A DNA stretch of 64,000 bases, taken from the NCBI RefSeq assembly GCF_900103455.1, contig NZ_FNHI01000002.1, forward strand, positions 1-64,000. The letters run 5' to 3'. Below, piece after piece: positions 1 to 64,000 of this stretch. The translations under genes were made by a program, and so were the position numbers. The number at the start of each line of letters is the position of its first letter. The stretch's first letter is position 1. The notes under the pieces are model-generated. The model did not search any database, was not told where the DNA came from, and saw only the letters and a list, made by a program, of their open reading frames with translations. This DNA comes from Streptomyces wuyuanensis. GTDB taxonomy: Bacteria; Actinomycetota; Actinomycetes; Streptomycetales; Streptomycetaceae.

Positions 1-231
1 CCGCCGTTCGGTCCTCGTGGGCGTCCGGCGCGGGCTGGTGTGCGGGCGGGACGACCGGTCGGTCATTCCGGCCTTGCCGAACCTGCGGTAGCGGTCCGCC
101 CACCGCTGGGCCGTGGTCGGCGAGACCTGGAAACGCTCGGCCGCCCGGCGCAGCGGCCAGCCGTCCTCGACCACGCAGCGGGCCAGACGCAGCCGTCCGG
201 TCTCGGTCAGGGGTGCATTACGGTGGGGCAC
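1..231 (-). CDS. IS481-family transposase, N-terminal fragment cut by window edge
   Basis: About 77 N-terminal residues are visible from a GTG at 231 (VPHRNAPLTETGRLRLARCV at the start). The visible part is the helix-turn-helix region of IS481-type DDE transposases, with the pattern WPLRRAAERFQVSPTTAQRW followed by a basic stretch typical of the linker before the rve catalytic core. The catalytic DDE residues would lie beyond the window edge. The product would bind the element ends and move it by cut-and-paste or copy-and-paste transposition. Family assignment is firm; activity cannot be judged. Confidence 0.85.
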   Translation of the reverse strand, partial: MPHRNAPLTETGRLRLARCVVEDGWPLRRAAERFQVSPTTAQRWADRYRRFGKAGMTDRSSRPHTSPRRTPTRTERR

Positions 232-354
232 GAGGGCCTTTCTGGTCGCCGGTGCAGATGTCGCAATCCACACCAGGCCAGAAGGCCCTCACCCATTTCA
301 AGATCCCTCAGCCGAGACCTGCATCACCCGTCCACAACCTCCCGGGACAGAACA
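1..354 (-). mobile_element. IS481-family insertion sequence, one end only
   Basis: This is the 5' part of an insertion sequence whose transposase reads leftwards off the window edge. On the minus strand the element appears to start at 354 with TGTTCTGTCCCGGG. A terminal TGT is usual for IS481 elements. The flank at 355-360 reads GCTAGC, which matches the NCTAGN target known for IS481. About 120 bases separate this end from the transposase start at 231. The other end and the second target copy are outside the window, so completeness cannot be judged. Confidence 0.7.
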
Positions 355-773
355 GCTAGCGCTCCATTTGCCGTTCGCGTACCGCCGGACGAGCCGAATC
401 CGCTCCCGTTCCCGCGGGGCGACGGCGGCCGTCCCCTCCCCCGAGGAGGACGGACGCCGTCGCGTGATTCAGAGTCATGCACGCGCCAAACAGTCACAAG
501 AGGCGACCGGGGCCTGTGGCACGGAAGTGACCGTTCCGCCATGGTGTGATCGTCGGGCAACGGATGCGAGACTGAGGCCGGCTTTCGGAACGGCGGCGCA
601 CACGGGGGTACGGCATCGTCCCGAATGCCCCCGTGCGCCCCGACGCCAGGAACTGTCATCCTGGCTTCGCGCATCCCTCCGGGCAGTCCGCACGACGCGG
701 GCCCGGAGGCGTGGCGGGGGGCACCACGGCGCGGGGCACATCAGGCACGTATTCGGGGGACAAGGGGGAGGCA
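355..773. other. Intergenic stretch between IS481 end and XRE gene
   Basis: I see no convincing gene in these 419 bases. Open frames here lack a ribosome binding site and protein-like composition. The last part must hold the promoter of the XRE gene; the ribosome binding site GGGGGAGG lies just before its ATG at 774. Confidence 0.5.
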
Positions 774-1811
774 ATGCCTCGTTGGAAGGCGCTACCGGAA
801 GAACTCGACCCGCAGGTGAGGGAGTTCGCGAGCCAGCTGCGCCGGCTCGTCGACCGCAGCGGGCTGAGCATCGCCGCCGTCGCGGACCGCACCGGCTACA
901 GCAAGACGTCGTGGGAGCGCTTTCTCAACGGACGGCTGCTCGCACCCAAGGGCGCGATCGTCGCCCTCGCCGAGGTGACCGGTACCAATCCGGTCCATCT
1001 CACGACCATGTGGGAGCTGGCCGAGCGCGCCTGGAGCCGCGCCGAGATGCGCCACGACATGACGATGGAGGCCATACGCATATCCCAGGCGCGGGCCGCG
1101 CTGGGTGAGTTCGGACCGAACGGTCCGGCGGCGCCTGCCGGCCGCGGCGGCCGCTCCGGCGGGCTGACCACCGCCGCGCCGGACGACGACGGCCCGCGCG
1201 ACCGGCCCTTCGTCCCCGCCCAGCCCAGCAGCGGATCGGGGCGGGCCGGGAACCGGACGGCCCCCTCGCACCCCGGTGCCCCTTCGCCCGGCGGACCGGG
1301 CCGGGCGAAGGGGCGGCGCAGGGCGACGGTGTTCCTGGCGGGGCTCGTCGGTGCGCTGCTGGTGATCGCGGCGGCGGTGCTGCTGACCGACCTCGGCGGT
1401 GGCGGCGAGGAGCCGGGGAACGACGTGGCCAAGTCGCCCTCGGCGGCGCCGACCACCAGCGCGCCGGAGCTGCCCGACGGGGTGAAGTGCTTCGGCGCCG
1501 ACTGCACGGGCCAGGACCCCGAGAACATGGGGTGCGGCGGACAACTCGCCACGACCACCTCCCGGGCGACGGTCGGAACCGCCCTCGTGGAGGTGCGCTA
1601 CAGCAAGACGTGCGGGGCCGCCTGGGCGCGGATAACCCAGGCCACCGCGGGCGACAAGGTGCAGATAAGCGCCGGCGGCGAGAGCGAGAACGGGCTCGTC
1701 AACGCGGACAAGGACGCCTACACCCCGATGGTCGCCGTGGCCGCCGAGGCCGAGGCCGAGGCGTGCGCCACGCTGACGACCGGCACCAAGGGCTGCACGA
1801 CGGAGCAGTAG
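774..1811 (+). CDS. Membrane-anchored XRE-family protein with C-terminal DUF2690 domain
   Basis: This is a 345-residue protein with three visible parts. Residues about 15-70 form a helix-turn-helix of the XRE type (SGLSIAAVADRTGYSKTSWE). A proline, glycine and alanine-rich linker follows, then one membrane segment near residues 183-205 (VFLAGLVGALLVIAAAVLLT). A DUF2690 domain with four or more cysteines ends the protein. The ATG at 774 is chosen because GGGGGAGG sits five bases upstream; a longer in-frame reading from 633 has no such site. Such proteins are common in Streptomyces and are thought to join an intracellular DNA- or partner-binding domain to an extracytoplasmic cysteine-rich domain. 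Target and ligand are unknown. It stands alone, convergent or divergent with no clear partner. Confidence 0.85.
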   Translation: MPRWKALPEELDPQVREFASQLRRLVDRSGLSIAAVADRTGYSKTSWERFLNGRLLAPKGAIVALAEVTGTNPVHLTTMWELAERAWSRAEMRHDMTMEAIRISQARAALGEFGPNGPAAPAGRGGRSGGLTTAAPDDDGPRDRPFVPAQPSSGSGRAGNRTAPSHPGAPSPGGPGRAKGRRRATVFLAGLVGALLVIAAAVLLTDLGGGGEEPGNDVAKSPSAAPTTSAPELPDGVKCFGADCTGQDPENMGCGGQLATTTSRATVGTALVEVRYSKTCGAAWARITQATAGDKVQISAGGESENGLVNADKDAYTPMVAVAAEAEAEACATLTTGTKGCTTEQ

Positions 1812-1871
1812 TTCGCTCCAGTGAGCCGCACCACAAGGGGCCGGGGGTTCCGGGGGGCCCGGGTCGGATAG

Positions 1872-3068
<1,197 letters not shown>

Positions 3069-3086
3069 CGACCGGCACCCGGTATG

Positions 3087-3128
3087 CGCCTGTGGGGCGC
3101 CGCGCGTTCGCACGGCGCCCCACAGGCG
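3087..3128 (+). terminator. Rho-independent-type terminator after mdh
   Basis: A perfect 16-base-pair stem (CGCCTGTGGGGCGCCG pairing with its complement at 3113-3128) closes a 10-base loop directly downstream of mdh. There is only a short T run (TTTC) after it, as is usual in Streptomyces. Confidence 0.85.
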
Positions 3129-3636
3129 TTTCGGGGCCCCCACGCAGACGCGGAAGCCCCCGGAAACAAAACAGTCCCCGGTGATCCGGGCGGATTCCTG
3201 CGCTCCGGTCGTCGCCGATCGCGCTGGTCCTCGCTCTTCTCGCCGGGGGCCTAGCCAGAGCCGAGCGGGTCACGCCCTCCGGCAAGACGTCTCTTCCGAG
3301 GGAGTGCGGCTCTCTGCGGTTTTCTGGTGTAAGAACCAGTTTCCTCCCGATTTGACGGAAGTCAAGAGGCGTCGTCCCGGGGTCCCGCGGGCCTGTCCTC
3401 ATCACCGCCCGACGCCGGATGGATGCGCCGTACGGCCCCGCCCTCGCGCCGCGGCGAACGCCGTCCGGCTTGCCGGGCTCACCGTCCGTGACGAGCCGGG
3501 CGACGACTTCCCCGGAGAGTGACACGCGTTACTTCCGGCCACCCGTTGCGCATGCTTTCCGTCCCGCGGGGCAGGCGATCCGCTCGCCAGTCCTTGCTGG
3601 TGAGAGACATAACGGGAACGGAAGGCGAAACGCGAC
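3129..3636. other. Long leader/intergenic region before the betaine operon
   Basis: I see no convincing gene here. Two small inverted repeats stand out: CTGGT/ACCAG at 3324-3339 and TTGAC-GGAA-GTCAA at 3352-3365, which could be regulator sites about 270 bases ahead of betB. I looked for a c-di-AMP (ydaO) or other known riboswitch, because osmolyte genes often carry one, and did not recognise it. Confidence 0.4.
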
Positions 3637-5118
3637 GTGTCGGCACAACTGACCATCCACGTGGCCGGAGAATGGCGCAAAGCCGTCTCCGGCGCCACGC
3701 GCGAAATCCTCGACCCCGCCGACGCCACGCCCTTCGCGGTGGTGGCCGAGGGCGGGGCCGAGGACACCGACGCCGCGATCGCCGCCGCGCGCAAGGCGTT
3801 CGACGAGGGGGAGTGGCCCCGCACGCCGGTGGCCGAGCGGGCGGCGCTGCTGCGCCGGGTCGCCGCGCTGCTGGAGCGGGACCGCGAGGAACTCGGGCGC
3901 CTGGAAGCCCGCGACGCCGGGAAGACGGTGGAGGAAGGCCGCGTCGACGTCGACTGCGTCGCCGATGCCTTCCGCTACTTCGCCGATCTCGTCGTCAACG
4001 AGAACGGCCGCGTCGTGGACGCCGGCTCGCCGGACATCCACAGCGTGGTCGTGCACGAGCCGGTGGGCGTGTGCGGCCTGATCACCCCGTGGAACTACCC
4101 GCTGCTGCAGGCGAGCTGGAAGATCGCGCCGGCCCTCGCGGCGGGCAACACCTTCGTCGTCAAGCCCAGCGAGATCACCCCGCTCAGCACCGTCGCGCTG
4201 ATCCGCCTCCTGTCGGAGGCGGGGCTCCCGGACGGCGTCGCCAACCTCGTCACCGGCCCCGGTGACCCGGTCGGCGCCCGCCTGGCGGAGCATCCCGACG
4301 TCGACCTCGTCTCCTTCACCGGCGGACTCGCCAGCGGCACCAAGGTGATGCGGGCCGCCGCCGACAGCGTCAAGAAGGTCGCCCTGGAGCTCGGCGGCAA
4401 GAACCCCAACGTGGTGTTCGCCGATGCCTGCACGGACGACGAAAGCTTCGACACCGCCGTCGACCAGGCGCTGAACGCCGCGTTCATCCACAGCGGCCAG
4501 GTCTGCTCGGCCGGCTCCCGCCTCATCGTCGAGGAGTCGCTGCGCGAGCGCTTCGTCGCCGAACTCGCCCGCCGTGCCGAGCTGATCCGGCTCGGCCGGG
4601 GCTCGGACGACGGCGTCGAGTGCGGACCGCTCGTCTCCTCCCAGCAGTTGGCGAAGACGGAGGAGTACGTGGCCTCCGCCCTCGCGGAGGGCGCGGTGCT
4701 GCGCGCCGGCGGCAAGCGGCCCGACGGGCCGGGCTACTTCTACCGGCCGACCGTCCTCGACCGGTGCGACCGCACCATGCGCGTCGTGCGCGAGGAGGTC
4801 TTCGGCCCGGTCCTCACCGTGGAGACCTTCCGTACCGAGGACGAGGCCGTCGCGCTCGCCAACGACACCGAGTACGGGCTCGCGGGCGGCGTCTGGAGCG
4901 GCGACGCGGGCCGGGCCCGGCGGATCGCCGCGCGGCTGCGCCACGGCACCGTCTGGATCAACGACTTCCACCCGTACCTGCCTCAGGCGGAGTGGGGCGG
5001 TTTCGGCAAGTCCGGCATCGGCCGGGAGCTCGGCCCCGCCGGTCTCGCCGAGTACCGCGAGACCAAGCACATCTATCAGAACCTCGCCCCGCGCCCCGTG
5101 CGCTGGTTCGCGGGCTGA
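3637..5118 (+). CDS. betB: Betaine-aldehyde dehydrogenase
   Basis: This 493-residue member of the NAD(P)-dependent aldehyde dehydrogenase family most likely oxidises betaine aldehyde to glycine betaine, the second step from choline. The oxyanion-hole region ITPWNYPLLQ, the general-base glutamate in ALELGGKNP (about E251) and the catalytic cysteine in SGQVCSAGS (about C290) are all present. The end EWGGFGKSGIGRELG is typical of betaine-aldehyde enzymes. The start is a GTG at 3637 preceded by GGAAGG. It leads an operon with choline dehydrogenase and a betaine ABC transporter, which is the main support for the substrate. Confidence 0.92.
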   Translation: MSAQLTIHVAGEWRKAVSGATREILDPADATPFAVVAEGGAEDTDAAIAAARKAFDEGEWPRTPVAERAALLRRVAALLERDREELGRLEARDAGKTVEEGRVDVDCVADAFRYFADLVVNENGRVVDAGSPDIHSVVVHEPVGVCGLITPWNYPLLQASWKIAPALAAGNTFVVKPSEITPLSTVALIRLLSEAGLPDGVANLVTGPGDPVGARLAEHPDVDLVSFTGGLASGTKVMRAAADSVKKVALELGGKNPNVVFADACTDDESFDTAVDQALNAAFIHSGQVCSAGSRLIVEESLRERFVAELARRAELIRLGRGSDDGVECGPLVSSQQLAKTEEYVASALAEGAVLRAGGKRPDGPGYFYRPTVLDRCDRTMRVVREEVFGPVLTVETFRTEDEAVALANDTEYGLAGGVWSGDAGRARRIAARLRHGTVWINDFHPYLPQAEWGGFGKSGIGRELGPAGLAEYRETKHIYQNLAPRPVRWFAG

Positions 5119-5145
5119 TCACGGGGAGCAGGAGCAACCACCACC

Positions 5146-6687
5146 ATGACCGAGCACGATTACGCGTACGACTACGTCGTCGTCGGGGGCGGCACCGCAG
5201 GATCGGTGATCGCCGCCCGCCTGACCGAGAACCCGGATGTCACCGTGGCCGTCATCGAGGGCGGCCCGAGCGACGTCGACCGCGAGGACGTCCTCACCCT
5301 GCGCCGCTGGATGGGCCTTCTCGGCGGGGAGCTCGACTACGACTACCCCACCACCGAACAGCCGCGCGGCAATTCGCACATCCGGCACAGCCGCGCCCGG
5401 GTGCTCGGCGGTTGCTCCTCCCACAACACCCTCATCGCCTTCAAGCCGCTGCCGTCCGACTGGGACGAATGGGCCGAGGCGGGGGCCGACGGCTGGGACG
5501 CCGCCGCCATGGACCCGTACTTCGGCAAGCTGCTCAACAACGTCGTCCCGGTCGACGAGGCCGACCGCAACGCCATCGCGCGGGACTTCGTCGAGGCGGC
5601 CCGGTCCGCGCTCGGCGTGCCGCGCGTCGAGGGCTTCAACAAGGCGCCGTTCCACGAGGGCGTCGGCTTCTTCGACCTCGCGTACCACCCCGAGAACAAC
5701 AAGCGCTCCTCGGCGTCGGTGGCCTACCTTCATCCGGTGATGGACGAACGGGCCAACCTCACCCTGCTGCTGGAGACCTGGGCGTACCGGCTGGAGCTGG
5801 AGGGCACCCGGGCGCGCGGCGTGCACGTCCGCACGAAGGACGGCGAGGAGCGGCTGGTACGGGCACGGCGCGAGGTGATCGTCTGCGCCGGGGCCGTGGA
5901 CACCCCGCGGCTGCTGATGCACTCCGGCATCGGGCCCGAGGGAGATCTGGAGGCCCTCGGCATCCCCGTGGTCCACGATCTGCCGGGGGTGGGCGAGAAC
6001 CTGCTCGACCACCCCGAGTCGGTGATCGTCTGGGAGACCCACGGGCCGATCCCGGAGAACTCGGCGATGGACTCGGACGCCGGCCTGTTCGTACGTCGCG
6101 ACGACGACGAGCGCGGCCCCGACCTGATGTTCCACTTCTACCAGATCCCGTTCACCGACAATCCGGAGCGGCTGGGCTACGAACGGCCCGCGCACGGCGT
6201 GTCGATGACGCCCAACATCCCCAAGCCGCGCAGCCGTGGCCGCCTCTACCTGACCAGCGCGGACCCCGAGGTCAAGCCCGCCCTGGACTTCCGCTACTTC
6301 ACGGACGAGGACGACTACGACGGCCGGACCCTCGTCGACGGCATCCGGATCGCCCGGGAGATCGCGAAGTCCGAGCCGCTGGCCGGCTGGCTCAAGCGGG
6401 AGGTCTGTCCCGGACCGGAGATCACGGGCGACGAGGAACTGAGCGAGTACGCGCGCAAGGTCGCGCACACGGTCTACCACCCGGCCGGCACCTGCCGAAT
6501 GGGTTCCTCCGCCGATGAACTGGCCGTGGTCGCCCCCGACTTGAAAGTCAGGGGGCTCGACGGAATCCGGATCGCCGATGCGTCCGTCTTCCCGACCATG
6601 CCGGCCGTCAACCCGATGATCGGGGTGCTGATGGTCGGCGAGAAATGTGCGGATCTGCTGACGCTGACGGGAAATGAGGCGCGATGA
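5146..6687 (+). CDS. betA: GMC-family choline dehydrogenase
   Basis: This 513-residue flavoprotein most likely oxidises choline to betaine aldehyde. An FAD-binding Rossmann motif ([16 protein letters not shown]) lies at about residues 11-26, the GMC signature region [12 protein letters not shown] near 85, and the C-terminal GMC domain carries [13 protein letters not shown] followed by [17 protein letters not shown], with the catalytic histidine and asparagine expected there. It starts 27 bases after betB and overlaps the next gene by four bases (ATGA), so the three genes are translationally linked. Acting with betB it would convert choline to glycine betaine for osmoprotection or for use as carbon and nitrogen. 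Confidence 0.9.
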
Positions 6688-7808
6688 ACGGCGACACCAA
6701 GGAAACGATCGACATCGACACCAAGGCCGCCGGAACGGCCGGCGACAACGGCACCGGTGACCTGGAACCGCCCGTGTTCGCGGTGCGCGGCCTGTGGAAG
6801 GTGTTCGGGCCCCGGGCGGACCGCGTGCCCGGCTCGGCCGAGCTCGCCGCGCTGAGCCCCGCCGAGCTGCGCGAGCGCACCGGCTGCACGGCCGCCGTGC
6901 GGGACGTCGGTTTCGACGTGCGCAAGGGCGAGGTCTTCGTCGTCATGGGACTCTCCGGATCCGGCAAGTCCACGCTCGTGCGCACGCTGACCCGGCTCAT
7001 CGAACCGACCTCCGGGTCGATCGCCATCGACGGCGAGGACGTGCTCTCCATGGACAAGGCACGCCTGCGCGAGCTGCGCCGGCACCGCGCCGCCATGGTC
7101 TTCCAGCACTTCGGTCTGCTGCCGCACCGCACCGTCCTCGACAACGTCGCCTACGGACTGGAGATCCAGGGCGTGGGCAAGGCCCAGCGGCGCGCCAAGG
7201 CCGCCGAGGTCGTCGCCAAGGTCGGCCTGGCCGGTCTGGAGGAGCGCCGTCCGGGACAGCTCTCCGGCGGTCAGCAGCAGCGCGTCGGCCTCGCCAGGGC
7301 CCTCGCCGTCGACCCCGAAGTGCTCCTCTTCGACGAGCCGTTCAGCGCGCTCGACCCGCTGATCCGCCGCGACATGCAGGAGGAGGTGATCCGGCTGCAC
7401 CGGGAGGAGGGCCGCACGATGGTCTTCATCACCCACGACCTGAACGAGGCGCTGCGCCTCGGCGACCGGATCGCCCTGATGCGCGACGGCCGCATCGTCC
7501 AGCTCGGCACCCCCGAGGAGATCGTCGGCTCGCCCGCCGACGACTACGTGCGGGACTTCGTCCGCGACGTGCCACGCGAGCAGGTCATGACCGTCCGCAC
7601 GGCCATGCGTCCCGCGGCCGACGCGACCGAGGCCGAGAGCGGCCCCGCGGTCGCCCCCGGCGCGACGGTCTCCGAGGCGATCGAGGCGGTCGCCCGCTCC
7701 GGCGGCCCCGTCCGCGTCGTCGAGGACGGCCGCTGCCTCGGCGTCGTGGACCACGCCGCGCTGCTCGCGGTCGTGGCCGGCGTCCCGGCACAGGGGGTGG
7801 CGGCATGA
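6684..7808 (+). CDS. Glycine betaine/choline ABC transporter ATP-binding protein with CBS domain
   Basis: This 374-residue ProV/OpuAA-type ATPase powers import of quaternary ammonium osmolytes. The Walker A motif GLSGSGKST is near residue 90. The ABC signature LSGGQQQR and the Walker B VLLFDEP are near 195-220, and ITHDLNEAL contains the switch histidine. The region after about residue 290 resembles a CBS half-domain ([20 protein letters not shown]), which in OpuA senses ionic strength. A long N-terminal extension precedes the ATPase fold, as in ProV. The ATG overlaps the stop of betA. Confidence 0.93.
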
Positions 7809-7879
7809 GAAAGCCCGTCCACACGGGGTTCCGCCCCGCGCGCGAACCGGCCGCCCGCACCGTGAGGTGGGGCCGATGA
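7805..7879 (+). CDS. Possible 24-codon coupling ORF between ATPase and permease
   Basis: An ATG at 7805 overlaps the stop of the ATPase gene (ATGA), and this frame ends in TGA at 7877-7879, overlapping the permease ATG at 7876 in the same manner. The peptide is basic ([20 protein letters not shown] at its start) and matches no family I know. The overlap at both ends suggests ribosomes may pass through it to keep ATPase and permease synthesis linked. It may equally be chance, since ATGA overlaps are common here. Confidence 0.3.
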
Positions 7880-9843
7880 GCGCCACCGTCACCACCGTCT
7901 CCAAGGCCGGCACCGCCGCCGGCGACGCCCGCACCGAGGACTCCGGCGGCCTGCGCGAAGCCGTAAGGCGCCGGCGCAAGCTGCTCACGGGCGGCGGTGT
8001 CCTCGCCGCGCTCCTCGTGCTCGGCGCCGTCCTGCTCGGTGGCGGCGGCTGGCCGGCCGGCCTGACCGCCGACATATCGGGGCCGCTCGACGCGGCCAAC
8101 GACTGGGTCGTCGACAACCGCGACACCCACCCGCTCTTCTTGTACTTCCTGCTGCACCTGTCCAACACCGCCACGGACGCCGTCGACGCCGTCTACCAGG
8201 GGCTCGACGCCCTCGGCTGGCTCGGTGTCACGGTCGCCGCGGTGCTCGTGGCCTGGCGGGCCGCCGGCCTGGGGCGGCGCGGGCTGCGCGCCGCGGTGAC
8301 CGCGCTCGGCGCGTTCGCCGTCTGCGGCGTGCTCGGGATGTGGGACGCCACACTGCTCACCATCGCGCTGATGGTGGTGTCGGTCGCGGTCGCGGCCCTG
8401 CTCGGCGCGCTGATCGGTCTCGCCGCGGGTCTCTCCGACCGGGTGGACCGGGCCCTGCGCCCGGTGCTCGACACCATGCAGGTGATGCCGGCCTTCGCGT
8501 ACCTGCTGCCGTTCGTGCTGGTCTTCGGTACGGGGACGCCCGCCGCGCTGTTCTGCACCGTCATCTACGCCGCCCCGCCGATGGCCCGGCTCACCGCGCT
8601 CGGACTGCGCGGGGCCGACCCGGCGGCGCTGGAGGCGTCCGCGTCCCTCGGCGCGAGCGGCCTGCAGCGTCTGTGGACCGCGCGACTGCCGCTGGCCCGC
8701 AAGCAGATGCTCCTCGGCCTCAACCAGACGATCATGATGGCGCTGTCCATGGTGGTCATCGCCGCGCTCGTCGGCGCCGGAGGCCTCGGCGAGGAGGTGT
8801 ACTCGGCGCTGTCGACCACGGACGTCGGCAAGGCGTTCACCGCGGGTCTCCCGATCGTCCTCATCGCGGTCTGGCTGGACCGTACGACGGCGGCCGCGGG
8901 CAACGGGGCCGGCGTGCCGGCCCCCGCCGGGAGCTGGCTGCACGGCGGCCGGGCGTGGGCGCTGGTGGCGGCCGCGGTCGCGGCCGCGGCGGCCGTACGC
9001 ACCGCGACCTGGCCCGAAGCCTGGACGTACGACATCTCCACTCCGGTCAACAAGGCCCAGGAGTGGATCACCGCCAACCTGACCTTCACCGAGGTCTGGG
9101 CGCGCGAGTTCACCCTGTGGGTCCTGAACCCGCTGCGGGACGTGCTGGTCTGGCTGCCCTGGTGGTCCGTACTGCTGCTGGTCGCCGCCGTGGCCTGGCT
9201 CGTCGGCAACTGGGTCTCCGCGGTCACGGCGACCGCCGCGATGGCGGCGATCGGCGTGCTCGGGGTGTGGGCCAAGTCGCTGGACACGCTCTCCCAGGTG
9301 CTCGCGGCGCTCGTGCTCACGCTGGTGCTCGGCTTCCTCGCGGGCGTGCTGTGCGCCCGCGCCGGACGACTCGAACGCTGGGTGCGGCCGCTGCTGGACG
9401 CCATGCAGACGATGCCGCAGTTCGTGTACCTCATCCCGGTCGTCGCACTCTTCGGCGCCACCCGCACCTCGGCGATCGTCGCGGCCGTCGTGTACGCGCT
9501 GCCCGCCGTCGTGCGCATCACCACCCAGGGTCTGCGCGAGGTCGACCCGGCGGCCGTGGAGGCGTCCCGCTCGCTCGGCGCCTCCACGCGCCAGCAGCTT
9601 TTCGGCGTCCAGCTGCCGCTGGCCCGTCCGGCCCTGCAGCTCGCCGTCAACCAGGGCGTCGTGCTGGTGCTCGCCGTGGTCGTGGTCGGCGGGCTCGTCG
9701 GCGGAGGCGCGCTCGGCTACGACGTGATCAAGGGCCTGTCCCGGGGCGAGATGGGCCTCGGCATGACGGCCGGGATCGCGATCGTCTGCCTCGGGCTCGT
9801 CCTGGACCGCGTCACCCAGCGGACCTCCCGCACCCCCCGCTGA
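7876..9843 (+). CDS. Glycine betaine ABC transporter, two permease domains fused in one chain
   Basis: This 655-residue integral membrane protein contains two complete ProW-like permease modules in tandem. Each has an ABC-permease EAA loop: the first reads ADPAALEASASLGASGLQRL and the second VDPAAVEASRSLGASTRQQL. Each also has the segment DTMQVMPAFAYLLP or DAMQTMPQFVYLIP. The modules are separated near residue 340-360. Normally ProW is one module that dimerises, so the gene looks like an internal duplication and fusion giving a fixed heterodimer-like pore. The ATG at 7876 is preferred over the GTG at 7867 because GAGGTGGGG lies at the right distance. It works with the ATPase upstream and lipoprotein downstream. 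Confidence 0.92.
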   Translation: MSATVTTVSKAGTAAGDARTEDSGGLREAVRRRRKLLTGGGVLAALLVLGAVLLGGGGWPAGLTADISGPLDAANDWVVDNRDTHPLFLYFLLHLSNTATDAVDAVYQGLDALGWLGVTVAAVLVAWRAAGLGRRGLRAAVTALGAFAVCGVLGMWDATLLTIALMVVSVAVAALLGALIGLAAGLSDRVDRALRPVLDTMQVMPAFAYLLPFVLVFGTGTPAALFCTVIYAAPPMARLTALGLRGADPAALEASASLGASGLQRLWTARLPLARKQMLLGLNQTIMMALSMVVIAALVGAGGLGEEVYSALSTTDVGKAFTAGLPIVLIAVWLDRTTAAAGNGAGVPAPAGSWLHGGRAWALVAAAVAAAAAVRTATWPEAWTYDISTPVNKAQEWITANLTFTEVWAREFTLWVLNPLRDVLVWLPWWSVLLLVAAVAWLVGNWVSAVTATAAMAAIGVLGVWAKSLDTLSQVLAALVLTLVLGFLAGVLCARAGRLERWVRPLLDAMQTMPQFVYLIPVVALFGATRTSAIVAAVVYALPAVVRITTQGLREVDPAAVEASRSLGASTRQQLFGVQLPLARPALQLAVNQGVVLVLAVVVVGGLVGGGALGYDVIKGLSRGEMGLGMTAGIAIVCLGLVLDRVTQRTSRTPR

Positions 9844-9875
9844 CCCACCTTTCTGGATCTCTCGACAGGAGCACC

Positions 9876-10838
9876 ATGCGCACCGTCCGTACCTTCCGTA
9901 CCGCCGTGGCCGTCGCCGGAGCCCTCGGCGTCCTCTCCCTCACCGCCTGCGGCGCCGCCGAGACCGGCAAGAGCAACGAGGCCGGCGGCGACAAGACCGT
10001 CAAGCTGACCGTTCCGTCCTGGGTCGGCGCCCAGGCGAACGTCGCCGTGGCCAAGCACATCCTCGAGAAGGAGCTCGGCTACAAGGTCAAGACCCAGCAG
10101 ATGGGGGAGGTCCTGGCCTGGGACGCGCTCTCCAAGGGCGACATCGACGGCATCCTCGAGGACTGGGGCCACCCCAAGGAGGAGAAGCAGTACGTCGAGA
10201 CGAAGAAGACCGTCGTCAAGGGCGGCGACCTCGGCGTCACCGGGCACATCGGCTGGTACGTGCCGAAGTACTTCGCCGACAAGCACCCCGACGTGACGGA
10301 CTGGAAGAACCTCAACAAGTACGCCGAGGAGTTCAGGACCGCGGAGAGCGGGGACAAGGGCGAACTGCTGGAGGGTTCGCCCGACTACGTCACCAACGAC
10401 GACGCCATCATCGCCAATCTGAAGCTGAACCTGAAGACCAACTACGCGGGCTCCGAGGCCGCGCAGATCACGGCCATCAAGAAGTACGCCAAGGAGAAGA
10501 AGCCCTTCCTGACGTACTGGTGGACCCCGCAGTGGCTGAACGCCCAGGTGGACATGGTCGAGATCAAGCTGCCGGAGTACAAGGAGGGCTGCGACGCCGA
10601 CCCGAAGAAGGTCGCCTGCGCCTACCCCCACACGCCGCTGCAGAAGTTCTTCAACGCGGACTTCGCGAAGGAGGGCGGCGAGGCCGCCGAGTTCCTGAAG
10701 AACTTCAAGTGGACGACCGAGCAGCAGAACGAGGTCGCACTGATGATCGCCGGCGAGAAGATGTCGCCGGAGGCCGCGGCCGAGAAGTGGGTGAAGGAGA
10801 ACGAGGCGACCTGGAAGGCGTGGCTCCCCAAGAAGTGA
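9876..10838 (+). CDS. Glycine betaine/proline-type ABC transporter substrate-binding lipoprotein
   Basis: This 320-residue OpuAC/ProX-family protein captures osmolyte outside the membrane and delivers it to the fused permease. The signal peptide ends in the lipobox LTAC (Cys about residue 26), so it is predicted to be lipid anchored. Tryptophan-rich ligand regions typical of the family are visible (LTVPSWVGAQANVAV, FLTYWWTPQWLNA), matching the aromatic cage that holds trimethylammonium groups. The ATG follows ACAGGAG by five bases. It is 32 bases after the permease and closes the operon before a strong terminator. Confidence 0.93.
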   Translation: MRTVRTFRTAVAVAGALGVLSLTACGAAETGKSNEAGGDKTVKLTVPSWVGAQANVAVAKHILEKELGYKVKTQQMGEVLAWDALSKGDIDGILEDWGHPKEEKQYVETKKTVVKGGDLGVTGHIGWYVPKYFADKHPDVTDWKNLNKYAEEFRTAESGDKGELLEGSPDYVTNDDAIIANLKLNLKTNYAGSEAAQITAIKKYAKEKKPFLTYWWTPQWLNAQVDMVEIKLPEYKEGCDADPKKVACAYPHTPLQKFFNADFAKEGGEAAEFLKNFKWTTEQQNEVALMIAGEKMSPEAAAEKWVKENEATWKAWLPKK

Positions 10839-10874
10839 CGTAGGGCTGACGGGCCTCCGGGGCCCGTCGGCCCC

Positions 10875-10937
10875 TGCCCGGGCGCGGTGCGCGACCCCTG
10901 TGCGTCAGGGCCGCGCCCCGCGCCCGGGCACTTTTTT
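10875..10937 (+). terminator. Intrinsic terminator of the betaine operon
   Basis: A perfect 13-base-pair stem, TGCCCGGGCGCGG at 10875-10887 with its complement at 10918-10930, is followed at once by CTTTTTT (10931-10937). This is the best canonical terminator in the window. Confidence 0.92.
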
Positions 10938-11137
10938 GGGCGCCGGGTGTCGCGCACGTACGGACCGGGTGCGTCGCGGGGCCACGGGGCGCCGGTCCCG
11001 GCGTCGTTCGCGCCGGGCCCCGCCCCGGTCCCGGGGCCCGGGTCAGCGGTGCGGGTCGGCGCGGCCGCCGGCTCCGCACGCCCCGGCCGGCGGCTGCCGC
11101 CGAGGCGGTGGTGCCCGCCGGACCGGTGCGCCCGCGG

Positions 11138-11857
11138 TCAGCCGCGCAGCCTCGTCGACCACTCGCGGAGCGCGTCGAGCGTGTGCAGCAGGAGGCCGGG
11201 GCCGAAGGTGACACGGGTGACGCCGAGGCGGCCCAGGGCAGGTGCGCCCGGTGCGCCGGGGGACGCCACGGCGTTGATCGGCCCCGTGATCTCCCGGCGC
11301 AGTCGCGGCAGCGCGTCCATGGGAGCGCCGATCGGGTAGACGCAGTCGGCACCGGCCGCGACGTACAGCCGCGCCCGCTCGATCGCGGCAGCGCCGGGGT
11401 CGGACACCCCGAGCAGGAACGTGTCGACGCGCGCGTTGACGAACAGTGCGTCGCCCGCCTCCGCGCGGATCTCCGCCAGCCGGTCCGCCTGGCGCAGTGG
11501 CTCCACGAGCGCCTCGCCGGGATCGGAGTCCTCCAGGTTGATCCCGACCGCGCCGGTCTCCAGGACGCGGGCCACGAGTTCCCCGGCCGGCAGGCCGTAG
11601 CCCGCCTCAACGTCCGCGGAGACCGGGACGTCCACGGACCGGACGATCCGGGCGACCGCCGCGAACATCTCGTCCGCCGGCGTCCCTCCGTCCTCGTATC
11701 CGAGCGAAGCCGCCACGGCCGCGCTCGGCGTGGCCAGCGCCGGGAAGCCGGCGTCGGCGAATACCCGAGCGCTGACCGCGTCCCACGGTCCGGGCAGGAC
11801 CAGCGGGTCCTCGGGTGCCCGGCCGTGGTGCAGATCGCGGAAGTCCGCCGCGGACAC
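11138..11857 (-). CDS. Isocitrate lyase/PEP mutase superfamily protein
   Basis: This protein of about 239 residues has the PEP mutase/isocitrate lyase barrel. It carries PGPWDAVSARVFADAGFPAL at the start, the metal-ligand region VPVSADVEAGYG, GINLEDSD, and FVNARVDTFL. The canonical lyase KKCGH motif is not seen, so it belongs to the uncharacterised PEP-mutase-like branch that usually acts on short 2-oxo or oxalacetate-type acids; the substrate is unknown. The start is a GTG at 11857 with GAGGG just before it, nine bases after the stop of the upstream AhpD-like gene, so the two are probably co-translated. Confidence 0.85.
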   Translation of the reverse strand: MSAADFRDLHHGRAPEDPLVLPGPWDAVSARVFADAGFPALATPSAAVAASLGYEDGGTPADEMFAAVARIVRSVDVPVSADVEAGYGLPAGELVARVLETGAVGINLEDSDPGEALVEPLRQADRLAEIRAEAGDALFVNARVDTFLLGVSDPGAAAIERARLYVAAGADCVYPIGAPMDALPRLRREITGPINAVASPGAPGAPALGRLGVTRVTFGPGLLLHTLDALREWSTRLRG

Positions 11858-11865
11858 CGCGGCCC

Positions 11866-12363
11866 TCAGTGCTTGGACTGGCCGGGCGTGTAGTGGCCGG
11901 GCACCATCCGCGTCGCCACGCCGAAGCGGTTCCACGTGTTGATGACGGCGATCGCCGCGATCAGCTGGGCCAGCTCCGCCTCCTCGAAGTGCTTCGCGGC
12001 CTTCTCGTAGACCTCGTCCGGGACGAACCCGTCCGTCAGTACCGTCACGGCGTCCGTCAGCTCGATCGCCGCGATCTCCCTGGCCGTGTAGAAGTGCTGC
12101 GACTCCTCCCAGGCGCCGAGCTGGATGATCCGGTCCACCGACTCGCCGGCCGCCAGGGCGTCCTTGGTGTGCATGTCGAGGCAGAAGGCGCAGTGGTTGA
12201 GCTGGGAGGCGCGGATCTTCACCAGCTCCAGCAGCGTGGGATCGACCCCCTGCCGGGCGGCCGCGTCCAGCTTGACCATCGCCTTGTACACCTCGGGAGC
12301 GTGCTTGGCCCACTGCATGCGCGGGCTGTGCTCGTGGTTCAGGTCGTTCTCGGTCTCAGGCAT
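11866..12363 (-). CDS. Carboxymuconolactone decarboxylase/AhpD-like protein
   Basis: This 165-residue protein belongs to the AhpD-like all-helical family. The CxxC redox pair HCAFCLDMHTKDA is present near residues 57-69, which is the alkylhydroperoxidase core with its proton-relay histidine. Such proteins reduce peroxides or act as small disulfide oxidoreductases. I chose the ATG at 12363; an in-frame ATG at 12384 would add seven residues, and neither has a strong ribosome binding site. It is divergent from the MocR regulator at 12411 with only 47 bases between, and is probably its target. Confidence 0.87.
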   Translation of the reverse strand: MPETENDLNHEHSPRMQWAKHAPEVYKAMVKLDAAARQGVDPTLLELVKIRASQLNHCAFCLDMHTKDALAAGESVDRIIQLGAWEESQHFYTAREIAAIELTDAVTVLTDGFVPDEVYEKAAKHFEEAELAQLIAAIAVINTWNRFGVATRMVPGHYTPGQSKH

Positions 12364-12410
12364 GACATCGACCGTACTCCGCACATGGCACAGCGCTATG
12401 GTCCATTTAC

Positions 12411-13847
12411 ATGACGAATGACTGGGCCACTTTTCGATCCGGCGCCGGCGCCGACCTCCACGTCGAACTGCGCGGCACCGGCCTGCGGACCGGGCTGATG
12501 GACGCGCTGCGGGACGCCGTCCGCAGCGGCAGGCTCGCTCCCGGGACCCGGCTGCCCTCCTCGCGTACGCTCGCCGTCGATCTCGGCATCGCCCGCAACA
12601 CCGTCGCCGACGCCTACGCCGAGCTCGTCGCCGAGGGGTGGCTCACCGCCCGGCAGGGCTCGGGCACCCGCGTCGCCCGGCGATCGCCCCCGCGCAGGCC
12701 GGCGCCCTCACCGCCGCGCCCCGGACCGGCACGGGGCCGCCCGGCGTACAGCCTGATGCCCGGGTCGCCGGACCTCGCGTCGTTCCCGCGCGCAGAGTGG
12801 CTCAGGGCGGCTCGTCGCGCGATCACCGACGCGCCGCACGAGGCCTTCGGATACGGCGATCCCCGCGGACGGACGGAACTGCGTACCGTCCTCGCCGACT
12901 ATCTGGCCCGGGCTCGTGGTGTGTACGCCGACCCGGACCGCATCGTGATCTGCTCGGGCTACGTCCACGGGCTGATGCTGCTCGCCTCGGTGCTGCGGGC
13001 CGGAGCGCCGTCGGCCGGGCTCAGGGGCCGGGTACGGGAGGTGGCGGTCGAGGCGTACGGGCTCGACGCGCACTGGAGGCGGCTGACGGACGCCGGCCTG
13101 CGGCTGTCCGCACTGCGCTTCGACGAGCGAGGCACCCGCACCGGCGATCTCGCCTCCCTCAAGGGTGCGGGCGCGGTGCTGCTGACGCCCGCGCACCAGT
13201 TCCCGATGGGCGTCGCCCTGCCCCCGGACCGGCGCACCGCCGCGGTCGACTGGGCCTGCGGCACGGGCGGGCTGATTCTGGAGGACGACTACGACGGGGA
13301 GTTCCGGTACGACCGCCAGCCCATCGGTGCGCTCCAGGGACTCGACCCCGAGCGGGTCGTCTACCTCGGCACGGCGAGCAAGTCCCTGGCCCCCGGGCTG
13401 CGGCTGGCGTGGATGGTCCTTCCGGAGGCGCTGGTGAACGAAGTCGTCGCTGCGAAGGGGGAGTCGGACTGGGCCTCGGGCACGCTGGACCAGCTGACCC
13501 TGGCCGAGTTCATCTCCTCCGGCGCCTACGACCGCCATGTGCGGGCCATGCGGCTGCGCTACCGGCGCCGCCGCGACCAGCTCGTCGAGGCGCTCGCGGA
13601 ACGCGCCCCGGACATCCGGGTGAGCGGGATCGCCGCCGGGATGCACGCGGTGCTGGAACTCCCGCCGGGTACCGAACGAGCGATCGTCCAGGCCGCGGCC
13701 TGGCAGGGCCTCGCCGTCTCCGGCCTCGGCCGATTCCACCACCCGTCCACCCCACCGGGTCCGGACGCCCTCGTCGTCGGCTACGGCACCCCTGCGGACA
13801 GCGCATGGTCGGGAGCGCTGGACGCCCTGTGCCGGGTCCTTCCCTGA
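12411..13847 (+). CDS. MocR/PdxR-type regulator (GntR DNA-binding domain fused to aminotransferase fold)
   Basis: This 478-residue protein has an N-terminal winged helix of the GntR family (residues about 20-85, with PSSRTLAVDLGIARNTVADA). It is joined to a type I aminotransferase domain that binds pyridoxal phosphate; the expected lysine is about K324 in GTASKSLAPGLR, and the aspartate region LEDDYDGEF is present. MocR proteins sense PLP or amino-acid adducts and control nearby genes. Its divergent position beside the AhpD-like/lyase pair, with a 47-base shared promoter, suggests it controls them. True PdxR proteins act on pdxST, which is not here, so the PdxR name is not used. Confidence 0.92.
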   Translation: MTNDWATFRSGAGADLHVELRGTGLRTGLMDALRDAVRSGRLAPGTRLPSSRTLAVDLGIARNTVADAYAELVAEGWLTARQGSGTRVARRSPPRRPAPSPPRPGPARGRPAYSLMPGSPDLASFPRAEWLRAARRAITDAPHEAFGYGDPRGRTELRTVLADYLARARGVYADPDRIVICSGYVHGLMLLASVLRAGAPSAGLRGRVREVAVEAYGLDAHWRRLTDAGLRLSALRFDERGTRTGDLASLKGAGAVLLTPAHQFPMGVALPPDRRTAAVDWACGTGGLILEDDYDGEFRYDRQPIGALQGLDPERVVYLGTASKSLAPGLRLAWMVLPEALVNEVVAAKGESDWASGTLDQLTLAEFISSGAYDRHVRAMRLRYRRRRDQLVEALAERAPDIRVSGIAAGMHAVLELPPGTERAIVQAAAWQGLAVSGLGRFHHPSTPPGPDALVVGYGTPADSAWSGALDALCRVLP

Positions 13848-13976
13848 GCCGGGGCACAGGCGCCCGCACCGGGTGGGGCGGGGCCGCCGGTCGTTGGGCG
13901 GCCGGGCGCCCGGCCGCGGCCGGTGAGCGGCTGGGCCGGACCGACGCGGGCCGCCGTCCGCCGTCAGCGTGGCGCC

Positions 13977-14006
13977 GTGAGCCGTGAGCCGTGAGCCGCG
14001 TGAGCC
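13977..14006. repeat. Tandem GTGAGCC heptamer repeats
   Basis: Three perfect GTGAGCC units run from 13977 to 13997, followed by CG and a further TGAGCC. They lie between the convergent MocR and exporter genes. Repeat slippage or a degenerate terminator are possible explanations; I see no coding role. Confidence 0.6.
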
Positions 14007-14043
14007 GGGACCGGCCCCGGTGTCCGGCCCGTGCCGGGGCCGC

Positions 14044-14928
14044 TCAGGGGCGGTTCCGGCCACCGGGTGGGGACCCGTCGGCGCCGATCGGCGAGGCCGG
14101 GGCCGGGACCTCGCCGAAGCGGGCCAGCGCCAGCGCCCCGGCCACCGAGACGGCGAAGCCGAGGACCGCGAGCCACGCCAGGCCCTCGCGGGTACGGTCG
14201 CCCAGCCAGACCACGCCCACGACCGCCGGGGCGATGGTCTCCGCGAGGACCATGCCCGCCGTGGCCGTGGTGACGGAGCCGTGCGCGAACGCCGAAGTGA
14301 GCAGCAGGAACGCCGCCGCACCACCCAGCAGCAGCGCGTACAGCGCCGGGTCGGTGAGGGAGGGCCGGTCCAGCAGCCGGACCGCCACCTCCGGCACCCC
14401 GAAACCGAGTCCCGCGCACACGCCCAGCACCAGCGCACGCGAGCGCCCGGGCAGCCGGCCCGCGGCCGCGCCGCCCAGCAGCACGGCGGCTGCCGTGCCG
14501 AGCAGCGCCCACTCCAGCCACGGCGGGGCGGTCGCCCTGCCTTCCGGCCCCGAGGCGAAGCCCAGCATCGCCAGGCCCGCGCAGACCACCGCGACGGCCC
14601 CCCACTCCGTCCGGCTCAGCCGCACCGCCAGCACGCGCGTGGCGAGCACCGCCGTGACGGCCAGGCTCGCCGCCAGCGCCGCGCCGACCGCGTAGATGGG
14701 AATCAGCCGCAGCGCCACGACCTGGAGCAAGAACCCCGCCCCGTCGAGGGCGAGCCCGAGCAGGTAGCGCCACTGGCGCACGGCGCGTACGAACAGCGCG
14801 GCGTCCACCCCCGGGCGCGATGCGCCCTCGCCCTGCCCGGCGGCCGCCCGTGCCGCGACGGCCTGGAAGACGGTGGCCGTGCCGTAGCAGACCGACGCAC
14901 TCAGCGCACAGAGCATCCCAAAGATCAC
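14044..14928 (-). CDS. EamA/DMT-family membrane transporter
   Basis: This 294-residue integral membrane protein begins MIFGMLCALSASVCYGTATV and contains about ten hydrophobic segments arranged as two repeats of the drug/metabolite transporter fold. The signature glycine and glutamate-rich segment FGVPEVAVRLLD and the second-half GMVLAETIAPAVVGVVWLGD are clear. Members export metabolites or small cations; the substrate cannot be told. It is a single gene, convergent with the MocR gene on its left. Confidence 0.87.
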   Translation of the reverse strand: MIFGMLCALSASVCYGTATVFQAVAARAAAGQGEGASRPGVDAALFVRAVRQWRYLLGLALDGAGFLLQVVALRLIPIYAVGAALAASLAVTAVLATRVLAVRLSRTEWGAVAVVCAGLAMLGFASGPEGRATAPPWLEWALLGTAAAVLLGGAAAGRLPGRSRALVLGVCAGLGFGVPEVAVRLLDRPSLTDPALYALLLGGAAAFLLLTSAFAHGSVTTATAGMVLAETIAPAVVGVVWLGDRTREGLAWLAVLGFAVSVAGALALARFGEVPAPASPIGADGSPPGGRNRP

Positions 14929-15039
14929 AAAACGACTCTAGACGGGGAGGGTTCGCGGACCGGGTTGCGGACATCGGCAGGCGCCATCCGTTGATCCTGC
15001 GTGGGTTTCCCCCCGGCCTGAGCCGGGGAGGGAAACACA

Positions 15040-15266
15040 TCCTTGGCCCGGCGACAAGACGCCGGCCCCGAAGCCGGACCCGGACCAGCCGGGCAGCTTC
15101 CTGCCCAACCGGCCGCCGTGAAGGCCGGGCTGAACCGCTCGATCGCTGATGCCGGATGGGCGGTGTTCCTCCATGTCCTCACCGCCAAGGGAGAATGCGC
15201 CGGACGGGAAGTGCTGCCGCACCGGCATAGCGAGAAGCCCCCTCATGCATGAGGGAGAGGAGTCAC
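15040..15266 (+). pseudogene. tnpB: TnpB ghost of an IS605/IS1341-type element
   Basis: Two reading frames carry consecutive pieces of a TnpB C-terminal region. The first, about 15049-15117, reads DKTPAPKPDPDQPGSFLPN. The second, 15118-15219, reads VKAGLNRSIADAGWAVFLHV and then LTAKGECAGREVLP. The KAGLNRSI..AGW segment is the conserved block of the TnpB RuvC region just before the zinc ribbon. A frameshift joins the pieces, and the zinc ribbon CPxCG and everything before are gone, so this is a dead gene. A second hairpin-like end (GGTTTCCCCCCGG ... GGGAAAC, 15005-15037) lies just upstream and may be another element end. Confidence 0.75.
15234..15266 (+). ncRNA. Right-end hairpin of TnpB element (3' omega-RNA scaffold remnant)
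   Basis: GAAGCCCC, then the perfect 16-base palindrome CCCTCATGCATGAGGG at 15240-15255, then AGAGGAGTCAC. This layout (GAAGCCCCC, hairpin, GGAG, GTCAC) is what I know from right ends of actinobacterial IS605-type TnpB elements, where the RNA scaffold ends and guide sequence begins. The would-be guide starts at 15267 with CTAGTCTGTCC. The assignment rests on this pattern and the adjoining TnpB fragment. Confidence 0.6.
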
Positions 15267-15331
15267 CTAGTCTGTCCGGCGGCGGATCGACCGGCTGGAA
15301 GTGTCCGAACGCCGAGGGGGAGGCCCGAAGG

Positions 15332-15613
15332 ATGTCACGTCGCAGGCTGAGGTCGAGCACGGTCGTGCTCGGCGGTATGGGGGTGCTCGCGGCGGCGCTC
15401 ACATCGTGCGGTTCGGAGCCCGACAAGCGCTGTGTCGACCCGATCAACCGTGAGGTGCTGCCGAACTACGAGTGCGACGACGACAACGGCACCAGGAACG
15501 GCACCTACTACTACGGCGGCAGCAAGTCCGGCGGCAAGATGTCGGGCGGCAGCTTCGACAAGGCCGCGGTGGAGCGCGGCGGCTTCGGCTGCTCCGGTTC
15601 CGGCGGCGGCTGA
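15332..15613 (+). CDS. Small secreted lipoprotein of unknown function
   Basis: This 93-residue protein starts with an arginine-rich signal peptide and a lipobox LTSC (Cys about residue 28), then a short mature part rich in glycine, serine and tyrosine (NGTYYYGGSKSGGKMSGGSF) with two or three extra cysteines. The ATG at 15332 has GGGGGAGG ahead of it. Its stop is 13 bases before the ATP-grasp gene, so the pair forms an operon. I have seen the same pairing in other Streptomyces; neither partner has a proven function that I know of. Confidence 0.8.
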   Translation: MSRRRLRSSTVVLGGMGVLAAALTSCGSEPDKRCVDPINREVLPNYECDDDNGTRNGTYYYGGSKSGGKMSGGSFDKAAVERGGFGCSGSGGG

Positions 15614-15626
15614 GCGGCCCGGCGGC

Positions 15627-16835
15627 ATGAAGCGGCACACCATCGAACCCCGCCCCGGCTGGCAGCAGATCGTCGAGGAGCAGGGTCTCGTCTATCCCCT
15701 CACCCGCCACCCGGACGGTTCCCTGCGGCCGTACTGGGACGAGAGCGCCTACTACGAGTTCTCGCTGCCCGAGGTCGAGGCGCTGGAGGAGGTCGTCGAG
15801 GAACTGCACGCCATGTGCCTCGCCGCCGCGGCCCACATCGTGGAGCACGACCGCTTCGGGGACCTCGGCATCACCGACCCCCGGCTGGCGCGCCTCGTCG
15901 CCCAGTCCTGGCAGCGGCGCGCGGAACTTCCCTCCCTGTACGGCCGGTTCGACCTGCGCTACGACGGCGCCGGACCGGCCAAGATGCTGGAGTACAACGC
16001 CGACACCCCCACCTCGCTGGTGGAGGCGGCCAGCCCCCAGTGGTTCTGGATGGAGGACCGCTTCCCCGGCGCCGACCAGTGGAACTCGCTGCACGAGCGC
16101 CTGGTCGACGCATGGCGGCGTCAGGCCCCGCTGCTGCCGCCCGGTCCGCTGCACTTCGTGCACTCCGACGGCGACGAACTGGGCGAGGACCTGATGACGG
16201 TCGCGTATCTGCGCGAGACCGCTCAGCAGGCCGGGCTGGCCACCGAGGCGTTGTCCGTGGAACGGATCGGCTGGGACAGGCTGTCGGGCCGTTTCGTGGA
16301 CGAACGGCTCCGGTTCATCCGCAGCTGCTTCAAGCTGTACCCGTGGGAGTGGCTGACCACGGACGGTTTCGGCCCGTACGTCCTGGACACCCTGGACAAC
16401 GGCGGAGGCACCGGCAGCACTTGCTGGATCGAACCCGCGTGGAAGATGCTGCTCTCCAACAAGGCGCTGCTCGCGGTGCTGTGGGAGCTCTACCCCGGGC
16501 ACCCGAATCTGCTGCCCGCCTATCTCGACGGCCCGCGCGAACTCGCAGCCTCCACCGGCTGGGTCGCCAAACCGCTCCTGGGGCGCGAGGGCTCGGGCAT
16601 CACGGTCCATGAGCCGGGGACGGCTCCCCAGGTGCGTGACGAGCCGTGCTGCTACCAGGAGCTGGCGCCGCTCCCCGATCTGGTGGCGCCCGGCGGCGAT
16701 GGTTCCGGCGGCGGGAACCGGGTGGTGCTCGGCGCCTGGGTCGTCGAGAACGAGGCGGCCGGGCTGGGCATCCGCGAGTCCTCGGGACTGGTCACGGACG
16801 AGTACGCCCGCTTCCTGCCGCACGTGATCCTCTGA
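15627..16835 (+). CDS. Glutathionylspermidine synthase-like ATP-grasp ligase
   Basis: This 402-residue protein matches the synthetase domain of glutathionylspermidine synthase (GSP_synth). It carries RYDGAGPAKMLEYNADTPTS near residues 110-130 and the C-terminal block VAKPLLGREGSGITV, which forms the ATP-grasp site. Streptomyces use mycothiol rather than glutathione, so the literal reaction is unlikely; an amide bond between another carboxylate and an amine is the safer inference. There is no N-terminal amidase domain. It is coupled to the small lipoprotein upstream, hinting at a cell-envelope role. Confidence 0.85.
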   Translation: MKRHTIEPRPGWQQIVEEQGLVYPLTRHPDGSLRPYWDESAYYEFSLPEVEALEEVVEELHAMCLAAAAHIVEHDRFGDLGITDPRLARLVAQSWQRRAELPSLYGRFDLRYDGAGPAKMLEYNADTPTSLVEAASPQWFWMEDRFPGADQWNSLHERLVDAWRRQAPLLPPGPLHFVHSDGDELGEDLMTVAYLRETAQQAGLATEALSVERIGWDRLSGRFVDERLRFIRSCFKLYPWEWLTTDGFGPYVLDTLDNGGGTGSTCWIEPAWKMLLSNKALLAVLWELYPGHPNLLPAYLDGPRELAASTGWVAKPLLGREGSGITVHEPGTAPQVRDEPCCYQELAPLPDLVAPGGDGSGGGNRVVLGAWVVENEAAGLGIRESSGLVTDEYARFLPHVIL

Positions 16836-17348
16836 GGGCCGCCGGTCCTCCACGGCCGCTTCTCTCCCCCCGGCCTGTTTCTCCGCAGGCCCGGTCCTCC
16901 GGCGGCCTGTTCCCCAGCGGCTGATCCCCTGACGGGCGGCTCCCCGTGAGAAGGCGCCGGCGGCGGCCGGTTCCCCCGACGCGCCGCCGTGAGACCGGCC
17001 GTTGGCCGCCCGGGTCCCGAGTCCGGCCCGAGTCCCGACTCCGGCGTGAGTCCGGCCCCAGCCCGGGCCGCGCGCCCTGCCGCCTCTGAGCCCGGGCCGT
17101 GAGTCCTGCATCTGAGCCCGGCCCGACTCGGCCCGGCCCGAGCCCGGCCCGACTCGGTGGCCCACCGGCCCCGGGCCGGCGGGTGGCAGTGACGCGTCCG
17201 CGCCGGCCGAGCGTGGCGGTGCCGGCCCGGCCGGTGCCGGCCCGGATCACCGCCCGTCGCTCACGGCCGGGTCATTCCGCGCCCTTCCGAACACCCCTCC
17301 CCGGCGCCCCTCCCGGATCGCGTTCCGGGCTCCGCTCCCGCGCGCCGC
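16836..17348. repeat. Gene-free, low-complexity GAGTCCGG/GAGCCCGG region
   Basis: These 513 bases between convergent genes hold no credible gene. From about 17000 to 17160 short words such as GAGTCCGGCCC, GAGCCCGGCCCG and CCCGACTCGGCCCG recur in both orientations, giving a degenerate repeat cluster. Convergent transcription ends here, so some of the inverted words may serve as terminators. Confidence 0.55.
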
Positions 17349-18557
17349 TCACTCGTCCGCCAGCACCGCGCGCAGTTGGTCGAGGCCCCAGTCGAGGTCC
17401 TCCTTGCTGATCACCAGCGGCGGCGCGATCCGGATCGTCGAGCCGTGGGTGTCCTTGACCAGGACGCCGCGGTCCATGAGCTTCTCGGAGATCTCGCGGC
17501 CCGTGCCGTGCGAGGCGGCGATGTCGACCCCGGCCCACAGCCCGCGTCCGCGCACCGCCTCCACCGCGCCACCGCCCACCAGCAGCCCGAGTTCGTGGTG
17601 CAGGTGGTCGCCCAGCTCGCTCGCCCGCTGCTGGAACTCGCCGGTCCGCAGCATCGCGACCACCTCCAGCGCCACCGCGCAGGCCAGTGGGTTGCCGCCG
17701 AACGTCGAGCCGTGCTCACCCGGCCGGTAGACCCCGAGCACCTCGGAGGAGGACACCACCGCCGACACCGGGACGACACCGCCCCCGAGGGCCTTGCCGA
17801 GGACGTACATGTCGGGTACGACGCCCTCGTGCTCGCAGGCGAAGGTGCGTCCCGTGCGGCCGAGGCCCGACTGGATCTCGTCGGCGATGAACAGCACGTT
17901 CCGCTCGCGGGTCAGCTGCCGCACCCCGGCGAGGTAGCCGGCCGGCGGCACCAGAACCCCGGCCTCGCCCTGGATCGGCTCCAGCAGCACCGCCACCGTG
18001 TTTGCGCTGCACGCGGCCTGCAGGGCCGTGAGATCGCCGTACGGCACGATCTCGAAACCCGGCGTGTACGGACCGAAGTCGGCCCGGGCCTCCGCGTCCG
18101 TGGAGAAGCTGACGATCGTCGTCGTACGGCCGTGGAAGTTGTTCGCCGCGACGACGATCTTGGCCTGGCCGGGCGGGACGCCCTTGACCTTGTAGCCCCA
18201 CTTGCGGGCGGTCTTCACGGCGGTCTCCACCGCTTCCGCCCCGGTGTTCATGGGCAGCACCATCTCCATGCCGCACAGCTCGGCGAGCTGGGTGCAGAAG
18301 TCGGCGAACCGGTCGTGGTGGAACGCCCGCGAAGTCAGCGTCACCCGCTCCAGCTGGGCCTTCGCGGCGTCGATCAGGCGCCGGTTGCCATGGCCGAAGT
18401 TGAGCGCCGAGTACCCGGCGAGCATGTCGAGGAAGCGGCGGCCCTCGACGTCCGTCATCCACGCGCCGTCGGCCGTCGCGACGACGACGGGCAGCGGGTG
18501 GTAGTTGTGGGCGCTGTGCGCCTCCGCGGAGGCGATGGCTCTCTCCGTTGCAGACAC
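17349..18557 (-). CDS. rocD: Ornithine aminotransferase
   Basis: This 402-residue class III PLP-dependent aminotransferase moves the delta-amino group of ornithine to 2-oxoglutarate, giving glutamate semialdehyde in arginine/ornithine catabolism. PMNTGAEAVETAVKTARKWG, NNFHGRTTTIVSFS, LFIADEIQSGLGRTG (with the PLP-binding aspartate) and VLGKALGGG (with the Schiff-base lysine) match the OAT subgroup well. The start is taken at a GTG at 18557 with GGAGA seven bases upstream. It is divergent from glyA. Confidence 0.92.
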   Translation of the reverse strand: MSATERAIASAEAHSAHNYHPLPVVVATADGAWMTDVEGRRFLDMLAGYSALNFGHGNRRLIDAAKAQLERVTLTSRAFHHDRFADFCTQLAELCGMEMVLPMNTGAEAVETAVKTARKWGYKVKGVPPGQAKIVVAANNFHGRTTTIVSFSTDAEARADFGPYTPGFEIVPYGDLTALQAACSANTVAVLLEPIQGEAGVLVPPAGYLAGVRQLTRERNVLFIADEIQSGLGRTGRTFACEHEGVVPDMYVLGKALGGGVVPVSAVVSSSEVLGVYRPGEHGSTFGGNPLACAVALEVVAMLRTGEFQQRASELGDHLHHELGLLVGGGAVEAVRGRGLWAGVDIAASHGTGREISEKLMDRGVLVKDTHGSTIRIAPPLVISKEDLDWGLDQLRAVLADE

Positions 18558-18765
18558 GGGGTCTCCGTTCGTACTGCGGCGTGGGTCCACTGCGGCGTGG
18601 GTCGCCCGATCGGACCAGGGCCGGGTGCGTGCCCCTTTCTATCGTCGCTCGGTCACCGGGTGAAGAAACATCGGGCTTCCGGTGCGGTTCGCCGGAGAGC
18701 TTCCCGTTTCCCGGCCGTTCGCGCACCCGTGGCCGGGCCCGGGTGCACCACCAGTAGGGTGGGCG

Positions 18766-18850
18766 GTACGCACGGCGACTGGCGTACGCGGAACGAACCG
18801 CGGGGGAGCCGTGTGCGGCAGAACCTGCGAGGTGCCGCCCGCCTGGGCAC
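18766..18850 (+). promoter_or_regulatory. ZTP (pfl) riboswitch upstream of glyA
   Basis: The conserved blocks of the pfl motif appear in order. GGCGACTGGCG lies at 18774-18784, followed by a hairpin CGCGG-AACGAA-CCGCG. GGGGGAGC follows at 18802-18809, then GTGTGCGG pairing back to CGCACGG, a variable linker, and GCCGCCCGCCTGGGC at 18834-18848. These are the ligand and pseudoknot elements of ZTP riboswitches, which sense the purine intermediate ZTP/AICAR when 10-formyl-tetrahydrofolate runs low. glyA is an established target class. The GGAGG ribosome binding site is 26 bases after the motif, so control at translation or by early termination is possible. Confidence 0.88.
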
Positions 18851-18885
18851 CCGGGACGCACCCGCCATCTGCCCCGGAGGACGCC

Positions 18886-20163
18886 ATGACCGTTCCCGCC
18901 ACGCCCGACCGCCGTCCCGCGCTCACCGCCGCCGATCCCGAACTGGCCGCGCTCGTGGGCGCCGAGGAGCGGCTGCAGGCCGACACCCTGCGGCTCATCC
19001 CCAGCGAGAACTACGTCTCCCAGGCGGTGCTGGAAGCCTCCGGCACCGTCCTGCAGAACAAGTACAGCGAGGGCTACCCCGGGCGGCGCTACTACGAGGG
19101 CCAGCAGAACATCGACCAGGTCGAGCTGCTCGCCGTCGCCCGCGCCAAGTCCCTCTTCGGCGTCGAGCACGCCAATGTCCAGCCCTACTCCGGGTCCCCG
19201 GCCAATCTGGCGGTCTACCTCGCCTTCGCCGAGCCCGGCGACACCGTGATGGGCATGGCCCTCCCCATGGGCGGCCACCTCACCCACGGCTGGGGCGTCT
19301 CCGCCACCGGCAAGTGGTTCCGCGGCGTCCAGTACGGCGTCCGGGAGGACACCGGTCTCATCGACTACGACGAGGTGCGTGAACTCGCCCTCAAGGAGCG
19401 GCCGAAGGTCATCTTCTGCGGCGGCACGGCCCTGCCCCGCACCATCGACTTCGGCGCGTTCGGAGAGATCGCCCGCGAGGCCGGTGCCGTGCTCGTCGCC
19501 GACGTGGCGCACATCGCCGGCCTGATCGCCGGCGGCGCCCATCCCTCGCCGGTCCCGCACGCGGACGTGGTCTCCACGACCACCCACAAGACGCTGCGCG
19601 GTCCTCGGGGCGCCATGCTGATGTGCCGCGATGAGCACGCCAAGGCCATCGACAAGGCCGTCTTCCCCGGCCTCCAGGGCGGGCCGCACAACCAGACCAC
19701 CGCCGCCATCGCCGTCGCCCTGCACGAGGCGGCGCAGCCCTCCTTCCGCGACTACGCCCACGGTGTCGTCGCCAACGCCAGGGCCCTTGCCGAGGCCCTG
19801 CTCGCCCGCGGCTTCGAGCTGGTCTCCGGCGGCACCGACAACCACCTCGTGCTGATCGACCTCACCTCCAGGGAGGTCCCGGGCAAGGTCGCGGCACAGG
19901 CCCTGGACCGGGCCGGGATCGTGGTCAACTACAACACCGTGCCCTACGACCCGCGCAAGCCGTTCGACCCCTCCGGCATCCGCATCGGCACGCCCTCCCT
20001 GACCTCCCGCGGCCTCACCGCGGAGCACATGCCGGCCGTCGCCGGCTGGATCGACCGTGGAGTGGCCGCCGCCCGCAACGGCGACGAGGACGCGCTGGCC
20101 ACGATCCGGGCCGAGGTCGGCGACCTGATGGCCGCGTTCCCTGCCCCGGGCCTGCCGGCCTGA
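18886..20163 (+). CDS. glyA: Serine hydroxymethyltransferase
   Basis: This 425-residue PLP enzyme interconverts serine and glycine and loads one-carbon units onto tetrahydrofolate. IPSENYVSQAVLEASG, the tetrahydrofolate and PLP regions NKYSEGYPGRRYYEGQQNID and ADVAHIAGLIAGG, and the Schiff-base lysine about K235 in STTTHKTLRGPRG are all present. The ATG at 18886 has a clear GGAGG five bases upstream. The ZTP riboswitch in its leader ties expression to folate one-carbon status. The gene is single and divergent from rocD; a second glyA elsewhere is common in Streptomyces. Confidence 0.96.
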   Translation: MTVPATPDRRPALTAADPELAALVGAEERLQADTLRLIPSENYVSQAVLEASGTVLQNKYSEGYPGRRYYEGQQNIDQVELLAVARAKSLFGVEHANVQPYSGSPANLAVYLAFAEPGDTVMGMALPMGGHLTHGWGVSATGKWFRGVQYGVREDTGLIDYDEVRELALKERPKVIFCGGTALPRTIDFGAFGEIAREAGAVLVADVAHIAGLIAGGAHPSPVPHADVVSTTTHKTLRGPRGAMLMCRDEHAKAIDKAVFPGLQGGPHNQTTAAIAVALHEAAQPSFRDYAHGVVANARALAEALLARGFELVSGGTDNHLVLIDLTSREVPGKVAAQALDRAGIVVNYNTVPYDPRKPFDPSGIRIGTPSLTSRGLTAEHMPAVAGWIDRGVAAARNGDEDALATIRAEVGDLMAAFPAPGLPA

Positions 20164-20459
20164 CCCGACCGGGTCTGCCGGTTCGAGCCGGCGCCGGGAC
20201 CCGCCCCCGCGCGCGCCGTCCGGCCCGTCCCGGCTGGCACCGACGGGGGCGTGGCCTCCCGACGGGCGGGCATCGCCTCCGCCTACGGATCCGGAAAGCC
20301 GCTGCCGCGGCCCCGGTCCCCGTCCCCGGCGCCCCCCGGCCCCCGCGGTGGGGGAGGCGGGCGGCGAGGGGCCGCAGGGCAGCGCCGAGAACCGCCCCCG
20401 CGGCTGGACACCGGTATGGCCCCCCAGTCGCCGGTGCCGCCCGGCAGCCGGCGCCGCAC
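20164..20459. other. Gene-free spacer after glyA
   Basis: No intact gene is visible. The minus-strand frames here probably include the eroded 3' end of the secreted-protein pseudogene described at 20460-20935, as their composition is proline, glycine and arginine rich. A short GCCGG-TTCGA-CCGGC hairpin just after glyA could help end its transcript. Confidence 0.4.
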
Positions 20460-20935
20460 CGGACCGGGGTGACGCGGTGCCGCCGCCGTCCTCCCACGGC
20501 GACCCCGGCGGGACGGCGACGCCCTGCCCGCCGCTCCTCCCGCCCATCACCCCGAGCTTCCGCAGCAGCGCCGTCAGCTCCCGCGGGGCCGCGGCCCCGT
20601 GCCAGAACCTGTCGTACGACTCCGGGAGTCCTCTCGCCGTGTGGATCCCCACCGTGCGCCCGTCCTCCGAGGGGTAGACGCGGTCCAGCCGCCAGGGCGT
20701 GTTGTCGCGCAACATCCAGACCATGTTGATCCGGATCACTCCCGTCACCCGGTCCAGGCGCGGCGGGCGGTCCTGCGCCGGCGGCGACGGCCCCGTCGTC
20801 GAGCAGCGAGGACGGCCGACGGTATTCCGCCGACGAGCCGTACAGCCCCGTCGCCTCACCGCACTCCGGGGACACCCTCAGCACGCTCGCCGGGCCGCCC
20901 GCGACCGCGCCCGGGGCGAGGAACAGACCCGCACC
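20460..20935 (-). pseudogene. Frameshifted secreted-protein gene, remnant
   Basis: Two frames carry one former protein. The 5' piece, about 20935-20800, reads AIALGAGLFLAPGAVAGGPA followed by VLRVSPECGEATGLYGSSAE, which looks like a signal segment plus mature start. After a frameshift near 20795 it continues in another frame with DRVTGVIRINMVWMLRDNTP and then ESYDRFWHGAAAPRELTALL, to about 20560, and beyond that the frame degrades. It immediately follows a sigma factor gene that has lost its 3' end, so it may once have been that sigma factor's partner. The family is unknown to me. Confidence 0.6.
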
Positions 20936-21468
20936 CAGGGCGATGGCTCCGGCAGCGCCAGAAGTGCGGCGACTCGTCCCTCCAGCTCCAGCAGATAGCG
21001 GTGGATCACGACCTGCCGATGCTCCTCGCCCAGCTCGTCCAGAGCGGCGAGCAGCGGCCCGCGCCGCTCGCCCGCCACCGCCGCGACCACGGGGTCGGCC
21101 GCATCCGGTATCAGCATCTCCGCACCGCCCGGCAGGCTCGCCTCCCGCCCGGCGAGCTCACGCATCCGCACCGCCGACCGCACTGTGTTCCTCGTCTCAT
21201 CGACGACGATCCGCAGCAGCCACGGCCGGAAGGGCGAGCCTTCCCGGAACCGGCCCAGAGACCGGTACGCCTTGAAGAAGGCGGACTGCACCACGTCCTC
21301 CGCGTCCGACCCGGCACCGCAGGCCACCGCCGCACGCAGTGCCACCGGTGTGTACGCGCGCACCGGCTCCGCATACGCCTCGGGCTCCCCGGAACGCACG
21401 CGCGCGATCACCGCTGCCTCGTCGACGACGGTCAGAGTGCGGTCCCCCTCCAGGGTCCCCTCCCGCAT
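20878..21468 (-). pseudogene. Sigma-70 family (ECF-like) sigma factor lacking region 4
   Basis: The frame encodes sigma region 2: ARVRSGEPEAYAE, GSDAEDVVQSAFFKAYRSLG and FRPWLLRIVVDETRN. It reaches the start of region 4 in LDELGEEHRQVVIHRYLLEL. Where the promoter -35 binding helix-turn-helix should follow, the sequence changes abruptly to VAALLALPEPSPWVRV and stops. The same DNA in another frame is the signal sequence of the next protein, so a deletion has fused the two genes out of frame. Without region 4 it should not work as a normal sigma factor. The ATG at 21468 is the likely start; it is divergent from trpS. Confidence 0.75.
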
Positions 21469-21482
21469 GCCCACACCGCTGA

Positions 21483-22556
<1,074 letters not shown>

Positions 22557-22666
22557 GGCCGCGGGTTCCGCAGGGCACCGGGGCAAAGGGCCCTGGCGGG
22601 ACCACGGCCGCAGGCGTCACACTGGCGCCTGCGCAGACCACCGAGAATCCGGATGAGGAGGACGAC

Positions 22667-23254
22667 GTGGGGACCGTAACGCTCGGCGTTTCGATCGCGG
22701 TCCCGGAGCCCTACGGCAGCCTGCTCCAGGAGCGGCGCGCGGGCTTCGGGGATCCCGCAGCGCACGGCATCCCCACGCATGTGACCCTGCTCCCGCCCAC
22801 CGAGGCCGACGAGTCGGTCCTGCCCGAGGTGGAGGAGCATCTGACGAGGGTCGCGGCCGCGGGCCGGGCGTTCCCCATGCGGCTGTCCGGCACCGGCACG
22901 TTCCGCCCGCTGTCGCCCGTGGTGTTCGTCAAGGTGGTGGAGGGCGCCGCGGCCTGCACCGAGCTCCAGCAGCGGGTGCGGGACGACTCGGGGCCGCTCG
23001 TGCGTGAGCTGCAGTGGCCCTACCACCCGCACGTGACCGTCGCACACGGCATCGCCGAGGAGGCGATGGACCGGGCGTACGAGGAGCTGGCCGGCTACGA
23101 GGCCGCGTGGAACTGCACCTCCTTCGCCCTCTACGAGCAGGGCGCGGACGGGGTGTGGCGCAAGCTGCGCGAGTACGCGTTCGGCGGCGGTCCCGTGCCG
23201 GGCGTCCCGCCGCAGAGCGCCCCGGTCGACGAACCGGCCGCCACGCACCACTGA
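22667..23254 (+). CDS. 2'-5' RNA ligase/cyclic phosphodiesterase-like protein
   Basis: This 195-residue 2H phosphoesterase-type protein carries the two HxT motifs that define the family: HVTLLPP near residue 38 and HVTVAHG near residue 124. Members open or form 2',5' or cyclic phosphate bonds in RNA or nucleotides; the physiological substrate in actinobacteria is unknown. The GTG at 22667 is preceded by GAGGAGG, a strong ribosome binding site. It follows trpS, with a hairpin-forming spacer (GCCGCGGG..., 22557-22615) that could attenuate read-through. Confidence 0.88.
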   Translation: MGTVTLGVSIAVPEPYGSLLQERRAGFGDPAAHGIPTHVTLLPPTEADESVLPEVEEHLTRVAAAGRAFPMRLSGTGTFRPLSPVVFVKVVEGAAACTELQQRVRDDSGPLVRELQWPYHPHVTVAHGIAEEAMDRAYEELAGYEAAWNCTSFALYEQGADGVWRKLREYAFGGGPVPGVPPQSAPVDEPAATHH

Positions 23255-23373
23255 CGCCGGAGCCGCCCCGCACCGCGGATCCCGCGGGCGGGACGGCCCG
23301 GATCAAGGCGCCCGGGAAGGGGCGGTCCCGGCCGGGGCGACGTCCCTCCGAGGCCCGCGGTGCCGCTGACGGC

Positions 23374-24129
23374 TCAGACCGGAAGCCGGCGGAACAACGG
23401 CCGTGGGACGTGCCGCAGAGCCGACATCACCACCCGCAGCACGCCCGGAACCCACACGGTCTCGGAGCGCCGCCGCAGCCCTTTCTCGATGGCCTGTGCC
23501 ACCTGGTCGGGCGTTGTGGCCAGAGGCGCCTCCACCAGCCCCGCCGTCATCTTCGACCGCACGAACCCCGGCCTGACGACCATCACGTGCACCCCCGTGC
23601 CGTGCAGGGCGTCGCCGAGCCCCTGGGCGAAGGTGTCGAGCCCCGCCTTGCTGGAGCCGTAGATGAAGTTGGCCCGCCGGGCCCGCTCGCCCGCCACCGA
23701 CGACAGCACGACGAGCGAGCCGTGCCCCTGCGCCTGCAGTGCGCCCGCGCAGATCAGCCCGGAGGACACCGCCCCGGTGTAGTTGGTCTGGGCGACGCGG
23801 ACCGCCGCGAGCGGCCTGGCCTCGTCGTGCGCCTGATCGCCCAGGACACCGAAGGCGAGCAGCACCATGTCGATGTCGCCCTCGGCGAAGACCTTGCCGA
23901 GGACCTCCTCGTGACCGCTGGGGTCCAGGGCGTCGAAGGGCACGGTGCGTACGTCCGCGCCGAGTTCGCGCAGTCCGTCGGCGGCGGAGTCCAGCGCGGG
24001 GGAGGGGCGGCCGGCGAGCCAGACCGTACGGGTACGGCGGGCCACCAGCCGGCGCGCCGTGGCCAGGCCGATCTCCGACGTACCGCCGAGGACGAGCAGG
24101 GTCTGGGGAGTGCCGAAAGCGTCCTTCAT
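23374..24129 (-). CDS. dprE2: Decaprenylphosphoryl-2-keto-ribose reductase (SDR family, DprE2-like)
   Basis: This 251-residue short-chain dehydrogenase would reduce the 2-keto intermediate of polyprenylphosphoryl ribose to the arabinose epimer, together with DprE1. The NAD-binding motif LGGTSEIGLATARRL is near residues 15-29, and the catalytic block has Ser in VVLSSVAGERARRANFIYGS with Tyr and Lys in YGSSKAGL. GAAGGAG precedes the ATG. It lies 42 bases after the DprE1 gene, and the pairing identifies both. Streptomyces do not make mycobacterial arabinogalactan, so the end product is uncertain. Confidence 0.88.
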   Translation of the reverse strand: MKDAFGTPQTLLVLGGTSEIGLATARRLVARRTRTVWLAGRPSPALDSAADGLRELGADVRTVPFDALDPSGHEEVLGKVFAEGDIDMVLLAFGVLGDQAHDEARPLAAVRVAQTNYTGAVSSGLICAGALQAQGHGSLVVLSSVAGERARRANFIYGSSKAGLDTFAQGLGDALHGTGVHVMVVRPGFVRSKMTAGLVEAPLATTPDQVAQAIEKGLRRRSETVWVPGVLRVVMSALRHVPRPLFRRLPV

Positions 24130-24171
24130 GGTGCGTGCTCCTTCGTCACATTGGTGCTGGGCCGGCCGAGG

Positions 24172-25596
24172 TCACAGGGAGAGCCGGCGGGACAGGTCGG
24201 ACACGAACACCCCGCGCGGGTCGAGCCGTGCGCGCAGCGCCCGGAAGCGGTCGAGGCCCGGGTACATCACGGTCAGCAACTCCGGCCGCAGCCGGGAGTC
24301 CTTGGCCAGATAGACCCGCCCGCCCGCGTCGGCCACCACCTGGTCGAGCCCGTCCAGGAACGTGCCGAGGCCGGGCAGCCCGGCCGGTACGTCCAGGGCG
24401 AGCGTCCAGCCGGGCATCGGGAACGACAGCCAGCCCGGGTCGCCCTCGCCGAACCTCTTCAGCACGGCGAGGAACGAGGGGCATCGCTGCCGGGAGACGC
24501 GCCGTACGACCTCGCGCAGCGCCTCCTCCTGTCCGTGGCCGACCACGAACTGGTACTGGACGAAGCCGCTGCGGCCGTAGACGCGGTTCCAGTGCGGAAC
24601 TCCGTCGAGCGGATGGAAGAAGGCCGGGATGCTCTGCAGCTGCCCGCGGCGTGCGCGCGGAGCGCGGCGGTACCAGACCTCGTTGAAGAGGGACACGGAG
24701 GCGCGGCCGAGCAGCCCTTCGGGCACGAAGCCGGGCGGGGAGAAGAGCTGCCGGGGTCGGAAGTCCAGTGGCCGGCGCCGTGCGCGCACCGGGAGCGCGT
24801 CGAGCGGCGCGTGCTCCCCGCGGGTGAGCACCGCGCGACCCGTCGCCGCGCCGCGCGCGAGCAGGTCGATCCACGCGACCGAATACCGGCGTCGGTCTTG
24901 TGCGGCGGTCAGACGGGACATCAGGTCGTCGAGGTCGGTGGCGCGTTCGGTGTCCACCGACATCAGCGAGGTCTCGACGGGGTGCAGCCGAATCGTGGCG
25001 GAGAGGACCACGCCGGTCAGGCCCATGCCCCCGGCCGTCGCGTCGAAGAGCTCGGTGCCGGGGACCACCGTGCGCACCTCGCCGTCGGCGGTCAGCAGTT
25101 CCAGCGAGAGCACATGGCGGGAGAACGAGCCCGACACATGGTGGTTCTTGCCGTGGATGTCGGCGCCGATGGCCCCGCCGACCGTGACGTAGCGGGTGCC
25201 GGGCGTGACCGGCACGAACCAGCCGAGGGGCAGCAGCACCTCCATCAGCCGGTGGAGGCTGACGCCCGCGTCGCACACGACGACGCCGCCCTCGGCGTCG
25301 ATGGTGCGGACGCGGTCCAGCCCGGTCATGTCGAGTACGGCCCCGCCGGCGTTCTGCGCCGCGTCACCGTAGGCCCGGCCCAGCCCGCGGGCGATGGTGC
25401 CGCGGCTGCCGCACCGGTGCACGGCCGCCACGGCCTCCTCGTGCGTACGGGGACGGACCAGCAGCGCCACGGAGGGCGCGGTGCGCCCCCAGCCGGTCAC
25501 CGGCACCGGCAGGTCCTCGTCCGGGTCGGAACGGGTCGCGGGCGGGGGCGGGGCGGTGTGCTCGGCGGGGGCGACGGGGGCGCACTCGGCAGACAT
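24172..25596 (-). CDS. dprE1: Decaprenylphosphoryl-beta-D-ribose oxidase (FAD-linked, DprE1-like)
   Basis: This 474-residue FAD-dependent oxidoreductase would oxidise the C2 of polyprenylphosphoryl ribose. The FAD-binding segment GTIARGLGRAYGDAAQNAGG near residues 80-105 and VTVGGAIGADIHGKNHHVSG with its histidine cluster near 165-185 match DprE1 and its relatives. The C-terminal YLAKDSRLRPE and FRALRARLDPRGVFVSDLSR also fit. A short proline-rich N-terminus precedes the FAD domain. It is first in a two-gene operon with DprE2 and divergent from the phosphatase/UbiA operon. Confidence 0.88.
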   Translation of the reverse strand: MSAECAPVAPAEHTAPPPPATRSDPDEDLPVPVTGWGRTAPSVALLVRPRTHEEAVAAVHRCGSRGTIARGLGRAYGDAAQNAGGAVLDMTGLDRVRTIDAEGGVVVCDAGVSLHRLMEVLLPLGWFVPVTPGTRYVTVGGAIGADIHGKNHHVSGSFSRHVLSLELLTADGEVRTVVPGTELFDATAGGMGLTGVVLSATIRLHPVETSLMSVDTERATDLDDLMSRLTAAQDRRRYSVAWIDLLARGAATGRAVLTRGEHAPLDALPVRARRRPLDFRPRQLFSPPGFVPEGLLGRASVSLFNEVWYRRAPRARRGQLQSIPAFFHPLDGVPHWNRVYGRSGFVQYQFVVGHGQEEALREVVRRVSRQRCPSFLAVLKRFGEGDPGWLSFPMPGWTLALDVPAGLPGLGTFLDGLDQVVADAGGRVYLAKDSRLRPELLTVMYPGLDRFRALRARLDPRGVFVSDLSRRLSL

Positions 25597-25747
25597 GCGC
25601 GCGACGGTATCGCCAGCTATAGGTGATTTGCGCTCAATATCCCTGACTCGCCGAAACGGGTGATTAAACGAGTGTCACAAAATATGACCGCAAATTTCGG
25701 CCTCGCGTTGAGAAGAGTCGCTCCTGGTTCATCGAAAGGGGCGGCAG
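25597..25747. promoter_or_regulatory. Divergent promoter region of the two DPA-type operons
   Basis: These 151 bases separate the DprE1 start from the PAP2 phosphatase start and are noticeably AT-richer than the genes (for example GGTGATTTGCGCTCAATATC, and AATATGACCGCAAATTTCGG), as expected for promoters. I cannot assign the individual -10 and -35 boxes with confidence. Confidence 0.5.
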
Positions 25748-26434
25748 ATGCGAGACGCCGAAGGGGCACCCCGGCGGGACCCGCAGGACCGGCGGGCCAC
25801 GCACGGCCCGGGTGACCCGCACGACCCGCCGTACCGGGGCCGTCCGCCGGACCCCCGGCACGGGCACGGGTACAGGCACGGACGAGCGGGCTGGACCGCC
25901 GCCGAGCGGCGGATGCTGGCAGTGCTGCGCGGCTGCGGCGACGAGCCCCGGGTGGCCGCGGCGGCCCGTGCGCTCTCGCACGGAGGCGAGCACGGCGCGC
26001 TCTGGCTCGGGGCGGGCCTGGTCTGCGCGGTGGCCGACCGGGAGCGGCGTGAGGGCTGGCTGCGCGGCACCGCGCTGATCGCCGCCGCCCACCTGGCCAG
26101 CATGGGCGTCAAACGCGTGGTGCGCCGCCCCCGGCCCCTGCTGCCCACGGGCGAGCCGCTCGTACGCACCGCGGGGCGCCACTCCTTCCCCAGTTCGCAC
26201 GCCACCTCGGCCGCCGCCGCCGCCGTGGCCTTCGGGGTGCTGCGCCCGGCGGGCCGCGTGGTGGTCCCGCCGCTCGCCGCGGCCATGTGCGTCTCCCGCC
26301 TGGTCGCCGGGGTCCACTACCCCACCGACGTGGCCGCCGGGGCGCTGCTCGGCGGGCTGCTGGCACGCGGCGGAGCCGCCTGGCTGCGGGCCGGGGGCGG
26401 CGGGCACCGGGACGGCGGAGGACGCCGTGTCTGA
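25748..26434 (+). CDS. PAP2-family phosphatase, probably polyprenylphosphoryl-5-phosphoribose phosphatase
   Basis: This 228-residue membrane-associated phosphatase has the three-part acid phosphatase signature: KRVVRRPRP, PSSHATSAA and SRLVAGVHYPTDVAAG, carrying the catalytic histidines. The first 45 residues are rich in proline and charged residues, with hydrophobic helices following. Its overlap with the UbiA-type gene and closeness to DprE1/DprE2 match the Mycobacterium route in which phosphoribose is moved to polyprenyl phosphate, dephosphorylated, then epimerised. The function is inferred from that context. Confidence 0.87.
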   Translation: MRDAEGAPRRDPQDRRATHGPGDPHDPPYRGRPPDPRHGHGYRHGRAGWTAAERRMLAVLRGCGDEPRVAAAARALSHGGEHGALWLGAGLVCAVADRERREGWLRGTALIAAAHLASMGVKRVVRRPRPLLPTGEPLVRTAGRHSFPSSHATSAAAAAVAFGVLRPAGRVVVPPLAAAMCVSRLVAGVHYPTDVAAGALLGGLLARGGAAWLRAGGGGHRDGGGRRV

Positions 26435-27404
26435 GCGCAGCACCGCGCTGCTGGAGCAGCCGGGAGAGCCCGAACGGCCGTCGCCGCCGCCGGGCGGGGG
26501 CGTCCGCGCGCGCCGGCGTCCGCTGCGCCTGCCGATCGGTCTCGTCAGGACGGCCAGACCACGCCAGTGGATCAAGAACGTGCTGGTCGGAGCGGCTCCC
26601 GCCGCGGCCGGGGAGCTGGTGTCCCGGCAGACCGCCCTGCAACTCGGCGTCGTCTTCGTGCTGTTCACGGCTGCCGCCGCTGCCGTCTACCTGATCAACG
26701 ACGCACGGGACGCGGAGGCCGACCGCGCGCATCCCGTGAAGTGCCGGCGGCCGGTGGCCCGCGGGGACGTGCCGGTACCCGTCGCCTACACCGCGGGGGT
26801 GCTGCTCGCCGTCGCCTCGACCGCCGCGGCGGCCGTCCTCTGCAACGCCATGACGGCCGCGCTGCTGACGGCGTACGTGGTGATGCAGGTGGCCTACTGC
26901 GTCCGGCTCAAGCACGTCCTCGTGGTCGATCTGGCCGTCGTCACCACCGGGTTCCTGATGCGCGCCATGATCGGCGGGGTCGCGCTGTCCATTCCGCTCT
27001 CCCGCTGGTTCCTGATCACCACCGGCTTCGGAGCGCTCTTCATGGTGGCCGCCAAGCGCTACTCGGAAGCCGTCGAGATGGAGGGCTCGGACGGTGCGAC
27101 CCGCGCCCTGCTCACCTCGTACACGACCGGCTACCTTCGCTTCGTGTGGCAACTCGCGGCCGGTGTCGCGGTCCTCGGCTACTGCCTCTGGGCCCTGGAG
27201 GGCGGCGGCACCGCCGACGGCGCGCTGCTGCCGTGGCGCCAGCTCTCGATGATCGCGTTCATCCTGGCCGTCCTGCGGTACGCGGTGTTCGCCGACCGGG
27301 GTGCCGCGGGCGCCCCCGAGGACGTGGTCCTGCGCGACCGGCCGCTCGCCGTCATCGGACTGGCCTGGCTGGCGATCTACGGAATGGCGGTCGCGGACCT
27401 GTGA
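26427..27404 (+). CDS. ubiA: Decaprenyl-phosphate phosphoribosyltransferase (UbiA family)
   Basis: This 325-residue polytopic membrane protein has about eight hydrophobic segments. The first aspartate-rich motif of UbiA enzymes is in YLINDARDAEADRAHP, near residues 88-103, and a second polar loop, AAKRYSEAVEMEGSDGATRA, follows. These match the actinobacterial phosphoribosyltransferase that uses PRPP and polyprenyl phosphate, not quinone prenylation. The GTG at 26427 overlaps the phosphatase by eight bases, and its stop overlaps the GtrA start, so the operon is tightly coupled. Confidence 0.88.
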   Translation: MSERSTALLEQPGEPERPSPPPGGGVRARRRPLRLPIGLVRTARPRQWIKNVLVGAAPAAAGELVSRQTALQLGVVFVLFTAAAAAVYLINDARDAEADRAHPVKCRRPVARGDVPVPVAYTAGVLLAVASTAAAAVLCNAMTAALLTAYVVMQVAYCVRLKHVLVVDLAVVTTGFLMRAMIGGVALSIPLSRWFLITTGFGALFMVAAKRYSEAVEMEGSDGATRALLTSYTTGYLRFVWQLAAGVAVLGYCLWALEGGGTADGALLPWRQLSMIAFILAVLRYAVFADRGAAGAPEDVVLRDRPLAVIGLAWLAIYGMAVADL

Positions 27405-27895
27405 CCGAGCCGCTGCACCGGCCCCTCCTCCGTCGGCGGGCCCGGGCCTGCGGGCCGGACGGGCGGGAACTCGTCTCGTTCCTGCTGGTCGGATGCTGCG
27501 CCTACGCCGTCGACCTCGCGCTCTTCGCGGTCCTGCGCGGCGCCCTCGGCTGGGAGCCGCTGACCGCGAAGGCCCTGTCCTTCCTCGCCGGCTCCGGCGT
27601 GGCCTACCTGGGGAACGCGCTGGGCACCTACGGCGGCCGCGGGCGCGCCCGGCGGGTCTCCTGGCGGGACTGCTGCGCCTTCTTCGGGGTCAACGCGGCC
27701 GGCGCCCTCGTCCAGCTGCTCTGCCTCGCCGTCTCCCACCACGTCCTCGGCTTCACCTCGGCCCGTGCCGACACCGTGTCAGGACTGGGCGTAGGCATGG
27801 TCCTCGCGACCTGTCTGCGCTTCTGGGGCACGCGAACGCTCGTCTTCGGATCAACTGCGCCGACCGGGGGAAGGCGTAGGCCATGGACTGGCTGA
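27401..27895 (+). CDS. GtrA-family membrane protein
   Basis: This 164-residue protein has four hydrophobic segments starting at ELVSFLLVGCCAYAVDLALF, the GtrA fold. GtrA-like proteins are thought to flip or guide polyprenyl-linked sugars across the membrane. Position after the UbiA-type gene (GTGA overlap at 27401) suggests it handles the pathway's polyprenylphosphoryl pentose, as proposed for the mycobacterial homologue. The proposed substrate is inference. Confidence 0.83.
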   Translation: MTEPLHRPLLRRRARACGPDGRELVSFLLVGCCAYAVDLALFAVLRGALGWEPLTAKALSFLAGSGVAYLGNALGTYGGRGRARRVSWRDCCAFFGVNAAGALVQLLCLAVSHHVLGFTSARADTVSGLGVGMVLATCLRFWGTRTLVFGSTAPTGGRRRPWTG

Positions 27896-28803
27896 CCCGG
27901 CTTCCCGTCATCGGACCGCTCGTACGACGGCTGATGCGGACGCACGCATGGCGCTCGTACGAGAAGCTCGACGAGGCGCGCTGGACCAGGCTGGCAGCGG
28001 CGATCACCTTCATCAGCTTCCTCGCGCTGTTCCCGCTGATCACCGTCGCCGCCGCGATCGGTGCCGCGCTGGTCAGCAAGGAGCGGCTGAAGTCGCTGGA
28101 GGGCAAGCTGACCGAGCAGGTGCCGGGCATCTCCGACCAGGTCGATCTCGGCGCGCTGGTGGACAACGCCGGCACCGTCGGACTGATCGCCGGTGCGCTG
28201 CTGCTGCTCGCCGGCATCGGCTGGGTCGGCTCGATGCGGGAGTGCCTGAGGGTCGTCTGGGGCCTCGACGACAAGGAGGACGGCAACCCGGTCGTCCGCA
28301 AGGGCAAGGACGCCGTGGTCCTGCTCGGCCTCGGAGCCGTCGTGCTGGCCTCGTTCGCCGCGTCGGCGCTCGGGTCCAGCGCCGTAGGCTGGACCGCCGA
28401 CCAGATCGGTATCGACCGGGGCGGGGCGGGCGGTGTGCTGCTGCGGACCGCCGCCCTCGCCATCGCGGTCGTCGCCGACTTCCTGATGCTGCTGTACGTC
28501 CTGACGCTGCTGCCCGGCGTCCATCCCCCGCGCCGCCGGCTGTTCGTGGCGGCGCTGATCGGGGCGATCGGCTTCGAACTGCTGAAGCTGCTGCTCAGCG
28601 GCTACATCTCCGGGGTGGCGGCGAACTCGATGTACGGCGCGTTCGGCGTGCCCGTCGCCCTGCTGCTGTGGATCAACTTCACCGCGAAGCTGCTGCTGTA
28701 CTGCGCCGCCTGGACGGCCACGGACAGCGGCTCCGACGCCGGGGAACCCGTCAGCGGCGCGGCAGACGACGGACCAGATCGGGCAGCGGCCAGCGCCGGT
28801 TGA
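27883..28803 (+). CDS. YihY/BrkB-family membrane protein
   Basis: This 306-residue integral membrane protein of the UPF0761/BrkB family has the typical N-terminal WTRLAAAITFISFLALFPLI and six predicted helices, including the signature GANSMYGAFGVPVALLLWIN near residues 245-265. Despite the family's old name, it is not a ribonuclease; the role is unknown and possibly in envelope lipid or transport. It overlaps the GtrA gene by 13 bases and its last 53 bases overlap the convergent carboxypeptidase gene tail to tail. Confidence 0.87.
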   Translation: MDWLTRLPVIGPLVRRLMRTHAWRSYEKLDEARWTRLAAAITFISFLALFPLITVAAAIGAALVSKERLKSLEGKLTEQVPGISDQVDLGALVDNAGTVGLIAGALLLLAGIGWVGSMRECLRVVWGLDDKEDGNPVVRKGKDAVVLLGLGAVVLASFAASALGSSAVGWTADQIGIDRGGAGGVLLRTAALAIAVVADFLMLLYVLTLLPGVHPPRRRLFVAALIGAIGFELLKLLLSGYISGVAANSMYGAFGVPVALLLWINFTAKLLLYCAAWTATDSGSDAGEPVSGAADDGPDRAAASAG

Positions 28804-30010
28804 CCAGGAACCCGGCGACCGCGAGCAGCACCAGCGCGACGATGGCAACCGAGACCGCGACGCCGGCGCCGGTGGTCTGGCCGGTACCCGCGGCGGACGC
28901 CTTGTCCGGGCCGTGCCGGTTCTTCTTGCCCTCCTCGCCGGCCGGCGAGGAGGCGTCGGAACCGTCCGACGAGCCCGTGTCCGCCGACCTCGGCGGCACC
29001 AGCTCCCCGACCGGCTCCACCTTGCCGGCCGCGGCGAAGCCCCAGTCGAGCAGCCGGGCGGTCTCCTTGTAGACCGCGTGGACCTCCTTCGACGACGGGT
29101 TCATGACCGTGACCAGGAGCACCTTGCCGTTGCGCTCGGCCACCCCGGTGAAGGTGGAGCCGGCGTGCGTGGTGTTGCCGTTCTTCACCCCCGCGATGCC
29201 CTGGTAGGGGGCGACGCCGGACTCGCCGGTGAGCAGCCGGTTGGTGTTCTGGATCTGGAACGACTCGCGCTTCTTGCCCGGCTTCTGCTCGCCCGGGAAC
29301 TGGGCGCGGGGAGTGGCGCAGTACTCCCGGAAGTCCTTCTTCTGCAGACCGCTCCGGGCGATCAGGGTCAGGTCGTACGCGCTCGACACCTGGCCCTTCT
29401 CGTCGTACCCGTCCGGGGTGACGACACGGGTGTCGAGGGCCTGGAGCTCCTCCGCGTGCTCCTGCATCTCCTGCACGGTCCGGGGGATGCCGCCGTTCAT
29501 CTCGGACAGCACGTGGACCGCGTCGTTCCCCGAGCGGAGGAACACCCCGAGCCACAGGTCGTGGACGGAGTAGGTCTGGCTCTCCTTGATGCCGACGAGG
29601 CTGCTGCCCACGCCGACGCCGTCCAGCTCGCTGCGGGTGACCGTGTGCTTCTGGTCCTTGGACAGCTTGGGCAGCACCGTGTCGGCGAAGAGCATCTTCA
29701 GCGTGGAGGCGGGAGGCAGGCGCCAGTGCGCGTTGTGCGCGGCCAGCACCTCGCCGCTCTCGGCGTCCGCGACGATCCAGGACCTGCCCGTCACGTCCTT
29801 GGGCAGGACGGGGGCGCCCGCCGCGAGCTTGACCTGGGTGCCGGGCCTGCCGAGCTGCGCGCCGCCGACGGTGGACATCACCGACGGGGGCTTGGGAGCC
29901 TTCTCGTCCCGAGTGTCGGCCTTGGCCGCGGCGGCCGCGGGCACGGCGGTGAGCGCGGGCAGCAACGCGGCGGCGGCGAACGTCAATGCGGTTTTCGTCA
30001 AAGCAGACAC
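28751..30010 (-). CDS. D-alanyl-D-alanine carboxypeptidase (low-mass PBP, membrane anchored)
   Basis: This 419-residue serine peptidase trims the last D-alanine of peptidoglycan stem peptides outside the cell. The active-site SxxK is STLK (S102 to K105), the SxN is SGN at 160-162, and the third motif is KNG rather than KTG in GVKNGNTTHAG, a variant that I recall in Streptomyces homologues. A signal peptide is present at the start, and a C-terminal membrane helix (VAVSVAIVALVLLAVAGFLV) with a basic tail anchors it. I take the GTG at 30010 as the start; no good ribosome binding site is visible, so this is uncertain. Confidence 0.88.
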   Translation of the reverse strand: MSALTKTALTFAAAALLPALTAVPAAAAAKADTRDEKAPKPPSVMSTVGGAQLGRPGTQVKLAAGAPVLPKDVTGRSWIVADAESGEVLAAHNAHWRLPPASTLKMLFADTVLPKLSKDQKHTVTRSELDGVGVGSSLVGIKESQTYSVHDLWLGVFLRSGNDAVHVLSEMNGGIPRTVQEMQEHAEELQALDTRVVTPDGYDEKGQVSSAYDLTLIARSGLQKKDFREYCATPRAQFPGEQKPGKKRESFQIQNTNRLLTGESGVAPYQGIAGVKNGNTTHAGSTFTGVAERNGKVLLVTVMNPSSKEVHAVYKETARLLDWGFAAAGKVEPVGELVPPRSADTGSSDGSDASSPAGEEGKKNRHGPDKASAAGTGQTTGAGVAVSVAIVALVLLAVAGFLVNRRWPLPDLVRRLPRR

Positions 30011-30200
30011 GGACGAGAACGTACATGGAGTCCGCGACCGCTCCGACACCGGCCGGGTGACCCGCCGCGAGCTCCGCCGGTACAGCCCAGCTCCGCCAGT
30101 TGCGGACTCCGCGGCTCCGGATTCCGCGGGCGCGGACCCCGAGTCCGGTGTCACCGGACCCCGCCGCTCCGGGGCAGTGGACTGCGGCGATACTGAGTCC

Positions 30201-30446
30201 ATGAAGCTCAGTCGCCCCGTCTCCTGGTTCCTGCTCGCGTTCGGGGTGTGGAGCTGGGTCATCTGGGTCACTTTCGTCAAGAACCTGTGGCAGGACGCCA
30301 GCGGGCTCGCCTTCGACGACGCCGGTGACCCGACTGCGTACTTCTGGGTCCATCTGCTGCTCGCCGTCACGTCCCTGCTCCTGGGGACGGCCGTCGGGGT
30401 CATCGGGTTGCGTGGCGTACGCGCTTTGCGCCGCGGCCGCGAATAG
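30201..30446 (+). CDS. Small two-helix membrane protein of unknown function
   Basis: This 81-residue protein has two hydrophobic segments, VSWFLLAFGVWSWVIWVTFV and WVHLLLAVTSLLLGTAVGVI, with a basic C-terminus. The ATG at 30201 is the natural start. The stop is 12 bases before the metallophosphoesterase gene, so the two are likely co-transcribed. No family function is known to me. Confidence 0.75.
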   Translation: MKLSRPVSWFLLAFGVWSWVIWVTFVKNLWQDASGLAFDDAGDPTAYFWVHLLLAVTSLLLGTAVGVIGLRGVRALRRGRE

Positions 30447-30458
30447 GGGAACGGTGCC

Positions 30459-31946
30459 GTGCTCGTCGTCCTGCTTGTGATCGCCGTCGTCGTCACCCTG
30501 CTGGTGACGGTGCACTGGTACATCTGGCGGCGCCTCGTCCGCGACACGACGGCCGGGCCCGGCGCGGCCCGCCGCGCGGGCACGGCGGCCGTGATCGTGC
30601 TGCCGCTGCTCACCGTCGGCGCGTTCGTGACCAGCCGGACCGACGCACCCTTCCGGCTCCAGCAGACCTTCGCCTGGCCGGGCTACCTCTGGCTCGCCGT
30701 GCTGCTGTACCTGACGCTCGCCCTGGTCGCGGGCGAGGCCGTCCGCCCCCTCCTGCGCCGCGTCCTGGACCGCCGGGCGGCGGCCCGTCCGGTTCCCGGG
30801 GCACCGCTCGCCGCCGCCACGGCGACGGACCCTGCGGCCGAGGCCCCGGCGAACACCGCTCCCGACGCGAACGAACCGTCGGCCGGAGGCACGGCACCAC
30901 CCGGCTCCGCGACCGCCGCCGCAGCCGGCTCCGCGACGGCCGTGGCCCCCGCTCCGCCCGCCGCCGCCCAGGGAGCCGCGGCGACCGCGGTCGCCGCGCC
31001 GGCCGAGGAGATCCCCGGCGCCACCGCCCGCCACGGCGACGGGCCGGGCCCCGAGGAACCCGGTGCCGCTGAGGCTCCGGTGGCCGACGGCTCGCCCGAG
31101 GGCGGGCGCCCCACGGGCGCCATCTCGCGCAGGCTGTTCGTGGCGCGGATCGTCGGCGGGGCCGCCGCGGCCGCGGCCGCGGGGACCGTCGGGCACGGGA
31201 CGTACGGCGTCCTCCGCGGACCGAGCGTCAAGCGCGTCACCGTGCCGCTCGCGAAGCTCGCCCGCGGCACGCACGGCTACCGGATCGCGGTCGTCAGCGA
31301 CATCCACCTCGGGCCCGTGCTGGGCCGCGCCCACACACAGCGGATCGTGGACGCGATCAACGCCACGCAGCCCGACCTCGTCGCCGTCGTCGGCGACCTC
31401 GTCGACGGCAGCGTCGCCGACCTCGGCAGCGCGGCCGAACCCCTCGCACAGCTCCGTGCGCGCGACGGCTCGTTCTTCGTCACCGGCAACCACGAGTACT
31501 TCTCCGGCGCCGACGCCTGGGTCGACCACGTGCGCGAGCTCGGTCTGACCCCGCTGCGCAACGACCGCGTCGAGATCGCCGGCTTCGACCTGGCCGGGGT
31601 CGACGACGTCGCGGGCGAGCGGGAGGGCCAGGGACCGGACTTCGTCCGGGCGCTCGGCGACCGCGACCGCGGCCGTGCCTCGGTGCTCCTCGCCCACCAG
31701 CCCGTCGTCATCCACGAGGCCGTGCGCCATGGAGTGGACCTCCAGCTGTCCGGCCACACCCACGGCGGTCAGCTCTGGCCCGCCAACTACATCGCGGACC
31801 TGGCCAATCCGACCCTCGAGGGTCTGGAGCGGTACGGCGACACCCAGCTCTACGTCTCGCGCGGCGCCGGAGCGTGGGGCCCGCCGGTGCGGGTCGGCGC
31901 CCCGTCCGACATCACCGTGGTGGAACTCGCCTCCCGCGAAACCTGA
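30459..31946 (+). CDS. Membrane-anchored metallophosphoesterase
   Basis: This 495-residue protein has three or four hydrophobic segments in the first 100 residues, a long alanine/proline linker (about 105-230), another helix, and a calcineurin-type phosphoesterase domain. Its metal motifs are all present: VSDIHLG, GDLVDG, GNHEY, HQP and SGHTHGGQLWP. The layout resembles YaeI/YkuE-type phosphodiesterases acting at the membrane. The GTG at 30459 has AGGGGA eight bases before it. The substrate is unknown; the extended Ala/Pro linker suggests the catalytic domain lies outside the membrane. Confidence 0.88.
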   Translation: MLVVLLVIAVVVTLLVTVHWYIWRRLVRDTTAGPGAARRAGTAAVIVLPLLTVGAFVTSRTDAPFRLQQTFAWPGYLWLAVLLYLTLALVAGEAVRPLLRRVLDRRAAARPVPGAPLAAATATDPAAEAPANTAPDANEPSAGGTAPPGSATAAAAGSATAVAPAPPAAAQGAAATAVAAPAEEIPGATARHGDGPGPEEPGAAEAPVADGSPEGGRPTGAISRRLFVARIVGGAAAAAAAGTVGHGTYGVLRGPSVKRVTVPLAKLARGTHGYRIAVVSDIHLGPVLGRAHTQRIVDAINATQPDLVAVVGDLVDGSVADLGSAAEPLAQLRARDGSFFVTGNHEYFSGADAWVDHVRELGLTPLRNDRVEIAGFDLAGVDDVAGEREGQGPDFVRALGDRDRGRASVLLAHQPVVIHEAVRHGVDLQLSGHTHGGQLWPANYIADLANPTLEGLERYGDTQLYVSRGAGAWGPPVRVGAPSDITVVELASRET

Positions 31947-32021
31947 CGGTTACCGGGAGTTGAGGGATTTCCCCTTCGGCCGTGCACCCCGTGTGATTGG
32001 CTGATCGCATCACGAACAGGG

Positions 32022-33596
32022 GTGGGCGTGAAGGGGATTCGGGCTATGCCTTCGATCCGGCTGCGGATTTTCGTGACGTGTCTCGTCCTGCTGGTGGCCG
32101 GAGTCGGCGCCTGGCGGCTGGTTCCCTCGGAGGACCCGCGGACGCCGATCACCGTGGGGACGACCGATGTGGTCACCTCACTGGATCCGGCGGGGGCGTA
32201 CGACGCCGGGTCCTGGGCGCTCTACGGCAACGTCTTCCAGTCGCTGCTGACCTTCCGGCCCGGCGCGGCCACGCCCGTCCCCGACGCCGCGGAGAGCTGC
32301 GCCTTCACGGGGCTGAACCTGCAGACGTACCGCTGCGAGCTCCGCGAGGACCTCACGTTCGGCAACGGCCGCAAGGTCACGGCCGAGGACGTCAAGTACT
32401 CCTTCGACCGGGTGCTCAGGATCAAGTCGGACGTCGGGCCGCGGACCCTGTTCACCACCCTCAGGTCCGTCACGGCCAGGGGCCGCAGCGTGATCTTCAA
32501 CCTCGGCTCCCGGGACGCGACCTTCCCGCACAAGATCGCCACGGGGGCCGGCTCGATCGTCGACCGCACGGTGTACCCGGCGGACTCGCTCCGCCAGGGC
32601 GGCACCGTGGACGGGTCCGGCCCCTACCTGCTCGGGAAGTACAGCCCCGGCGTCAGTGCCACGCTCAGGCCCAACCCCGGCTACCGGGGCGCGGTCACCA
32701 AGCGCGGCGGGCCCGTCGTGATCCGCTACTTCGAGGGTTCCGAGCAGCTCGCGGCGGCCTGGAAGGACCGGAGCATCGACGTCACCCACCGCCAGCTGCC
32801 TCCCTCGGTGATCGCCGGCCTGGAGAACAGCAAGGAGCCGGTGCGCATCGACGAGGCCGACAGCTCCGAGATCCGCAACCTCGTCTTCAACGTCCGCAAG
32901 GGCGAACCCTTCGCGAAGAAGTCCGTGCGGCGGGCGGTCGCCGCCGTCGTCGACCGCGCAGCCATCGCCACCACGGTCCACAAGGCCACGGTCGAACCGC
33001 TCTACTCCCTCGTCCCCCAGGGCATCAGCGGGCACAGCACCTCCTTCTTCGACGCCTATCCGCAGCCGGACGCGGAGCTGGCCGCGGAACTTCTGGAGAA
33101 GGCCGGTGTGGAGACACCGGTGCGCTTCACCCTCGCCCACCGGGACGACAGTGCCGCGGCCGCGGAGGCCACCGAGCTGCGCAGGCAGCTCGAGCGCACC
33201 GGGCTGTTCGAGGTGCGGGTGACCGCCGCGGAATGGCAGACCTTCCAGAAGGGGTACGCGGCCGGAAGGTACGACGCGTACACCGTCGGCTGGCTGCCGG
33301 ACTTCCCGGACCCCGACAACTTCGTCCAGCCGCTGGTCGGCCGGGACTCCACCCTGCGCTCCGGCTACCGGAGCACGCTGGTCGACCGGCTGATCCAGTC
33401 CACCCGGCAGTACGGCGACCGGGGGCGGGCGTCCAGGGACTTCCGGTCGATCCAGAACGCGGTCGCGGAGGACGTCCCCCTCGTACCGCTGTGGCAGAAG
33501 AAGGACTACGTGCTCAGCAGTGAGGACGTCACCGGTTCCCAGTACCTGTCGGACGGCACCGGGATCTGGCGGCTGTGGGAGCTCGCCTGGCTGTGA
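32022..33596 (+). CDS. ABC transporter solute-binding protein, family 5 (peptide/nickel type)
   Basis: This 524-residue SBP_bac_5 protein binds peptides, nickel or similar ligands outside the membrane. After an N-terminal hydrophobic helix (IFVTCLVLLVAGVGAWRLV) the family landmarks follow: LDPAGAYDAGSWALYGNVFQ, TAEDVKYSFDRVL, and AYTVGWLPDFPDPDNFVQPL. There is no cleavable lipobox after the helix, so it is likely held by an uncleaved anchor. Starts at GTG 32022, GTG 32028 and ATG 32046 are possible. No ABC permease or ATPase lies nearby, so it is an orphan binding protein. Confidence 0.87.
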   Translation: MGVKGIRAMPSIRLRIFVTCLVLLVAGVGAWRLVPSEDPRTPITVGTTDVVTSLDPAGAYDAGSWALYGNVFQSLLTFRPGAATPVPDAAESCAFTGLNLQTYRCELREDLTFGNGRKVTAEDVKYSFDRVLRIKSDVGPRTLFTTLRSVTARGRSVIFNLGSRDATFPHKIATGAGSIVDRTVYPADSLRQGGTVDGSGPYLLGKYSPGVSATLRPNPGYRGAVTKRGGPVVIRYFEGSEQLAAAWKDRSIDVTHRQLPPSVIAGLENSKEPVRIDEADSSEIRNLVFNVRKGEPFAKKSVRRAVAAVVDRAAIATTVHKATVEPLYSLVPQGISGHSTSFFDAYPQPDAELAAELLEKAGVETPVRFTLAHRDDSAAAAEATELRRQLERTGLFEVRVTAAEWQTFQKGYAAGRYDAYTVGWLPDFPDPDNFVQPLVGRDSTLRSGYRSTLVDRLIQSTRQYGDRGRASRDFRSIQNAVAEDVPLVPLWQKKDYVLSSEDVTGSQYLSDGTGIWRLWELAWL

Positions 33597-33648
33597 GCCC
33601 CGCGGGGCCGGGCGGGCCGCACGGACGGCGCCGGCCCGGCAGGCGGGT

Positions 33649-34497
33649 TCACGCCGTCGGCCCGCGCCCCCGGCGGCGGCCCCTGCCGCTGCCGCCGTTC
33701 GGGCCTTCGTGCTCGTCGCCTCCCCGGCCGGCGTCCGCGGCGGAGGCCTTGCGGCCCGCCGCCCGCTCGGGCCTGCCCGAGGCGGCCATGCCCGCGGCCG
33801 TCGGCATGAAGTCCCGCAGCAGCTCGTGGGTCTCCTGCACGAGGGGGCGCAGGATGCGGAACCGGGAGAGCGAGATCGCCCGGGCGGTGACGGGTGCGAG
33901 CCGCTCCACCAGGCGGCGGCTGTTGGCACAGCCCTCGGAGCGGTCGTACACCCAGAACAGCACGAGCCCCATCTGCTGGAGCCAGAGCAACCGCGGGAGC
34001 GCGTCGGCCAGTTCGGGGTCGACCTTGACGGAGGCCCCGGACAGCACCCGCCGGTGGACGTCGATGGCCGCCTCCCGGGGGCCTTCCGACTCGGGGGAGA
34101 AAGGACTGAGCGGACTGTCCGGGTCGGCCGCGTTCTTGAAGAACTGGGCCGCGAACTCGTGGTACGGCTCGGCGATGTCCAGCCAGCCGAGCAGGACCCC
34201 CCGGACACGTGCCGCGAGGTCCTTCTCGCCGCCGTCCAGGACCTCCGCGACGGCCGCCTGGTGCTGCTCGGCGATCCGGTCGTAGAAGCCCTGGACGAGG
34301 TGTTCCTTGGAGGAGAAGTAGTAGTAGGCGTTTCCCACGGAGACCCCGGCCTCCTGGGCGATGGCCCGCATCGTCGTCTTGTCGTAGCCGCGTTCCTGGA
34401 AGAGCCGGAGGGCGGTCTCGAGGATGAGGGTGCGGGTCTGCTCGCTCTTCGCGGGCTTTCCGGCCTGGTCCTGCTTCTCGTCCGTCACGTCGTTCAC
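33649..34497 (-). CDS. TetR-family transcriptional regulator
   Basis: This 282-residue repressor-type protein has an N-terminal TetR helix-turn-helix (residues about 18-65, with TTMRAIAQEAGVSVGNAYYYF). A long ligand domain and an unstructured Gly/Arg-rich tail follow. GTG at 34497 or 34488 are possible starts; neither has a strong ribosome binding site. It is the last gene of a minus-strand run with a DUF393 protein and a membrane protein. The two palindromes upstream of that run (35363-35420) are its likely operators, which would make it an autoregulator. The ligand is unknown. Confidence 0.9.
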   Translation of the reverse strand: MNDVTDEKQDQAGKPAKSEQTRTLILETALRLFQERGYDKTTMRAIAQEAGVSVGNAYYYFSSKEHLVQGFYDRIAEQHQAAVAEVLDGGEKDLAARVRGVLLGWLDIAEPYHEFAAQFFKNAADPDSPLSPFSPESEGPREAAIDVHRRVLSGASVKVDPELADALPRLLWLQQMGLVLFWVYDRSEGCANSRRLVERLAPVTARAISLSRFRILRPLVQETHELLRDFMPTAAGMAASGRPERAAGRKASAADAGRGGDEHEGPNGGSGRGRRRGRGPTA

Positions 34498-34508
34498 GGT
34501 CAGCGAGC

Positions 34509-34895
34509 CTAGCCGGGCGGGACCGGGACCTCGCACCGCCCTTCGCAGGAGGCGGCCGTGAGCTCGCGGTATTTCGCCGCGGCGAGGACCGTTACCTTGG
34601 CGAAGGGCTGCCCTGCGGGGGTGCTCAGCCAGTGGGCCTTGGGCCGGTGCTCGGCCAGCGCCCAGAGACAGACGATCCAGGCGGCGGTGGACCGGTAGAC
34701 CTGGCCCCGGTCGCCGACCACCGTGATCTCCCGCAGGGTGCTCTCGTGGTGGAGAGCCGGGAAGCGGCGCTCGGCCTCCTCGGACGCCGCCGGGACGAGG
34801 TCCAGCGGGACGAGCTGCCGCTGCCGCAGCAGCCAGTGGCGCAGATGGACGCAGAGCGGGCACTGCGCGTCGTACAGCACCGTCAGCCGCTTCAC
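34509..34895 (-). CDS. DCC1-like thiol-disulfide oxidoreductase family protein (DUF393)
   Basis: This 128-residue protein starts VKRLTVLYDAQCPLCVHLRH, where YDxxCPLC is the hallmark of the DUF393/DCC family with its thioredoxin-like CxxC. The GTG at 34895 is chosen because GGGAG lies five bases upstream; an in-frame GTG at 34907 would add four residues. The family is linked to redox or membrane-lipid processes without a proven reaction. It sits between the TetR gene (11 bases after this stop) and the small membrane protein (18 bases before). Confidence 0.83.
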   Translation of the reverse strand: MKRLTVLYDAQCPLCVHLRHWLLRQRQLVPLDLVPAASEEAERRFPALHHESTLREITVVGDRGQVYRSTAAWIVCLWALAEHRPKAHWLSTPAGQPFAKVTVLAAAKYRELTAASCEGRCEVPVPPG

Positions 34896-34913
34896 GGGGA
34901 CTCCCACGGCCGT

Positions 34914-35348
34914 TCACGCACCCGTCGCGGGCGTGGCCCAGGGACCCTTGTCGGCCGGTCCGGTCCAGCCCTGCGGCGGGACGGGCGGGGTCTGCTCCCG
35001 CTCCATCACGCCGCGGCGGCGGATCTTGTTGAGCACATAGACGTTGGCCAGGTGCATCACTCCGAGGACGAGCAGGACGACTCCGAGCTTCACCGAGAGC
35101 GCCTCGAACAGCCGGCGGGCGTCGGCCACGGCGTCGTCCTGGCTGAGGTACAGCGCGACGAAGCCGAAGTTGACGAGGTAGAAGCCCACCACCAGCAGGT
35201 GGTTGACGGCGTCCGCGAGCTTCTCGTTCCCGTGCAGGACGTCGGAGAGGAAGATCCGTCCGTTCCGGCTGAGCGTGCGGGCCACCCAGATGGTGAGCGC
35301 CACGCTGATCAGCAGGTAGGCGACGTACGCGACAACAGTGAGGTCCAT
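34914..35348 (-). CDS. Four-helix integral membrane protein of unknown function
   Basis: This 144-residue protein has three or four hydrophobic segments (MDLTVVAYVAYLLISVALTI, HLLVVGFYLVNFGFVALYL, LGVVLLVLGVMHLANVYVL) and a proline/glycine tail. It is the first gene of the TetR/DUF393 operon; the two TTGAAC-GTTCAA palindromes lie 15 and 59 bases before its start. The co-occurrence with a DUF393 protein suggests they form a membrane redox or lipid unit, which is inference. Confidence 0.75.
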   Translation of the reverse strand: MDLTVVAYVAYLLISVALTIWVARTLSRNGRIFLSDVLHGNEKLADAVNHLLVVGFYLVNFGFVALYLSQDDAVADARRLFEALSVKLGVVLLVLGVMHLANVYVLNKIRRRGVMEREQTPPVPPQGWTGPADKGPWATPATGA

Positions 35349-35362
35349 TTCCCCACCCTCCC

Positions 35363-35376
35363 TTGAACACGTTCAA
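35363..35376. promoter_or_regulatory. Palindromic operator, TTGAACACGTTCAA
   Basis: A perfect 14-base inverted repeat with TTGAAC arms, 15 bases ahead of the membrane-protein start. It fits the TNNAACNNGTTNNA pattern used by some TetR-type repressors such as KstR, although nothing else here points to sterol metabolism. With its copy at 35407 it is probably bound by the TetR regulator of the same run. Confidence 0.75.
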
Positions 35377-35406
35377 AAGGTCTTGTCCAGGACTGTAGTC
35401 CTCTTC

Positions 35407-35420
35407 TTGAACGTGTTCAA
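35407..35420. promoter_or_regulatory. Palindromic operator, TTGAACGTGTTCAA
   Basis: A second palindrome with identical arms, differing from the first only in the two central bases. Centre-to-centre spacing is 44 bases, about four helical turns, so the dimers would lie on one face. It sits 65 bases before the hydrolase start, so the pair may control both divergent transcripts. Confidence 0.75.
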
Positions 35421-35484
35421 GACGAATCCGGGGTGGTCGGAAATCGATGGGCGCCACCCGCAATCGGCCCGTAGAGTCGGCCGG

Positions 35485-36309
35485 ATGACGATTGCTCACG
35501 ATGTGGCGGGGGACGGCCCCGCGGTGGTGCTCCTGCATTCCTCGGTCTGCGACCGCCGGATGTGGGACGAACAGCGGGACGCGCTGACCGGCGCCGGGTA
35601 CCGCGTCGTACGCCCCGACTTCCGGGGCTTCGGCGGCACACCTGCCGAAGCCGTGCACCCCTACAGCGACGAGGACGACGTCCTCGCCCTCCTGGACGAG
35701 CTCGGGATCGAGCGCGCGGCCTTCGTCGGGGCCTCGTACGGAGGCGGCGTCGCGGTCGGGATCGCCGCGCGGCGACCCGAGCGCGTGACGGCGCTCGCCC
35801 TGCTCTGTGCCGCGCTGCCCGGCCACGAACCGGGGCCCGGCCTGCTGGCCTTCGACCGGAAGGAGGACGAACTCGTGGAGGCCGGCGACCTCGACGCCGC
35901 CGTCGAGCTGAACGTCGCCACCTGGCTCGGTCCGGAGGCCGGAGAGCCCGTGCGGGAGCGCGTGCGAGCCATGCAGCGGCACGCCTTCGACGTGCAGCTC
36001 GCGGCGGACGCCGAGGCGGAGAGGGCGGGACTGGAGCCGGTGGAAGGCGACGATCCGCAGGTCGACCCGGGCGCGGTCACGGCCCCCGCCCTCGTGGTGT
36101 CGGGCGCTCACGACCTCGACGACTTCAAGGCCATGGCCGCCCGGTTCGCCGAGCTGATCCCGGGGGCACGCGCCGTGGAGCTCCCCTGGGCGGGGCACCT
36201 CCCCTCACTGGAGCGGCCGGCCGAAGTGACGGACCTGCTCCGGGACTTCCTGCGCGACAGCGGAGTCCTCCGGGAGGGCGGCGCAGCGCCGGTGTCACCC
36301 GCCCCCTGA
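35485..36309 (+). CDS. Alpha/beta-fold hydrolase
   Basis: This 274-residue cytosolic hydrolase has the full catalytic triad of the fold: nucleophile serine in VGASYGGGVA near residue 88, acid in VSGAHDLDDF, and histidine in PWAGHLPSLE. The oxyanion-hole motif VLLHSSVCDRR is near residue 17. The substrate is unknown; esters or lactones are likely. The ATG at 35485 is the first good start. It is divergent from the TetR-regulated operon, sharing the intergenic palindromes, and is followed by a stem-loop terminator. Confidence 0.85.
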   Translation: MTIAHDVAGDGPAVVLLHSSVCDRRMWDEQRDALTGAGYRVVRPDFRGFGGTPAEAVHPYSDEDDVLALLDELGIERAAFVGASYGGGVAVGIAARRPERVTALALLCAALPGHEPGPGLLAFDRKEDELVEAGDLDAAVELNVATWLGPEAGEPVRERVRAMQRHAFDVQLAADAEAERAGLEPVEGDDPQVDPGAVTAPALVVSGAHDLDDFKAMAARFAELIPGARAVELPWAGHLPSLERPAEVTDLLRDFLRDSGVLREGGAAPVSPAP

Positions 36310-36332
36310 CGGCCCCTGGCCGCTGGACCGGT

Positions 36333-36362
36333 CCCGCCCCGGCCCTCCCGGTCCGGGGCGGG
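36333..36362 (+). terminator. Stem-loop terminator after alpha/beta hydrolase
   Basis: CCCGCCCCGG at 36333-36342 pairs perfectly with its complement at 36353-36362, with a 10-base loop. It follows the hydrolase stop by 24 bases. No T run follows. Confidence 0.65.
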
Positions 36363-36450
36363 CGCCCGAAGGCCCGCAAGGGTCCCGTGGAGCCGGCGCC
36401 GCCGCTCCGCACGCCGGCCGGTACGGGACGGACCCGGGCCGGAGGGCGGG

Positions 36451-36918
36451 TCAGGCGCTCAGGGAGCGGGCGTAGTTGACCCGGTCCATGACCCAGTACA
36501 GGGTGTCCGGGCCGGTCGCCGGGATCAGCGTCGTGTGATGGCGGCCGCCGCTGCTGACACCGACCTGGATGTAGCCGGTCGTCCGCCGCTCCTTCATGAG
36601 CAGGAAGAGCAGGCCGAGGAGGCAGAAGACCGCGAACACGACCGCGAGCACGACGCCGGTCGTGGGGATCCTCTCCTCCGTCCGGGACATGTCCGTCACG
36701 TTCCACACCGCCCCCTTGAGGGGCAGCGTCCCGTTCGGGGTCACGATGGAGTCCTGGAGGACGACGATGTCGCCGACCGCCAGCAGGGGGACTCCGGGGC
36801 CGCCCAGCGGTGCGAGCGGCGCTGGGGCGAAGCGGTGTCCGTACTCCGGTGCGCCCGGGGGCTCCGCCGGGCCCCACTGGTAGTCGCCGCCGTCCTGGTA
36901 GGGGTTCGGCTGGTTCAT
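36451..36918 (-). CDS. Hypothetical single-pass membrane protein
   Basis: This 155-residue protein has a proline- and tyrosine-rich N-terminus (MNQPNPYQDGGDYQWGP), a small beta-like domain (VGDIVVLQDSIVTPNGTLPL), and one helix TGVVLAVVFAVFCLLGLLFL. A short C-terminal cytosolic or surface domain ends GPDTLYWVMDRVNYARSLSA. The ATG at 36918 follows GCGGGGA; an in-frame ATG at 36936 is an alternative. I recognise it as a conserved Streptomyces protein type but know no function. It lies downstream of the sdh terminator, so it is transcribed separately. Confidence 0.72.
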   Translation of the reverse strand: MNQPNPYQDGGDYQWGPAEPPGAPEYGHRFAPAPLAPLGGPGVPLLAVGDIVVLQDSIVTPNGTLPLKGAVWNVTDMSRTEERIPTTGVVLAVVFAVFCLLGLLFLLMKERRTTGYIQVGVSSGGRHHTTLIPATGPDTLYWVMDRVNYARSLSA

Positions 36919-36983
36919 CGGTCCCCGCTCTCGCATGACAGAAGCTGGCACGGCACAAGCCCGCCCGAAGCGAACGCACAGGG

Positions 36984-37026
36984 CAAGGGCCCGTTCCCGT
37001 ACGGCGAGCGTACAGAAACGGGCCCT
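36984..37026 (-). terminator. Terminator of the sdhCDAB operon
   Basis: AAGGGCCCGTT at 36984-36994 pairs perfectly with AACGGGCCCTT at 37016-37026, with a 21-base loop, 23 bases beyond the sdhB stop in the reading direction. Confidence 0.78.
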
Positions 37027-37049
37027 TGACGGAGCGTCTGACTCTTCGC

Positions 37050-37808
37050 TCAGAAGCGGCGGGTGATCAGCGCGCGCTTGACCTCCTGGATCGCCTTCGT
37101 GACCTCGATGCCACGCGGGCAGGCGTCCGTGCAGTTGAACGTCGTGCGGCAACGCCACACGCCGTCCTTGTCGTTGAGGATCTCCAGGCGCTGCTCGCCC
37201 GCCTCGTCGCGCGAGTCGAAGATGAAGCGGTGCGCGTTGACGATCGCCGCCGGGCCGAAGTACTGCCCGTCGTTCCAGAACACCGGGCAGGACGACGTGC
37301 ACGCGGCGCACAGGATGCACTTGGTGGTGTCGTCGAAGCGCTCGCGGTCCTCGGCCGACTGCAGCCGCTCGCGCGTGGGCTCGTTGCCCTTGGTGACCAG
37401 GAACGGCATGACGTCCCGGTACGCCTGGAAGAACGGCTCCATGTCCACGACCAGGTCCTTGAGGACCGTCAGGCCCTTGATGGCCTCGATCGTGATGGGC
37501 TTATCCGGGTTGATGTCCTTGATCAGCGTCTTGCAGGCGAGCCTGTTCTTGCCGTTGATCCGCATCGCGTCGGAGCCGCAGATGCCGTGCGCGCAGGAGC
37601 GGCGGAAGGTCAGCGAGCCGTCGACGTCCCACTTGATCTTGTGGAGACCGTCGAGCACGCGCTCCTTCGGGTCGATCTCGATCTGGAAGTCCTCCCAGAC
37701 CGCCGCGTCCGAGATCTCGGGGTTGAAGCGGCGGATCCGGAAGGTGACCGTGATGTAGGGGGAGGAGACGGCCTCCGCCTCCACCTTGTCCATGGTCGGG
37801 GTAGCCAT
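37050..37808 (-). CDS. sdhB: Succinate dehydrogenase iron-sulfur subunit
   Basis: This 252-residue subunit passes electrons from the flavin subunit to quinone. All three cluster regions are seen: the [2Fe-2S] site RSCAHGICGSDAMRIN plus a later cysteine (LACKTL), the [4Fe-4S] site CILCAACTSSCP, and the [3Fe-4S] site CRTTFNCTDACPRG. As in Escherichia coli, the third ligand position of the first cluster is Asp. The ATG overlaps the sdhA stop by one base. It is the last gene of the sdhCDAB operon, ahead of a terminator. Confidence 0.97.
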   Translation of the reverse strand: MATPTMDKVEAEAVSSPYITVTFRIRRFNPEISDAAVWEDFQIEIDPKERVLDGLHKIKWDVDGSLTFRRSCAHGICGSDAMRINGKNRLACKTLIKDINPDKPITIEAIKGLTVLKDLVVDMEPFFQAYRDVMPFLVTKGNEPTRERLQSAEDRERFDDTTKCILCAACTSSCPVFWNDGQYFGPAAIVNAHRFIFDSRDEAGEQRLEILNDKDGVWRCRTTFNCTDACPRGIEVTKAIQEVKRALITRRF

Positions 37809-39562
37809 CAGTACTTACGCTCCATCGGCTGGTAGCGGGTCTGGACGACGGGCTTGTAGTCGAGACGCACGGTCTCGGTCCCGTCGGCGCCGACCTCGCG
37901 GTACGCCATGGTGTGGCGCATGAAGTTGACGTCGTCGCGGTTCGGGAAGTCCTCGCGGTAGTGACCGCCGCGGGACTCCTTTCGGGCCAGGGCGGAGACG
38001 GCCATGACCTCGGCCAGGTCGAGCAGGTTGCCCAGCTCGACGGCCTCCAGCAGATCCGTGTTGAACCGCTTGCCCTTGTCCTGGACGGACACGTTCTTGT
38101 AGCGCGCGCGCAGCTCGGCGATCTTCTCGACGGCCGTCTTGATGGTCTGCTCCGTACGGAACACCATCACGTTGGCGTCCATCGTCTCCTGCAGCTCGCG
38201 GCGCAGTTCGGCGACCCGCTCGCCACCGGTGGAGTTGCGCAGGCGCTCGACCTGCTCCTCCACGAAGGCGGCCGGGTTCTCCGGCAGTTCGACCCAGTCG
38301 GCCTTCGCCGAGTACTCGGCGGCGGCGATGCCGGCGCGCTTGCCGAAGACGTTGATGTCGAGGAGCGAGTTGGTGCCGAGGCGGTTGGCGCCGTGCACCG
38401 ACACGCAGGCGACCTCACCCGCGGCGTACAGACCGGGCACGACGGTGGTGTTGTCCGCCAGGACCTCACCCTCGACGTTGGTCGGGATGCCGCCCATCGC
38501 GTAGTGCGCGGTCGGCTGGATCGGGATCGGGTCCGTGTAGGGCTCGATGCCGAGGTACGTGCGCGCGAACTCGGTGATGTCCGGGAGCTTGGCGTCCAGC
38601 TGCTCCGGCGGGAGGTGCGTCAGGTCCAGGTAGACGTGGTCGCCCTCGGGACCGCAGCCGCGGCCCTCGCGGATCTCCGTGTAGATGGAGCGGGAGACGA
38701 CGTCACGCGAGGCGAGGTCCTTCATGACGGGCGCGTACTTCTCCATGAAGCGCTCGCCGTCCTTGTTGCGGAGGATGCCGCCCTCGCCGCGGGCGCCCTC
38801 GGTGAGGAGGATGCCCATGCGCCAGATGCCCGTCGGGTGGAACTGGAAGAACTCCATGTCCTCCAGCGGCAGTCCGCGCCGGTAGCAGGCCGCCTGGCCG
38901 TCACCGGTGAGGGTGTGCGCGTTCGAGGTCACCTTGAAGAACTTGCCGGTGCCGCCGGACGCGTAGATGACGGACTTCGCCTGGAAGACGTGGATCTCGC
39001 CGGTGGCCAGCTCGTAGGCGACCACGCCGGCCGACTTCCTGACGCCGTCGACCTCGGTGATCAGCTGGTCGAGGACGTAGAACTCGTTGAAGAACTCCAC
39101 GCCCTCCTTGACGCAGTTCTGGTACAGCGTCTGGAGGATCATGTGGCCGGTGCGGTCCGCGGCGTAGCAGGACCGGCGGACCGGGGCCTCGCCGTGGTTG
39201 CGCGAGTGGCCGCCGAAGCGGCGCTGGTCGATGGTGCCCTGCGGCGTCCGGTTGAACGGCAGGCCCATCTTCTCCAGGTCGAGGACGGCGTCGATGGCCT
39301 CCTTCGCCAGGATCTCGGCGGCGTCCTGGTCGACCAGGTAGTCACCGCCCTTGACCGTGTCGAAGGTGTGCCACTCCCAGTTGTCCTCCTCCACGTTCGC
39401 CAGCGCGGCGGCCATGCCGCCCTGCGCGGCGCCCGTGTGGGAGCGGGTGGGGTACAGCTTCGTGAGCACGGCGGTACGGCTGCGCTTCGTCGACTCGATG
39501 GCGGCGCGCATGCCGGCGCCGCCGGCGCCGACGATGACGGTGTCGTACTTGTGAATCTTCAT
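37808..39562 (-). CDS. sdhA: Succinate dehydrogenase flavoprotein subunit
   Basis: This 584-residue subunit oxidises succinate to fumarate in the TCA cycle and respiratory chain. An FAD Rossmann motif is at VIVGAGGAGMRAAIE, and the covalent-FAD histidine is about H42 in RSHTGAAQGGM. The active-site loop GGHSRNHGEAPVRR and the catalytic region PTAHYAMGGIPTN and GANRLGTNSLLD follow, all as expected. The ATG at 39562 is 24 bases from the sdhD stop. Its stop overlaps sdhB. Confidence 0.97.
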   Translation of the reverse strand: MKIHKYDTVIVGAGGAGMRAAIESTKRSRTAVLTKLYPTRSHTGAAQGGMAAALANVEEDNWEWHTFDTVKGGDYLVDQDAAEILAKEAIDAVLDLEKMGLPFNRTPQGTIDQRRFGGHSRNHGEAPVRRSCYAADRTGHMILQTLYQNCVKEGVEFFNEFYVLDQLITEVDGVRKSAGVVAYELATGEIHVFQAKSVIYASGGTGKFFKVTSNAHTLTGDGQAACYRRGLPLEDMEFFQFHPTGIWRMGILLTEGARGEGGILRNKDGERFMEKYAPVMKDLASRDVVSRSIYTEIREGRGCGPEGDHVYLDLTHLPPEQLDAKLPDITEFARTYLGIEPYTDPIPIQPTAHYAMGGIPTNVEGEVLADNTTVVPGLYAAGEVACVSVHGANRLGTNSLLDINVFGKRAGIAAAEYSAKADWVELPENPAAFVEEQVERLRNSTGGERVAELRRELQETMDANVMVFRTEQTIKTAVEKIAELRARYKNVSVQDKGKRFNTDLLEAVELGNLLDLAEVMAVSALARKESRGGHYREDFPNRDDVNFMRHTMAYREVGADGTETVRLDYKPVVQTRYQPMERKY

Positions 39563-39585
39563 GGTGTGGAACCTCAGCCCCGTGC

Positions 39586-40059
39586 CTAGCGGATGTTCGG
39601 GTCGAAGGTGAAGATCACCAGCGTGCCCAGAAGGATGGTGAACACCGTGGCGGTGTACAGCAGGCCCTTGAGCCACAGACGCGTGTTCGGCCGCTCGGCG
39701 TAGTCGTTGATGACGGTACGCAGGCCGTTGGCGCCGTGCAGCATCGCCAGCCACAGCATCAGCAGGTCCCAGACCTGCCAGAACGGGTTCGCCCAGCGGC
39801 CCGCGACGAACGCGAAGCCGATCTTGGAGACACCGCCGTCCAGGACGAGCTGGATCAGCAGGTGGCCGATGACGAGGACGACGAGGACCACACCCGAAAG
39901 GCGCATGAAGAGCCATGCGGCCATCTCGAAGTTGCCGCGGGTCGACCGCGGGGTCCGGCCCGTCCGCTTGCGCGGGGGCTCGATGTACGGCGCGGGGTTG
40001 TCGGGGCCGTAGGCGGCGCCTTCGACGGCGCCGATCGCGGAAGGGGTCTCAGCGGACAT
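39586..40059 (-). CDS. sdhD: Succinate dehydrogenase hydrophobic membrane anchor
   Basis: This 157-residue anchor has three membrane helices (LSGVVLVVLVIGHLLIQLVL, LLMLWLAMLHGANGLRTVIN, LYTATVFTILLGTLVIFTF). It carries the haem- or quinone-linked histidines in GHLLIQ and LHGANGLRTVINDY. It anchors the SdhAB pair with SdhC and binds quinone. A 50-residue soluble N-terminus, longer than in proteobacteria, precedes the first helix. It starts nine bases after the sdhC stop. Confidence 0.93.
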   Translation of the reverse strand: MSAETPSAIGAVEGAAYGPDNPAPYIEPPRKRTGRTPRSTRGNFEMAAWLFMRLSGVVLVVLVIGHLLIQLVLDGGVSKIGFAFVAGRWANPFWQVWDLLMLWLAMLHGANGLRTVINDYAERPNTRLWLKGLLYTATVFTILLGTLVIFTFDPNIR

Positions 40060-40067
40060 GTCTGGCG

Positions 40068-40448
40068 TCAGCTCCCGAACAGTTCACGTGCGGCGTGGCC
40101 GAGCACCGGGTAGACGGCACCGGCCATCAGGACGACCCAGATGCCCATCACGGTCCAGAGCATCTGCTTCTGGTAGCGGGGGCCCTTGGACCAGAAGTCC
40201 ACGGCGATGACGCGAAGGCCGTTCAGCGCGTGGAAGAGGATGGCGGCCACCAGGCCGTACTCCAGCAGCGCGACGATCGGCGTCTTGTACGTCGCGACGA
40301 CCTCGTCGTAGGCCTCGGGGGAGACACGGACGAGAGCGGTGTCCAGCACGTGTACGAACAGGAAGAAGAAGATGAGGACGCCGGTGACTCGATGAGCCAC
40401 CCAGGACCACATACCTTCCCGGCCGCGGTACAGCGTTCCAGCCGGCAC
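40068..40448 (-). CDS. sdhC: Succinate dehydrogenase cytochrome b556 subunit
   Basis: This 126-residue haem b-type anchor starts at a GTG with GGAGGG ahead (nine bases). It has three helices and the family signatures REGMWSWVAHRVTGVLIFFF (with Ser, Arg and His of the quinone site) and LFHALNGLRVI. It is the first gene of sdhCDAB, and the promoter should lie in 40449-40602, between it and the decarboxylase-like gene, which is transcribed in the same direction. Confidence 0.93.
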   Translation of the reverse strand: MPAGTLYRGREGMWSWVAHRVTGVLIFFFLFVHVLDTALVRVSPEAYDEVVATYKTPIVALLEYGLVAAILFHALNGLRVIAVDFWSKGPRYQKQMLWTVMGIWVVLMAGAVYPVLGHAARELFGS

Positions 40449-40602
40449 GGAAAAACCCTCCGGGAGCGGGGATTGGAGCCGGCCGCCAGCGTCCTTCCAA
40501 GGTGACAGCTCTGTCGGTCTGGCCCGGCCGGGTACGGTCCACCGGCCCTCGCCATCGTAGCGACGACTTGTCGGATCCCTCGCCCGGGGTCCGCTGGTGT
40601 GA

Positions 40603-41187
40603 TCAAACAGGCACGGACGGGCTATCGGGGCGTCCGTAATCGGGGCATCCGGGATGGTCGGCCACCACATGGTCCAGCCGTGCCCGGGCGAGCCGGCGCA
40701 GTTCGTCGGCGGCGACCACCCGCTCGTCGTCCGGATCGTTCGTGAGCCGCGAGCGGATCCCGGCGAGTACCTGGTCGGACTGCTCGTCGGCCCGGAAGCC
40801 GTCCAGGCAGATCACGAAGGCGTGGCCGAAGCTCGCCTCGTAGGCGGCGTGCGCGGCCCGCAGGGCGGTGTGCGCCGCGGCCGGGGCGGCGGGATGCAGT
40901 CCGGACGACGACTCCGCGGCCAGCGCCTCGTCGAGGTCGGCGGCGGCCAGGTCGTAACTGGCCTCGTCGGCGGCGGCGAGCAGGGCGCCGAGGTCGGGGT
41001 AGGGGCGGTGGGCGGCGACCCGCCGGGCCCAGCGGCGGCTGCCGCAGCAACTGAGGAGGGTTGCGGTCGCGGCGGCGGCCGGGGCGGTGTTGAAGCGCTC
41101 CAGACCGGGCAGGTGCGCCCGGGCGGCCGGACGCGGTCCGGGAACGGACGCCGGGGAGGCGGGCCCGGCGGGGGCGGGGATCCGCAC
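40603..41187 (-). CDS. OHCU (ureidoimidazoline) decarboxylase-like protein with catalytic segment missing
   Basis: This 194-residue protein keeps the family frame: LPGLERFN, LLSCCGSRRWARRVAAHRPY, HAAYEASFGHAFVICLDGF and DELRRLARARLDHVV. The true enzyme has an HPRIG motif and an SRREQ motif between the two helical halves, which carry catalytic His and Glu. Here ALAAESSSGLHPAAPAAAHT replaces them, about 20 residues shorter, so allantoin-forming decarboxylation is unlikely. A divergent role is more likely than decay, because the frame is otherwise intact. The GTG at 41187 lacks a good ribosome binding site. It is upstream of and co-directional with sdhC. Confidence 0.8.
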   Translation of the reverse strand: MRIPAPAGPASPASVPGPRPAARAHLPGLERFNTAPAAAATATLLSCCGSRRWARRVAAHRPYPDLGALLAAADEASYDLAAADLDEALAAESSSGLHPAAPAAAHTALRAAHAAYEASFGHAFVICLDGFRADEQSDQVLAGIRSRLTNDPDDERVVAADELRRLARARLDHVVADHPGCPDYGRPDSPSVPV

Positions 41188-41439
41188 CGCCGGAGGGAGC
41201 GTGGGCGGTCGCTGCGGGAGACCGGTGTGCGATTCGCTGGACAGCGTGGACTCCGGGGCGACTGGGAAGCGTGGGGTGGTTGAGCTGCAACGCTATCGAG
41301 GCGCGCCAGAAGGTGTCCGAAGGATGCGCGAATTTCACCCGGACGGGAGAGTTTCGGTGTGCACCGTAGACGACCTCGGCGTAAATCACCCGATTAGGCT
41401 TTGTTCGTCATACTTCTTCATGAGGAGGAGGTTCTTTTC

Positions 41440-43047
41440 GTGATGTGGCACTCCCGGCGAGTGCGGCGGGTCACCCCGGCCGTAGCGGCCGCCATCGCGC
41501 TGTCGGCGGTCGCCTCCTGCTCCGCGGGCGGCTCCGCCGGCGCCGAGCGGGCCCAGGGGACGCCCAGGGCGGAGGCCGCACCGACGCCTCCCCCGAAGCC
41601 CTCCCCGACGAAGACCTATCCGCTGTCGACCGCGCCCATGACCATTCCCTCCGTGCGCGCCCACGAGGCGGCCCGCGGTCCTGGCTGGCGTCCGGCGGCG
41701 GGCAGCGCCGTCGTCGTCGCCAAGGGGAGCGAGGCGCTCGCCGACGAGGGCCGGCTGCTGGCGGGGGAGCTGAAGACCGGCTTCCGCAACGACGGGCCCG
41801 TGAAGGCCGGCGACATCGAGCTGTCGCTCGACTCCGCCGGCGGGGGCGCGCCCGAGTCTTACACCCTCACCGCGCGCGACGGCCGCGTCAGGGTCACCGG
41901 TCCGGACGAGGCCGGGGTCTTCTACGGCACCCGCACCCTGAAGCAGGCCGTCCGATCCGGCGGCGCGATGCCCGAGGGGGTCGTCCGCGACCGGCCCGAC
42001 CGGCCGCAGCGGGGTCTGAACGTCGACATCGCGCGCAAGCACTTCACCCCCGGCTGGATCGAGGCGCGGCTGCGCGAGATGGCCGACCTCAAGCTCAACG
42101 TGCTCGGCCTGCACTTCTCCGACGACCAGGGCTTCCGGATCGCCTCCGACACCCACCCCGAGGTCGTGTCCAGGGAGCACCTCAGCAAGGCCGAGGTGCG
42201 CAGGATCCTGGCGCTCGCGCGGAGTCTGCACATCACCGTCGTGCCGGAGATCGACTCTCCGGGGCACCTGGGCGCGGTCATGCGGGCCCACCCCCAGCTC
42301 CAGCTGCGCAACGTCCAGGGAGTGCCCCGGCAGGGCGCCATCGACATCTCCGATCCGGAGTCCGCGCGGATCGTCGACGACCTGCTGCGCGAGTACTCAC
42401 AGCTCTTCCCGGGCCGCTGGTTCCACGTCGGCGCCGACGAGTACCAGGCGCTGACCGTGCGCGACCCGCAGGCGTCGTACCCGCAGCTGGCCCGGGCGGC
42501 CGTGCGGCAGTACGGACCGAACGCCACGGTTCAGGACCTCGCGACCGGCTGGCTGAACGACCGGGCCGCGGTGGTGCGCGCCGCGCAGAAGCAGCCCAAG
42601 GCGTGGAACGACGGCTTCTTCCGCGGTGGCGCGGTCTCGCCCGCCAAGGACATCGAGGTCGAGTACTGGACGGGCAAGGAGATCGGCGCCCGGCCGCCGG
42701 CCGAGTACCTGGCGGAGGGCCGCAAGGTCGTCAACCTCAACGACGAGTACCTCTACTACGTGCTCGGCGAGCCCAACGACTTCACGTATCCGACGGGCCG
42801 TCGCATCTACGAGCAGTGGACGCCGCTCGTGCTGCGGGGGACCACCCCCGTCCCCGAGCGTTACTCCGGCCAGATCCTCGGCGGCCGCCTCGCCATCTGG
42901 GGCGACCGCGCCCAGGCGCAGACCCAGGACCAGGTGGCGGCGGGCATCCGCATGCCGCTGCGGGCGGTGTCCCAGAAGCTGTGGGCCCCGGGTCAGCCGG
43001 CGCTCTCGTGGGCGCAGTTCAACGCGCTGGCGGACAGGCTCGGCTGA
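41440..43047 (+). CDS. Secreted GH20 beta-N-acetylhexosaminidase lipoprotein
   Basis: This protein of about 535 residues has a lipobox VASC and a proline/threonine-rich linker. A GH20 N-terminal fold (GSEALADEGRLLAGELKTGF, FYGTRTLKQAVRSGG) is followed by the catalytic barrel. The catalytic Asp-Glu pair is D333-E334 in WFHVGADEYQAL, and the substrate loop VPEIDSPGHLGAVMRAHPQL is present. It cleaves terminal N-acetylhexosamines from chitin or murein fragments outside the cell. A very strong ribosome binding site (GAGGAGGAGG) favours the GTG at 41440; the ATG at 41443 is also possible. I saw no DasR-type site upstream. Confidence 0.92.
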   Translation: MMWHSRRVRRVTPAVAAAIALSAVASCSAGGSAGAERAQGTPRAEAAPTPPPKPSPTKTYPLSTAPMTIPSVRAHEAARGPGWRPAAGSAVVVAKGSEALADEGRLLAGELKTGFRNDGPVKAGDIELSLDSAGGGAPESYTLTARDGRVRVTGPDEAGVFYGTRTLKQAVRSGGAMPEGVVRDRPDRPQRGLNVDIARKHFTPGWIEARLREMADLKLNVLGLHFSDDQGFRIASDTHPEVVSREHLSKAEVRRILALARSLHITVVPEIDSPGHLGAVMRAHPQLQLRNVQGVPRQGAIDISDPESARIVDDLLREYSQLFPGRWFHVGADEYQALTVRDPQASYPQLARAAVRQYGPNATVQDLATGWLNDRAAVVRAAQKQPKAWNDGFFRGGAVSPAKDIEVEYWTGKEIGARPPAEYLAEGRKVVNLNDEYLYYVLGEPNDFTYPTGRRIYEQWTPLVLRGTTPVPERYSGQILGGRLAIWGDRAQAQTQDQVAAGIRMPLRAVSQKLWAPGQPALSWAQFNALADRLG

Positions 43048-43253
43048 GTCCGGGCTCCGGACGCCGGCCGTTCTCGCGTCGCGTACGGCCGTCCGCCCCG
43101 GGGTTGCGCGCCGACGCGGGCCGGGCGGTGCCGTCGGCCAGGAATGGGGTGAAACGGACTCAACAGGGTGGATCTTCGGCCGCGGGGGTGACGATTTTCG
43201 GCCACTCGGCGCTGTAAGTGACGTACTGCGAACGCACAGTCGGGGAGGCGTCG

Positions 43254-43772
43254 ATGGGCCTGGTGCAACTGATCGCGGAGGCGGACGAGCGGAGCCTGGC
43301 CGCGAGCGGTCTCGCGTGTCTCGACCGCTGCCAGCCCCTGCTCGACGAGGAGCCCGACGTGCTGCGGCCGCTCTGGGCCGGTATCGCCGAGGGGGAGGAG
43401 GGCTGGGCCGGGCACTTGGCCGCGGCCAGGGCGGCACTCGACGAGACGCCCGTCGACGACGCGTCGAGCGAGGCCTGGGCCCCCGTTCGGAAGATGATCG
43501 CCGCCGCCCCGTCCGAGTGGGCCGTCGGACCGCTCGGCGAATGGGCGACGGCCTGTTCCGCGCTGGCCCTGGAACTGCACCGGGAACTCGACCCGACCGG
43601 CGGCGCCGGCGGCCCGCTCGTCGCCGGCGAGGAGCGCCGGCAGATCCAGATCCTCGAGATCCTCGCCGGCTGTCCGGACGGCGCCGCGCTCCGCCGCGCC
43701 CTGGACCTGTCGACGGAGGGCCGGCGCGTGCTGCGCGCGGCCCTCTCCCGGCGGGCGAGGGCCCGGGGCTGA
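43254..43772 (+). CDS. Hypothetical helical protein
   Basis: This 172-residue, acidic, alpha-helical protein begins MGLVQLIAEADERSLAASGL and ends with a basic tail (STEGRRVLRAALSRRARARG). It has no signal peptide or membrane segment. The ATG at 43254 follows GGGGAGG by five bases. I recognise the type from Streptomyces but know no function. It stands alone between the GH20 gene and a convergent amidase gene. Confidence 0.72.
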   Translation: MGLVQLIAEADERSLAASGLACLDRCQPLLDEEPDVLRPLWAGIAEGEEGWAGHLAAARAALDETPVDDASSEAWAPVRKMIAAAPSEWAVGPLGEWATACSALALELHRELDPTGGAGGPLVAGEERRQIQILEILAGCPDGAALRRALDLSTEGRRVLRAALSRRARARG

Positions 43773-43893
43773 CCTTCCCGGCGGCGCGGAGTCCGGCCCG
43801 AGGGCCGGTACCGGTGTCCCGGGCGGGGCGGACGGCTACGGGTGCGGCGGCCCGTCCGAGGCGCACGGGAGGTCGCGGTGCGGCCCGCGCGTC

Positions 43894-45579
43894 TCACGTG
43901 CCCTGGCCGCCTGCAGCGGCCGGTCCGCCGCCCGGCACGGTCAGCCCCAGCGGCCCGCCGCTCGCGATCACCTCGGAACCGGCGAGGAGATCCGCGTAGC
44001 CGTCGCCGTCCAGGTCCTGGGCGGTCAGTGCCTCGGCGTCCGCGCCCACCGCGAGCGTGGGCGCACCGGCCGTGCTCAGGCCGGTGGGCGAACCGTGGTA
44101 GGTCACGATCCCCCGTCCGGTGGACACGGCCAGATCGTCGTACCCGTCGCCGTTCATGTCGCCCGAGGCGAGGGCGGAGCCGCCGGCGCCCATCAGGACG
44201 GTCGGCGAGGCGGTCGGGCGTCCGCGCGCGGGATCGCTCAGCACGACGAGCGGGGCGGCACCCTCCGGAGTGCGGTAGCCGACGGCCAGATCCCGGTCCC
44301 CGTCCCCGTCGAAGTCACCGCCGGCGGAGTCCTGCTCCTCGGCGTCGTCGGGTACGACGGCCGCGGCCTCGCCCCCCGGGTCGTGCGGCCAGGGCACTGG
44401 GGAGGTCTCCGGATCGCCGGCGCCCGACCCGTCGTCCTGTGCCGCGGCGGACAGGCGGATCGCGGGCAGATCGGCGTACAGATTGCCGCCGGGGCATTCG
44501 GTCGGGTACGCGTCACGGTGCCCGGGCAGCCGCGGGAGGGTGACGCGCTGCCCTTGCCGGAACTTGCCGTTGTCCACCGATGCCGTGAGCGTCGTCGTCC
44601 CGTTCACGGGCAGCCCGTAGAGGCCGAGTTTCCAGGATGCGAGCTTCGCGACGGCGTCGCGGACCGCGGACGTCGTGGTGGCGGTGCTGTAGTCGCCGAT
44701 CACCGACACGCTGCTGGTGTCGACGTTGAAGCCGTACGTGTGCGCACCCTGCACCGGCCGGTCGACGCCGCCGGCCCGGCCCTCGAAGATCCTTCCGCAC
44801 TTGTCGACGAGGAAGTGGTAGCCGATGTCGTTCCAGCCCTGACCCTCCACGTGGTACGTGAAGACGGCGCGGACGATCGCGGGCGAGTCGGCGCACTGGT
44901 ACGTGTTCGACCCCGCGGTGTGGTGGACGAAGACCGCCTTGGTGGTGGAGTTGTACGTGGGCGGCCCGCCGACCTTGGACTCGTCCGCGCCCCAGCCGGC
45001 CCGCATGGTCATCGGCGGCGCGCCTGCCGGAGCCTCGGTGCGGGCGGCGGACGGGGGCGCCGGGGCGCCGCCCTGCGGGTCCACGAGTTCGACCCGCAGC
45101 CCACGCGGCAGCGCCTGTCCCTCGGCCCGCAGCTGAACGCCGTCCGACGGTCCGGTCCACAGCGGCCGGCTGCCCGCCCGGAGGCCGGCGGAGGGCTGCC
45201 CGGGGCCGGTCTCGGGCGTCCGTACGTCCATGTCGAGCGGGTGCCAGGGCGACCAGACACCGGTACGGCCGTCCCGGGTGCGGACTTCGGCGGTGCCGAC
45301 CAGCTCCGCGTCCGGGTCGTCCCAGGTGACGCCGACCAGGCTGAACGGTTCGGTGGTGCGCGCCGGGAGCGAACGCTGCGCCGGGTCGTCGCCGGGTACG
45401 GGCACGCTGTGGATCCTGCCGGCGCCCGGCGCGTCCGCTTCGCGGGCGGGGGAAGCGGGGGACCGTACGGGGGAGACGGAAGGGGAACCGGGAGCCGAGG
45501 GAGGCGCTGCGGCCGTGAGGCCGGTGAGGCAGACGGCGGCGGTGCACGCGGCGGTGAAGGCCACGGGGCGGCATCTCAT
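43894..45579 (-). CDS. Secreted N-acetylmuramoyl-L-alanine amidase (PGRP) with FG-GAP propeller
   Basis: This 561-residue exported protein has a signal peptide (TAACTAAVCLTGLTAAAPP) and a beta-rich N-terminal domain. A PGRP/amidase_2 domain follows, with zinc ligands in FVHHTAGSNTYQ and PGHRDAYPTECPGGNLY, and GYHFLVDKCGRIFEGR. At the C-terminus are three FG-GAP repeats (DFDGDGDRDLAVG, DMNGDGYDDLAVS, DLDGDGYADLLAG), the start of a calcium-binding propeller. It would cut the muramic acid to L-alanine bond in peptidoglycan. A close paralogue, 46488-49208, lies nearby with a longer propeller. An in-frame ATG at 45609 is an alternative start. Confidence 0.92.
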   Translation of the reverse strand: MRCRPVAFTAACTAAVCLTGLTAAAPPSAPGSPSVSPVRSPASPAREADAPGAGRIHSVPVPGDDPAQRSLPARTTEPFSLVGVTWDDPDAELVGTAEVRTRDGRTGVWSPWHPLDMDVRTPETGPGQPSAGLRAGSRPLWTGPSDGVQLRAEGQALPRGLRVELVDPQGGAPAPPSAARTEAPAGAPPMTMRAGWGADESKVGGPPTYNSTTKAVFVHHTAGSNTYQCADSPAIVRAVFTYHVEGQGWNDIGYHFLVDKCGRIFEGRAGGVDRPVQGAHTYGFNVDTSSVSVIGDYSTATTTSAVRDAVAKLASWKLGLYGLPVNGTTTLTASVDNGKFRQGQRVTLPRLPGHRDAYPTECPGGNLYADLPAIRLSAAAQDDGSGAGDPETSPVPWPHDPGGEAAAVVPDDAEEQDSAGGDFDGDGDRDLAVGYRTPEGAAPLVVLSDPARGRPTASPTVLMGAGGSALASGDMNGDGYDDLAVSTGRGIVTYHGSPTGLSTAGAPTLAVGADAEALTAQDLDGDGYADLLAGSEVIASGGPLGLTVPGGGPAAAGGQGT

Positions 45580-45726
45580 GGGGCCGGAGCATAAGGAAGC
45601 AGCGGGCATATGGTGTGCAATGACGCTACGGCCGGGACGGTGACGCCCGTAATGAACGGTGATTGACGGGCTGTCCGAAAATGACTTACCCGAACTCCCG
45701 TTCCCGGTCATTGGTACGGTCCGGTC

Positions 45727-46404
45727 ATGGCCGTTGATCACGCGTCAGGTGTGTCGGACGCATCAGAGGAACGTACGAGAACCCCCGTCACCGCCGACGA
45801 CGTGCAGCATGCCGTACGGCTGGCGCTGACCACCCTGCGGGCGGGCCTCGGCGCCGACTGGGACGCCAGGGCGGGCGCCCTGGAGTGGACCTGCTGGGAG
45901 ACCGTCGAGCATCTCGCCGACGACCTCTTCGCCTACGCCGCCCAGCTCGGCCCCGAGTCCCCTCCGCTCGACAACGATGTCCCCTTCGACTGGATCACGC
46001 GCCGGGACGGCGGACCGGCGAACGTCACCTTCGCCGACCGGGCCGCCGGCCCCCGGGGTCTGCTCCAGATGCTGGACGCCTGCGGCGGCATGCTCACGGC
46101 GATGGTGCGCACGGCCCCCGCTGATGCCCGGGCGTACCACACCTTCGGGACGTCCGACGGCGAGGGCTTCGCCGCCATGGGTGTGGTCGAGACCCTCGTC
46201 CACACCCATGACGTGGCTCAGGGCCTGGGCCTCACATGGTCCCCTCCGGCGGGCCTCTGCGACCGCGTACTCGCCCGCCTCTTCCCCGGTGCCCCGGTGG
46301 ACACGGACCGCTGGGAAACCCTCCTCTGGGCGACGGGCCGCGGCGAACTGCCGGGCCGCAGGCGCCTGGAGTCCTGGCGGTGGCACGGGGCCACGCGGGA
46401 CTGA
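45727..46404 (+). CDS. Mycothiol-dependent maleylpyruvate isomerase-like (DinB fold) protein
   Basis: This 225-residue protein has the MDMPI N-terminal/DinB four-helix bundle with metal ligands in TVEHLADDLFAYAAQLG and ETLVHTHDVAQGLGL. This fold is used by mycothiol-dependent enzymes of actinobacteria. Its substrate is not known, and no maleylpyruvate pathway genes are near, so the name describes the family only. It is divergent from the shorter amidase gene and ends convergently with the longer one at a shared bidirectional terminator. Confidence 0.83.
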   Translation: MAVDHASGVSDASEERTRTPVTADDVQHAVRLALTTLRAGLGADWDARAGALEWTCWETVEHLADDLFAYAAQLGPESPPLDNDVPFDWITRRDGGPANVTFADRAAGPRGLLQMLDACGGMLTAMVRTAPADARAYHTFGTSDGEGFAAMGVVETLVHTHDVAQGLGLTWSPPAGLCDRVLARLFPGAPVDTDRWETLLWATGRGELPGRRRLESWRWHGATRD

Positions 46405-46418
46405 CGCGGCGGAAGGCG

Positions 46419-46457
46419 AGCGGCCGGGCCCCCCTTCTCCTCGGGGTCCCGGCCGCT
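46419..46457. terminator. Bidirectional stem-loop terminator
   Basis: AGCGGCCGGG at 46419-46428 pairs perfectly with CCCGGCCGCT at 46448-46457; inside it CCCC and GGGG extend the stem after one mismatch. It lies between two genes that converge on it. Confidence 0.8.
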
Positions 46458-46487
46458 GCCGTTCGGTGGTGGCGCTGTGGTGTGGTG

Positions 46488-49208
46488 CTACGGGGTGATG
46501 AGACGCCCGATGCCCAGGCCCGAGGGCGCGACCAGGGTGCTGACGCCGTAGAAGACGCCGGAGGAGGGCACGACACCCGACGTGCTGCTGTTGTCGAGTT
46601 GGAGGATCGTGCCGTTGTTGGCGTCCGTCCCGTCCGCGCCGAGGGCGAGATCGGCACGGCTGTAGCCGGACAGGTCGGTCAGGCTCACGGCGGCGCCGAG
46701 CCGCTCGTTCGGCGCGGTCGTACCGGGGACTCCGGCGGTGTCCAGGTGGTACGCGACCGAACCGGTGGCGGTCATGCCCGTGGCGGAGCCGCGGATCAGG
46801 AGGGCCTGGCCCGCGTTGGCCTGGTTGGCGCCGTCCCGCGTGAGGTCCTCGCCGGGCAGGCCGACGAGCACGTCGGCGTAACCGTCGAGGTTGACGTCTC
46901 CGACGGAGACCGAGGCGCCCATGGTGTCGCCGGACTCGTCGCTGTCGGGGATCCCGGTGCTGTTCTGGTTGAAGGTGGCACGGCCGTCCTTGGTCAGGCC
47001 CGTGGGCGAGCCGAGCACCTGGGCGACCGCGCCGCCCGTCGCGAGGTGGCCGGACTCCGTGGAGTTCGGCTGGCCGATGGCCAGGTCGTCGTAGCCGTCG
47101 CCGTTGATGTCGCCCACGGCGAGCGAGCGGCCGCCGCGCGGGTAGAGGACGCCGATCCGCTCCAGGCCGTTGGCCGTGCCCTTGAGCGCGAGGATCCGGC
47201 CGACACCCGACGAGTCGCGGTAGGTGATGGCGGCGTCGGCGTAGCCGTCGCCGTTGAAGTCGCCGCTTCCGGCGGAGGCGAAGGAGACCACCGAGGTGTT
47301 CGCGGTGTCGCTCAGCCAGCCGGCCTTGGTGGCGTAGGTGGGGTTCTTGGACTCGAACACCCACCAGCGGCCCGGCTTGCCGGGGGCGACGGACAGGACG
47401 TCCGCGGTGCCGTCGGCGTTGAAGTCGCCGACGGCGACGGCGGTGCCGAGCTTGTCACCGGTCACGCGGTAGGCGGGCGAGGTCATGTAGCTGACGCCGG
47501 AGGTGAGACCGGGGCCGTTGAGCACGGTCACCGAGCCGGTGTCGGTGTGCCCCGACTCGTCGTCCTCGCCGGGGGCGCCCACGACCAGGTCGGCGTAGCC
47601 GTCACCGTTGTAGTCGCCCCAGGCGGACGTGGTGCCGAACTGGTCGCCGCTCTCGTTGGCGCCGGGCACGTCCCCGCTGTTCTGGTCGATGGACGTGCGC
47701 ACCGTGGTGCTCGGCCCGTCGGTGGTGCCGGGCAGAACGGTGACGCGGCCGGCGCTGCTCGCGTACTTGGGCAGACCCGCGACCAGGTCGGTGATGCCGT
47801 CCCGGTTGTAGTCGGCCGTCGGGATCGCGGAGTTGCGGCCGGCGCCGGCGGCGAAGCCGCGGATCGAGGACAGCTTGGCGTACAGGTTCTTGCCGGGGCA
47901 GGCGGTCGCGAAGGCGTCGCGGTGCCCGGAGATCACCTTCATGGTGGCCTGCTGGCCGGTGACGTACTTGCCGGTGTTGCCCTGCGCGGTCAGGGTGACG
48001 CTGCCCTGCGGGTCACCGCCGTACTGGCCGAGCTTCCAGGCCGCGACCCGGGCCGCCGACTGCAGCGCGGCCTTCGTCGGCTGTCCGGCGGGCTTTCCGG
48101 TCGCCGGGTCGCCCTCGAAGTCGCCGAGGACGGCGATGCCGGTGGAGTAGCTGTTGAAGCCGTAGGTGTGCGCGCCCTTGACGGGAAGGTCGATACCGCC
48201 GCCGCGGCCCTCGAAGATCTGGCCGCACTTGTCGACCAGGAAGTTGTAGCCGAGGTCGTTCCAGTCCTCGGCGTTGATGTGGTACTCCATGATGCCGCGC
48301 ACCAGGGCCGCGGACTCGGCGCAGCTGTAGTTGTTGGCCCCGACGGTGTGGTGGATGAAGACCGCCTGGACCTTCTCGATGTACTCGGCGGGGTCCTCGA
48401 CCAGCGACTCGTCGGCCCCCCACTGGGCGCGGCTGATGATCGACGGCTGCCTGACCGTCGACGGCAGCGCAGCGGGCTTGGTCGGCGTGGGCGTGGGCGT
48501 CGCGGTCTCGGTCGGCGTGCCGGTCTCGGTCGGCGCCGCCGTGTCGCTCGGCGCGGCGCTGTCCGTCGGGGTCGCCGTGCCGCCCGGGGCGGCGGTGTCC
48601 GTCGGTGCCGGGGTGTCCGTCGCGGTCGCGCCGGGAGTCTCCTCCACGGCGAACGCCGCGCTGTCCATGTCCGCGTCCGCGGCGGGCGTGCTCAGCGCCG
48701 CGGCCGGAGCGGCGGGGTTCTCGGCCTCCGCCTTGCTCACGCCCGGGTCCACCATGTGCAGCTTCAGGCCCTTGGGGAGCGCCGCCCGGCCGTCCACGCG
48801 CACCTGCACGGCGGTGGAAGGGCCGACCCACAGCGGCTCGGACGCTCCGCGTCCGCCGTCGCTCTCGACCTCGTCCGGAGTGTCCGACTCCGCGAGGTCC
48901 ACGGACTGCCAGCCGGACCACCGCCCGGTCTCGGCACTGCGCGTCCGCACCTGCGCGACGATGCCCGCGACCTTCGCGGAGTCGTCGTCCCAGCCGATGC
49001 CGACCAGGGAGAACGGCTCCGTCGTCGTCGCCGGAAGGTCCCGGTCGGTGGCGCCGCCCTTGGCGAGAGCGAGTGAACGCAGCTCGGCGGCCCGCTCGTG
49101 CAGCCGCAGCGGCTGCGGCCTGTCCGACGGACTCGCCGTGGCCACGGTCACCACACCGGCACCACCCAGCACCACGGCGCCGAGCGTCAGCCACACCCGG
49201 CGCTTCAT
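46488..49208 (-). CDS. Secreted N-acetylmuramoyl-L-alanine amidase (PGRP) with long FG-GAP propeller
   Basis: This 906-residue paralogue of the protein at 43894 has the same order. A signal peptide comes first, then a beta-rich domain with the shared ATTTEPFSLVGIGWDDDSAK, a Thr/Pro/Ala linker (TDTPAPTDTAAPGGTATP), and the amidase domain (AVFIHHTVGANNYSCAES; SGHRDAFATACPG). At least six FG-GAP repeats follow (for example DYNGDGYADLVVGAPGED, DINGDGYDDLAIG, DVNLDGYADVLVGLPGED), enough for a full seven-bladed propeller. It should digest peptidoglycan and bind polymer or cell surface through the propeller. Confidence 0.92.
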   Translation of the reverse strand: MKRRVWLTLGAVVLGGAGVVTVATASPSDRPQPLRLHERAAELRSLALAKGGATDRDLPATTTEPFSLVGIGWDDDSAKVAGIVAQVRTRSAETGRWSGWQSVDLAESDTPDEVESDGGRGASEPLWVGPSTAVQVRVDGRAALPKGLKLHMVDPGVSKAEAENPAAPAAALSTPAADADMDSAAFAVEETPGATATDTPAPTDTAAPGGTATPTDSAAPSDTAAPTETGTPTETATPTPTPTKPAALPSTVRQPSIISRAQWGADESLVEDPAEYIEKVQAVFIHHTVGANNYSCAESAALVRGIMEYHINAEDWNDLGYNFLVDKCGQIFEGRGGGIDLPVKGAHTYGFNSYSTGIAVLGDFEGDPATGKPAGQPTKAALQSAARVAAWKLGQYGGDPQGSVTLTAQGNTGKYVTGQQATMKVISGHRDAFATACPGKNLYAKLSSIRGFAAGAGRNSAIPTADYNRDGITDLVAGLPKYASSAGRVTVLPGTTDGPSTTVRTSIDQNSGDVPGANESGDQFGTTSAWGDYNGDGYADLVVGAPGEDDESGHTDTGSVTVLNGPGLTSGVSYMTSPAYRVTGDKLGTAVAVGDFNADGTADVLSVAPGKPGRWWVFESKNPTYATKAGWLSDTANTSVVSFASAGSGDFNGDGYADAAITYRDSSGVGRILALKGTANGLERIGVLYPRGGRSLAVGDINGDGYDDLAIGQPNSTESGHLATGGAVAQVLGSPTGLTKDGRATFNQNSTGIPDSDESGDTMGASVSVGDVNLDGYADVLVGLPGEDLTRDGANQANAGQALLIRGSATGMTATGSVAYHLDTAGVPGTTAPNERLGAAVSLTDLSGYSRADLALGADGTDANNGTILQLDNSSTSGVVPSSGVFYGVSTLVAPSGLGIGRLITP

Positions 49209-49479
49209 GCTCAATGGTCGGTACGCATGTGACGTACGCGGACTCAAATGCCCCACCCCTTGGAGATTCACTCGCGGCTCATCCGTCTCATGGATGGCCT
49301 GGTTCACACAGCGATGGCGGATGCCGAACCGTCACGGGAAACCATGGGATGTGACACGAGTCACAGCATGATCGTCGTGCGTGCTCTCGCTGGTCGTGCA
49401 GTGTGCTCGCCGGTCGTGCGGTGCGCGTAGCGCGTTGCGTGGGTCTGTGTCGCACGGGCCCGCCTCGCACGGGTCCGGG

Positions 49480-50034
49480 TCAGTCCTCGCCCGCTCCGGC
49501 GGCGGGGAGCTCGCCCGAACACGTCGCCCGCCCGAACTCGCCCATGGCCGTGGCGCGCTGTACGTGCTGCCCGCGGACGGCGAGCGTGCACGAGGCCCGG
49601 CCGCCCTTCTTGTCGAGGACGATGGCCACGCTCGGGGCCTGGCCCAGAGGGACCTCGACCGACTTCTTCCAGGGCAGGGTGACGCCCTTCTCGACCGTGG
49701 CCGTGCCGGCCTCGCTGCGCGCGAGATACGCGATCTCGGCCGTGCCCGTCCCTGTGACCTCGTACGTCACTTCCGCCGTCGGGACGGCGCGGGGCTTCGG
49801 CTCCTCCTTCGTGTTGAGCACGCCGTAGCCGACGAGCCCGCCGCAGGCGAGCAGTACGGCCGCGGCGATCAGCAGGCCGCGCCGGTCGGGAGAGCCCTCC
49901 GTGGCCTCGCCCTCCGGCGCGGTGTTCTCGGCCGGCGCGAGTCCGGAGAGTTCGGCGAGTTCCTTCGTCGGCGTTTCCTCCGCCGGTGATTCCTTCTCCG
50001 GCGCCGTACGTTCCGGGAGTTCATTGGACGACAT
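49480..50034 (-). CDS. MmpS-like single-pass membrane protein
   Basis: This 184-residue protein has a long charged, Glu/Pro-rich cytosolic N-terminus and one helix (RGLLIAAAVLLACGGLVGYG near 52-72). An extracytoplasmic beta domain beginning VTYEVTGTGTAEIAYLARSE follows, with two cysteines (RASCTLAV and GRATCSGEL) likely to pair. This layout resembles mycobacterial MmpS and related beta-sandwich membrane proteins. No MmpL or other transporter is adjacent. The role is unknown. Confidence 0.72.
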   Translation of the reverse strand: MSSNELPERTAPEKESPAEETPTKELAELSGLAPAENTAPEGEATEGSPDRRGLLIAAAVLLACGGLVGYGVLNTKEEPKPRAVPTAEVTYEVTGTGTAEIAYLARSEAGTATVEKGVTLPWKKSVEVPLGQAPSVAIVLDKKGGRASCTLAVRGQHVQRATAMGEFGRATCSGELPAAGAGED

Positions 50035-50357
50035 GAGTGGACCGGCTTTCGGTGATTGGCTGACGTGGAACCGGGGGTTTATACACCATGCCGCCGATCC
50101 GGCGCGAGCGAGCGGATGAAGCGGGCGAACCGCCCCTCCTGTGGCCTGCTGATTGTCCAGTTATGTCCGCGCAGTTGACAGGGCATCAGCTGCTTGATTA
50201 GAAACCCGCCGCGATCTCCGTGAAAAAGAATGCGCCACTCCTTTTTCGCGGTTGCTTCGCCATGCTCAAAGCCGGGTGGAATTCTCCGCTCCGGCTCGTT
50301 CGGCGTGCCCATTTCGCATGCGGCGACCTGGGTTCGCCGATGCGGAAAGGTATTGAG
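50035..50357. other. AT-richer leader region ahead of the Rhs gene
   Basis: No gene is visible. The region is less GC-rich than its neighbours, with an apparent sigma-70-type promoter at 50175-50204 and a small hairpin GAAAAAG/CTTTTTC at 50222-50247. The toxin reading frame stays open from 50220, but its N-terminal residues upstream of 50340 do not look like a signal peptide. Confidence 0.55.
50175..50204 (+). promoter_or_regulatory. Likely sigma-70-type promoter of the Rhs gene
   Basis: TTGACA at 50175-50180 and TAGAAA at 50199-50204 are separated by 18 bases. The -35 box is a perfect consensus, rare in this GC-rich DNA. Transcription would start near 50212, about 145 bases before the toxin start. 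Confidence 0.6.
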
Positions 50358-53300
50358 GTGAAAGTTCCGTACAGGAGATCTCTCTCCTGTCTTGTCGTCT
50401 CGGCGGTAGCGAGCACGCTATTGCCGCAGATCGCCTACGCGGCCCCCGCATCACCGTCGAGCGACGACGACAAGGGCGTCATCGACACGATTGCGGGCTG
50501 GTTCTCCGACGACGAAGCAGGGGCGGACAAGCCCCCCGTCGGCGGGAAGCTGGAGATACCCAGTCGGCAGAAACTGCCGAAGGGCAAGGTGCTCCCGCAG
50601 CCGAAGCGGGTCAAGGAGCTGACGCAGCGGCGTACGCCGCAGGCGAGGTTCTGGCAGATGTCGGACGGGCGCGTCGAGGCGGAGCTGTCGGCCTCGCCGG
50701 AGTCGTACCGGTCGGAGGCGGACGGCTCGTGGAAGCCGATCGACACGACGGTGACGGCGTCGAAGGCCAAGGGGTTCGCCTACGCCAACACGACGAACGC
50801 GGGCCGCAGCTGGTTTGGTTCGGACGCGTCGAAGCTGGTGCGGTTCGAGACGGCCGCCGGCCAGGCGGTGACCCTGGGGCTGGAGGGCGCGGCCAAGGGC
50901 GTCGCGCCGACCGCCAAGGGTGACACGGTCACCTACAAGGATCTGGCCGCGGGCGCGGACGTCTCGTACGAGGTGGGCGCGGGCCGGGTGAAGGAGAACA
51001 TCACCCTCGCCGAACGGCCCGCGAAGCCGGTGCGGTTCGTGTTCACGCTGGACGCGGGCCCGCTGGAGCCGAAGGAGCGGGGCGACGGGTCGATCGCCCT
51101 GTTCGGCGAGGATCCTGCCAACCCGGTGCTGGTGATCCCGCCGGCGTTCATGACGGACGCGAAGAAGGACAAGGCGTCCCCGTACGGCACGTCCTACAGC
51201 CCCAAGGTCTCGCAGGAGCTGAGCCGTCACGGCAAGCAGTGGCGGCTGACGGTGACGCCGGACGCGACGTGGCTGGCGGCTCCGGAGCGGCAGTACCCGG
51301 TGGTGATCGACCCGACGATCACGATCGCGCCGTCGCCGACGGAGTCGCAGGACGTGATGGTCCGCTCGGACGCGCCGACGACGAACTTCAACAGCACCTG
51401 GGACATGTCGGCGGGCAAGACCAGCAGCACGGGCATCGCCCGTTCGCTGATCAAGTTCCCGCTGGACGAGATCCCGGCCGGCTCGAAGATCGACACGGCG
51501 CAGCTGTCGCTGTACTTCGACCAGGTCCACACCACGGGTTCCACGAACGTGGACGTGGAGGTCCGCCGGGCAACGGGCGCCTGGGACGAGACCACTGCGA
51601 CGTGGAACAACACCAGTGCGCTGGCAGGTGGTGAGCAGTCCGCGACCACGGTCCTGATGGACGACGGCGACACCGGTACGGCCGCGGTCGGCGAGTGGCC
51701 GCGGGTCAGCGGCACGGGTCACGCGAGCGACTACGCCTACAACAAGAACACCGCGACCGGTGAGTCCTACACCTGGCAGCCGAACATCGTCGACGCCGCG
51801 GACTACAAGGTCGAGGTCCACACCCCGGTGCAGGCGGACGGCGCCACGGCCGCCCCGTACACGGTGACCTCGGCCGAGCCGACCGCGAACTTCACGGTCA
51901 ACCAGGCCACCGGCACGACCGGCTGGCGCCAGCTCGGCACCACGCAGATCGACTTCGCCAAGGGCAACGCCGGCAAGATCGTCCTCGGTGACACGGGCGA
52001 CTCGACCAAGCGGACCATCGCCGACGGCGTCCGGCTGGTCAACCCGGCCCAGGTCCGCAAGGACATCGGCGAGTACAACCAGTGGCACAACTTCCGGGTC
52101 GGCGACACCGTCCAGAAGTGGGTCTCGGGCACGGCGACGAACCACGGCTTCGTCGTCAAGGCCGTCGACGAGTCCGGCACCGCACCGCTCGGCGGTCCCC
52201 AGTACCAGGCCGGGGACTACGACTACGGTGGCGAGACGTCCACGATCCCGCGCCTGACGGTCACCTTCGGCAAGACCGGCACCTCGCTGAACTCGCCGAC
52301 CGTCGTGCACGGCACCGGCCCCGAGCTGTCCTGGGCCGCGTACAACAACACCACCGGTGACGCGGACCTCGACATCGCCGAGTACCAGCTGCACCGTTCC
52401 ACGCAGCAGGTCTTCACGCCTTCCGCCGCGACCCTGATCGCGCCGATCGCCAAGACGGCCACCACGTACACGGACACCACGGCCGTCCCGACGCCGGACT
52501 CCAGCAGCGCGGAGATCGGGAAGTCGTACTACTACCAGATCGCGGTCAAGACGGCCGACGGCCAGGTCCTCGGCTCGCCGACCCGCGTGGTGGGCATCCC
52601 GAAGGCCGGCCGCACGATGCGGCTGATCCAGGCGGGCGCGGGCGTCACGGACACCACCCTGTCCTCGCTCAAGCCGACGACGAACCTCAACACCATCGAG
52701 CAGGGCACTGTCGGGCAGGACTGGCTGACCGTCGGCAACAACTCCGCCACCTACGGCAAGACCCGCTCGGTGATCAAGTGGCCCACGACCACGATCCCCG
52801 CCACCGCCACGGTGCTGGAAAGCCGGGTCTTCCTGTGGTCCACGATGACGACACGGGACACCGCGTCCAAGGCCCAGTACAACCTGCACGGGCTGACCCG
52901 GGACTTCACCGAGACCCAGGCCACCTGGAACAACGCGAACTCCACCACCGCGTGGACCACCGCCGGCGGTGACCACTCCTCGGTCGTCTCCGACTACGTG
53001 CCCGCGTTCAACACGGACCTCGGCCGCCACTGGTGGGACGCGACCTCCCTCACCCAGGGCTGGGTCAAGACGCCCAGCAGCAACAAGGGCACCCTGCTCA
53101 AGCTGAAGGACGAGACGACGGCCGGCCCGCAGGAGCGCTCCATCTTCCTGTCCGCCGCCGCGCCCGACCCGCAGCTCCGTCCCCTGCTGCGCGTGATCTA
53201 CGTCGACTCCACGACGGAGGACACGTACTACGCGCCGCAGACGCCGTCCCGGAAGGCCACGGACTCCACGTACACCGAGGACGTCACGGTCACCAACACC

Positions 53301-56300
53301 ACAGGGAACGCGTGGGCCGCCGGTGAGCGCGAGCTGTCCTACACGTGGAAGCTGCCCGACGGCACCGACGCCACCACGGCCGGCAACCAGCTCAAGACGC
53401 CGATCCCGGCCCTGCTGCCGGGCAAGTCGGCGACGATCCAGGCGCAGGTCAAGACCCCGTCCGACTCGGCCGCCGGCAACAAGCGGGACGAGTACGCACT
53501 GGGCTGGGACGTGCGCAAGGTCTCCGACGGCACCTGGTTGTCCGCCGGGACCGGCGGCATCGCGCCGCTGAAGCAGAACGTGGCCGTCGAGGAACCGACC
53601 TCCGACCAGCTCGGTCTGGAGAAGTTCTATGCCTACACGGGCAAGAACACCGGTGCCGGCTCGACGGTCATGAACAACCTGGCCTCCGGCAACAGCGTCT
53701 GGTCGTACAACGCGTTCAACAACCCGGGCCGCGGGCTCAACACCTTCGCCCGCTTCGCATACAACAGCCTCGACACCTCGGACACGGTCTCGGGCCATGG
53801 CTGGTCGGCGCAGATCTCCGGCCCGATCAGGCTGGGCGCGCCGCTGGACTTCCACCCCAACCCGAACCCGACGGAGATCCGTCTCCCGGACGGTGACGGC
53901 ACCACGCACGTCTTCCGCAAGCAGGAGGACGGCACGTGGAAGGCTCCCGCGGGCGTCCACTACAAGGTCACGATGAAGTCGGGCCTGGACTGCAAGCCCA
54001 ACAAGGACCCGGTCCCGGACGCCTGGACGCTGACGCGTCCGGACGGGACGCGGTTCCTGTTCGGCTGCGACGGCTACATGACGTCTGCCATCGACAAGAA
54101 CGGCAACACGCAGACGTACACGTACGAGGAGCGCAAGTCCAACAACAAGCCGACCAAGTTCCTCACGTACATCACCGACCCGGCCGGCCGTCAGTCGCTG
54201 GCCGTCGACTACTGGACCAAGGGCCAGTCCGGCTACCAGTACGTCAATGACTCGGGCGTGCTGACCACCGACAGCGGCAGCCTGAACAACTCCAAGATCT
54301 ACGACCACGTGAGGTCCGTGACGGACATCTCGGGCCGCAAGATCGAGTTCTACTACACCACCAAGGGCCTGCTCGGTCAGTTCACCGACGGCGTGGGTTC
54401 GTCCCAGCCCAAGGTGTTCAAGTTCACCTACGACGCCACGCAGGGGAACAAGAACGTCAAGCTGGTCGAGGTCACCGACCCGCGCGGCAACCACACACAG
54501 CTGGGGTACTACTTCCCGAGGGAAGGTGACGACCCGAAGTACCACTGGCGCACGCAGACCATCACCGACCGTCTGCAGGGCACCGCGGACTTCACCTACG
54601 CGGCCAACGCGACCAACCCTGAGTTCACCGACACCAAGGTCATCGACGCCGAGAACCACGCGACCGACTATGTGACGGACAACCTCGGCCGCCCCGTCCA
54701 GACGACCAACGCCAAGTCTGAGACCACGAAGATGTCGTGGGACGCGGACCACAACGTCACGTACCTGGAGGAGGCCAACGGCGCCAAGACCGCGTTCTGC
54801 TACGACCAGAAGACGGGCTACCCGCTCTGGAAGCGCGACGCGGAGCAGAACAAGTCCGGAGTTCCGCCTCCCGGCGACTGTGCCCCGGGCACATACCCGG
54901 AGAACTCGGCCCGGTACACGTACCAGACACGTGTTGACGGCTACTCGGCCGACCTGTTCACCAAGACCTCTCCCGAGGGCCGCAAGTGGCAGTTCGGCTA
55001 CGACACGTTCGGCAACCTGAAGACGGTCACCGACCCGAAGGGCGTCGCCACGCCTGCCGCCGGCGACTACACCACGTCGTACGAGTACGACGCCCACGGC
55101 CAGCTCACCAAGGCGATCGACCCCAACGGCAACCCGACGGCCTCCAGCGACTTCGGCCCCACTGGCTACCCGGCGAAGATCATTGACGCTCTGGGCAAGT
55201 CGAGCGACTTCGTCTATGACGAACGTGGTCAGGTCCGTGAGGTCACCGACGCCCTCGGCAAGAAGGTCACCCAGACCTACGACACCTTCGGACGTCCGAA
55301 GGAGAGCAAGGTCCCGAAGAACCAGGCCGCGGGCGAGTACATCACGACCCCCGCCCCGGTCTTCGACGCCAACGACAACGTGACCACGTCGACGGCGCCG
55401 AACGGTGCGGTCTCCACCGCCGTCTACGACGCCGCGGACCAGATCGTCTCGGCCACGGCTCCGAAGGACACGGCCACCTCGCCCGAGCGGCGCACGGCCT
55501 ACACCTACGACAAGGTCGGCAACGTCAAGACCGTCACCGAGCCGAAGGGCACGCTGAAGACCTCGGACGCCACCGACTACGTCACCACCAACCACTACGA
55601 CGCGATCTACCAGCTCACCTCGGCCGTCAACGCCGCGGGCAACAAGATCACCTACGAGTTCGACAACGTCGGCAACGCGGTCAAGGTCGTCGACCCGAAG
55701 AAGAACGCGACCCCGGACACGACCGACCACACGTCCAAAATGGTGTACGACCTGAACCACCGGGTCACCACCTTCACGGACGCGGCGGGCAAGTCCAGTT
55801 CGCGCAGCTACGACAAGGACGGTCTCGTCCTCACGTCCACAGACCCCGCGAACAGCACCACGACGTACACGTACGACGAGCGGGGCAAGCAGGCCGAGGT
55901 CAAGGTCCCGTACGACGCGACGACGTTCCGCGTCACCAAGTACGAGTACGACCAGGCCGGCAACACCACCAAGGTGATCACCCCCAAGGGCGCCGCGACG
56001 GCCACCGCCGACGACTTCGTGTCACGCACCGAGTACGACGTCCTGAACCGTCCGGTCAAGCAGTACCAGCCGTACGACCCGACCGACCCGGCGCACAGCG
56101 ACCCGAACGTCTACACGCAGACGGTGTACGACGCCGTCGGCCGGGTCGCGCGGCAGTCGCTGCCGCCGTCGAAGGGCCAAACGGTCCGAAACGACACGGT
56201 CTTCGAGTACTACGACAACGGCTGGACGAAGAAGTCCACCGACGCGTGGGACATCGCCACGACGTACGACTACACCGATCTCGGGTACCAGAAGGCCCGC

Positions 56301-59072
56301 ACGCTCACGTCCGCGGGCGGCTCCTCGGACCGCACGATGACGCAGTCGTACTACCCCGACGGCAAACTCAAGTCCAAGTCGGACGACGGTGTGCCGGTGG
56401 GCAAGTCGGTCGTGCTCGTCGACAACTCCGACAGCCAGCACACCGCCGCCACGGGCACCTGGGCGACCGGTGACCGCACGGGGCAGCAGGGCTATGACCA
56501 CCGCACGCATGCGGCCGGGAGCGGCACGGACGCCTTCACCTGGACGCTCAACATCCCGAAGGACGGCACGTACACCGCGTACGTGAAGTACCCGCAGGTG
56601 ACGGGCGCGGCGACGGCTGCGAAGTACACGCTGGCGCAAGGTGCGACCACGCATCCGGCGGTCTCCAAGGACCAGACGGCAGCCGCCGGCACCTGGGTGT
56701 CGCTGGGCTCCTACAGCCTGAAGCAGGGCAACGACGCCACGCTGAAGCTGGAGCAGAGCAGCTCGGGCACAGCGGTGGCCGACGGGGTCAAGCTGGTGCG
56801 CGACACGGCCGGTGAGACGGACACCGAGAAGCGGACCTTCGCGTACGCCTACGACGTCAACGGAAACCTGACGTCGATCGACGACACGTCCTCGGGCGCG
56901 AAGATCGACGCGTACACGGTCGTCTACGACGGGCTGAACCAGGTCCAGAAGGTGACCGAGGCGCTCGCGGGCCAGGAGAAGAAGGTCACGTCGTACACGT
57001 ACGACGCCAACGGCCAGGCCGACACGGTCACTCACCCGACCCAGTACGCCAAGTACTCCTACGACCTGCGCGAGCTGGTCAAGACGATCTCGGTCGGGAA
57101 GTCTGCCACGGACGCCTCGCCGAAGGTCACCTCGTACACGTTCAACGACCGCGGCCAGCGGCTGAAGGAGACCAAGGCCAACGGAAACACCGTCGATTAC
57201 ACGTACCTGCTCGGCGGTGACCTGAGGTCGACCACGGAGAAGAAGGGCTCCGGCACGCTCGTCTCCTCGCACACCTACGCCTACGACCTCAACGGCAGCA
57301 AGGCGCAGGACATCGCGAAGAAGATGAACGCCGACAACCATGCGGCGTACCTCGAATCCACGACCGACTACACCTACGACCCGGCGGGCCGGCTCACCGA
57401 GTCGGTCAAGACCGGCAACGGCGCGGGCACCGAGAAGTACGTCCACGACGACAACGCCAACGTCGTCTCGCAGACGGTCGACAGTGTCACGACCAACTTC
57501 GAGTACGACCGCAACCGACTGCTGCGGGCCACCACATCGGGCTCGGCGGCCACGTACAACTACGACCCGTTCGGCCGGCAGGAGTCCGTCACCTCGGGCG
57601 GTCAGGTCATCGAGCGAAGCGTGTACGACGGCTTCGACCATGTCGTGGAGTCCCAGAAGCGGGACGAGAGCGGCGCGTTGAAGACGACGACGTACACCTT
57701 CGATCCGCTCGACCGCACCGCCTCGAAGACGGCCGAGGGCAAGACGACCGACTTCAACTACCTCGGCATGTCCGGCGAGGTGCTGAGCGAGGAAGTCGCC
57801 GGGGCGCTGACGAAGTCGTACCAGTACAGCCCGTGGGGCGAGCGTCTGTCCCAGGTCAAGCACAACACCGACGGTACGGGCGAGGACGGCTACTACGGCT
57901 ACAACGCCCACACCGACGTCGAGACGCTGACCGACAAGGACGGCGACACCAAGGCGACGTACGGCTACACCGCCTACGGCTCCGACGACAAGACGGAGTT
58001 CACCGGCATCGACAAGCCGGACGCCGCTGACCCGACGAAGCAGGAGTACAACCCGTACCGGTTCAACGCGAAGCGCTGGGACGCCCAGTCCGGCACGTAT
58101 GACATGGGCTTCCGGGACTACAGCCCCGGTCTCAACCGCTTCACCACCCGGGACATGTACAACGGCGCCCTCGCCGACATGAACCTGGGTGCGGACCCGT
58201 TCACCGGCAATCGCTACGCGTTCGCGGGCGGCAATCCGACCAGCTTCGTCGAGCTGGACGGCCATCTCGCGTTCGCCATCCCGGCCCTGTGGTGGGCGGG
58301 CGCCGCTCTGGCCACGGCCCTGTACGCGGCGACGCCGGAGGGTCAGCAGAACCTGTCCGACGCGGCCACGGCGCTCGGCCAGCTGATGCCGACCGCCGAT
58401 TCCGTGACCTCGTCCGGCTCGTCGAGCGGGACGAGCACCGCGCCGACTCCGTCGCCCTCTCCGGGCCCGGCGCCCGGTCCGCCGGGCGGCGGTAGCGGTT
58501 TCAACGGCAAGTTCCACACCGGGGCGGCGGTCTCCATGATCGTCCGAATCTTCTCGGGCATGAGGGCGGCCGGGCCGGACGAGGACAAGTCCCCGCAGCG
58601 CAAGGCGATCGACAATGCGGACAACGAGAGCCGGAGGTGCCACGAGTCCTCCGGTCCGAGCCTGGTGTGGAACTCCCCGGTGGACAGTCAGGGCCGGGCC
58701 ACCGGCGGGTTCGCCTGTCTGGACCCGTCGCAGCCGGCGGATCTGGACAACACCGGTCCACAGAATCCGCGGGGCTGGGACCTCCAGGACGAGTCCGACG
58801 ACTGGAACCGGGCTCACCTGATCGCCCGTGAGTTCGGCGGCAGCCACTTCCGGGAGAACATCGTCCCGACCACCATGTACCAGAACCAGAAGGAGGGCAT
58901 GCGGACCGTCGAGTACGAGATCGAGCGGCGGCTCAAGCTCGGCGAGAAGGTCTACTACCAGTCCATCCCGGTCTACGTGCCTGGATACGTGAATCCGATC
59001 GGCGTGCACATGCACGTTTCGAGCTCGTCGGGTTCGTTCTCCCGGCTGGTAGCGTCCGGGGTCCACGACTGA
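50358..59072 (+). CDS. Giant secreted Rhs-repeat polymorphic toxin with C-terminal DNA/RNA nonspecific endonuclease
   Basis: This protein of about 2,904 residues begins with a signal peptide ending QIAYAAPA. DNRLRE-type beta domains lie near residues 330-420 and 755-950. Golvesin-like carbohydrate-binding-type domains lie near 435-560 and 2015-2150. YD/Rhs repeats (YDPFGRQESV, YDAAGR-like) run from about 1180 to 2540. The Rhs core YRFNAKRWDAQSGTYDMGFR is followed by YSPGLNRFTTRDMYNG and NRYAFAGGNPTSFVELDG. A hydrophobic segment (AFAIPALWWAGAALATALYA) and linker follow, then a variable C-terminus with DDWNRAHLIAREFGGSHFRE and VPTTMYQNQKEGMRTVEYEI, typical of the Endonuclease_NS_2 fold with its catalytic His. 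The GTG at 50358 has GGAAAGG before it; the ATG at 50340 is an alternative. The toxin is probably released by core cleavage and used between kin or competitors. The downstream SUKH gene should protect the producer. Confidence 0.92.
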   Translation: MKVPYRRSLSCLVVSAVASTLLPQIAYAAPASPSSDDDKGVIDTIAGWFSDDEAGADKPPVGGKLEIPSRQKLPKGKVLPQPKRVKELTQRRTPQARFWQMSDGRVEAELSASPESYRSEADGSWKPIDTTVTASKAKGFAYANTTNAGRSWFGSDASKLVRFETAAGQAVTLGLEGAAKGVAPTAKGDTVTYKDLAAGADVSYEVGAGRVKENITLAERPAKPVRFVFTLDAGPLEPKERGDGSIALFGEDPANPVLVIPPAFMTDAKKDKASPYGTSYSPKVSQELSRHGKQWRLTVTPDATWLAAPERQYPVVIDPTITIAPSPTESQDVMVRSDAPTTNFNSTWDMSAGKTSSTGIARSLIKFPLDEIPAGSKIDTAQLSLYFDQVHTTGSTNVDVEVRRATGAWDETTATWNNTSALAGGEQSATTVLMDDGDTGTAAVGEWPRVSGTGHASDYAYNKNTATGESYTWQPNIVDAADYKVEVHTPVQADGATAAPYTVTSAEPTANFTVNQATGTTGWRQLGTTQIDFAKGNAGKIVLGDTGDSTKRTIADGVRLVNPAQVRKDIGEYNQWHNFRVGDTVQKWVSGTATNHGFVVKAVDESGTAPLGGPQYQAGDYDYGGETSTIPRLTVTFGKTGTSLNSPTVVHGTGPELSWAAYNNTTGDADLDIAEYQLHRSTQQVFTPSAATLIAPIAKTATTYTDTTAVPTPDSSSAEIGKSYYYQIAVKTADGQVLGSPTRVVGIPKAGRTMRLIQAGAGVTDTTLSSLKPTTNLNTIEQGTVGQDWLTVGNNSATYGKTRSVIKWPTTTIPATATVLESRVFLWSTMTTRDTASKAQYNLHGLTRDFTETQATWNNANSTTAWTTAGGDHSSVVSDYVPAFNTDLGRHWWDATSLTQGWVKTPSSNKGTLLKLKDETTAGPQERSIFLSAAAPDPQLRPLLRVIYVDSTTEDTYYAPQTPSRKATDSTYTEDVTVTNTTGNAWAAGERELSYTWKLPDGTDATTAGNQLKTPIPALLPGKSATIQAQVKTPSDSAAGNKRDEYALGWDVRKVSDGTWLSAGTGGIAPLKQNVAVEEPTSDQLGLEKFYAYTGKNTGAGSTVMNNLASGNSVWSYNAFNNPGRGLNTFARFAYNSLDTSDTVSGHGWSAQISGPIRLGAPLDFHPNPNPTEIRLPDGDGTTHVFRKQEDGTWKAPAGVHYKVTMKSGLDCKPNKDPVPDAWTLTRPDGTRFLFGCDGYMTSAIDKNGNTQTYTYEERKSNNKPTKFLTYITDPAGRQSLAVDYWTKGQSGYQYVNDSGVLTTDSGSLNNSKIYDHVRSVTDISGRKIEFYYTTKGLLGQFTDGVGSSQPKVFKFTYDATQGNKNVKLVEVTDPRGNHTQLGYYFPREGDDPKYHWRTQTITDRLQGTADFTYAANATNPEFTDTKVIDAENHATDYVTDNLGRPVQTTNAKSETTKMSWDADHNVTYLEEANGAKTAFCYDQKTGYPLWKRDAEQNKSGVPPPGDCAPGTYPENSARYTYQTRVDGYSADLFTKTSPEGRKWQFGYDTFGNLKTVTDPKGVATPAAGDYTTSYEYDAHGQLTKAIDPNGNPTASSDFGPTGYPAKIIDALGKSSDFVYDERGQVREVTDALGKKVTQTYDTFGRPKESKVPKNQAAGEYITTPAPVFDANDNVTTSTAPNGAVSTAVYDAADQIVSATAPKDTATSPERRTAYTYDKVGNVKTVTEPKGTLKTSDATDYVTTNHYDAIYQLTSAVNAAGNKITYEFDNVGNAVKVVDPKKNATPDTTDHTSKMVYDLNHRVTTFTDAAGKSSSRSYDKDGLVLTSTDPANSTTTYTYDERGKQAEVKVPYDATTFRVTKYEYDQAGNTTKVITPKGAATATADDFVSRTEYDVLNRPVKQYQPYDPTDPAHSDPNVYTQTVYDAVGRVARQSLPPSKGQTVRNDTVFEYYDNGWTKKSTDAWDIATTYDYTDLGYQKARTLTSAGGSSDRTMTQSYYPDGKLKSKSDDGVPVGKSVVLVDNSDSQHTAATGTWATGDRTGQQGYDHRTHAAGSGTDAFTWTLNIPKDGTYTAYVKYPQVTGAATAAKYTLAQGATTHPAVSKDQTAAAGTWVSLGSYSLKQGNDATLKLEQSSSGTAVADGVKLVRDTAGETDTEKRTFAYAYDVNGNLTSIDDTSSGAKIDAYTVVYDGLNQVQKVTEALAGQEKKVTSYTYDANGQADTVTHPTQYAKYSYDLRELVKTISVGKSATDASPKVTSYTFNDRGQRLKETKANGNTVDYTYLLGGDLRSTTEKKGSGTLVSSHTYAYDLNGSKAQDIAKKMNADNHAAYLESTTDYTYDPAGRLTESVKTGNGAGTEKYVHDDNANVVSQTVDSVTTNFEYDRNRLLRATTSGSAATYNYDPFGRQESVTSGGQVIERSVYDGFDHVVESQKRDESGALKTTTYTFDPLDRTASKTAEGKTTDFNYLGMSGEVLSEEVAGALTKSYQYSPWGERLSQVKHNTDGTGEDGYYGYNAHTDVETLTDKDGDTKATYGYTAYGSDDKTEFTGIDKPDAADPTKQEYNPYRFNAKRWDAQSGTYDMGFRDYSPGLNRFTTRDMYNGALADMNLGADPFTGNRYAFAGGNPTSFVELDGHLAFAIPALWWAGAALATALYAATPEGQQNLSDAATALGQLMPTADSVTSSGSSSGTSTAPTPSPSPGPAPGPPGGGSGFNGKFHTGAAVSMIVRIFSGMRAAGPDEDKSPQRKAIDNADNESRRCHESSGPSLVWNSPVDSQGRATGGFACLDPSQPADLDNTGPQNPRGWDLQDESDDWNRAHLIAREFGGSHFRENIVPTTMYQNQKEGMRTVEYEIERRLKLGEKVYYQSIPVYVPGYVNPIGVHMHVSSSSGSFSRLVASGVHD

Positions 59073-59090
59073 TCCGGCGCAGCTGAGGCG

Positions 59091-59124
59091 GTGGGGCAGG
59101 CGGCCGTCGGCCCGCCCGCCCCAC
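59091..59124 (+). terminator. Hairpin between toxin and immunity genes
   Basis: GTGGGGCAGGC at 59091-59101 pairs with GCCCGCCCCAC at 59114-59124 with one mismatch. It could partly end the very long toxin transcript, or reduce read-through into the immunity gene. The immunity gene's own ribosome binding site, AGAGAGG, is 17 bases beyond it. Confidence 0.5.
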
Positions 59125-59150
59125 CGTCGACGCCGTTCAGAGAGGTACAC

Positions 59151-60113
59151 ATGAATCTTCACGATGTCGTCCGACTTCTCGGGCTCACGGCTCCGACGTG
59201 CGCGGAGGGAGAGGCGTCCGGGCAGGTCGTGCCCGGTGACTTCGAGCTGCTGCTGCGGGCGGTGCCCGCGGGCGTGGTCGCGGGGTCCGTGATCCTGAAC
59301 CGCGCCGACGTCCCGGTGCGCTCGGTGAAGGACTTCGCGGCGGAGGCGGAGCTGCGTCTCGGAGACATGCGCGAGGCCCTGACCTCCCGCGAGCAGGCGC
59401 TCCCGGCGTCGCTCCACCCGGAGCCCGGGGGCCTGGTGCCCTGGGGCCGGACCGCGCGCGACGGGGTGCTGCTGTGGGACACCGCGGCGCCGGACACCGA
59501 GGAATGGACGACGGTCCTGGCGGACAAGGACTTCCAGCTCTGGCTGGACCTTCCCTTCTCCGCTTCCGAGTTCGTCGCACGGACGCTGATGGCGCGCGAG
59601 GAGGGCACTCCCGCGTTCGAGAGTTTCGAGGAGTACGAGTCGGGTTCGTTCTGGAAGGTCGCGGACGACATGCGCGCGACCGCCATGGCGATGGCGAACC
59701 GGGACGTCCGGGCAGTGGACGAGCTCGTCACAAGACTGCGGGCGCTTGGCGTCCCCGGTGTCCGGGAGTACGCGCAGGAGCGCGTCGCCCGGGCACTGGA
59801 GGCGGCCCGGGAGTCCTCGCTGGCGTACCCGGAGGAGTATCTGGCGGTGATGCGGGAGTTCCCCGGCGGGGTGATCGCCGGGATGAAGGTGTTCCCCGTA
59901 GACCGGGTCGGCTGGTTGACCGAGGACCCGGTGTTCCTGCAGTGGGGCGAGTTGGAGGGGCGGGCGTTCGGGTGGCTCGCGCTCGGCGGTGATCCGGCGG
60001 AATGGCGCGTCGCGTACGTCGAGCCCGACGGCACGTCCCTGACGCATCTGCACGACCAGACCTTCGCCTCGTTCCTGCGCCGCCGACTGCGGGGGAACAA
60101 CTCGCTGTTCTGA
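59151..60113 (+). CDS. Tandem SUKH (SMI1/KNR4)-type immunity protein
   Basis: This 320-residue protein carries two SUKH-like halves. The first has LLRAVPAGVVAGSVIL, then LVPWGRTARDGVLLWDTAAP and DFQLWLDLPFSASEFVARTL. The second half, after about residue 190, has YPEEYLAVMREFPGGVIAGM and GRAFGWLALGGDPAEWRVAY. SUKH proteins are the commonest immunity family beside nuclease-ended polymorphic toxins. It starts 78 bases after the Rhs stop on the same strand, which makes it the cognate immunity protein for the endonuclease domain. Its two-domain layout is unusual and may reflect repeated recruitment. Confidence 0.83.
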   Translation: MNLHDVVRLLGLTAPTCAEGEASGQVVPGDFELLLRAVPAGVVAGSVILNRADVPVRSVKDFAAEAELRLGDMREALTSREQALPASLHPEPGGLVPWGRTARDGVLLWDTAAPDTEEWTTVLADKDFQLWLDLPFSASEFVARTLMAREEGTPAFESFEEYESGSFWKVADDMRATAMAMANRDVRAVDELVTRLRALGVPGVREYAQERVARALEAARESSLAYPEEYLAVMREFPGGVIAGMKVFPVDRVGWLTEDPVFLQWGELEGRAFGWLALGGDPAEWRVAYVEPDGTSLTHLHDQTFASFLRRRLRGNNSLF

Positions 60114-60502
60114 TCCGGTCCGACCCCTGCCCAGGGCTGATGCAAGTGGCAGTAACGCGCCCAGCAGCGCCCTCGTGGCGGAGCGCCGTTCTTCGGTGTT
60201 CCGGCACGGGGGCGTTTTCGTACGCGGACGGGTTCACTGGTCGGATCCGGGGCCGACTGGGTCTACGAGGAGGTCGAGAACGACGTCATCTGACGTCGCG
60301 CGGGCGGTACTTGGATGCCGCTCCTCACTCCCCGTCCCGCAGGCGCCACAGATGCAGAGCGGTCCCGTCCTTGGAGACGGTGCACCACGCTCCCCGGCCC
60401 GCGGAGAGGGGAGAGCCCGAGACGGGGAAGGGGTTGCCAACTGCTGGCCGCGAAAGGTTGTTGAGTGTGCGTAACCGTGAGGGGGTGGTGCGTTATCAGC
60501 GT
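60114..60502. other. Remnant-rich spacer between immunity gene and IS607 element
   Basis: No intact gene lies here. On the plus strand a short frame ends SLVGSGADWVYEEVENDVI at 60291-60293 and looks like the tail of a lost gene, with a frameshift ahead of it; this is a weak call. On the minus strand, 60325-60435 reads as the C-terminal end of another broken gene (listed separately). The left boundary of the IS607 element probably lies near 60440-60480. Confidence 0.45.
60325..60435 (-). pseudogene. 3' fragment of a disrupted minus-strand gene
   Basis: Reading right to left, about 35 codons encode GAWCTVSKDGTALHLWRLRD then GE and a TGA at 60325-60327. This resembles the end of a WD40/PQQ-like repeat protein. 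The 5' part of such a gene lies on the other side of the IS607 element, 61905-62510, in the same orientation. The two were probably one gene before insertion and deletion. Confidence 0.45.
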
Positions 60503-61081
60503 ATGAACCTGACGGAGTGGGCGCGGGCGCAGGGGGTGAACCCGCATGCGGGATATCGCTGGTTTCATGAGGGCACCTTGCCGGTACCCGCGCGCCGGGT
60601 GGGGCCGCGCACGATCCTGGTGAACATCGAAGCGAACGCCTCAGCCAACGTGATCGGTGGTGTGGGCTTGTACGCCGGCGTCTCCTCGCACGATCAGAAG
60701 CCCGACCTGGAGCGTCAGACCGCACGCTTGTCGGTGTGGGCCTCTCAGGCCGGTCACCGGGTCGTGCGGATCGAGTCCGGGATCGCTTCGGGTATGAACG
60801 GCTGCCGTTCCAAGGCGAAGCGGCTACTGGCAGACCCGAAGGTGACCACCGTGGTGGTGGAGCACAAGGACATGCTTGGCCGGATGAATGTCGAACTGGT
60901 CGAAGCGGCCTTGTCCACATCGGGTCGTCGTCTCGTCGTCCTTGATGACGGCGAAGTGGAAGACGACCTGGTGCGGGACATGGTGGAGGTGCTGACCTCG
61001 TTCTGTGCTCGCCTCTACGGGCGACGCTCGGCGAAGAACCGGGCCCGCAAGGCCCTTGAGGCGGCGGCTGCCGATGGCTGA
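60503..61081 (+). CDS. tnpA: IS607-type serine recombinase, probably inactive
   Basis: This 192-residue protein has the MerR-like DNA-binding N-terminus (NLTEWARAQGVNPHAGYRWF) and the resolvase catalytic domain with its nucleophile Ser in the VSSHDQKPDLERQ motif. In the family the preceding motif is YARVSS, where Arg is catalytic; here it is YAGVSS. A second conserved motif, HRDRLGRM, is HKDMLGRM, so another arginine is missing. Both substitutions should abolish or strongly reduce strand exchange. The coiled-coil end SFCARLYGRRSAKNRARKAL is normal. The ATG at 60503 is the most likely start; GTG at 60485 and 60488 are alternatives. Confidence 0.85.
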   Translation: MNLTEWARAQGVNPHAGYRWFHEGTLPVPARRVGPRTILVNIEANASANVIGGVGLYAGVSSHDQKPDLERQTARLSVWASQAGHRVVRIESGIASGMNGCRSKAKRLLADPKVTTVVVEHKDMLGRMNVELVEAALSTSGRRLVVLDDGEVEDDLVRDMVEVLTSFCARLYGRRSAKNRARKALEAAAADG

Positions 61082-61921
61082 GAAGAAGCTCCGGAAGTTC
61101 GAGGACCCTTTCGTCGCCCTGGGCCCGTCCGGGGTGGCGATACGCGACCGCCTCAAGCACCCCACCGACGTGGACGACAAGGTGTTGCGCCTGGTCGGCG
61201 AACACCTCGGACGCCTCGCCTCCCTGGACCTCAAAGCCCGGTGTGCTGACGGTCTGGACCACAACAACGACACGTGGGCCGCCCGCAAGCAGGGCCTGAC
61301 CGCGAAGTCGTCGTCCCGGTGGGCCGGTGCGCTCACCAAGGCCACCCACGACCAGTGGGCGCTGTCCCGGCGCTGCCAGCTCGCCCACATCCAAGGGCTT
61401 GAGGCCGGTGTCCGCACCCTCATGCACCGCCTGTCCCAGCCCATCGGCGAGAAGGGAACCAAGCGCGCCCCGGGCGGCTACCGCTCCAAGGGCGAGTGGT
61501 TCCGCAAGTCGCGCCGCCTGCATGTGCTGGAGGACCGCCTGGACGTTGCGCGCGTGGAGCGGGAGGCGGGTGTCGTGCACGTCGTGCGCGGCGGCAGGCG
61601 TCTGATCAACAACCGTCACAACCTGGACGCCGCGCAGCTCACCGAGCCTGAGTGGCGCCAGCGCTGGGAGGCGGAACGCTGGTTCCTCGCCGCTGACGGC
61701 GAGTCCGGCAAGCGGTACGGGAACGAGACGATCCGCGTCACCCCGGACGGCGAGGTCAGCATCAAGCTGCCCACACCGCTCGCGCACCTGGCCAACGCCG
61801 AGCACGGCCGGTACGTCCTCACCTCCAAGGTCGCCTTCGCGCACCCGACGCGCAGATCAGACACGCCATCAGTCAACTGCTGCGCTGGGCCGACCGGTGC
61901 GGCGTGTCGTCGTCGCCCTGA
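61074..61921 (+). pseudogene. tnpB: TnpB of the IS607 element, internally deleted
   Basis: The first 260 residues match the N-terminal half of IS607-type TnpB (FRKSRRLHVLEDRLDVARVE, INNRHNLDAAQLTEPEWRQR, TPLAHLANAEHGRYVLTSKV). After AFAH the frame breaks: DAQIRHAISQLLRWADRCGV, a conserved TnpB block just ahead of the second RuvC motif, appears in another frame at 61847-61906 and then stops. The middle RuvC domain and the zinc ribbon with the catalytic acids are gone. The protein cannot act as an RNA-guided nuclease. Confidence 0.85.
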
Positions 61922-62510
61922 CCGATGGACAGTCCCATGTACGCCGGGTCCGGATGGGGGAAGTGGTAGGAGCCCGCTGTCACAGTCCCCGTCGCTGCGC
62001 GGGCCAGTACCGTTCCGTCGGCGGGGCGAGGACCAGCCACTCCTCGGTGGTGCCCTGCCCCGGCTCTGCGTGAGTGCGTATGTGGGCCCACAGGAGTTTG
62101 CCGTCGGAGGTGAAGGCCGCCGAGCCGTGGTCGCCATGACCGTGGCCGTGATCGTCGGCGTACTCCTCGAACGAGGCGTGGGCCTCCTCGCAGACGGTGG
62201 CGGACCAGCAGCCGTGCGGGATCTCCCAGCGGACGGCGCCGCCCGCGTCCACGGCCCGCAACGCGTGCACACCGGCGAACACGGCGACATCACGCCCGGG
62301 CGAGACCGCCACCGAGCCGTACGCGCGAGGCCAGGGGGCGGGGAATCGCACCTCCGCCCCGTCCCCGTCCAGGTCACGGACGGCCAACTCGGCGTCCCCG
62401 CGCTGCACCAGCACCTTGCGTCCGGCCCAGTGCAGCACCTGCGGGGCGTCCGCCGACTCGGGGTCCTAGGGGGCGGCGACGGTGGCGACGAGTTGAGCAG
62501 TGACGGTCAT
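61905..62510 (-). pseudogene. 5' part of a WD40/PQQ-like gene broken by nonsense, frameshift and the IS607 remnant
   Basis: From an ATG at 62510 with GGAGA ahead of it, the frame reads MTVTAQLVATVAAP and then meets an in-frame TAG at 62466-62468. It continues open as DPESADAPQVLHWAGRKVLV through DLDGDGAEVRFPAP and SWSATVCEEA-like repeat text to EEWLVL near 62030. There a one-base indel shifts it to DGTVLARAATGTVTAGSYHF and PHPDPAYMGLSIGQGDDD, which runs into TnpB sequence. Repeated beta-strand and aspartate patterns suggest a propeller repeat protein. Three separate lesions show long-term decay. Confidence 0.7.
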
Positions 62511-62602
62511 TGAGGTCTCCGGGGTCGGAAGAGCTCGCGGCACGGCTCGCCCCACGCTACGCCGCTACGCCGACGGCTCGTCGAAGAGAGGGAGGAGCGG
62601 CC

Positions 62603-62797
62603 GTGATCGACGAACGATCCGCCGAGCCTGCGCGCGAGTCCAGACCGCCGTCCCGTCCCCGGCCGGAGGCGGGGCGCGGCTGCGCAGCCGCCTTCGTCTT
62701 CACCTTCGCCGATTTCGTGGTGCTGATCGGCTTCGGCGGGACCATCGAGATGGAGTCAGCGTGGGGCGCAACGACGACGGCTCGTACACCTGCGTGA
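62603..62797 (+). CDS. Small membrane-type protein, possibly frameshifted at its 3' end
   Basis: A GTG at 62603 with GGAGG ahead opens 64 codons that hold one hydrophobic segment (AAAFVFTFADFVVLIGFGGT). After IEME the composition changes to ATTTARTPA, while the overlapping +1 frame to 62820 reads SVGRNDDGSYTCVNRGDMLP, which looks more like genuine protein. An insertion near 62755 would join them. Either the short or the long form may be real; no family is known to me. Confidence 0.5.
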   Translation: MIDERSAEPARESRPPSRPRPEAGRGCAAAFVFTFADFVVLIGFGGTIEMESAWGATTTARTPA

Positions 62798-62820
62798 ACC
62801 GGGGCGACATGCTGCCCTGA

Positions 62821-63149
62821 CGCCCTCGCGTCGACTGAGGGCTTTCCCAATCCCAGCCATTCCTGCGGCCCGGCCTGCCCTGGGCGCGAGCTGGGCCGGT
62901 GCGGCGGACGGCGAAGCGCGAGCCCGACAGAGCGAGGGCCGAGCCCGCGCGGGGGCTCCACGTGTGTGGCGGCCGAGTGTCCGACCCGGTGGGTAAGGTG
63001 GGCAGCCTGTTCGAGGTGGGGCGGACGACTCCGTTCAGTGGCCGCAGCTGCTGCTGGGCGGCAGCGCCGGCAGGGGTGCCGTGCTCAGGGTTTCCGTGAC
63101 GGCTTTGTGAGGTCGGCCCGGCGGCCGGACCGCAGATGAAGAGGGAAGT
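62821..63149. other. Gene-free region ahead of the ECF sigma gene
   Basis: I find no intact gene in these 329 bases. Short open frames lack ribosome binding sites. The stretch 63080-63149 presumably carries the promoter of the sigma factor operon; GAGGGAAG lies before its GTG. Confidence 0.45.
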
Positions 63150-63734
63150 GTGGAGGCGTACGAGGGGGAGCTCGGCGTCGTCGTAGCGCGTGCTCAGGAG
63201 GGGGACGAGGACGCGTTCGCCCGGGTGTACCGGTTGGTGCAACCCGGGTTGCTCGGCTACCTCCGGGGGCTCGTCGCCGAGGATGCCGAGGACGTGGCCT
63301 CCGACGCCTGGCTGGAGATAGCCCGCGATCTGGGCCGCTTCCGCGGGGACGGCGCGGGCTTCCGGGGCTGGACCGCGACGATCGCCCGTCACCGGGCGCT
63401 GGACCATCTGCGCAAGCAGCGCCGGCGGCCGCAGACATCGCTGCTCGAGCAGGACGTACTCGAACTTCCGGACGGGCGGGACACGGCCGTCGCCGCCCTG
63501 GAGACCGTCTCCACCGAGCAGGCGCTGGAGATGATCGGGAGCCTGCCGCGGGACCAGGCCGAGGCCGTGCTGCTGCGGGTCGTCGTCGGGCTGGACGGCC
63601 CCGCGGCGGCCCGGGTGCTGGGCAAGCGCCCCGGCGCTGTACGGTCGGCGGCGCACCGCGGGCTGAGGAGACTGGCCGAGCGACTGGCCCCCACACGAAC
63701 GCGACCGCGTGCCCTGAAGGACGAGACGAAATGA
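63150..63734 (+). CDS. ECF-type RNA polymerase sigma factor
   Basis: This 194-residue group IV sigma factor directs RNA polymerase to stress-type promoters. Region 2 is seen in EDAEDVASDAWLEIARDLGR and FRGWTATIARHRALDHLRKQ, and region 4 in LPRDQAEAVLLRVVVGLDGP followed by the helix-turn-helix ARVLGKRPGAVRSAAHRGLR. The GTG at 63150 follows GAGGGAAG. Its stop overlaps the ATG of the next gene (ATGA at 63731-63734), so the partner is translated with it, as is usual for ECF and anti-sigma pairs. Confidence 0.93.
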   Translation: MEAYEGELGVVVARAQEGDEDAFARVYRLVQPGLLGYLRGLVAEDAEDVASDAWLEIARDLGRFRGDGAGFRGWTATIARHRALDHLRKQRRRPQTSLLEQDVLELPDGRDTAVAALETVSTEQALEMIGSLPRDQAEAVLLRVVVGLDGPAAARVLGKRPGAVRSAAHRGLRRLAERLAPTRTRPRALKDETK

Positions 63735-64000
63735 CACCGGAACGGGACGAACGGGAAGAGCCCCGCACTCCAGAGCTGAACGCGCTGCTCGAAGCGGCAC
63801 GTCGTCCCGGTGTGTCCGATCCGTCCGCGCAGGAGCAGGCGCTCGCCGCGTTCCGTACGGCGCGCGACGCGGGGCTGCACGCCGCGCCCGTGCCGTGGTG
63901 GCGCAGGCGGGCCCGCGACGACTGGCGGCCGGAGGCCGAACGGCGCCGTGGCCGACTGCTGGTCAGAGGTCTGATCGCGGGCCTCGTCATGGGGGCGCTG
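63731..64000 (+). CDS. Likely anti-sigma or associated membrane protein, cut by window edge
   Basis: Ninety codons are visible. They start with a charged cytosolic N-terminus (MTPERDEREEPRTPELNALL), a WWRRRAR motif, and the start of a hydrophobic segment (GLIAGLVMGAL) at the window edge. The overlap with the ECF gene suggests a membrane-bound anti-sigma factor or accessory protein, but no zinc-binding HxxxCxxC motif appears in the visible part, so it is not a ZAS-type. The identity stays open. Confidence 0.7.
   Translation, partial: MTPERDEREEPRTPELNALLEAARRPGVSDPSAQEQALAAFRTARDAGLHAAPVPWWRRRARDDWRPEAERRRGRLLVRGLIAGLVMGAL

What the first reader, a model, noticed from the sequence alone, without database searches (positions are those of the whole stretch)
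50358..59072. Giant Rhs toxin carrying golvesin-like and DNRLRE domains inside the shell
The N-terminal half and part of the repeat shell include two golvesin-like and two DNRLRE-type domains, associated with carbohydrate or surface binding, while the C-terminus is an NS_2 endonuclease. A Sec-type signal rather than a type VI or PAAR module is used. A hydrophobic segment sits between the Rhs core and the toxin. This is an unusual delivery design for a Gram-positive mycelial organism.
Basis: partly seen in the sequence, partly recalled or inferred. Interest (0 to 1): 0.65.

Follow-up and report, generated by a model that had tools for sequence, protein, structure and literature searches.

The report
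Giant secreted Streptomyces nuclease toxin family
This is a very large secreted protein of Streptomyces that most likely carries a DNA/RNA-cutting toxin for use against rival bacteria, with a protective gene beside it; the general design is known from other Gram-positive bacteria, but this Streptomyces version has sugar-binding add-ons and a membrane-protein partner gene that deserve testing.

Summary
ORF 50358-59072 encodes a Sec-type signal, two DNRLRE/CBM96 domains, two golvesin domains, an Rhs/YD shell and core, a hydrophobic linker and a C-terminal Endonuclea_NS_2 nuclease. One golvesin domain is nested in DNRLRE-1, the other is inserted in the shell sequence; both DNRLRE domains are N-terminal to the shell. 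Among 79 fetched Streptomyces relatives (the closest of 231 found) the protein is conserved to residue about 2684, then switches among unrelated toxins; two relatives 95% identical up to there carry different ones. Of 41 NS_2 tips, 40 are followed by a SUKH-type immunity gene, against 3 of 36 other tips; the window's looks like two SUKH domains. Motif residues are intact. This is a Gram-positive WapA-like Rhs polymorphic toxin with a Tox-NucA tip and Imm-SUKH immunity; Sec-exported Rhs toxins are an established Gram-positive design. Distinctive: a divergent MmpS-like membrane gene (49480-50034, minus) that tracks the shell, not the toxin: upstream in 51 of 59 full-length relatives, present in 30 of 30 strong-shell genomes against 2 of 169 others. 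I propose it as an export or display partner. No activity was tested.

The parts
50358..59072 (+). WapA-like Rhs polymorphic toxin gene (2904 aa from GTG 50358)
50358..50441 (+). Sec-type signal peptide ending ...AYA (cleavage site inferred)
   Evidence: a similar hydrophobic stretch is visible in the 40 N-termini printed (of 60 full-length proteins, window included), L154 and L191 most diverged; hydropathy; no signal-peptide predictor was available
51342..52172 (+). DNRLRE/CBM96 domain 1, split by golvesin-1 (outer limits approximate)
   Evidence: CBM96 E 2.7e-13, Disaggr_repeat 2 stretches; DNRLRE
51651..52040 (+). golvesin domain 1, nested in DNRLRE-1
   Evidence: Golvesin_C E 5.7e-20
52647..53195 (+). 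DNRLRE domain 2
   Evidence: NCBIfam NF033679 best stretch 810-992
53676..58265 (+). Rhs/YD-repeat shell, from a DUF6531-like start (match below Pfam's cut-off) to the Rhs-associated core
   Evidence: AlphaFold model of residues 1490-2684 matches solved Rhs cores, Foldseek E 1.5e-41
56412..56801 (+). golvesin domain 2, inserted in the shell sequence
   Evidence: Golvesin_C best stretch 2065-2194; present in 55 of 58 full-length relatives
58014..58265 (+). Rhs-associated core; D2645, D2653, D2659 100% and D2680 97% conserved in 79 sequences
58263..58334 (+). hydrophobic pre-toxin segment (variable module)
58680..59009 (+). Endonuclea_NS_2 (Tox-NucA) nuclease domain; H2866, N2880, N2889, E2898 invariant in 13 NS_2 tips aligned
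59151..60113 (+). putative immunity gene, two tandem SUKH (SMI1/KNR4)-like domains
49480..50034 (-). divergent MmpS-like single-pass membrane protein, partner of the shell

Best explanation
A Streptomyces branch of the Gram-positive WapA-like Rhs polymorphic toxins. Proposed steps: (1) Sec export through the conserved N-terminal signal (inferred from sequence). (2) The N-terminal DNRLRE/CBM96 and golvesin domains, and the golvesin domain on the shell, bind surface glycans of producer or target (inferred from homology). (3) The Rhs barrel encloses the C-terminal module and the Rhs core cuts it free by aspartyl autoproteolysis (inferred from fold and conserved aspartates). (4) The pre-toxin segment helps the tip enter the target cell (inferred; it is an exchangeable module). 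(5) The NS_2 metal-dependent nuclease degrades nucleic acid in the cytoplasm (inferred from intact motif residues). (6) The two-domain SUKH-like protein encoded directly downstream neutralises it in kin (inferred from linkage and fold). (7) The divergent MmpS-like membrane protein serves the shell in export, folding or display (inferred from linkage). Shown by computation: architecture, tip polymorphism, immunity linkage, shell fold and partner linkage.
For: Domains. Identity to 58 full-length relatives is 0.50-0.88 per 50-residue block over residues 51-2650, then 0.10-0.23 from 2701 on. 77 usable tips form 16 C-terminal clusters by single linkage, 8 of them singletons, two of which (L196, L197) look damaged or shortened. 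L170 and L192 are 95.0% identical over residues 47-2684 but fall in different tip clusters. NS_2 tips followed by a SUKH-like ORF: 40 of 41, against 3 of 36 other tips (Fisher 3.6e-17); with a profile trained on 10 of the loci, 30 of the 31 held-out NS_2 loci against 3 of 36. Independent genus scan: besides the window, 9 of 29 other tip matches have an immunity match downstream on the same strand within 1.5 kb. Invariant H, N, N, E in 13 NS_2 tips agree with the published Tox-NucA motif 'GH, N, N, E', for which Imm-SUKH is a listed partner (PMC3482391, passages). Shell fold: Foldseek E 1.5e-41 to type VI Rhs cores. Immunity fold: 3d5p SMI1/KNR4 Z 10.9, rmsd 3.9, 118 aligned. Tip dN/dS about 0.21-0.45 against five relatives. 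Shortened shell-tip cassettes lie near full or larger genes in G135 and G096.
Against: No activity, secretion, cleavage or competition was tested. The window's immunity protein has no Pfam match, its Foldseek search gave no match with E <= 0.001, and its N-terminal half has only a weak structural match (8bd1_B, Z 4.7, rmsd 4.2, 104 aligned). L188 has an NS_2-cluster tip but another kind of gene downstream. In G121 (L149), whose tip is the closest of the genus-scan hits (41%), the gene directly downstream is DUF5959. Linkage counts are on related sequences, not corrected for phylogeny, and the 79 loci are the closest of 231. The C-terminal plug of the shell model is of low confidence (model residues 1119-1195 under pLDDT 50). 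How Gram-positive Rhs toxins enter target cells is not known (PMC12704120, passage).
Confidence: 0.85

Rival explanations
1. A wall or extracellular adhesion/morphogenesis protein (teneurin-like) whose C-terminal domain is not a working antibacterial toxin.
For: Teneurins share the shell fold; two glycan-type domain families fill much of the N-terminal half.
Against: Tips swap between unrelated toxin families on closely related shells, with tip-specific downstream genes; nuclease motif residues invariant; tip dN/dS 0.21-0.45.
Confidence: 0.06
2. A secreted scavenging or phage-defence nuclease that acts on DNA outside the cell.
For: PDB relatives of the tip include an extracellular streptococcal DNase (5fgw, E 6e-4); Sec-type signal.
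Against: Other tips on the same shell are of other kinds: deaminase-type, Ntox44, CDI EC869-like. The immunity protein shows no obvious signal peptide, although one 19-residue stretch reaches hydropathy 1.76. No PADLOC hit for tip or immunity.
Confidence: 0.05
3. A toxin aimed at eukaryotes (insects, amoebae, fungi) rather than bacteria.
For: Insecticidal Tc toxins share the shell fold; the neighbouring amidase has a sub-threshold TcdB_toxin_midN match (E 0.035).
Against: No clear Tc partner among the few neighbours scanned. An immunity gene with nearly every NS_2 tip implies danger to the producer's own kind.
Confidence: 0.04
4. For the MmpS-like gene: merely fixed synteny at one chromosomal site, with no functional tie to the toxin.
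For: It is divergent, not co-transcribed. It was not found upstream of 8 of 59 full-length relatives, among them L150, the closest in the shell-end scan. Strong copies in G080, G104 and G142 have no Rhs match in the DNA fetched around them. Some genomes hold more shell copies than MmpS-like copies.
Against: Of 199 genomes, 30 of 30 with a strong shell match have a strong copy and 2 of 169 without. A fixed site alone would leave it in genomes lacking the toxin, as seen for the nearby amidase family, found in 194 of 199.
Confidence: 0.3

Closest known systems
WapA of Streptococcus suis and Bacillus subtilis (PMC12704120, passages)
   Same: Sec signal, DUF6531/Rhs shell, variable C-terminal toxin, neighbouring immunity gene, giant size; a DNRLRE domain in the S. 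suis protein
   Different: No LysM domain was hit in the window protein; golvesin domains are present; the S. suis partner genes are SrtB and a SecF-like protein, here an MmpS-like protein on the opposite strand
Tox-NucA / Imm-SUKH and RHS polymorphic toxins predicted by Zhang et al. 2012 (PMC3482391, passages)
   Same: GH, N, N, E nuclease motif; SUKH immunity; RHS repeats; Sec export; binding domains embedded among RHS repeats; a Streptomyces RHS toxin (with PrsW and Ntox9) is mentioned
   Different: Immunity protein is a two-domain form without a Pfam match; golvesin and the MmpS-like partner did not appear in the passages seen
Type VI Rhs effectors (e.g. Photorhabdus Rhs1, PMC8636562, passages)
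   Same: Barrel fold and C-terminal core with conserved aspartates
   Different: No PAAR domain hit; Sec-type signal; the core lacks the exact DPLGL pair
Streptomyces umbrella toxins (PMC11062931, passages)
   Same: Large secreted Streptomyces polymorphic toxins with glycan-binding parts and immunity
   Different: ALF-repeat multi-protein particles with a Tat signal and lectins on separate proteins; the word Rhs does not occur in that paper's main text

Membership tests
Polymorphic toxin system | Conserved trafficking part with exchangeable C-terminal toxins | tested here: met
   Identity falls at residue about 2685; 16 tip clusters in 77, 8 of them singletons; 95% identical carriers with different tips
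Polymorphic toxin system | Tip-specific candidate immunity gene directly downstream | tested here: met
   40 of 41 NS_2 tips vs 3 of 36 others; held-out test 30 of 31 vs 3 of 36
Polymorphic toxin system | Toxicity and protection | not testable with these tools
   needs an assay
Gram-positive WapA-type Rhs toxin | Sec signal, surface/wall-binding N-terminus, Rhs shell, C-terminal toxin | tested here: met
   signal judged by eye and hydropathy only
Gram-positive WapA-type Rhs toxin | SrtB and SecF-like upstream partners (S. suis type; not known to be required of WapA in general) | tested here: inconclusive
   The two nearest upstream genes scanned are MmpS-like and an FG-GAP amidase; no search for sortase or SecF was made
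Tox-NucA (Endonuclea_NS_2) | Conserved GH, N, N, E residues | tested here: met
   H2866, N2880, N2889, E2898 invariant in 13 tips that I chose from 43; the residue before H is A in the window, G in most
Tox-NucA (Endonuclea_NS_2) | Nuclease activity | not testable with these tools
   needs an assay
Imm-SUKH | SMI1/KNR4 fold | tested here: met
   C-terminal half: 3d5p_A Z 10.9, rmsd 3.9, 118 aligned; N-terminal half only 8bd1_B Z 4.7, rmsd 4.2, 104 aligned
Imm-SUKH | Sequence kinship to SUKH proteins | tested here: inconclusive
   No Pfam hit for the window protein at E <= 1; of 7 single-domain relatives scanned all match SUKH_6 or SMI1_KNR4 at E <= 0.042, 3 above a curated cut-off. A profile of 10 relatives finds the window protein at E 1.3e-20
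Type VI Rhs effector | PAAR-type N-terminus | tested here: not met
Rhs core aspartyl autoprotease | Conserved aspartate pair at the C-terminal core | tested here: inconclusive
   D2659 100%, D2680 97% of 79, but the DPLGL form is not kept and cleavage was not tested
MmpS (Mycobact_memb) | One TM helix plus MmpS domain | tested here: inconclusive
   A hydrophobic stretch (19-residue hydropathy 1.95 or more) in all 51 found; PF05423 at E <= 0.05 in 20 of 23, window copy at 20.3 bits against a cut-off of 21; profile finds MmpS5 at E 0.0021

The most novel reading that the evidence does not exclude
Streptomyces carries its own, experimentally unstudied class of Sec-exported giant Rhs toxins, in which a dedicated MmpS-like membrane protein works with the shell whatever toxin it bears, as an export, folding or surface-presentation factor, and glycan-binding golvesin domains mounted on the toxin cage help choose the target.
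Probability: 0.4. Interest if true: 0.6.

Novelty: new variant of a known kind. Interest (0 to 1): 0.42.

Why it matters
[quoted passage not shown] A family with a strong shell match in 30 of 199 sampled genomes of the genus, and with a membrane gene tied to it, offers a second protein weapon to test. It also gives a genetic handle on the open question of how Gram-positive bacteria export, display and deliver Rhs proteins of about 300 kDa.

Tried and rejected
Considered and rejected: a type VI or Tc-type system (no PAAR hit and no Tc partner above cut-off); the nearby FG-GAP N-acetylmuramoyl-L-alanine amidase as a dedicated partner (family in 194 of 199 genomes; match in 24 of 59 loci, where the upstream flank held was only about 3 kb); a phage-defence gene (no PADLOC hit for the three proteins scanned); golvesin as a CBM84 member (the CBM84 structure named in PMC10049358, passages, is from another enzyme; the golvesin match is to the C-terminal part of a xanthan lyase, 6f2p).

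Led nowhere: two genus scans with long queries failed on the machine and were replaced by shorter queries. Foldseek on the immunity model gave no match with E <= 0.001; the second-look aligner did find SMI1/KNR4 chains. Model coordinates are not in the Python box (file list), so whether golvesin-2 points outward from the barrel was not measured. Paper searches for 'MmpS, Rhs, toxin' (8 of 23 papers listed), 'WapA, Rhs, immunity, Streptomyces' (4 of 4), 'polymorphic toxin, Rhs, Streptomyces, immunity, secreted' (15 of 20), 'Streptomyces, RHS repeat, toxin, immunity, competition' (6 of 6) and 'Streptomyces, polymorphic toxin, umbrella, Rhs' (6 of 28) listed no paper recognisable from title or abstract start as a study of this family; papers were read only in the passages cited.

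Rows dropped and choices made: L158, L179 and L182 (cut short or N-masked tips) were dropped from the 80 tips. The identity profile used 58 full-length relatives, the neighbour count 59. Genome sets for a strong shell (E < 1e-100) and a strong MmpS-like gene (E <= 1e-20) were read by me from the listings. The adjacency table of 29 pairs in 27 genomes was typed from those listings and holds pairs on the same contig only; G096, G142 and G156 had no such pair, and in genomes with several shells the neighbouring copy was taken. Eight of 37 strong MmpS-like rows are outside the table: G156:C1, G096:C389, G096:C92, G017:C557, G006:C6, G080, G104, G142:C23; the DNA around the last three was fetched and held no Rhs match, the other five were not checked.

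Full report
Observation. The window is bases 1-64000 of a 555,841-base contig (C20) of an 8.04 Mb genome. The 79 named relatives kept are all Streptomyces, so I take the host as Streptomyces. The ORF 50220-59072 is open over 2950 codons. Domains: CBM96/DNRLRE-1 split by golvesin-1, DNRLRE-2, YD repeats with golvesin-2 inserted at 2065-2194, Rhs-associated core to 2682, a hydrophobic stretch, Endonuclea_NS_2 at 2821-2930.

Polymorphic toxin test. The genome scan with the last 488 residues of the shell found 231 relatives; the best 80 were kept, as 79 loci, so the sample leans to close relatives. Against 58 full-length relatives, identity to the window is 0.50-0.88 per 50-residue block over residues 51-2650 and 0.10-0.23 from 2701 on. 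Of 80 tips (window included) 77 were usable and form 16 C-terminal clusters by single linkage; the NS_2 cluster holds 41 and 8 are singletons, of which L196 and L197 look damaged or shortened. L170 and L192 are 95.0% identical over residues 47-2684 yet fall in different tip clusters. The window gene is itself a mosaic: 78-95% identical to L157 in 150-residue blocks up to residue 1546 and 66-84% in the blocks from 1547 to 2596, but to L150 45-62% up to 1096 and 71-91% from there through the tip.

Toxin. In 13 NS_2 tips that I chose from the 43, H2866, N2880, N2889 and E2898 are invariant, in agreement with the published Tox-NucA motif 'GH, N, N, E' (PMC3482391, passages). Pfam's Endonuclease_NS also matches, below its cut-off (E 0.0018). 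By sequence the PDB gives streptodornase D (E 6e-4) and weakly EssD (E 0.43). Tip dN/dS against five relatives is about 0.21-0.45, so the tip is maintained. No activity was tested.

Immunity. Of the 41 NS_2 tips, 40 are followed on the same strand by an ORF of one SUKH-like cluster; 3 of 36 other tips (L169, L189, L192) also have one (Fisher 3.6e-17, not corrected for relatedness). With a profile trained on 10 of the loci, 30 of the 31 held-out NS_2 loci score against 3 of 36 others. The exception, L188, has another kind of gene downstream. In a separate scan of 199 genomes of the genus, the tip matched in 27 genomes (30 places) and the immunity sequence in 61; besides the window, 9 of the 29 other tip places have an immunity match downstream on the same strand within 1.5 kb (G030, G033, G040, G084, G088, G096, G131, G181, G182). 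Seven single-domain relatives scanned match SUKH_6 or SMI1_KNR4 at E <= 0.042, three above a curated cut-off. The window and five relatives (L150-L153, L172) have a version of about 320 aa. Its model (mean pLDDT 83.8) shows the helix-sheet pattern twice; the C-terminal half matches SMI1/KNR4 3d5p (Z 10.9, rmsd 3.9, 118 aligned), the N-terminal half only weakly the RhsP immunity protein 8bd1_B (Z 4.7, rmsd 4.2, 104 aligned). Against: no Pfam hit for the window protein, no Foldseek match with E <= 0.001, and a DUF5959 gene directly after the G121 tip.

Shell and accessory domains. The model of residues 1490-2684 (mean pLDDT 76.6, C-terminal plug low) matches solved Rhs cores, teneurins and TcB/TcC (best Foldseek E 1.5e-41). 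Aspartates 2645, 2653 and 2659 are 100% and 2680 is 97% conserved in 79 sequences, which allows but does not show autocleavage of the kind described for type VI Rhs proteins (PMC8636562, passages). Golvesin-2 is present in 55 of 58 full-length relatives and missing or partly missing in L218, L223 and L224; two loci of the genome set lack it too (L133, L139). The shell stretch carrying golvesin-2 matched at E <= 1e-20 in 23 of 197 genomes of the order, two of them from other genera; G688 matched only in two pieces without the middle. In 396 genomes of the phylum 51 had some match at E <= 0.001, but only the window covered the full query; the others listed are partial, to golvesin or to YD repeats. 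Golvesin occurs elsewhere joined to NlpC/P60 wall hydrolases (3 of 3 proteins scanned) and is related to the C-terminal part of a Paenibacillus xanthan lyase (6f2p, E 2.1e-11 alone, 7e-24 as a five-sequence profile). With CBM96 for the DNRLRE domain, polysaccharide binding is the best guess for both. Lectin-type domains embedded among RHS repeats were described in 2012 (PMC3482391, passage).

Pre-toxin segment. The first 60 residues of the 77 tips form 17 clusters that do not follow the toxin clusters: one pre-toxin type occurs with five toxin clusters (four if the shortened L197 is left out), and the NS_2 cluster occurs with eight pre-toxin types. A strongly hydrophobic stretch (hydropathy 1.6 or more) occurs in 11 of 41 NS_2 tips and 6 of 36 others; the window's is moderate (1.44 in that measure). 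This looks like an exchangeable entry module, in the spirit of CdiA-CT entry domains (recalled, not tested).

Membrane partner. Directly upstream and divergent lies a 184-aa gene (49480-50034, minus) with one hydrophobic segment and a weak MmpS-like domain (PF05423 in 20 of 23 relatives at E <= 0.05; profile to MmpS5 structures E 0.0021). It was found upstream in 51 of 59 full-length relatives, over many toxin types, and not upstream of L150, L154, L184, L186, L198, L208, L218 and L219. Across 199 genomes, the 30 with a strong shell match all have a strong copy, against 2 of 169 others (G080, G104; Fisher 1.4e-33, not corrected for relatedness). In the 29 same-contig pairs tabulated (27 of the 30 genomes) it lies 6.4-7.2 kb from the shell-end fragment, that is, just in front of the toxin gene; in G142 the copy is elsewhere, and in G096 and G156 no same-contig pair was seen. 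Because it follows the shell and not the tip, I propose a role in export, folding or display rather than immunity. In S. suis the WapA loci carry SrtB and SecF-like partners that contribute to killing (PMC12704120, passages). A role for the MmpS-like gene is inference.

Verdict. A new variant of a known kind: a Streptomyces WapA-like Rhs polymorphic toxin with a Tox-NucA tip and Imm-SUKH immunity. The golvesin decoration and the MmpS-like partner are its distinctive parts.

Noticed in passing
49480-50034 (-): MmpS-like single-pass membrane gene, divergent from and genetically tied to the Rhs shell (51 of 59 loci; 30 of 30 strong-shell genomes vs 2 of 169 others).
   Followed up: partly
46488-49307 (-): FG-GAP repeat N-acetylmuramoyl-L-alanine amidase next to the MmpS-like gene; its family is widespread in the genus (194 of 199 genomes).
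   Followed up: partly
60515-61042 (+): IS607-family transposase (NCBIfam match) shortly downstream of the immunity gene, followed by what looks like a shortened TnpB remnant in the frame 61005-62513 (no Pfam match; the name TnpB is recalled from the look of the sequence).
   Followed up: no
L115:11360-12154 and 15319-17331; L109: Shortened shell-end-plus-tip cassettes downstream of or near larger Rhs genes (genomes G135 and G096), like orphan tips of other Rhs and CDI loci.
   Followed up: partly
L149:9557-10024 (+): A DUF5959 gene directly after an NS_2 tip, a candidate second immunity family for this toxin.
   Followed up: no
L188, downstream of the tip: An NS_2-cluster tip followed by a 321-codon ORF of another kind instead of a SUKH gene, possibly another immunity type.
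   Followed up: no
L232, L233, L234: Golvesin domain joined to NlpC/P60 wall hydrolases in other actinobacteria, suggesting a wall- or glycan-binding role for golvesin.
   Followed up: partly
L163 and L198 (Streptomyces sp. NBC_01446): Two Rhs genes of this family within about 40 kb on one chromosome, with different tips.
   Followed up: no
G000:C30:72140-72445 and G000:C35:91112-91279: Two further weak matches to the immunity protein elsewhere in the window's own genome, possibly orphan immunity genes.
   Followed up: no
L039, L040 (G135, G073): Relatives (69% and 63%) of the two-domain immunity protein over its full length; no NS_2 tip match was listed next to them, so possibly orphan immunity genes.
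   Followed up: no
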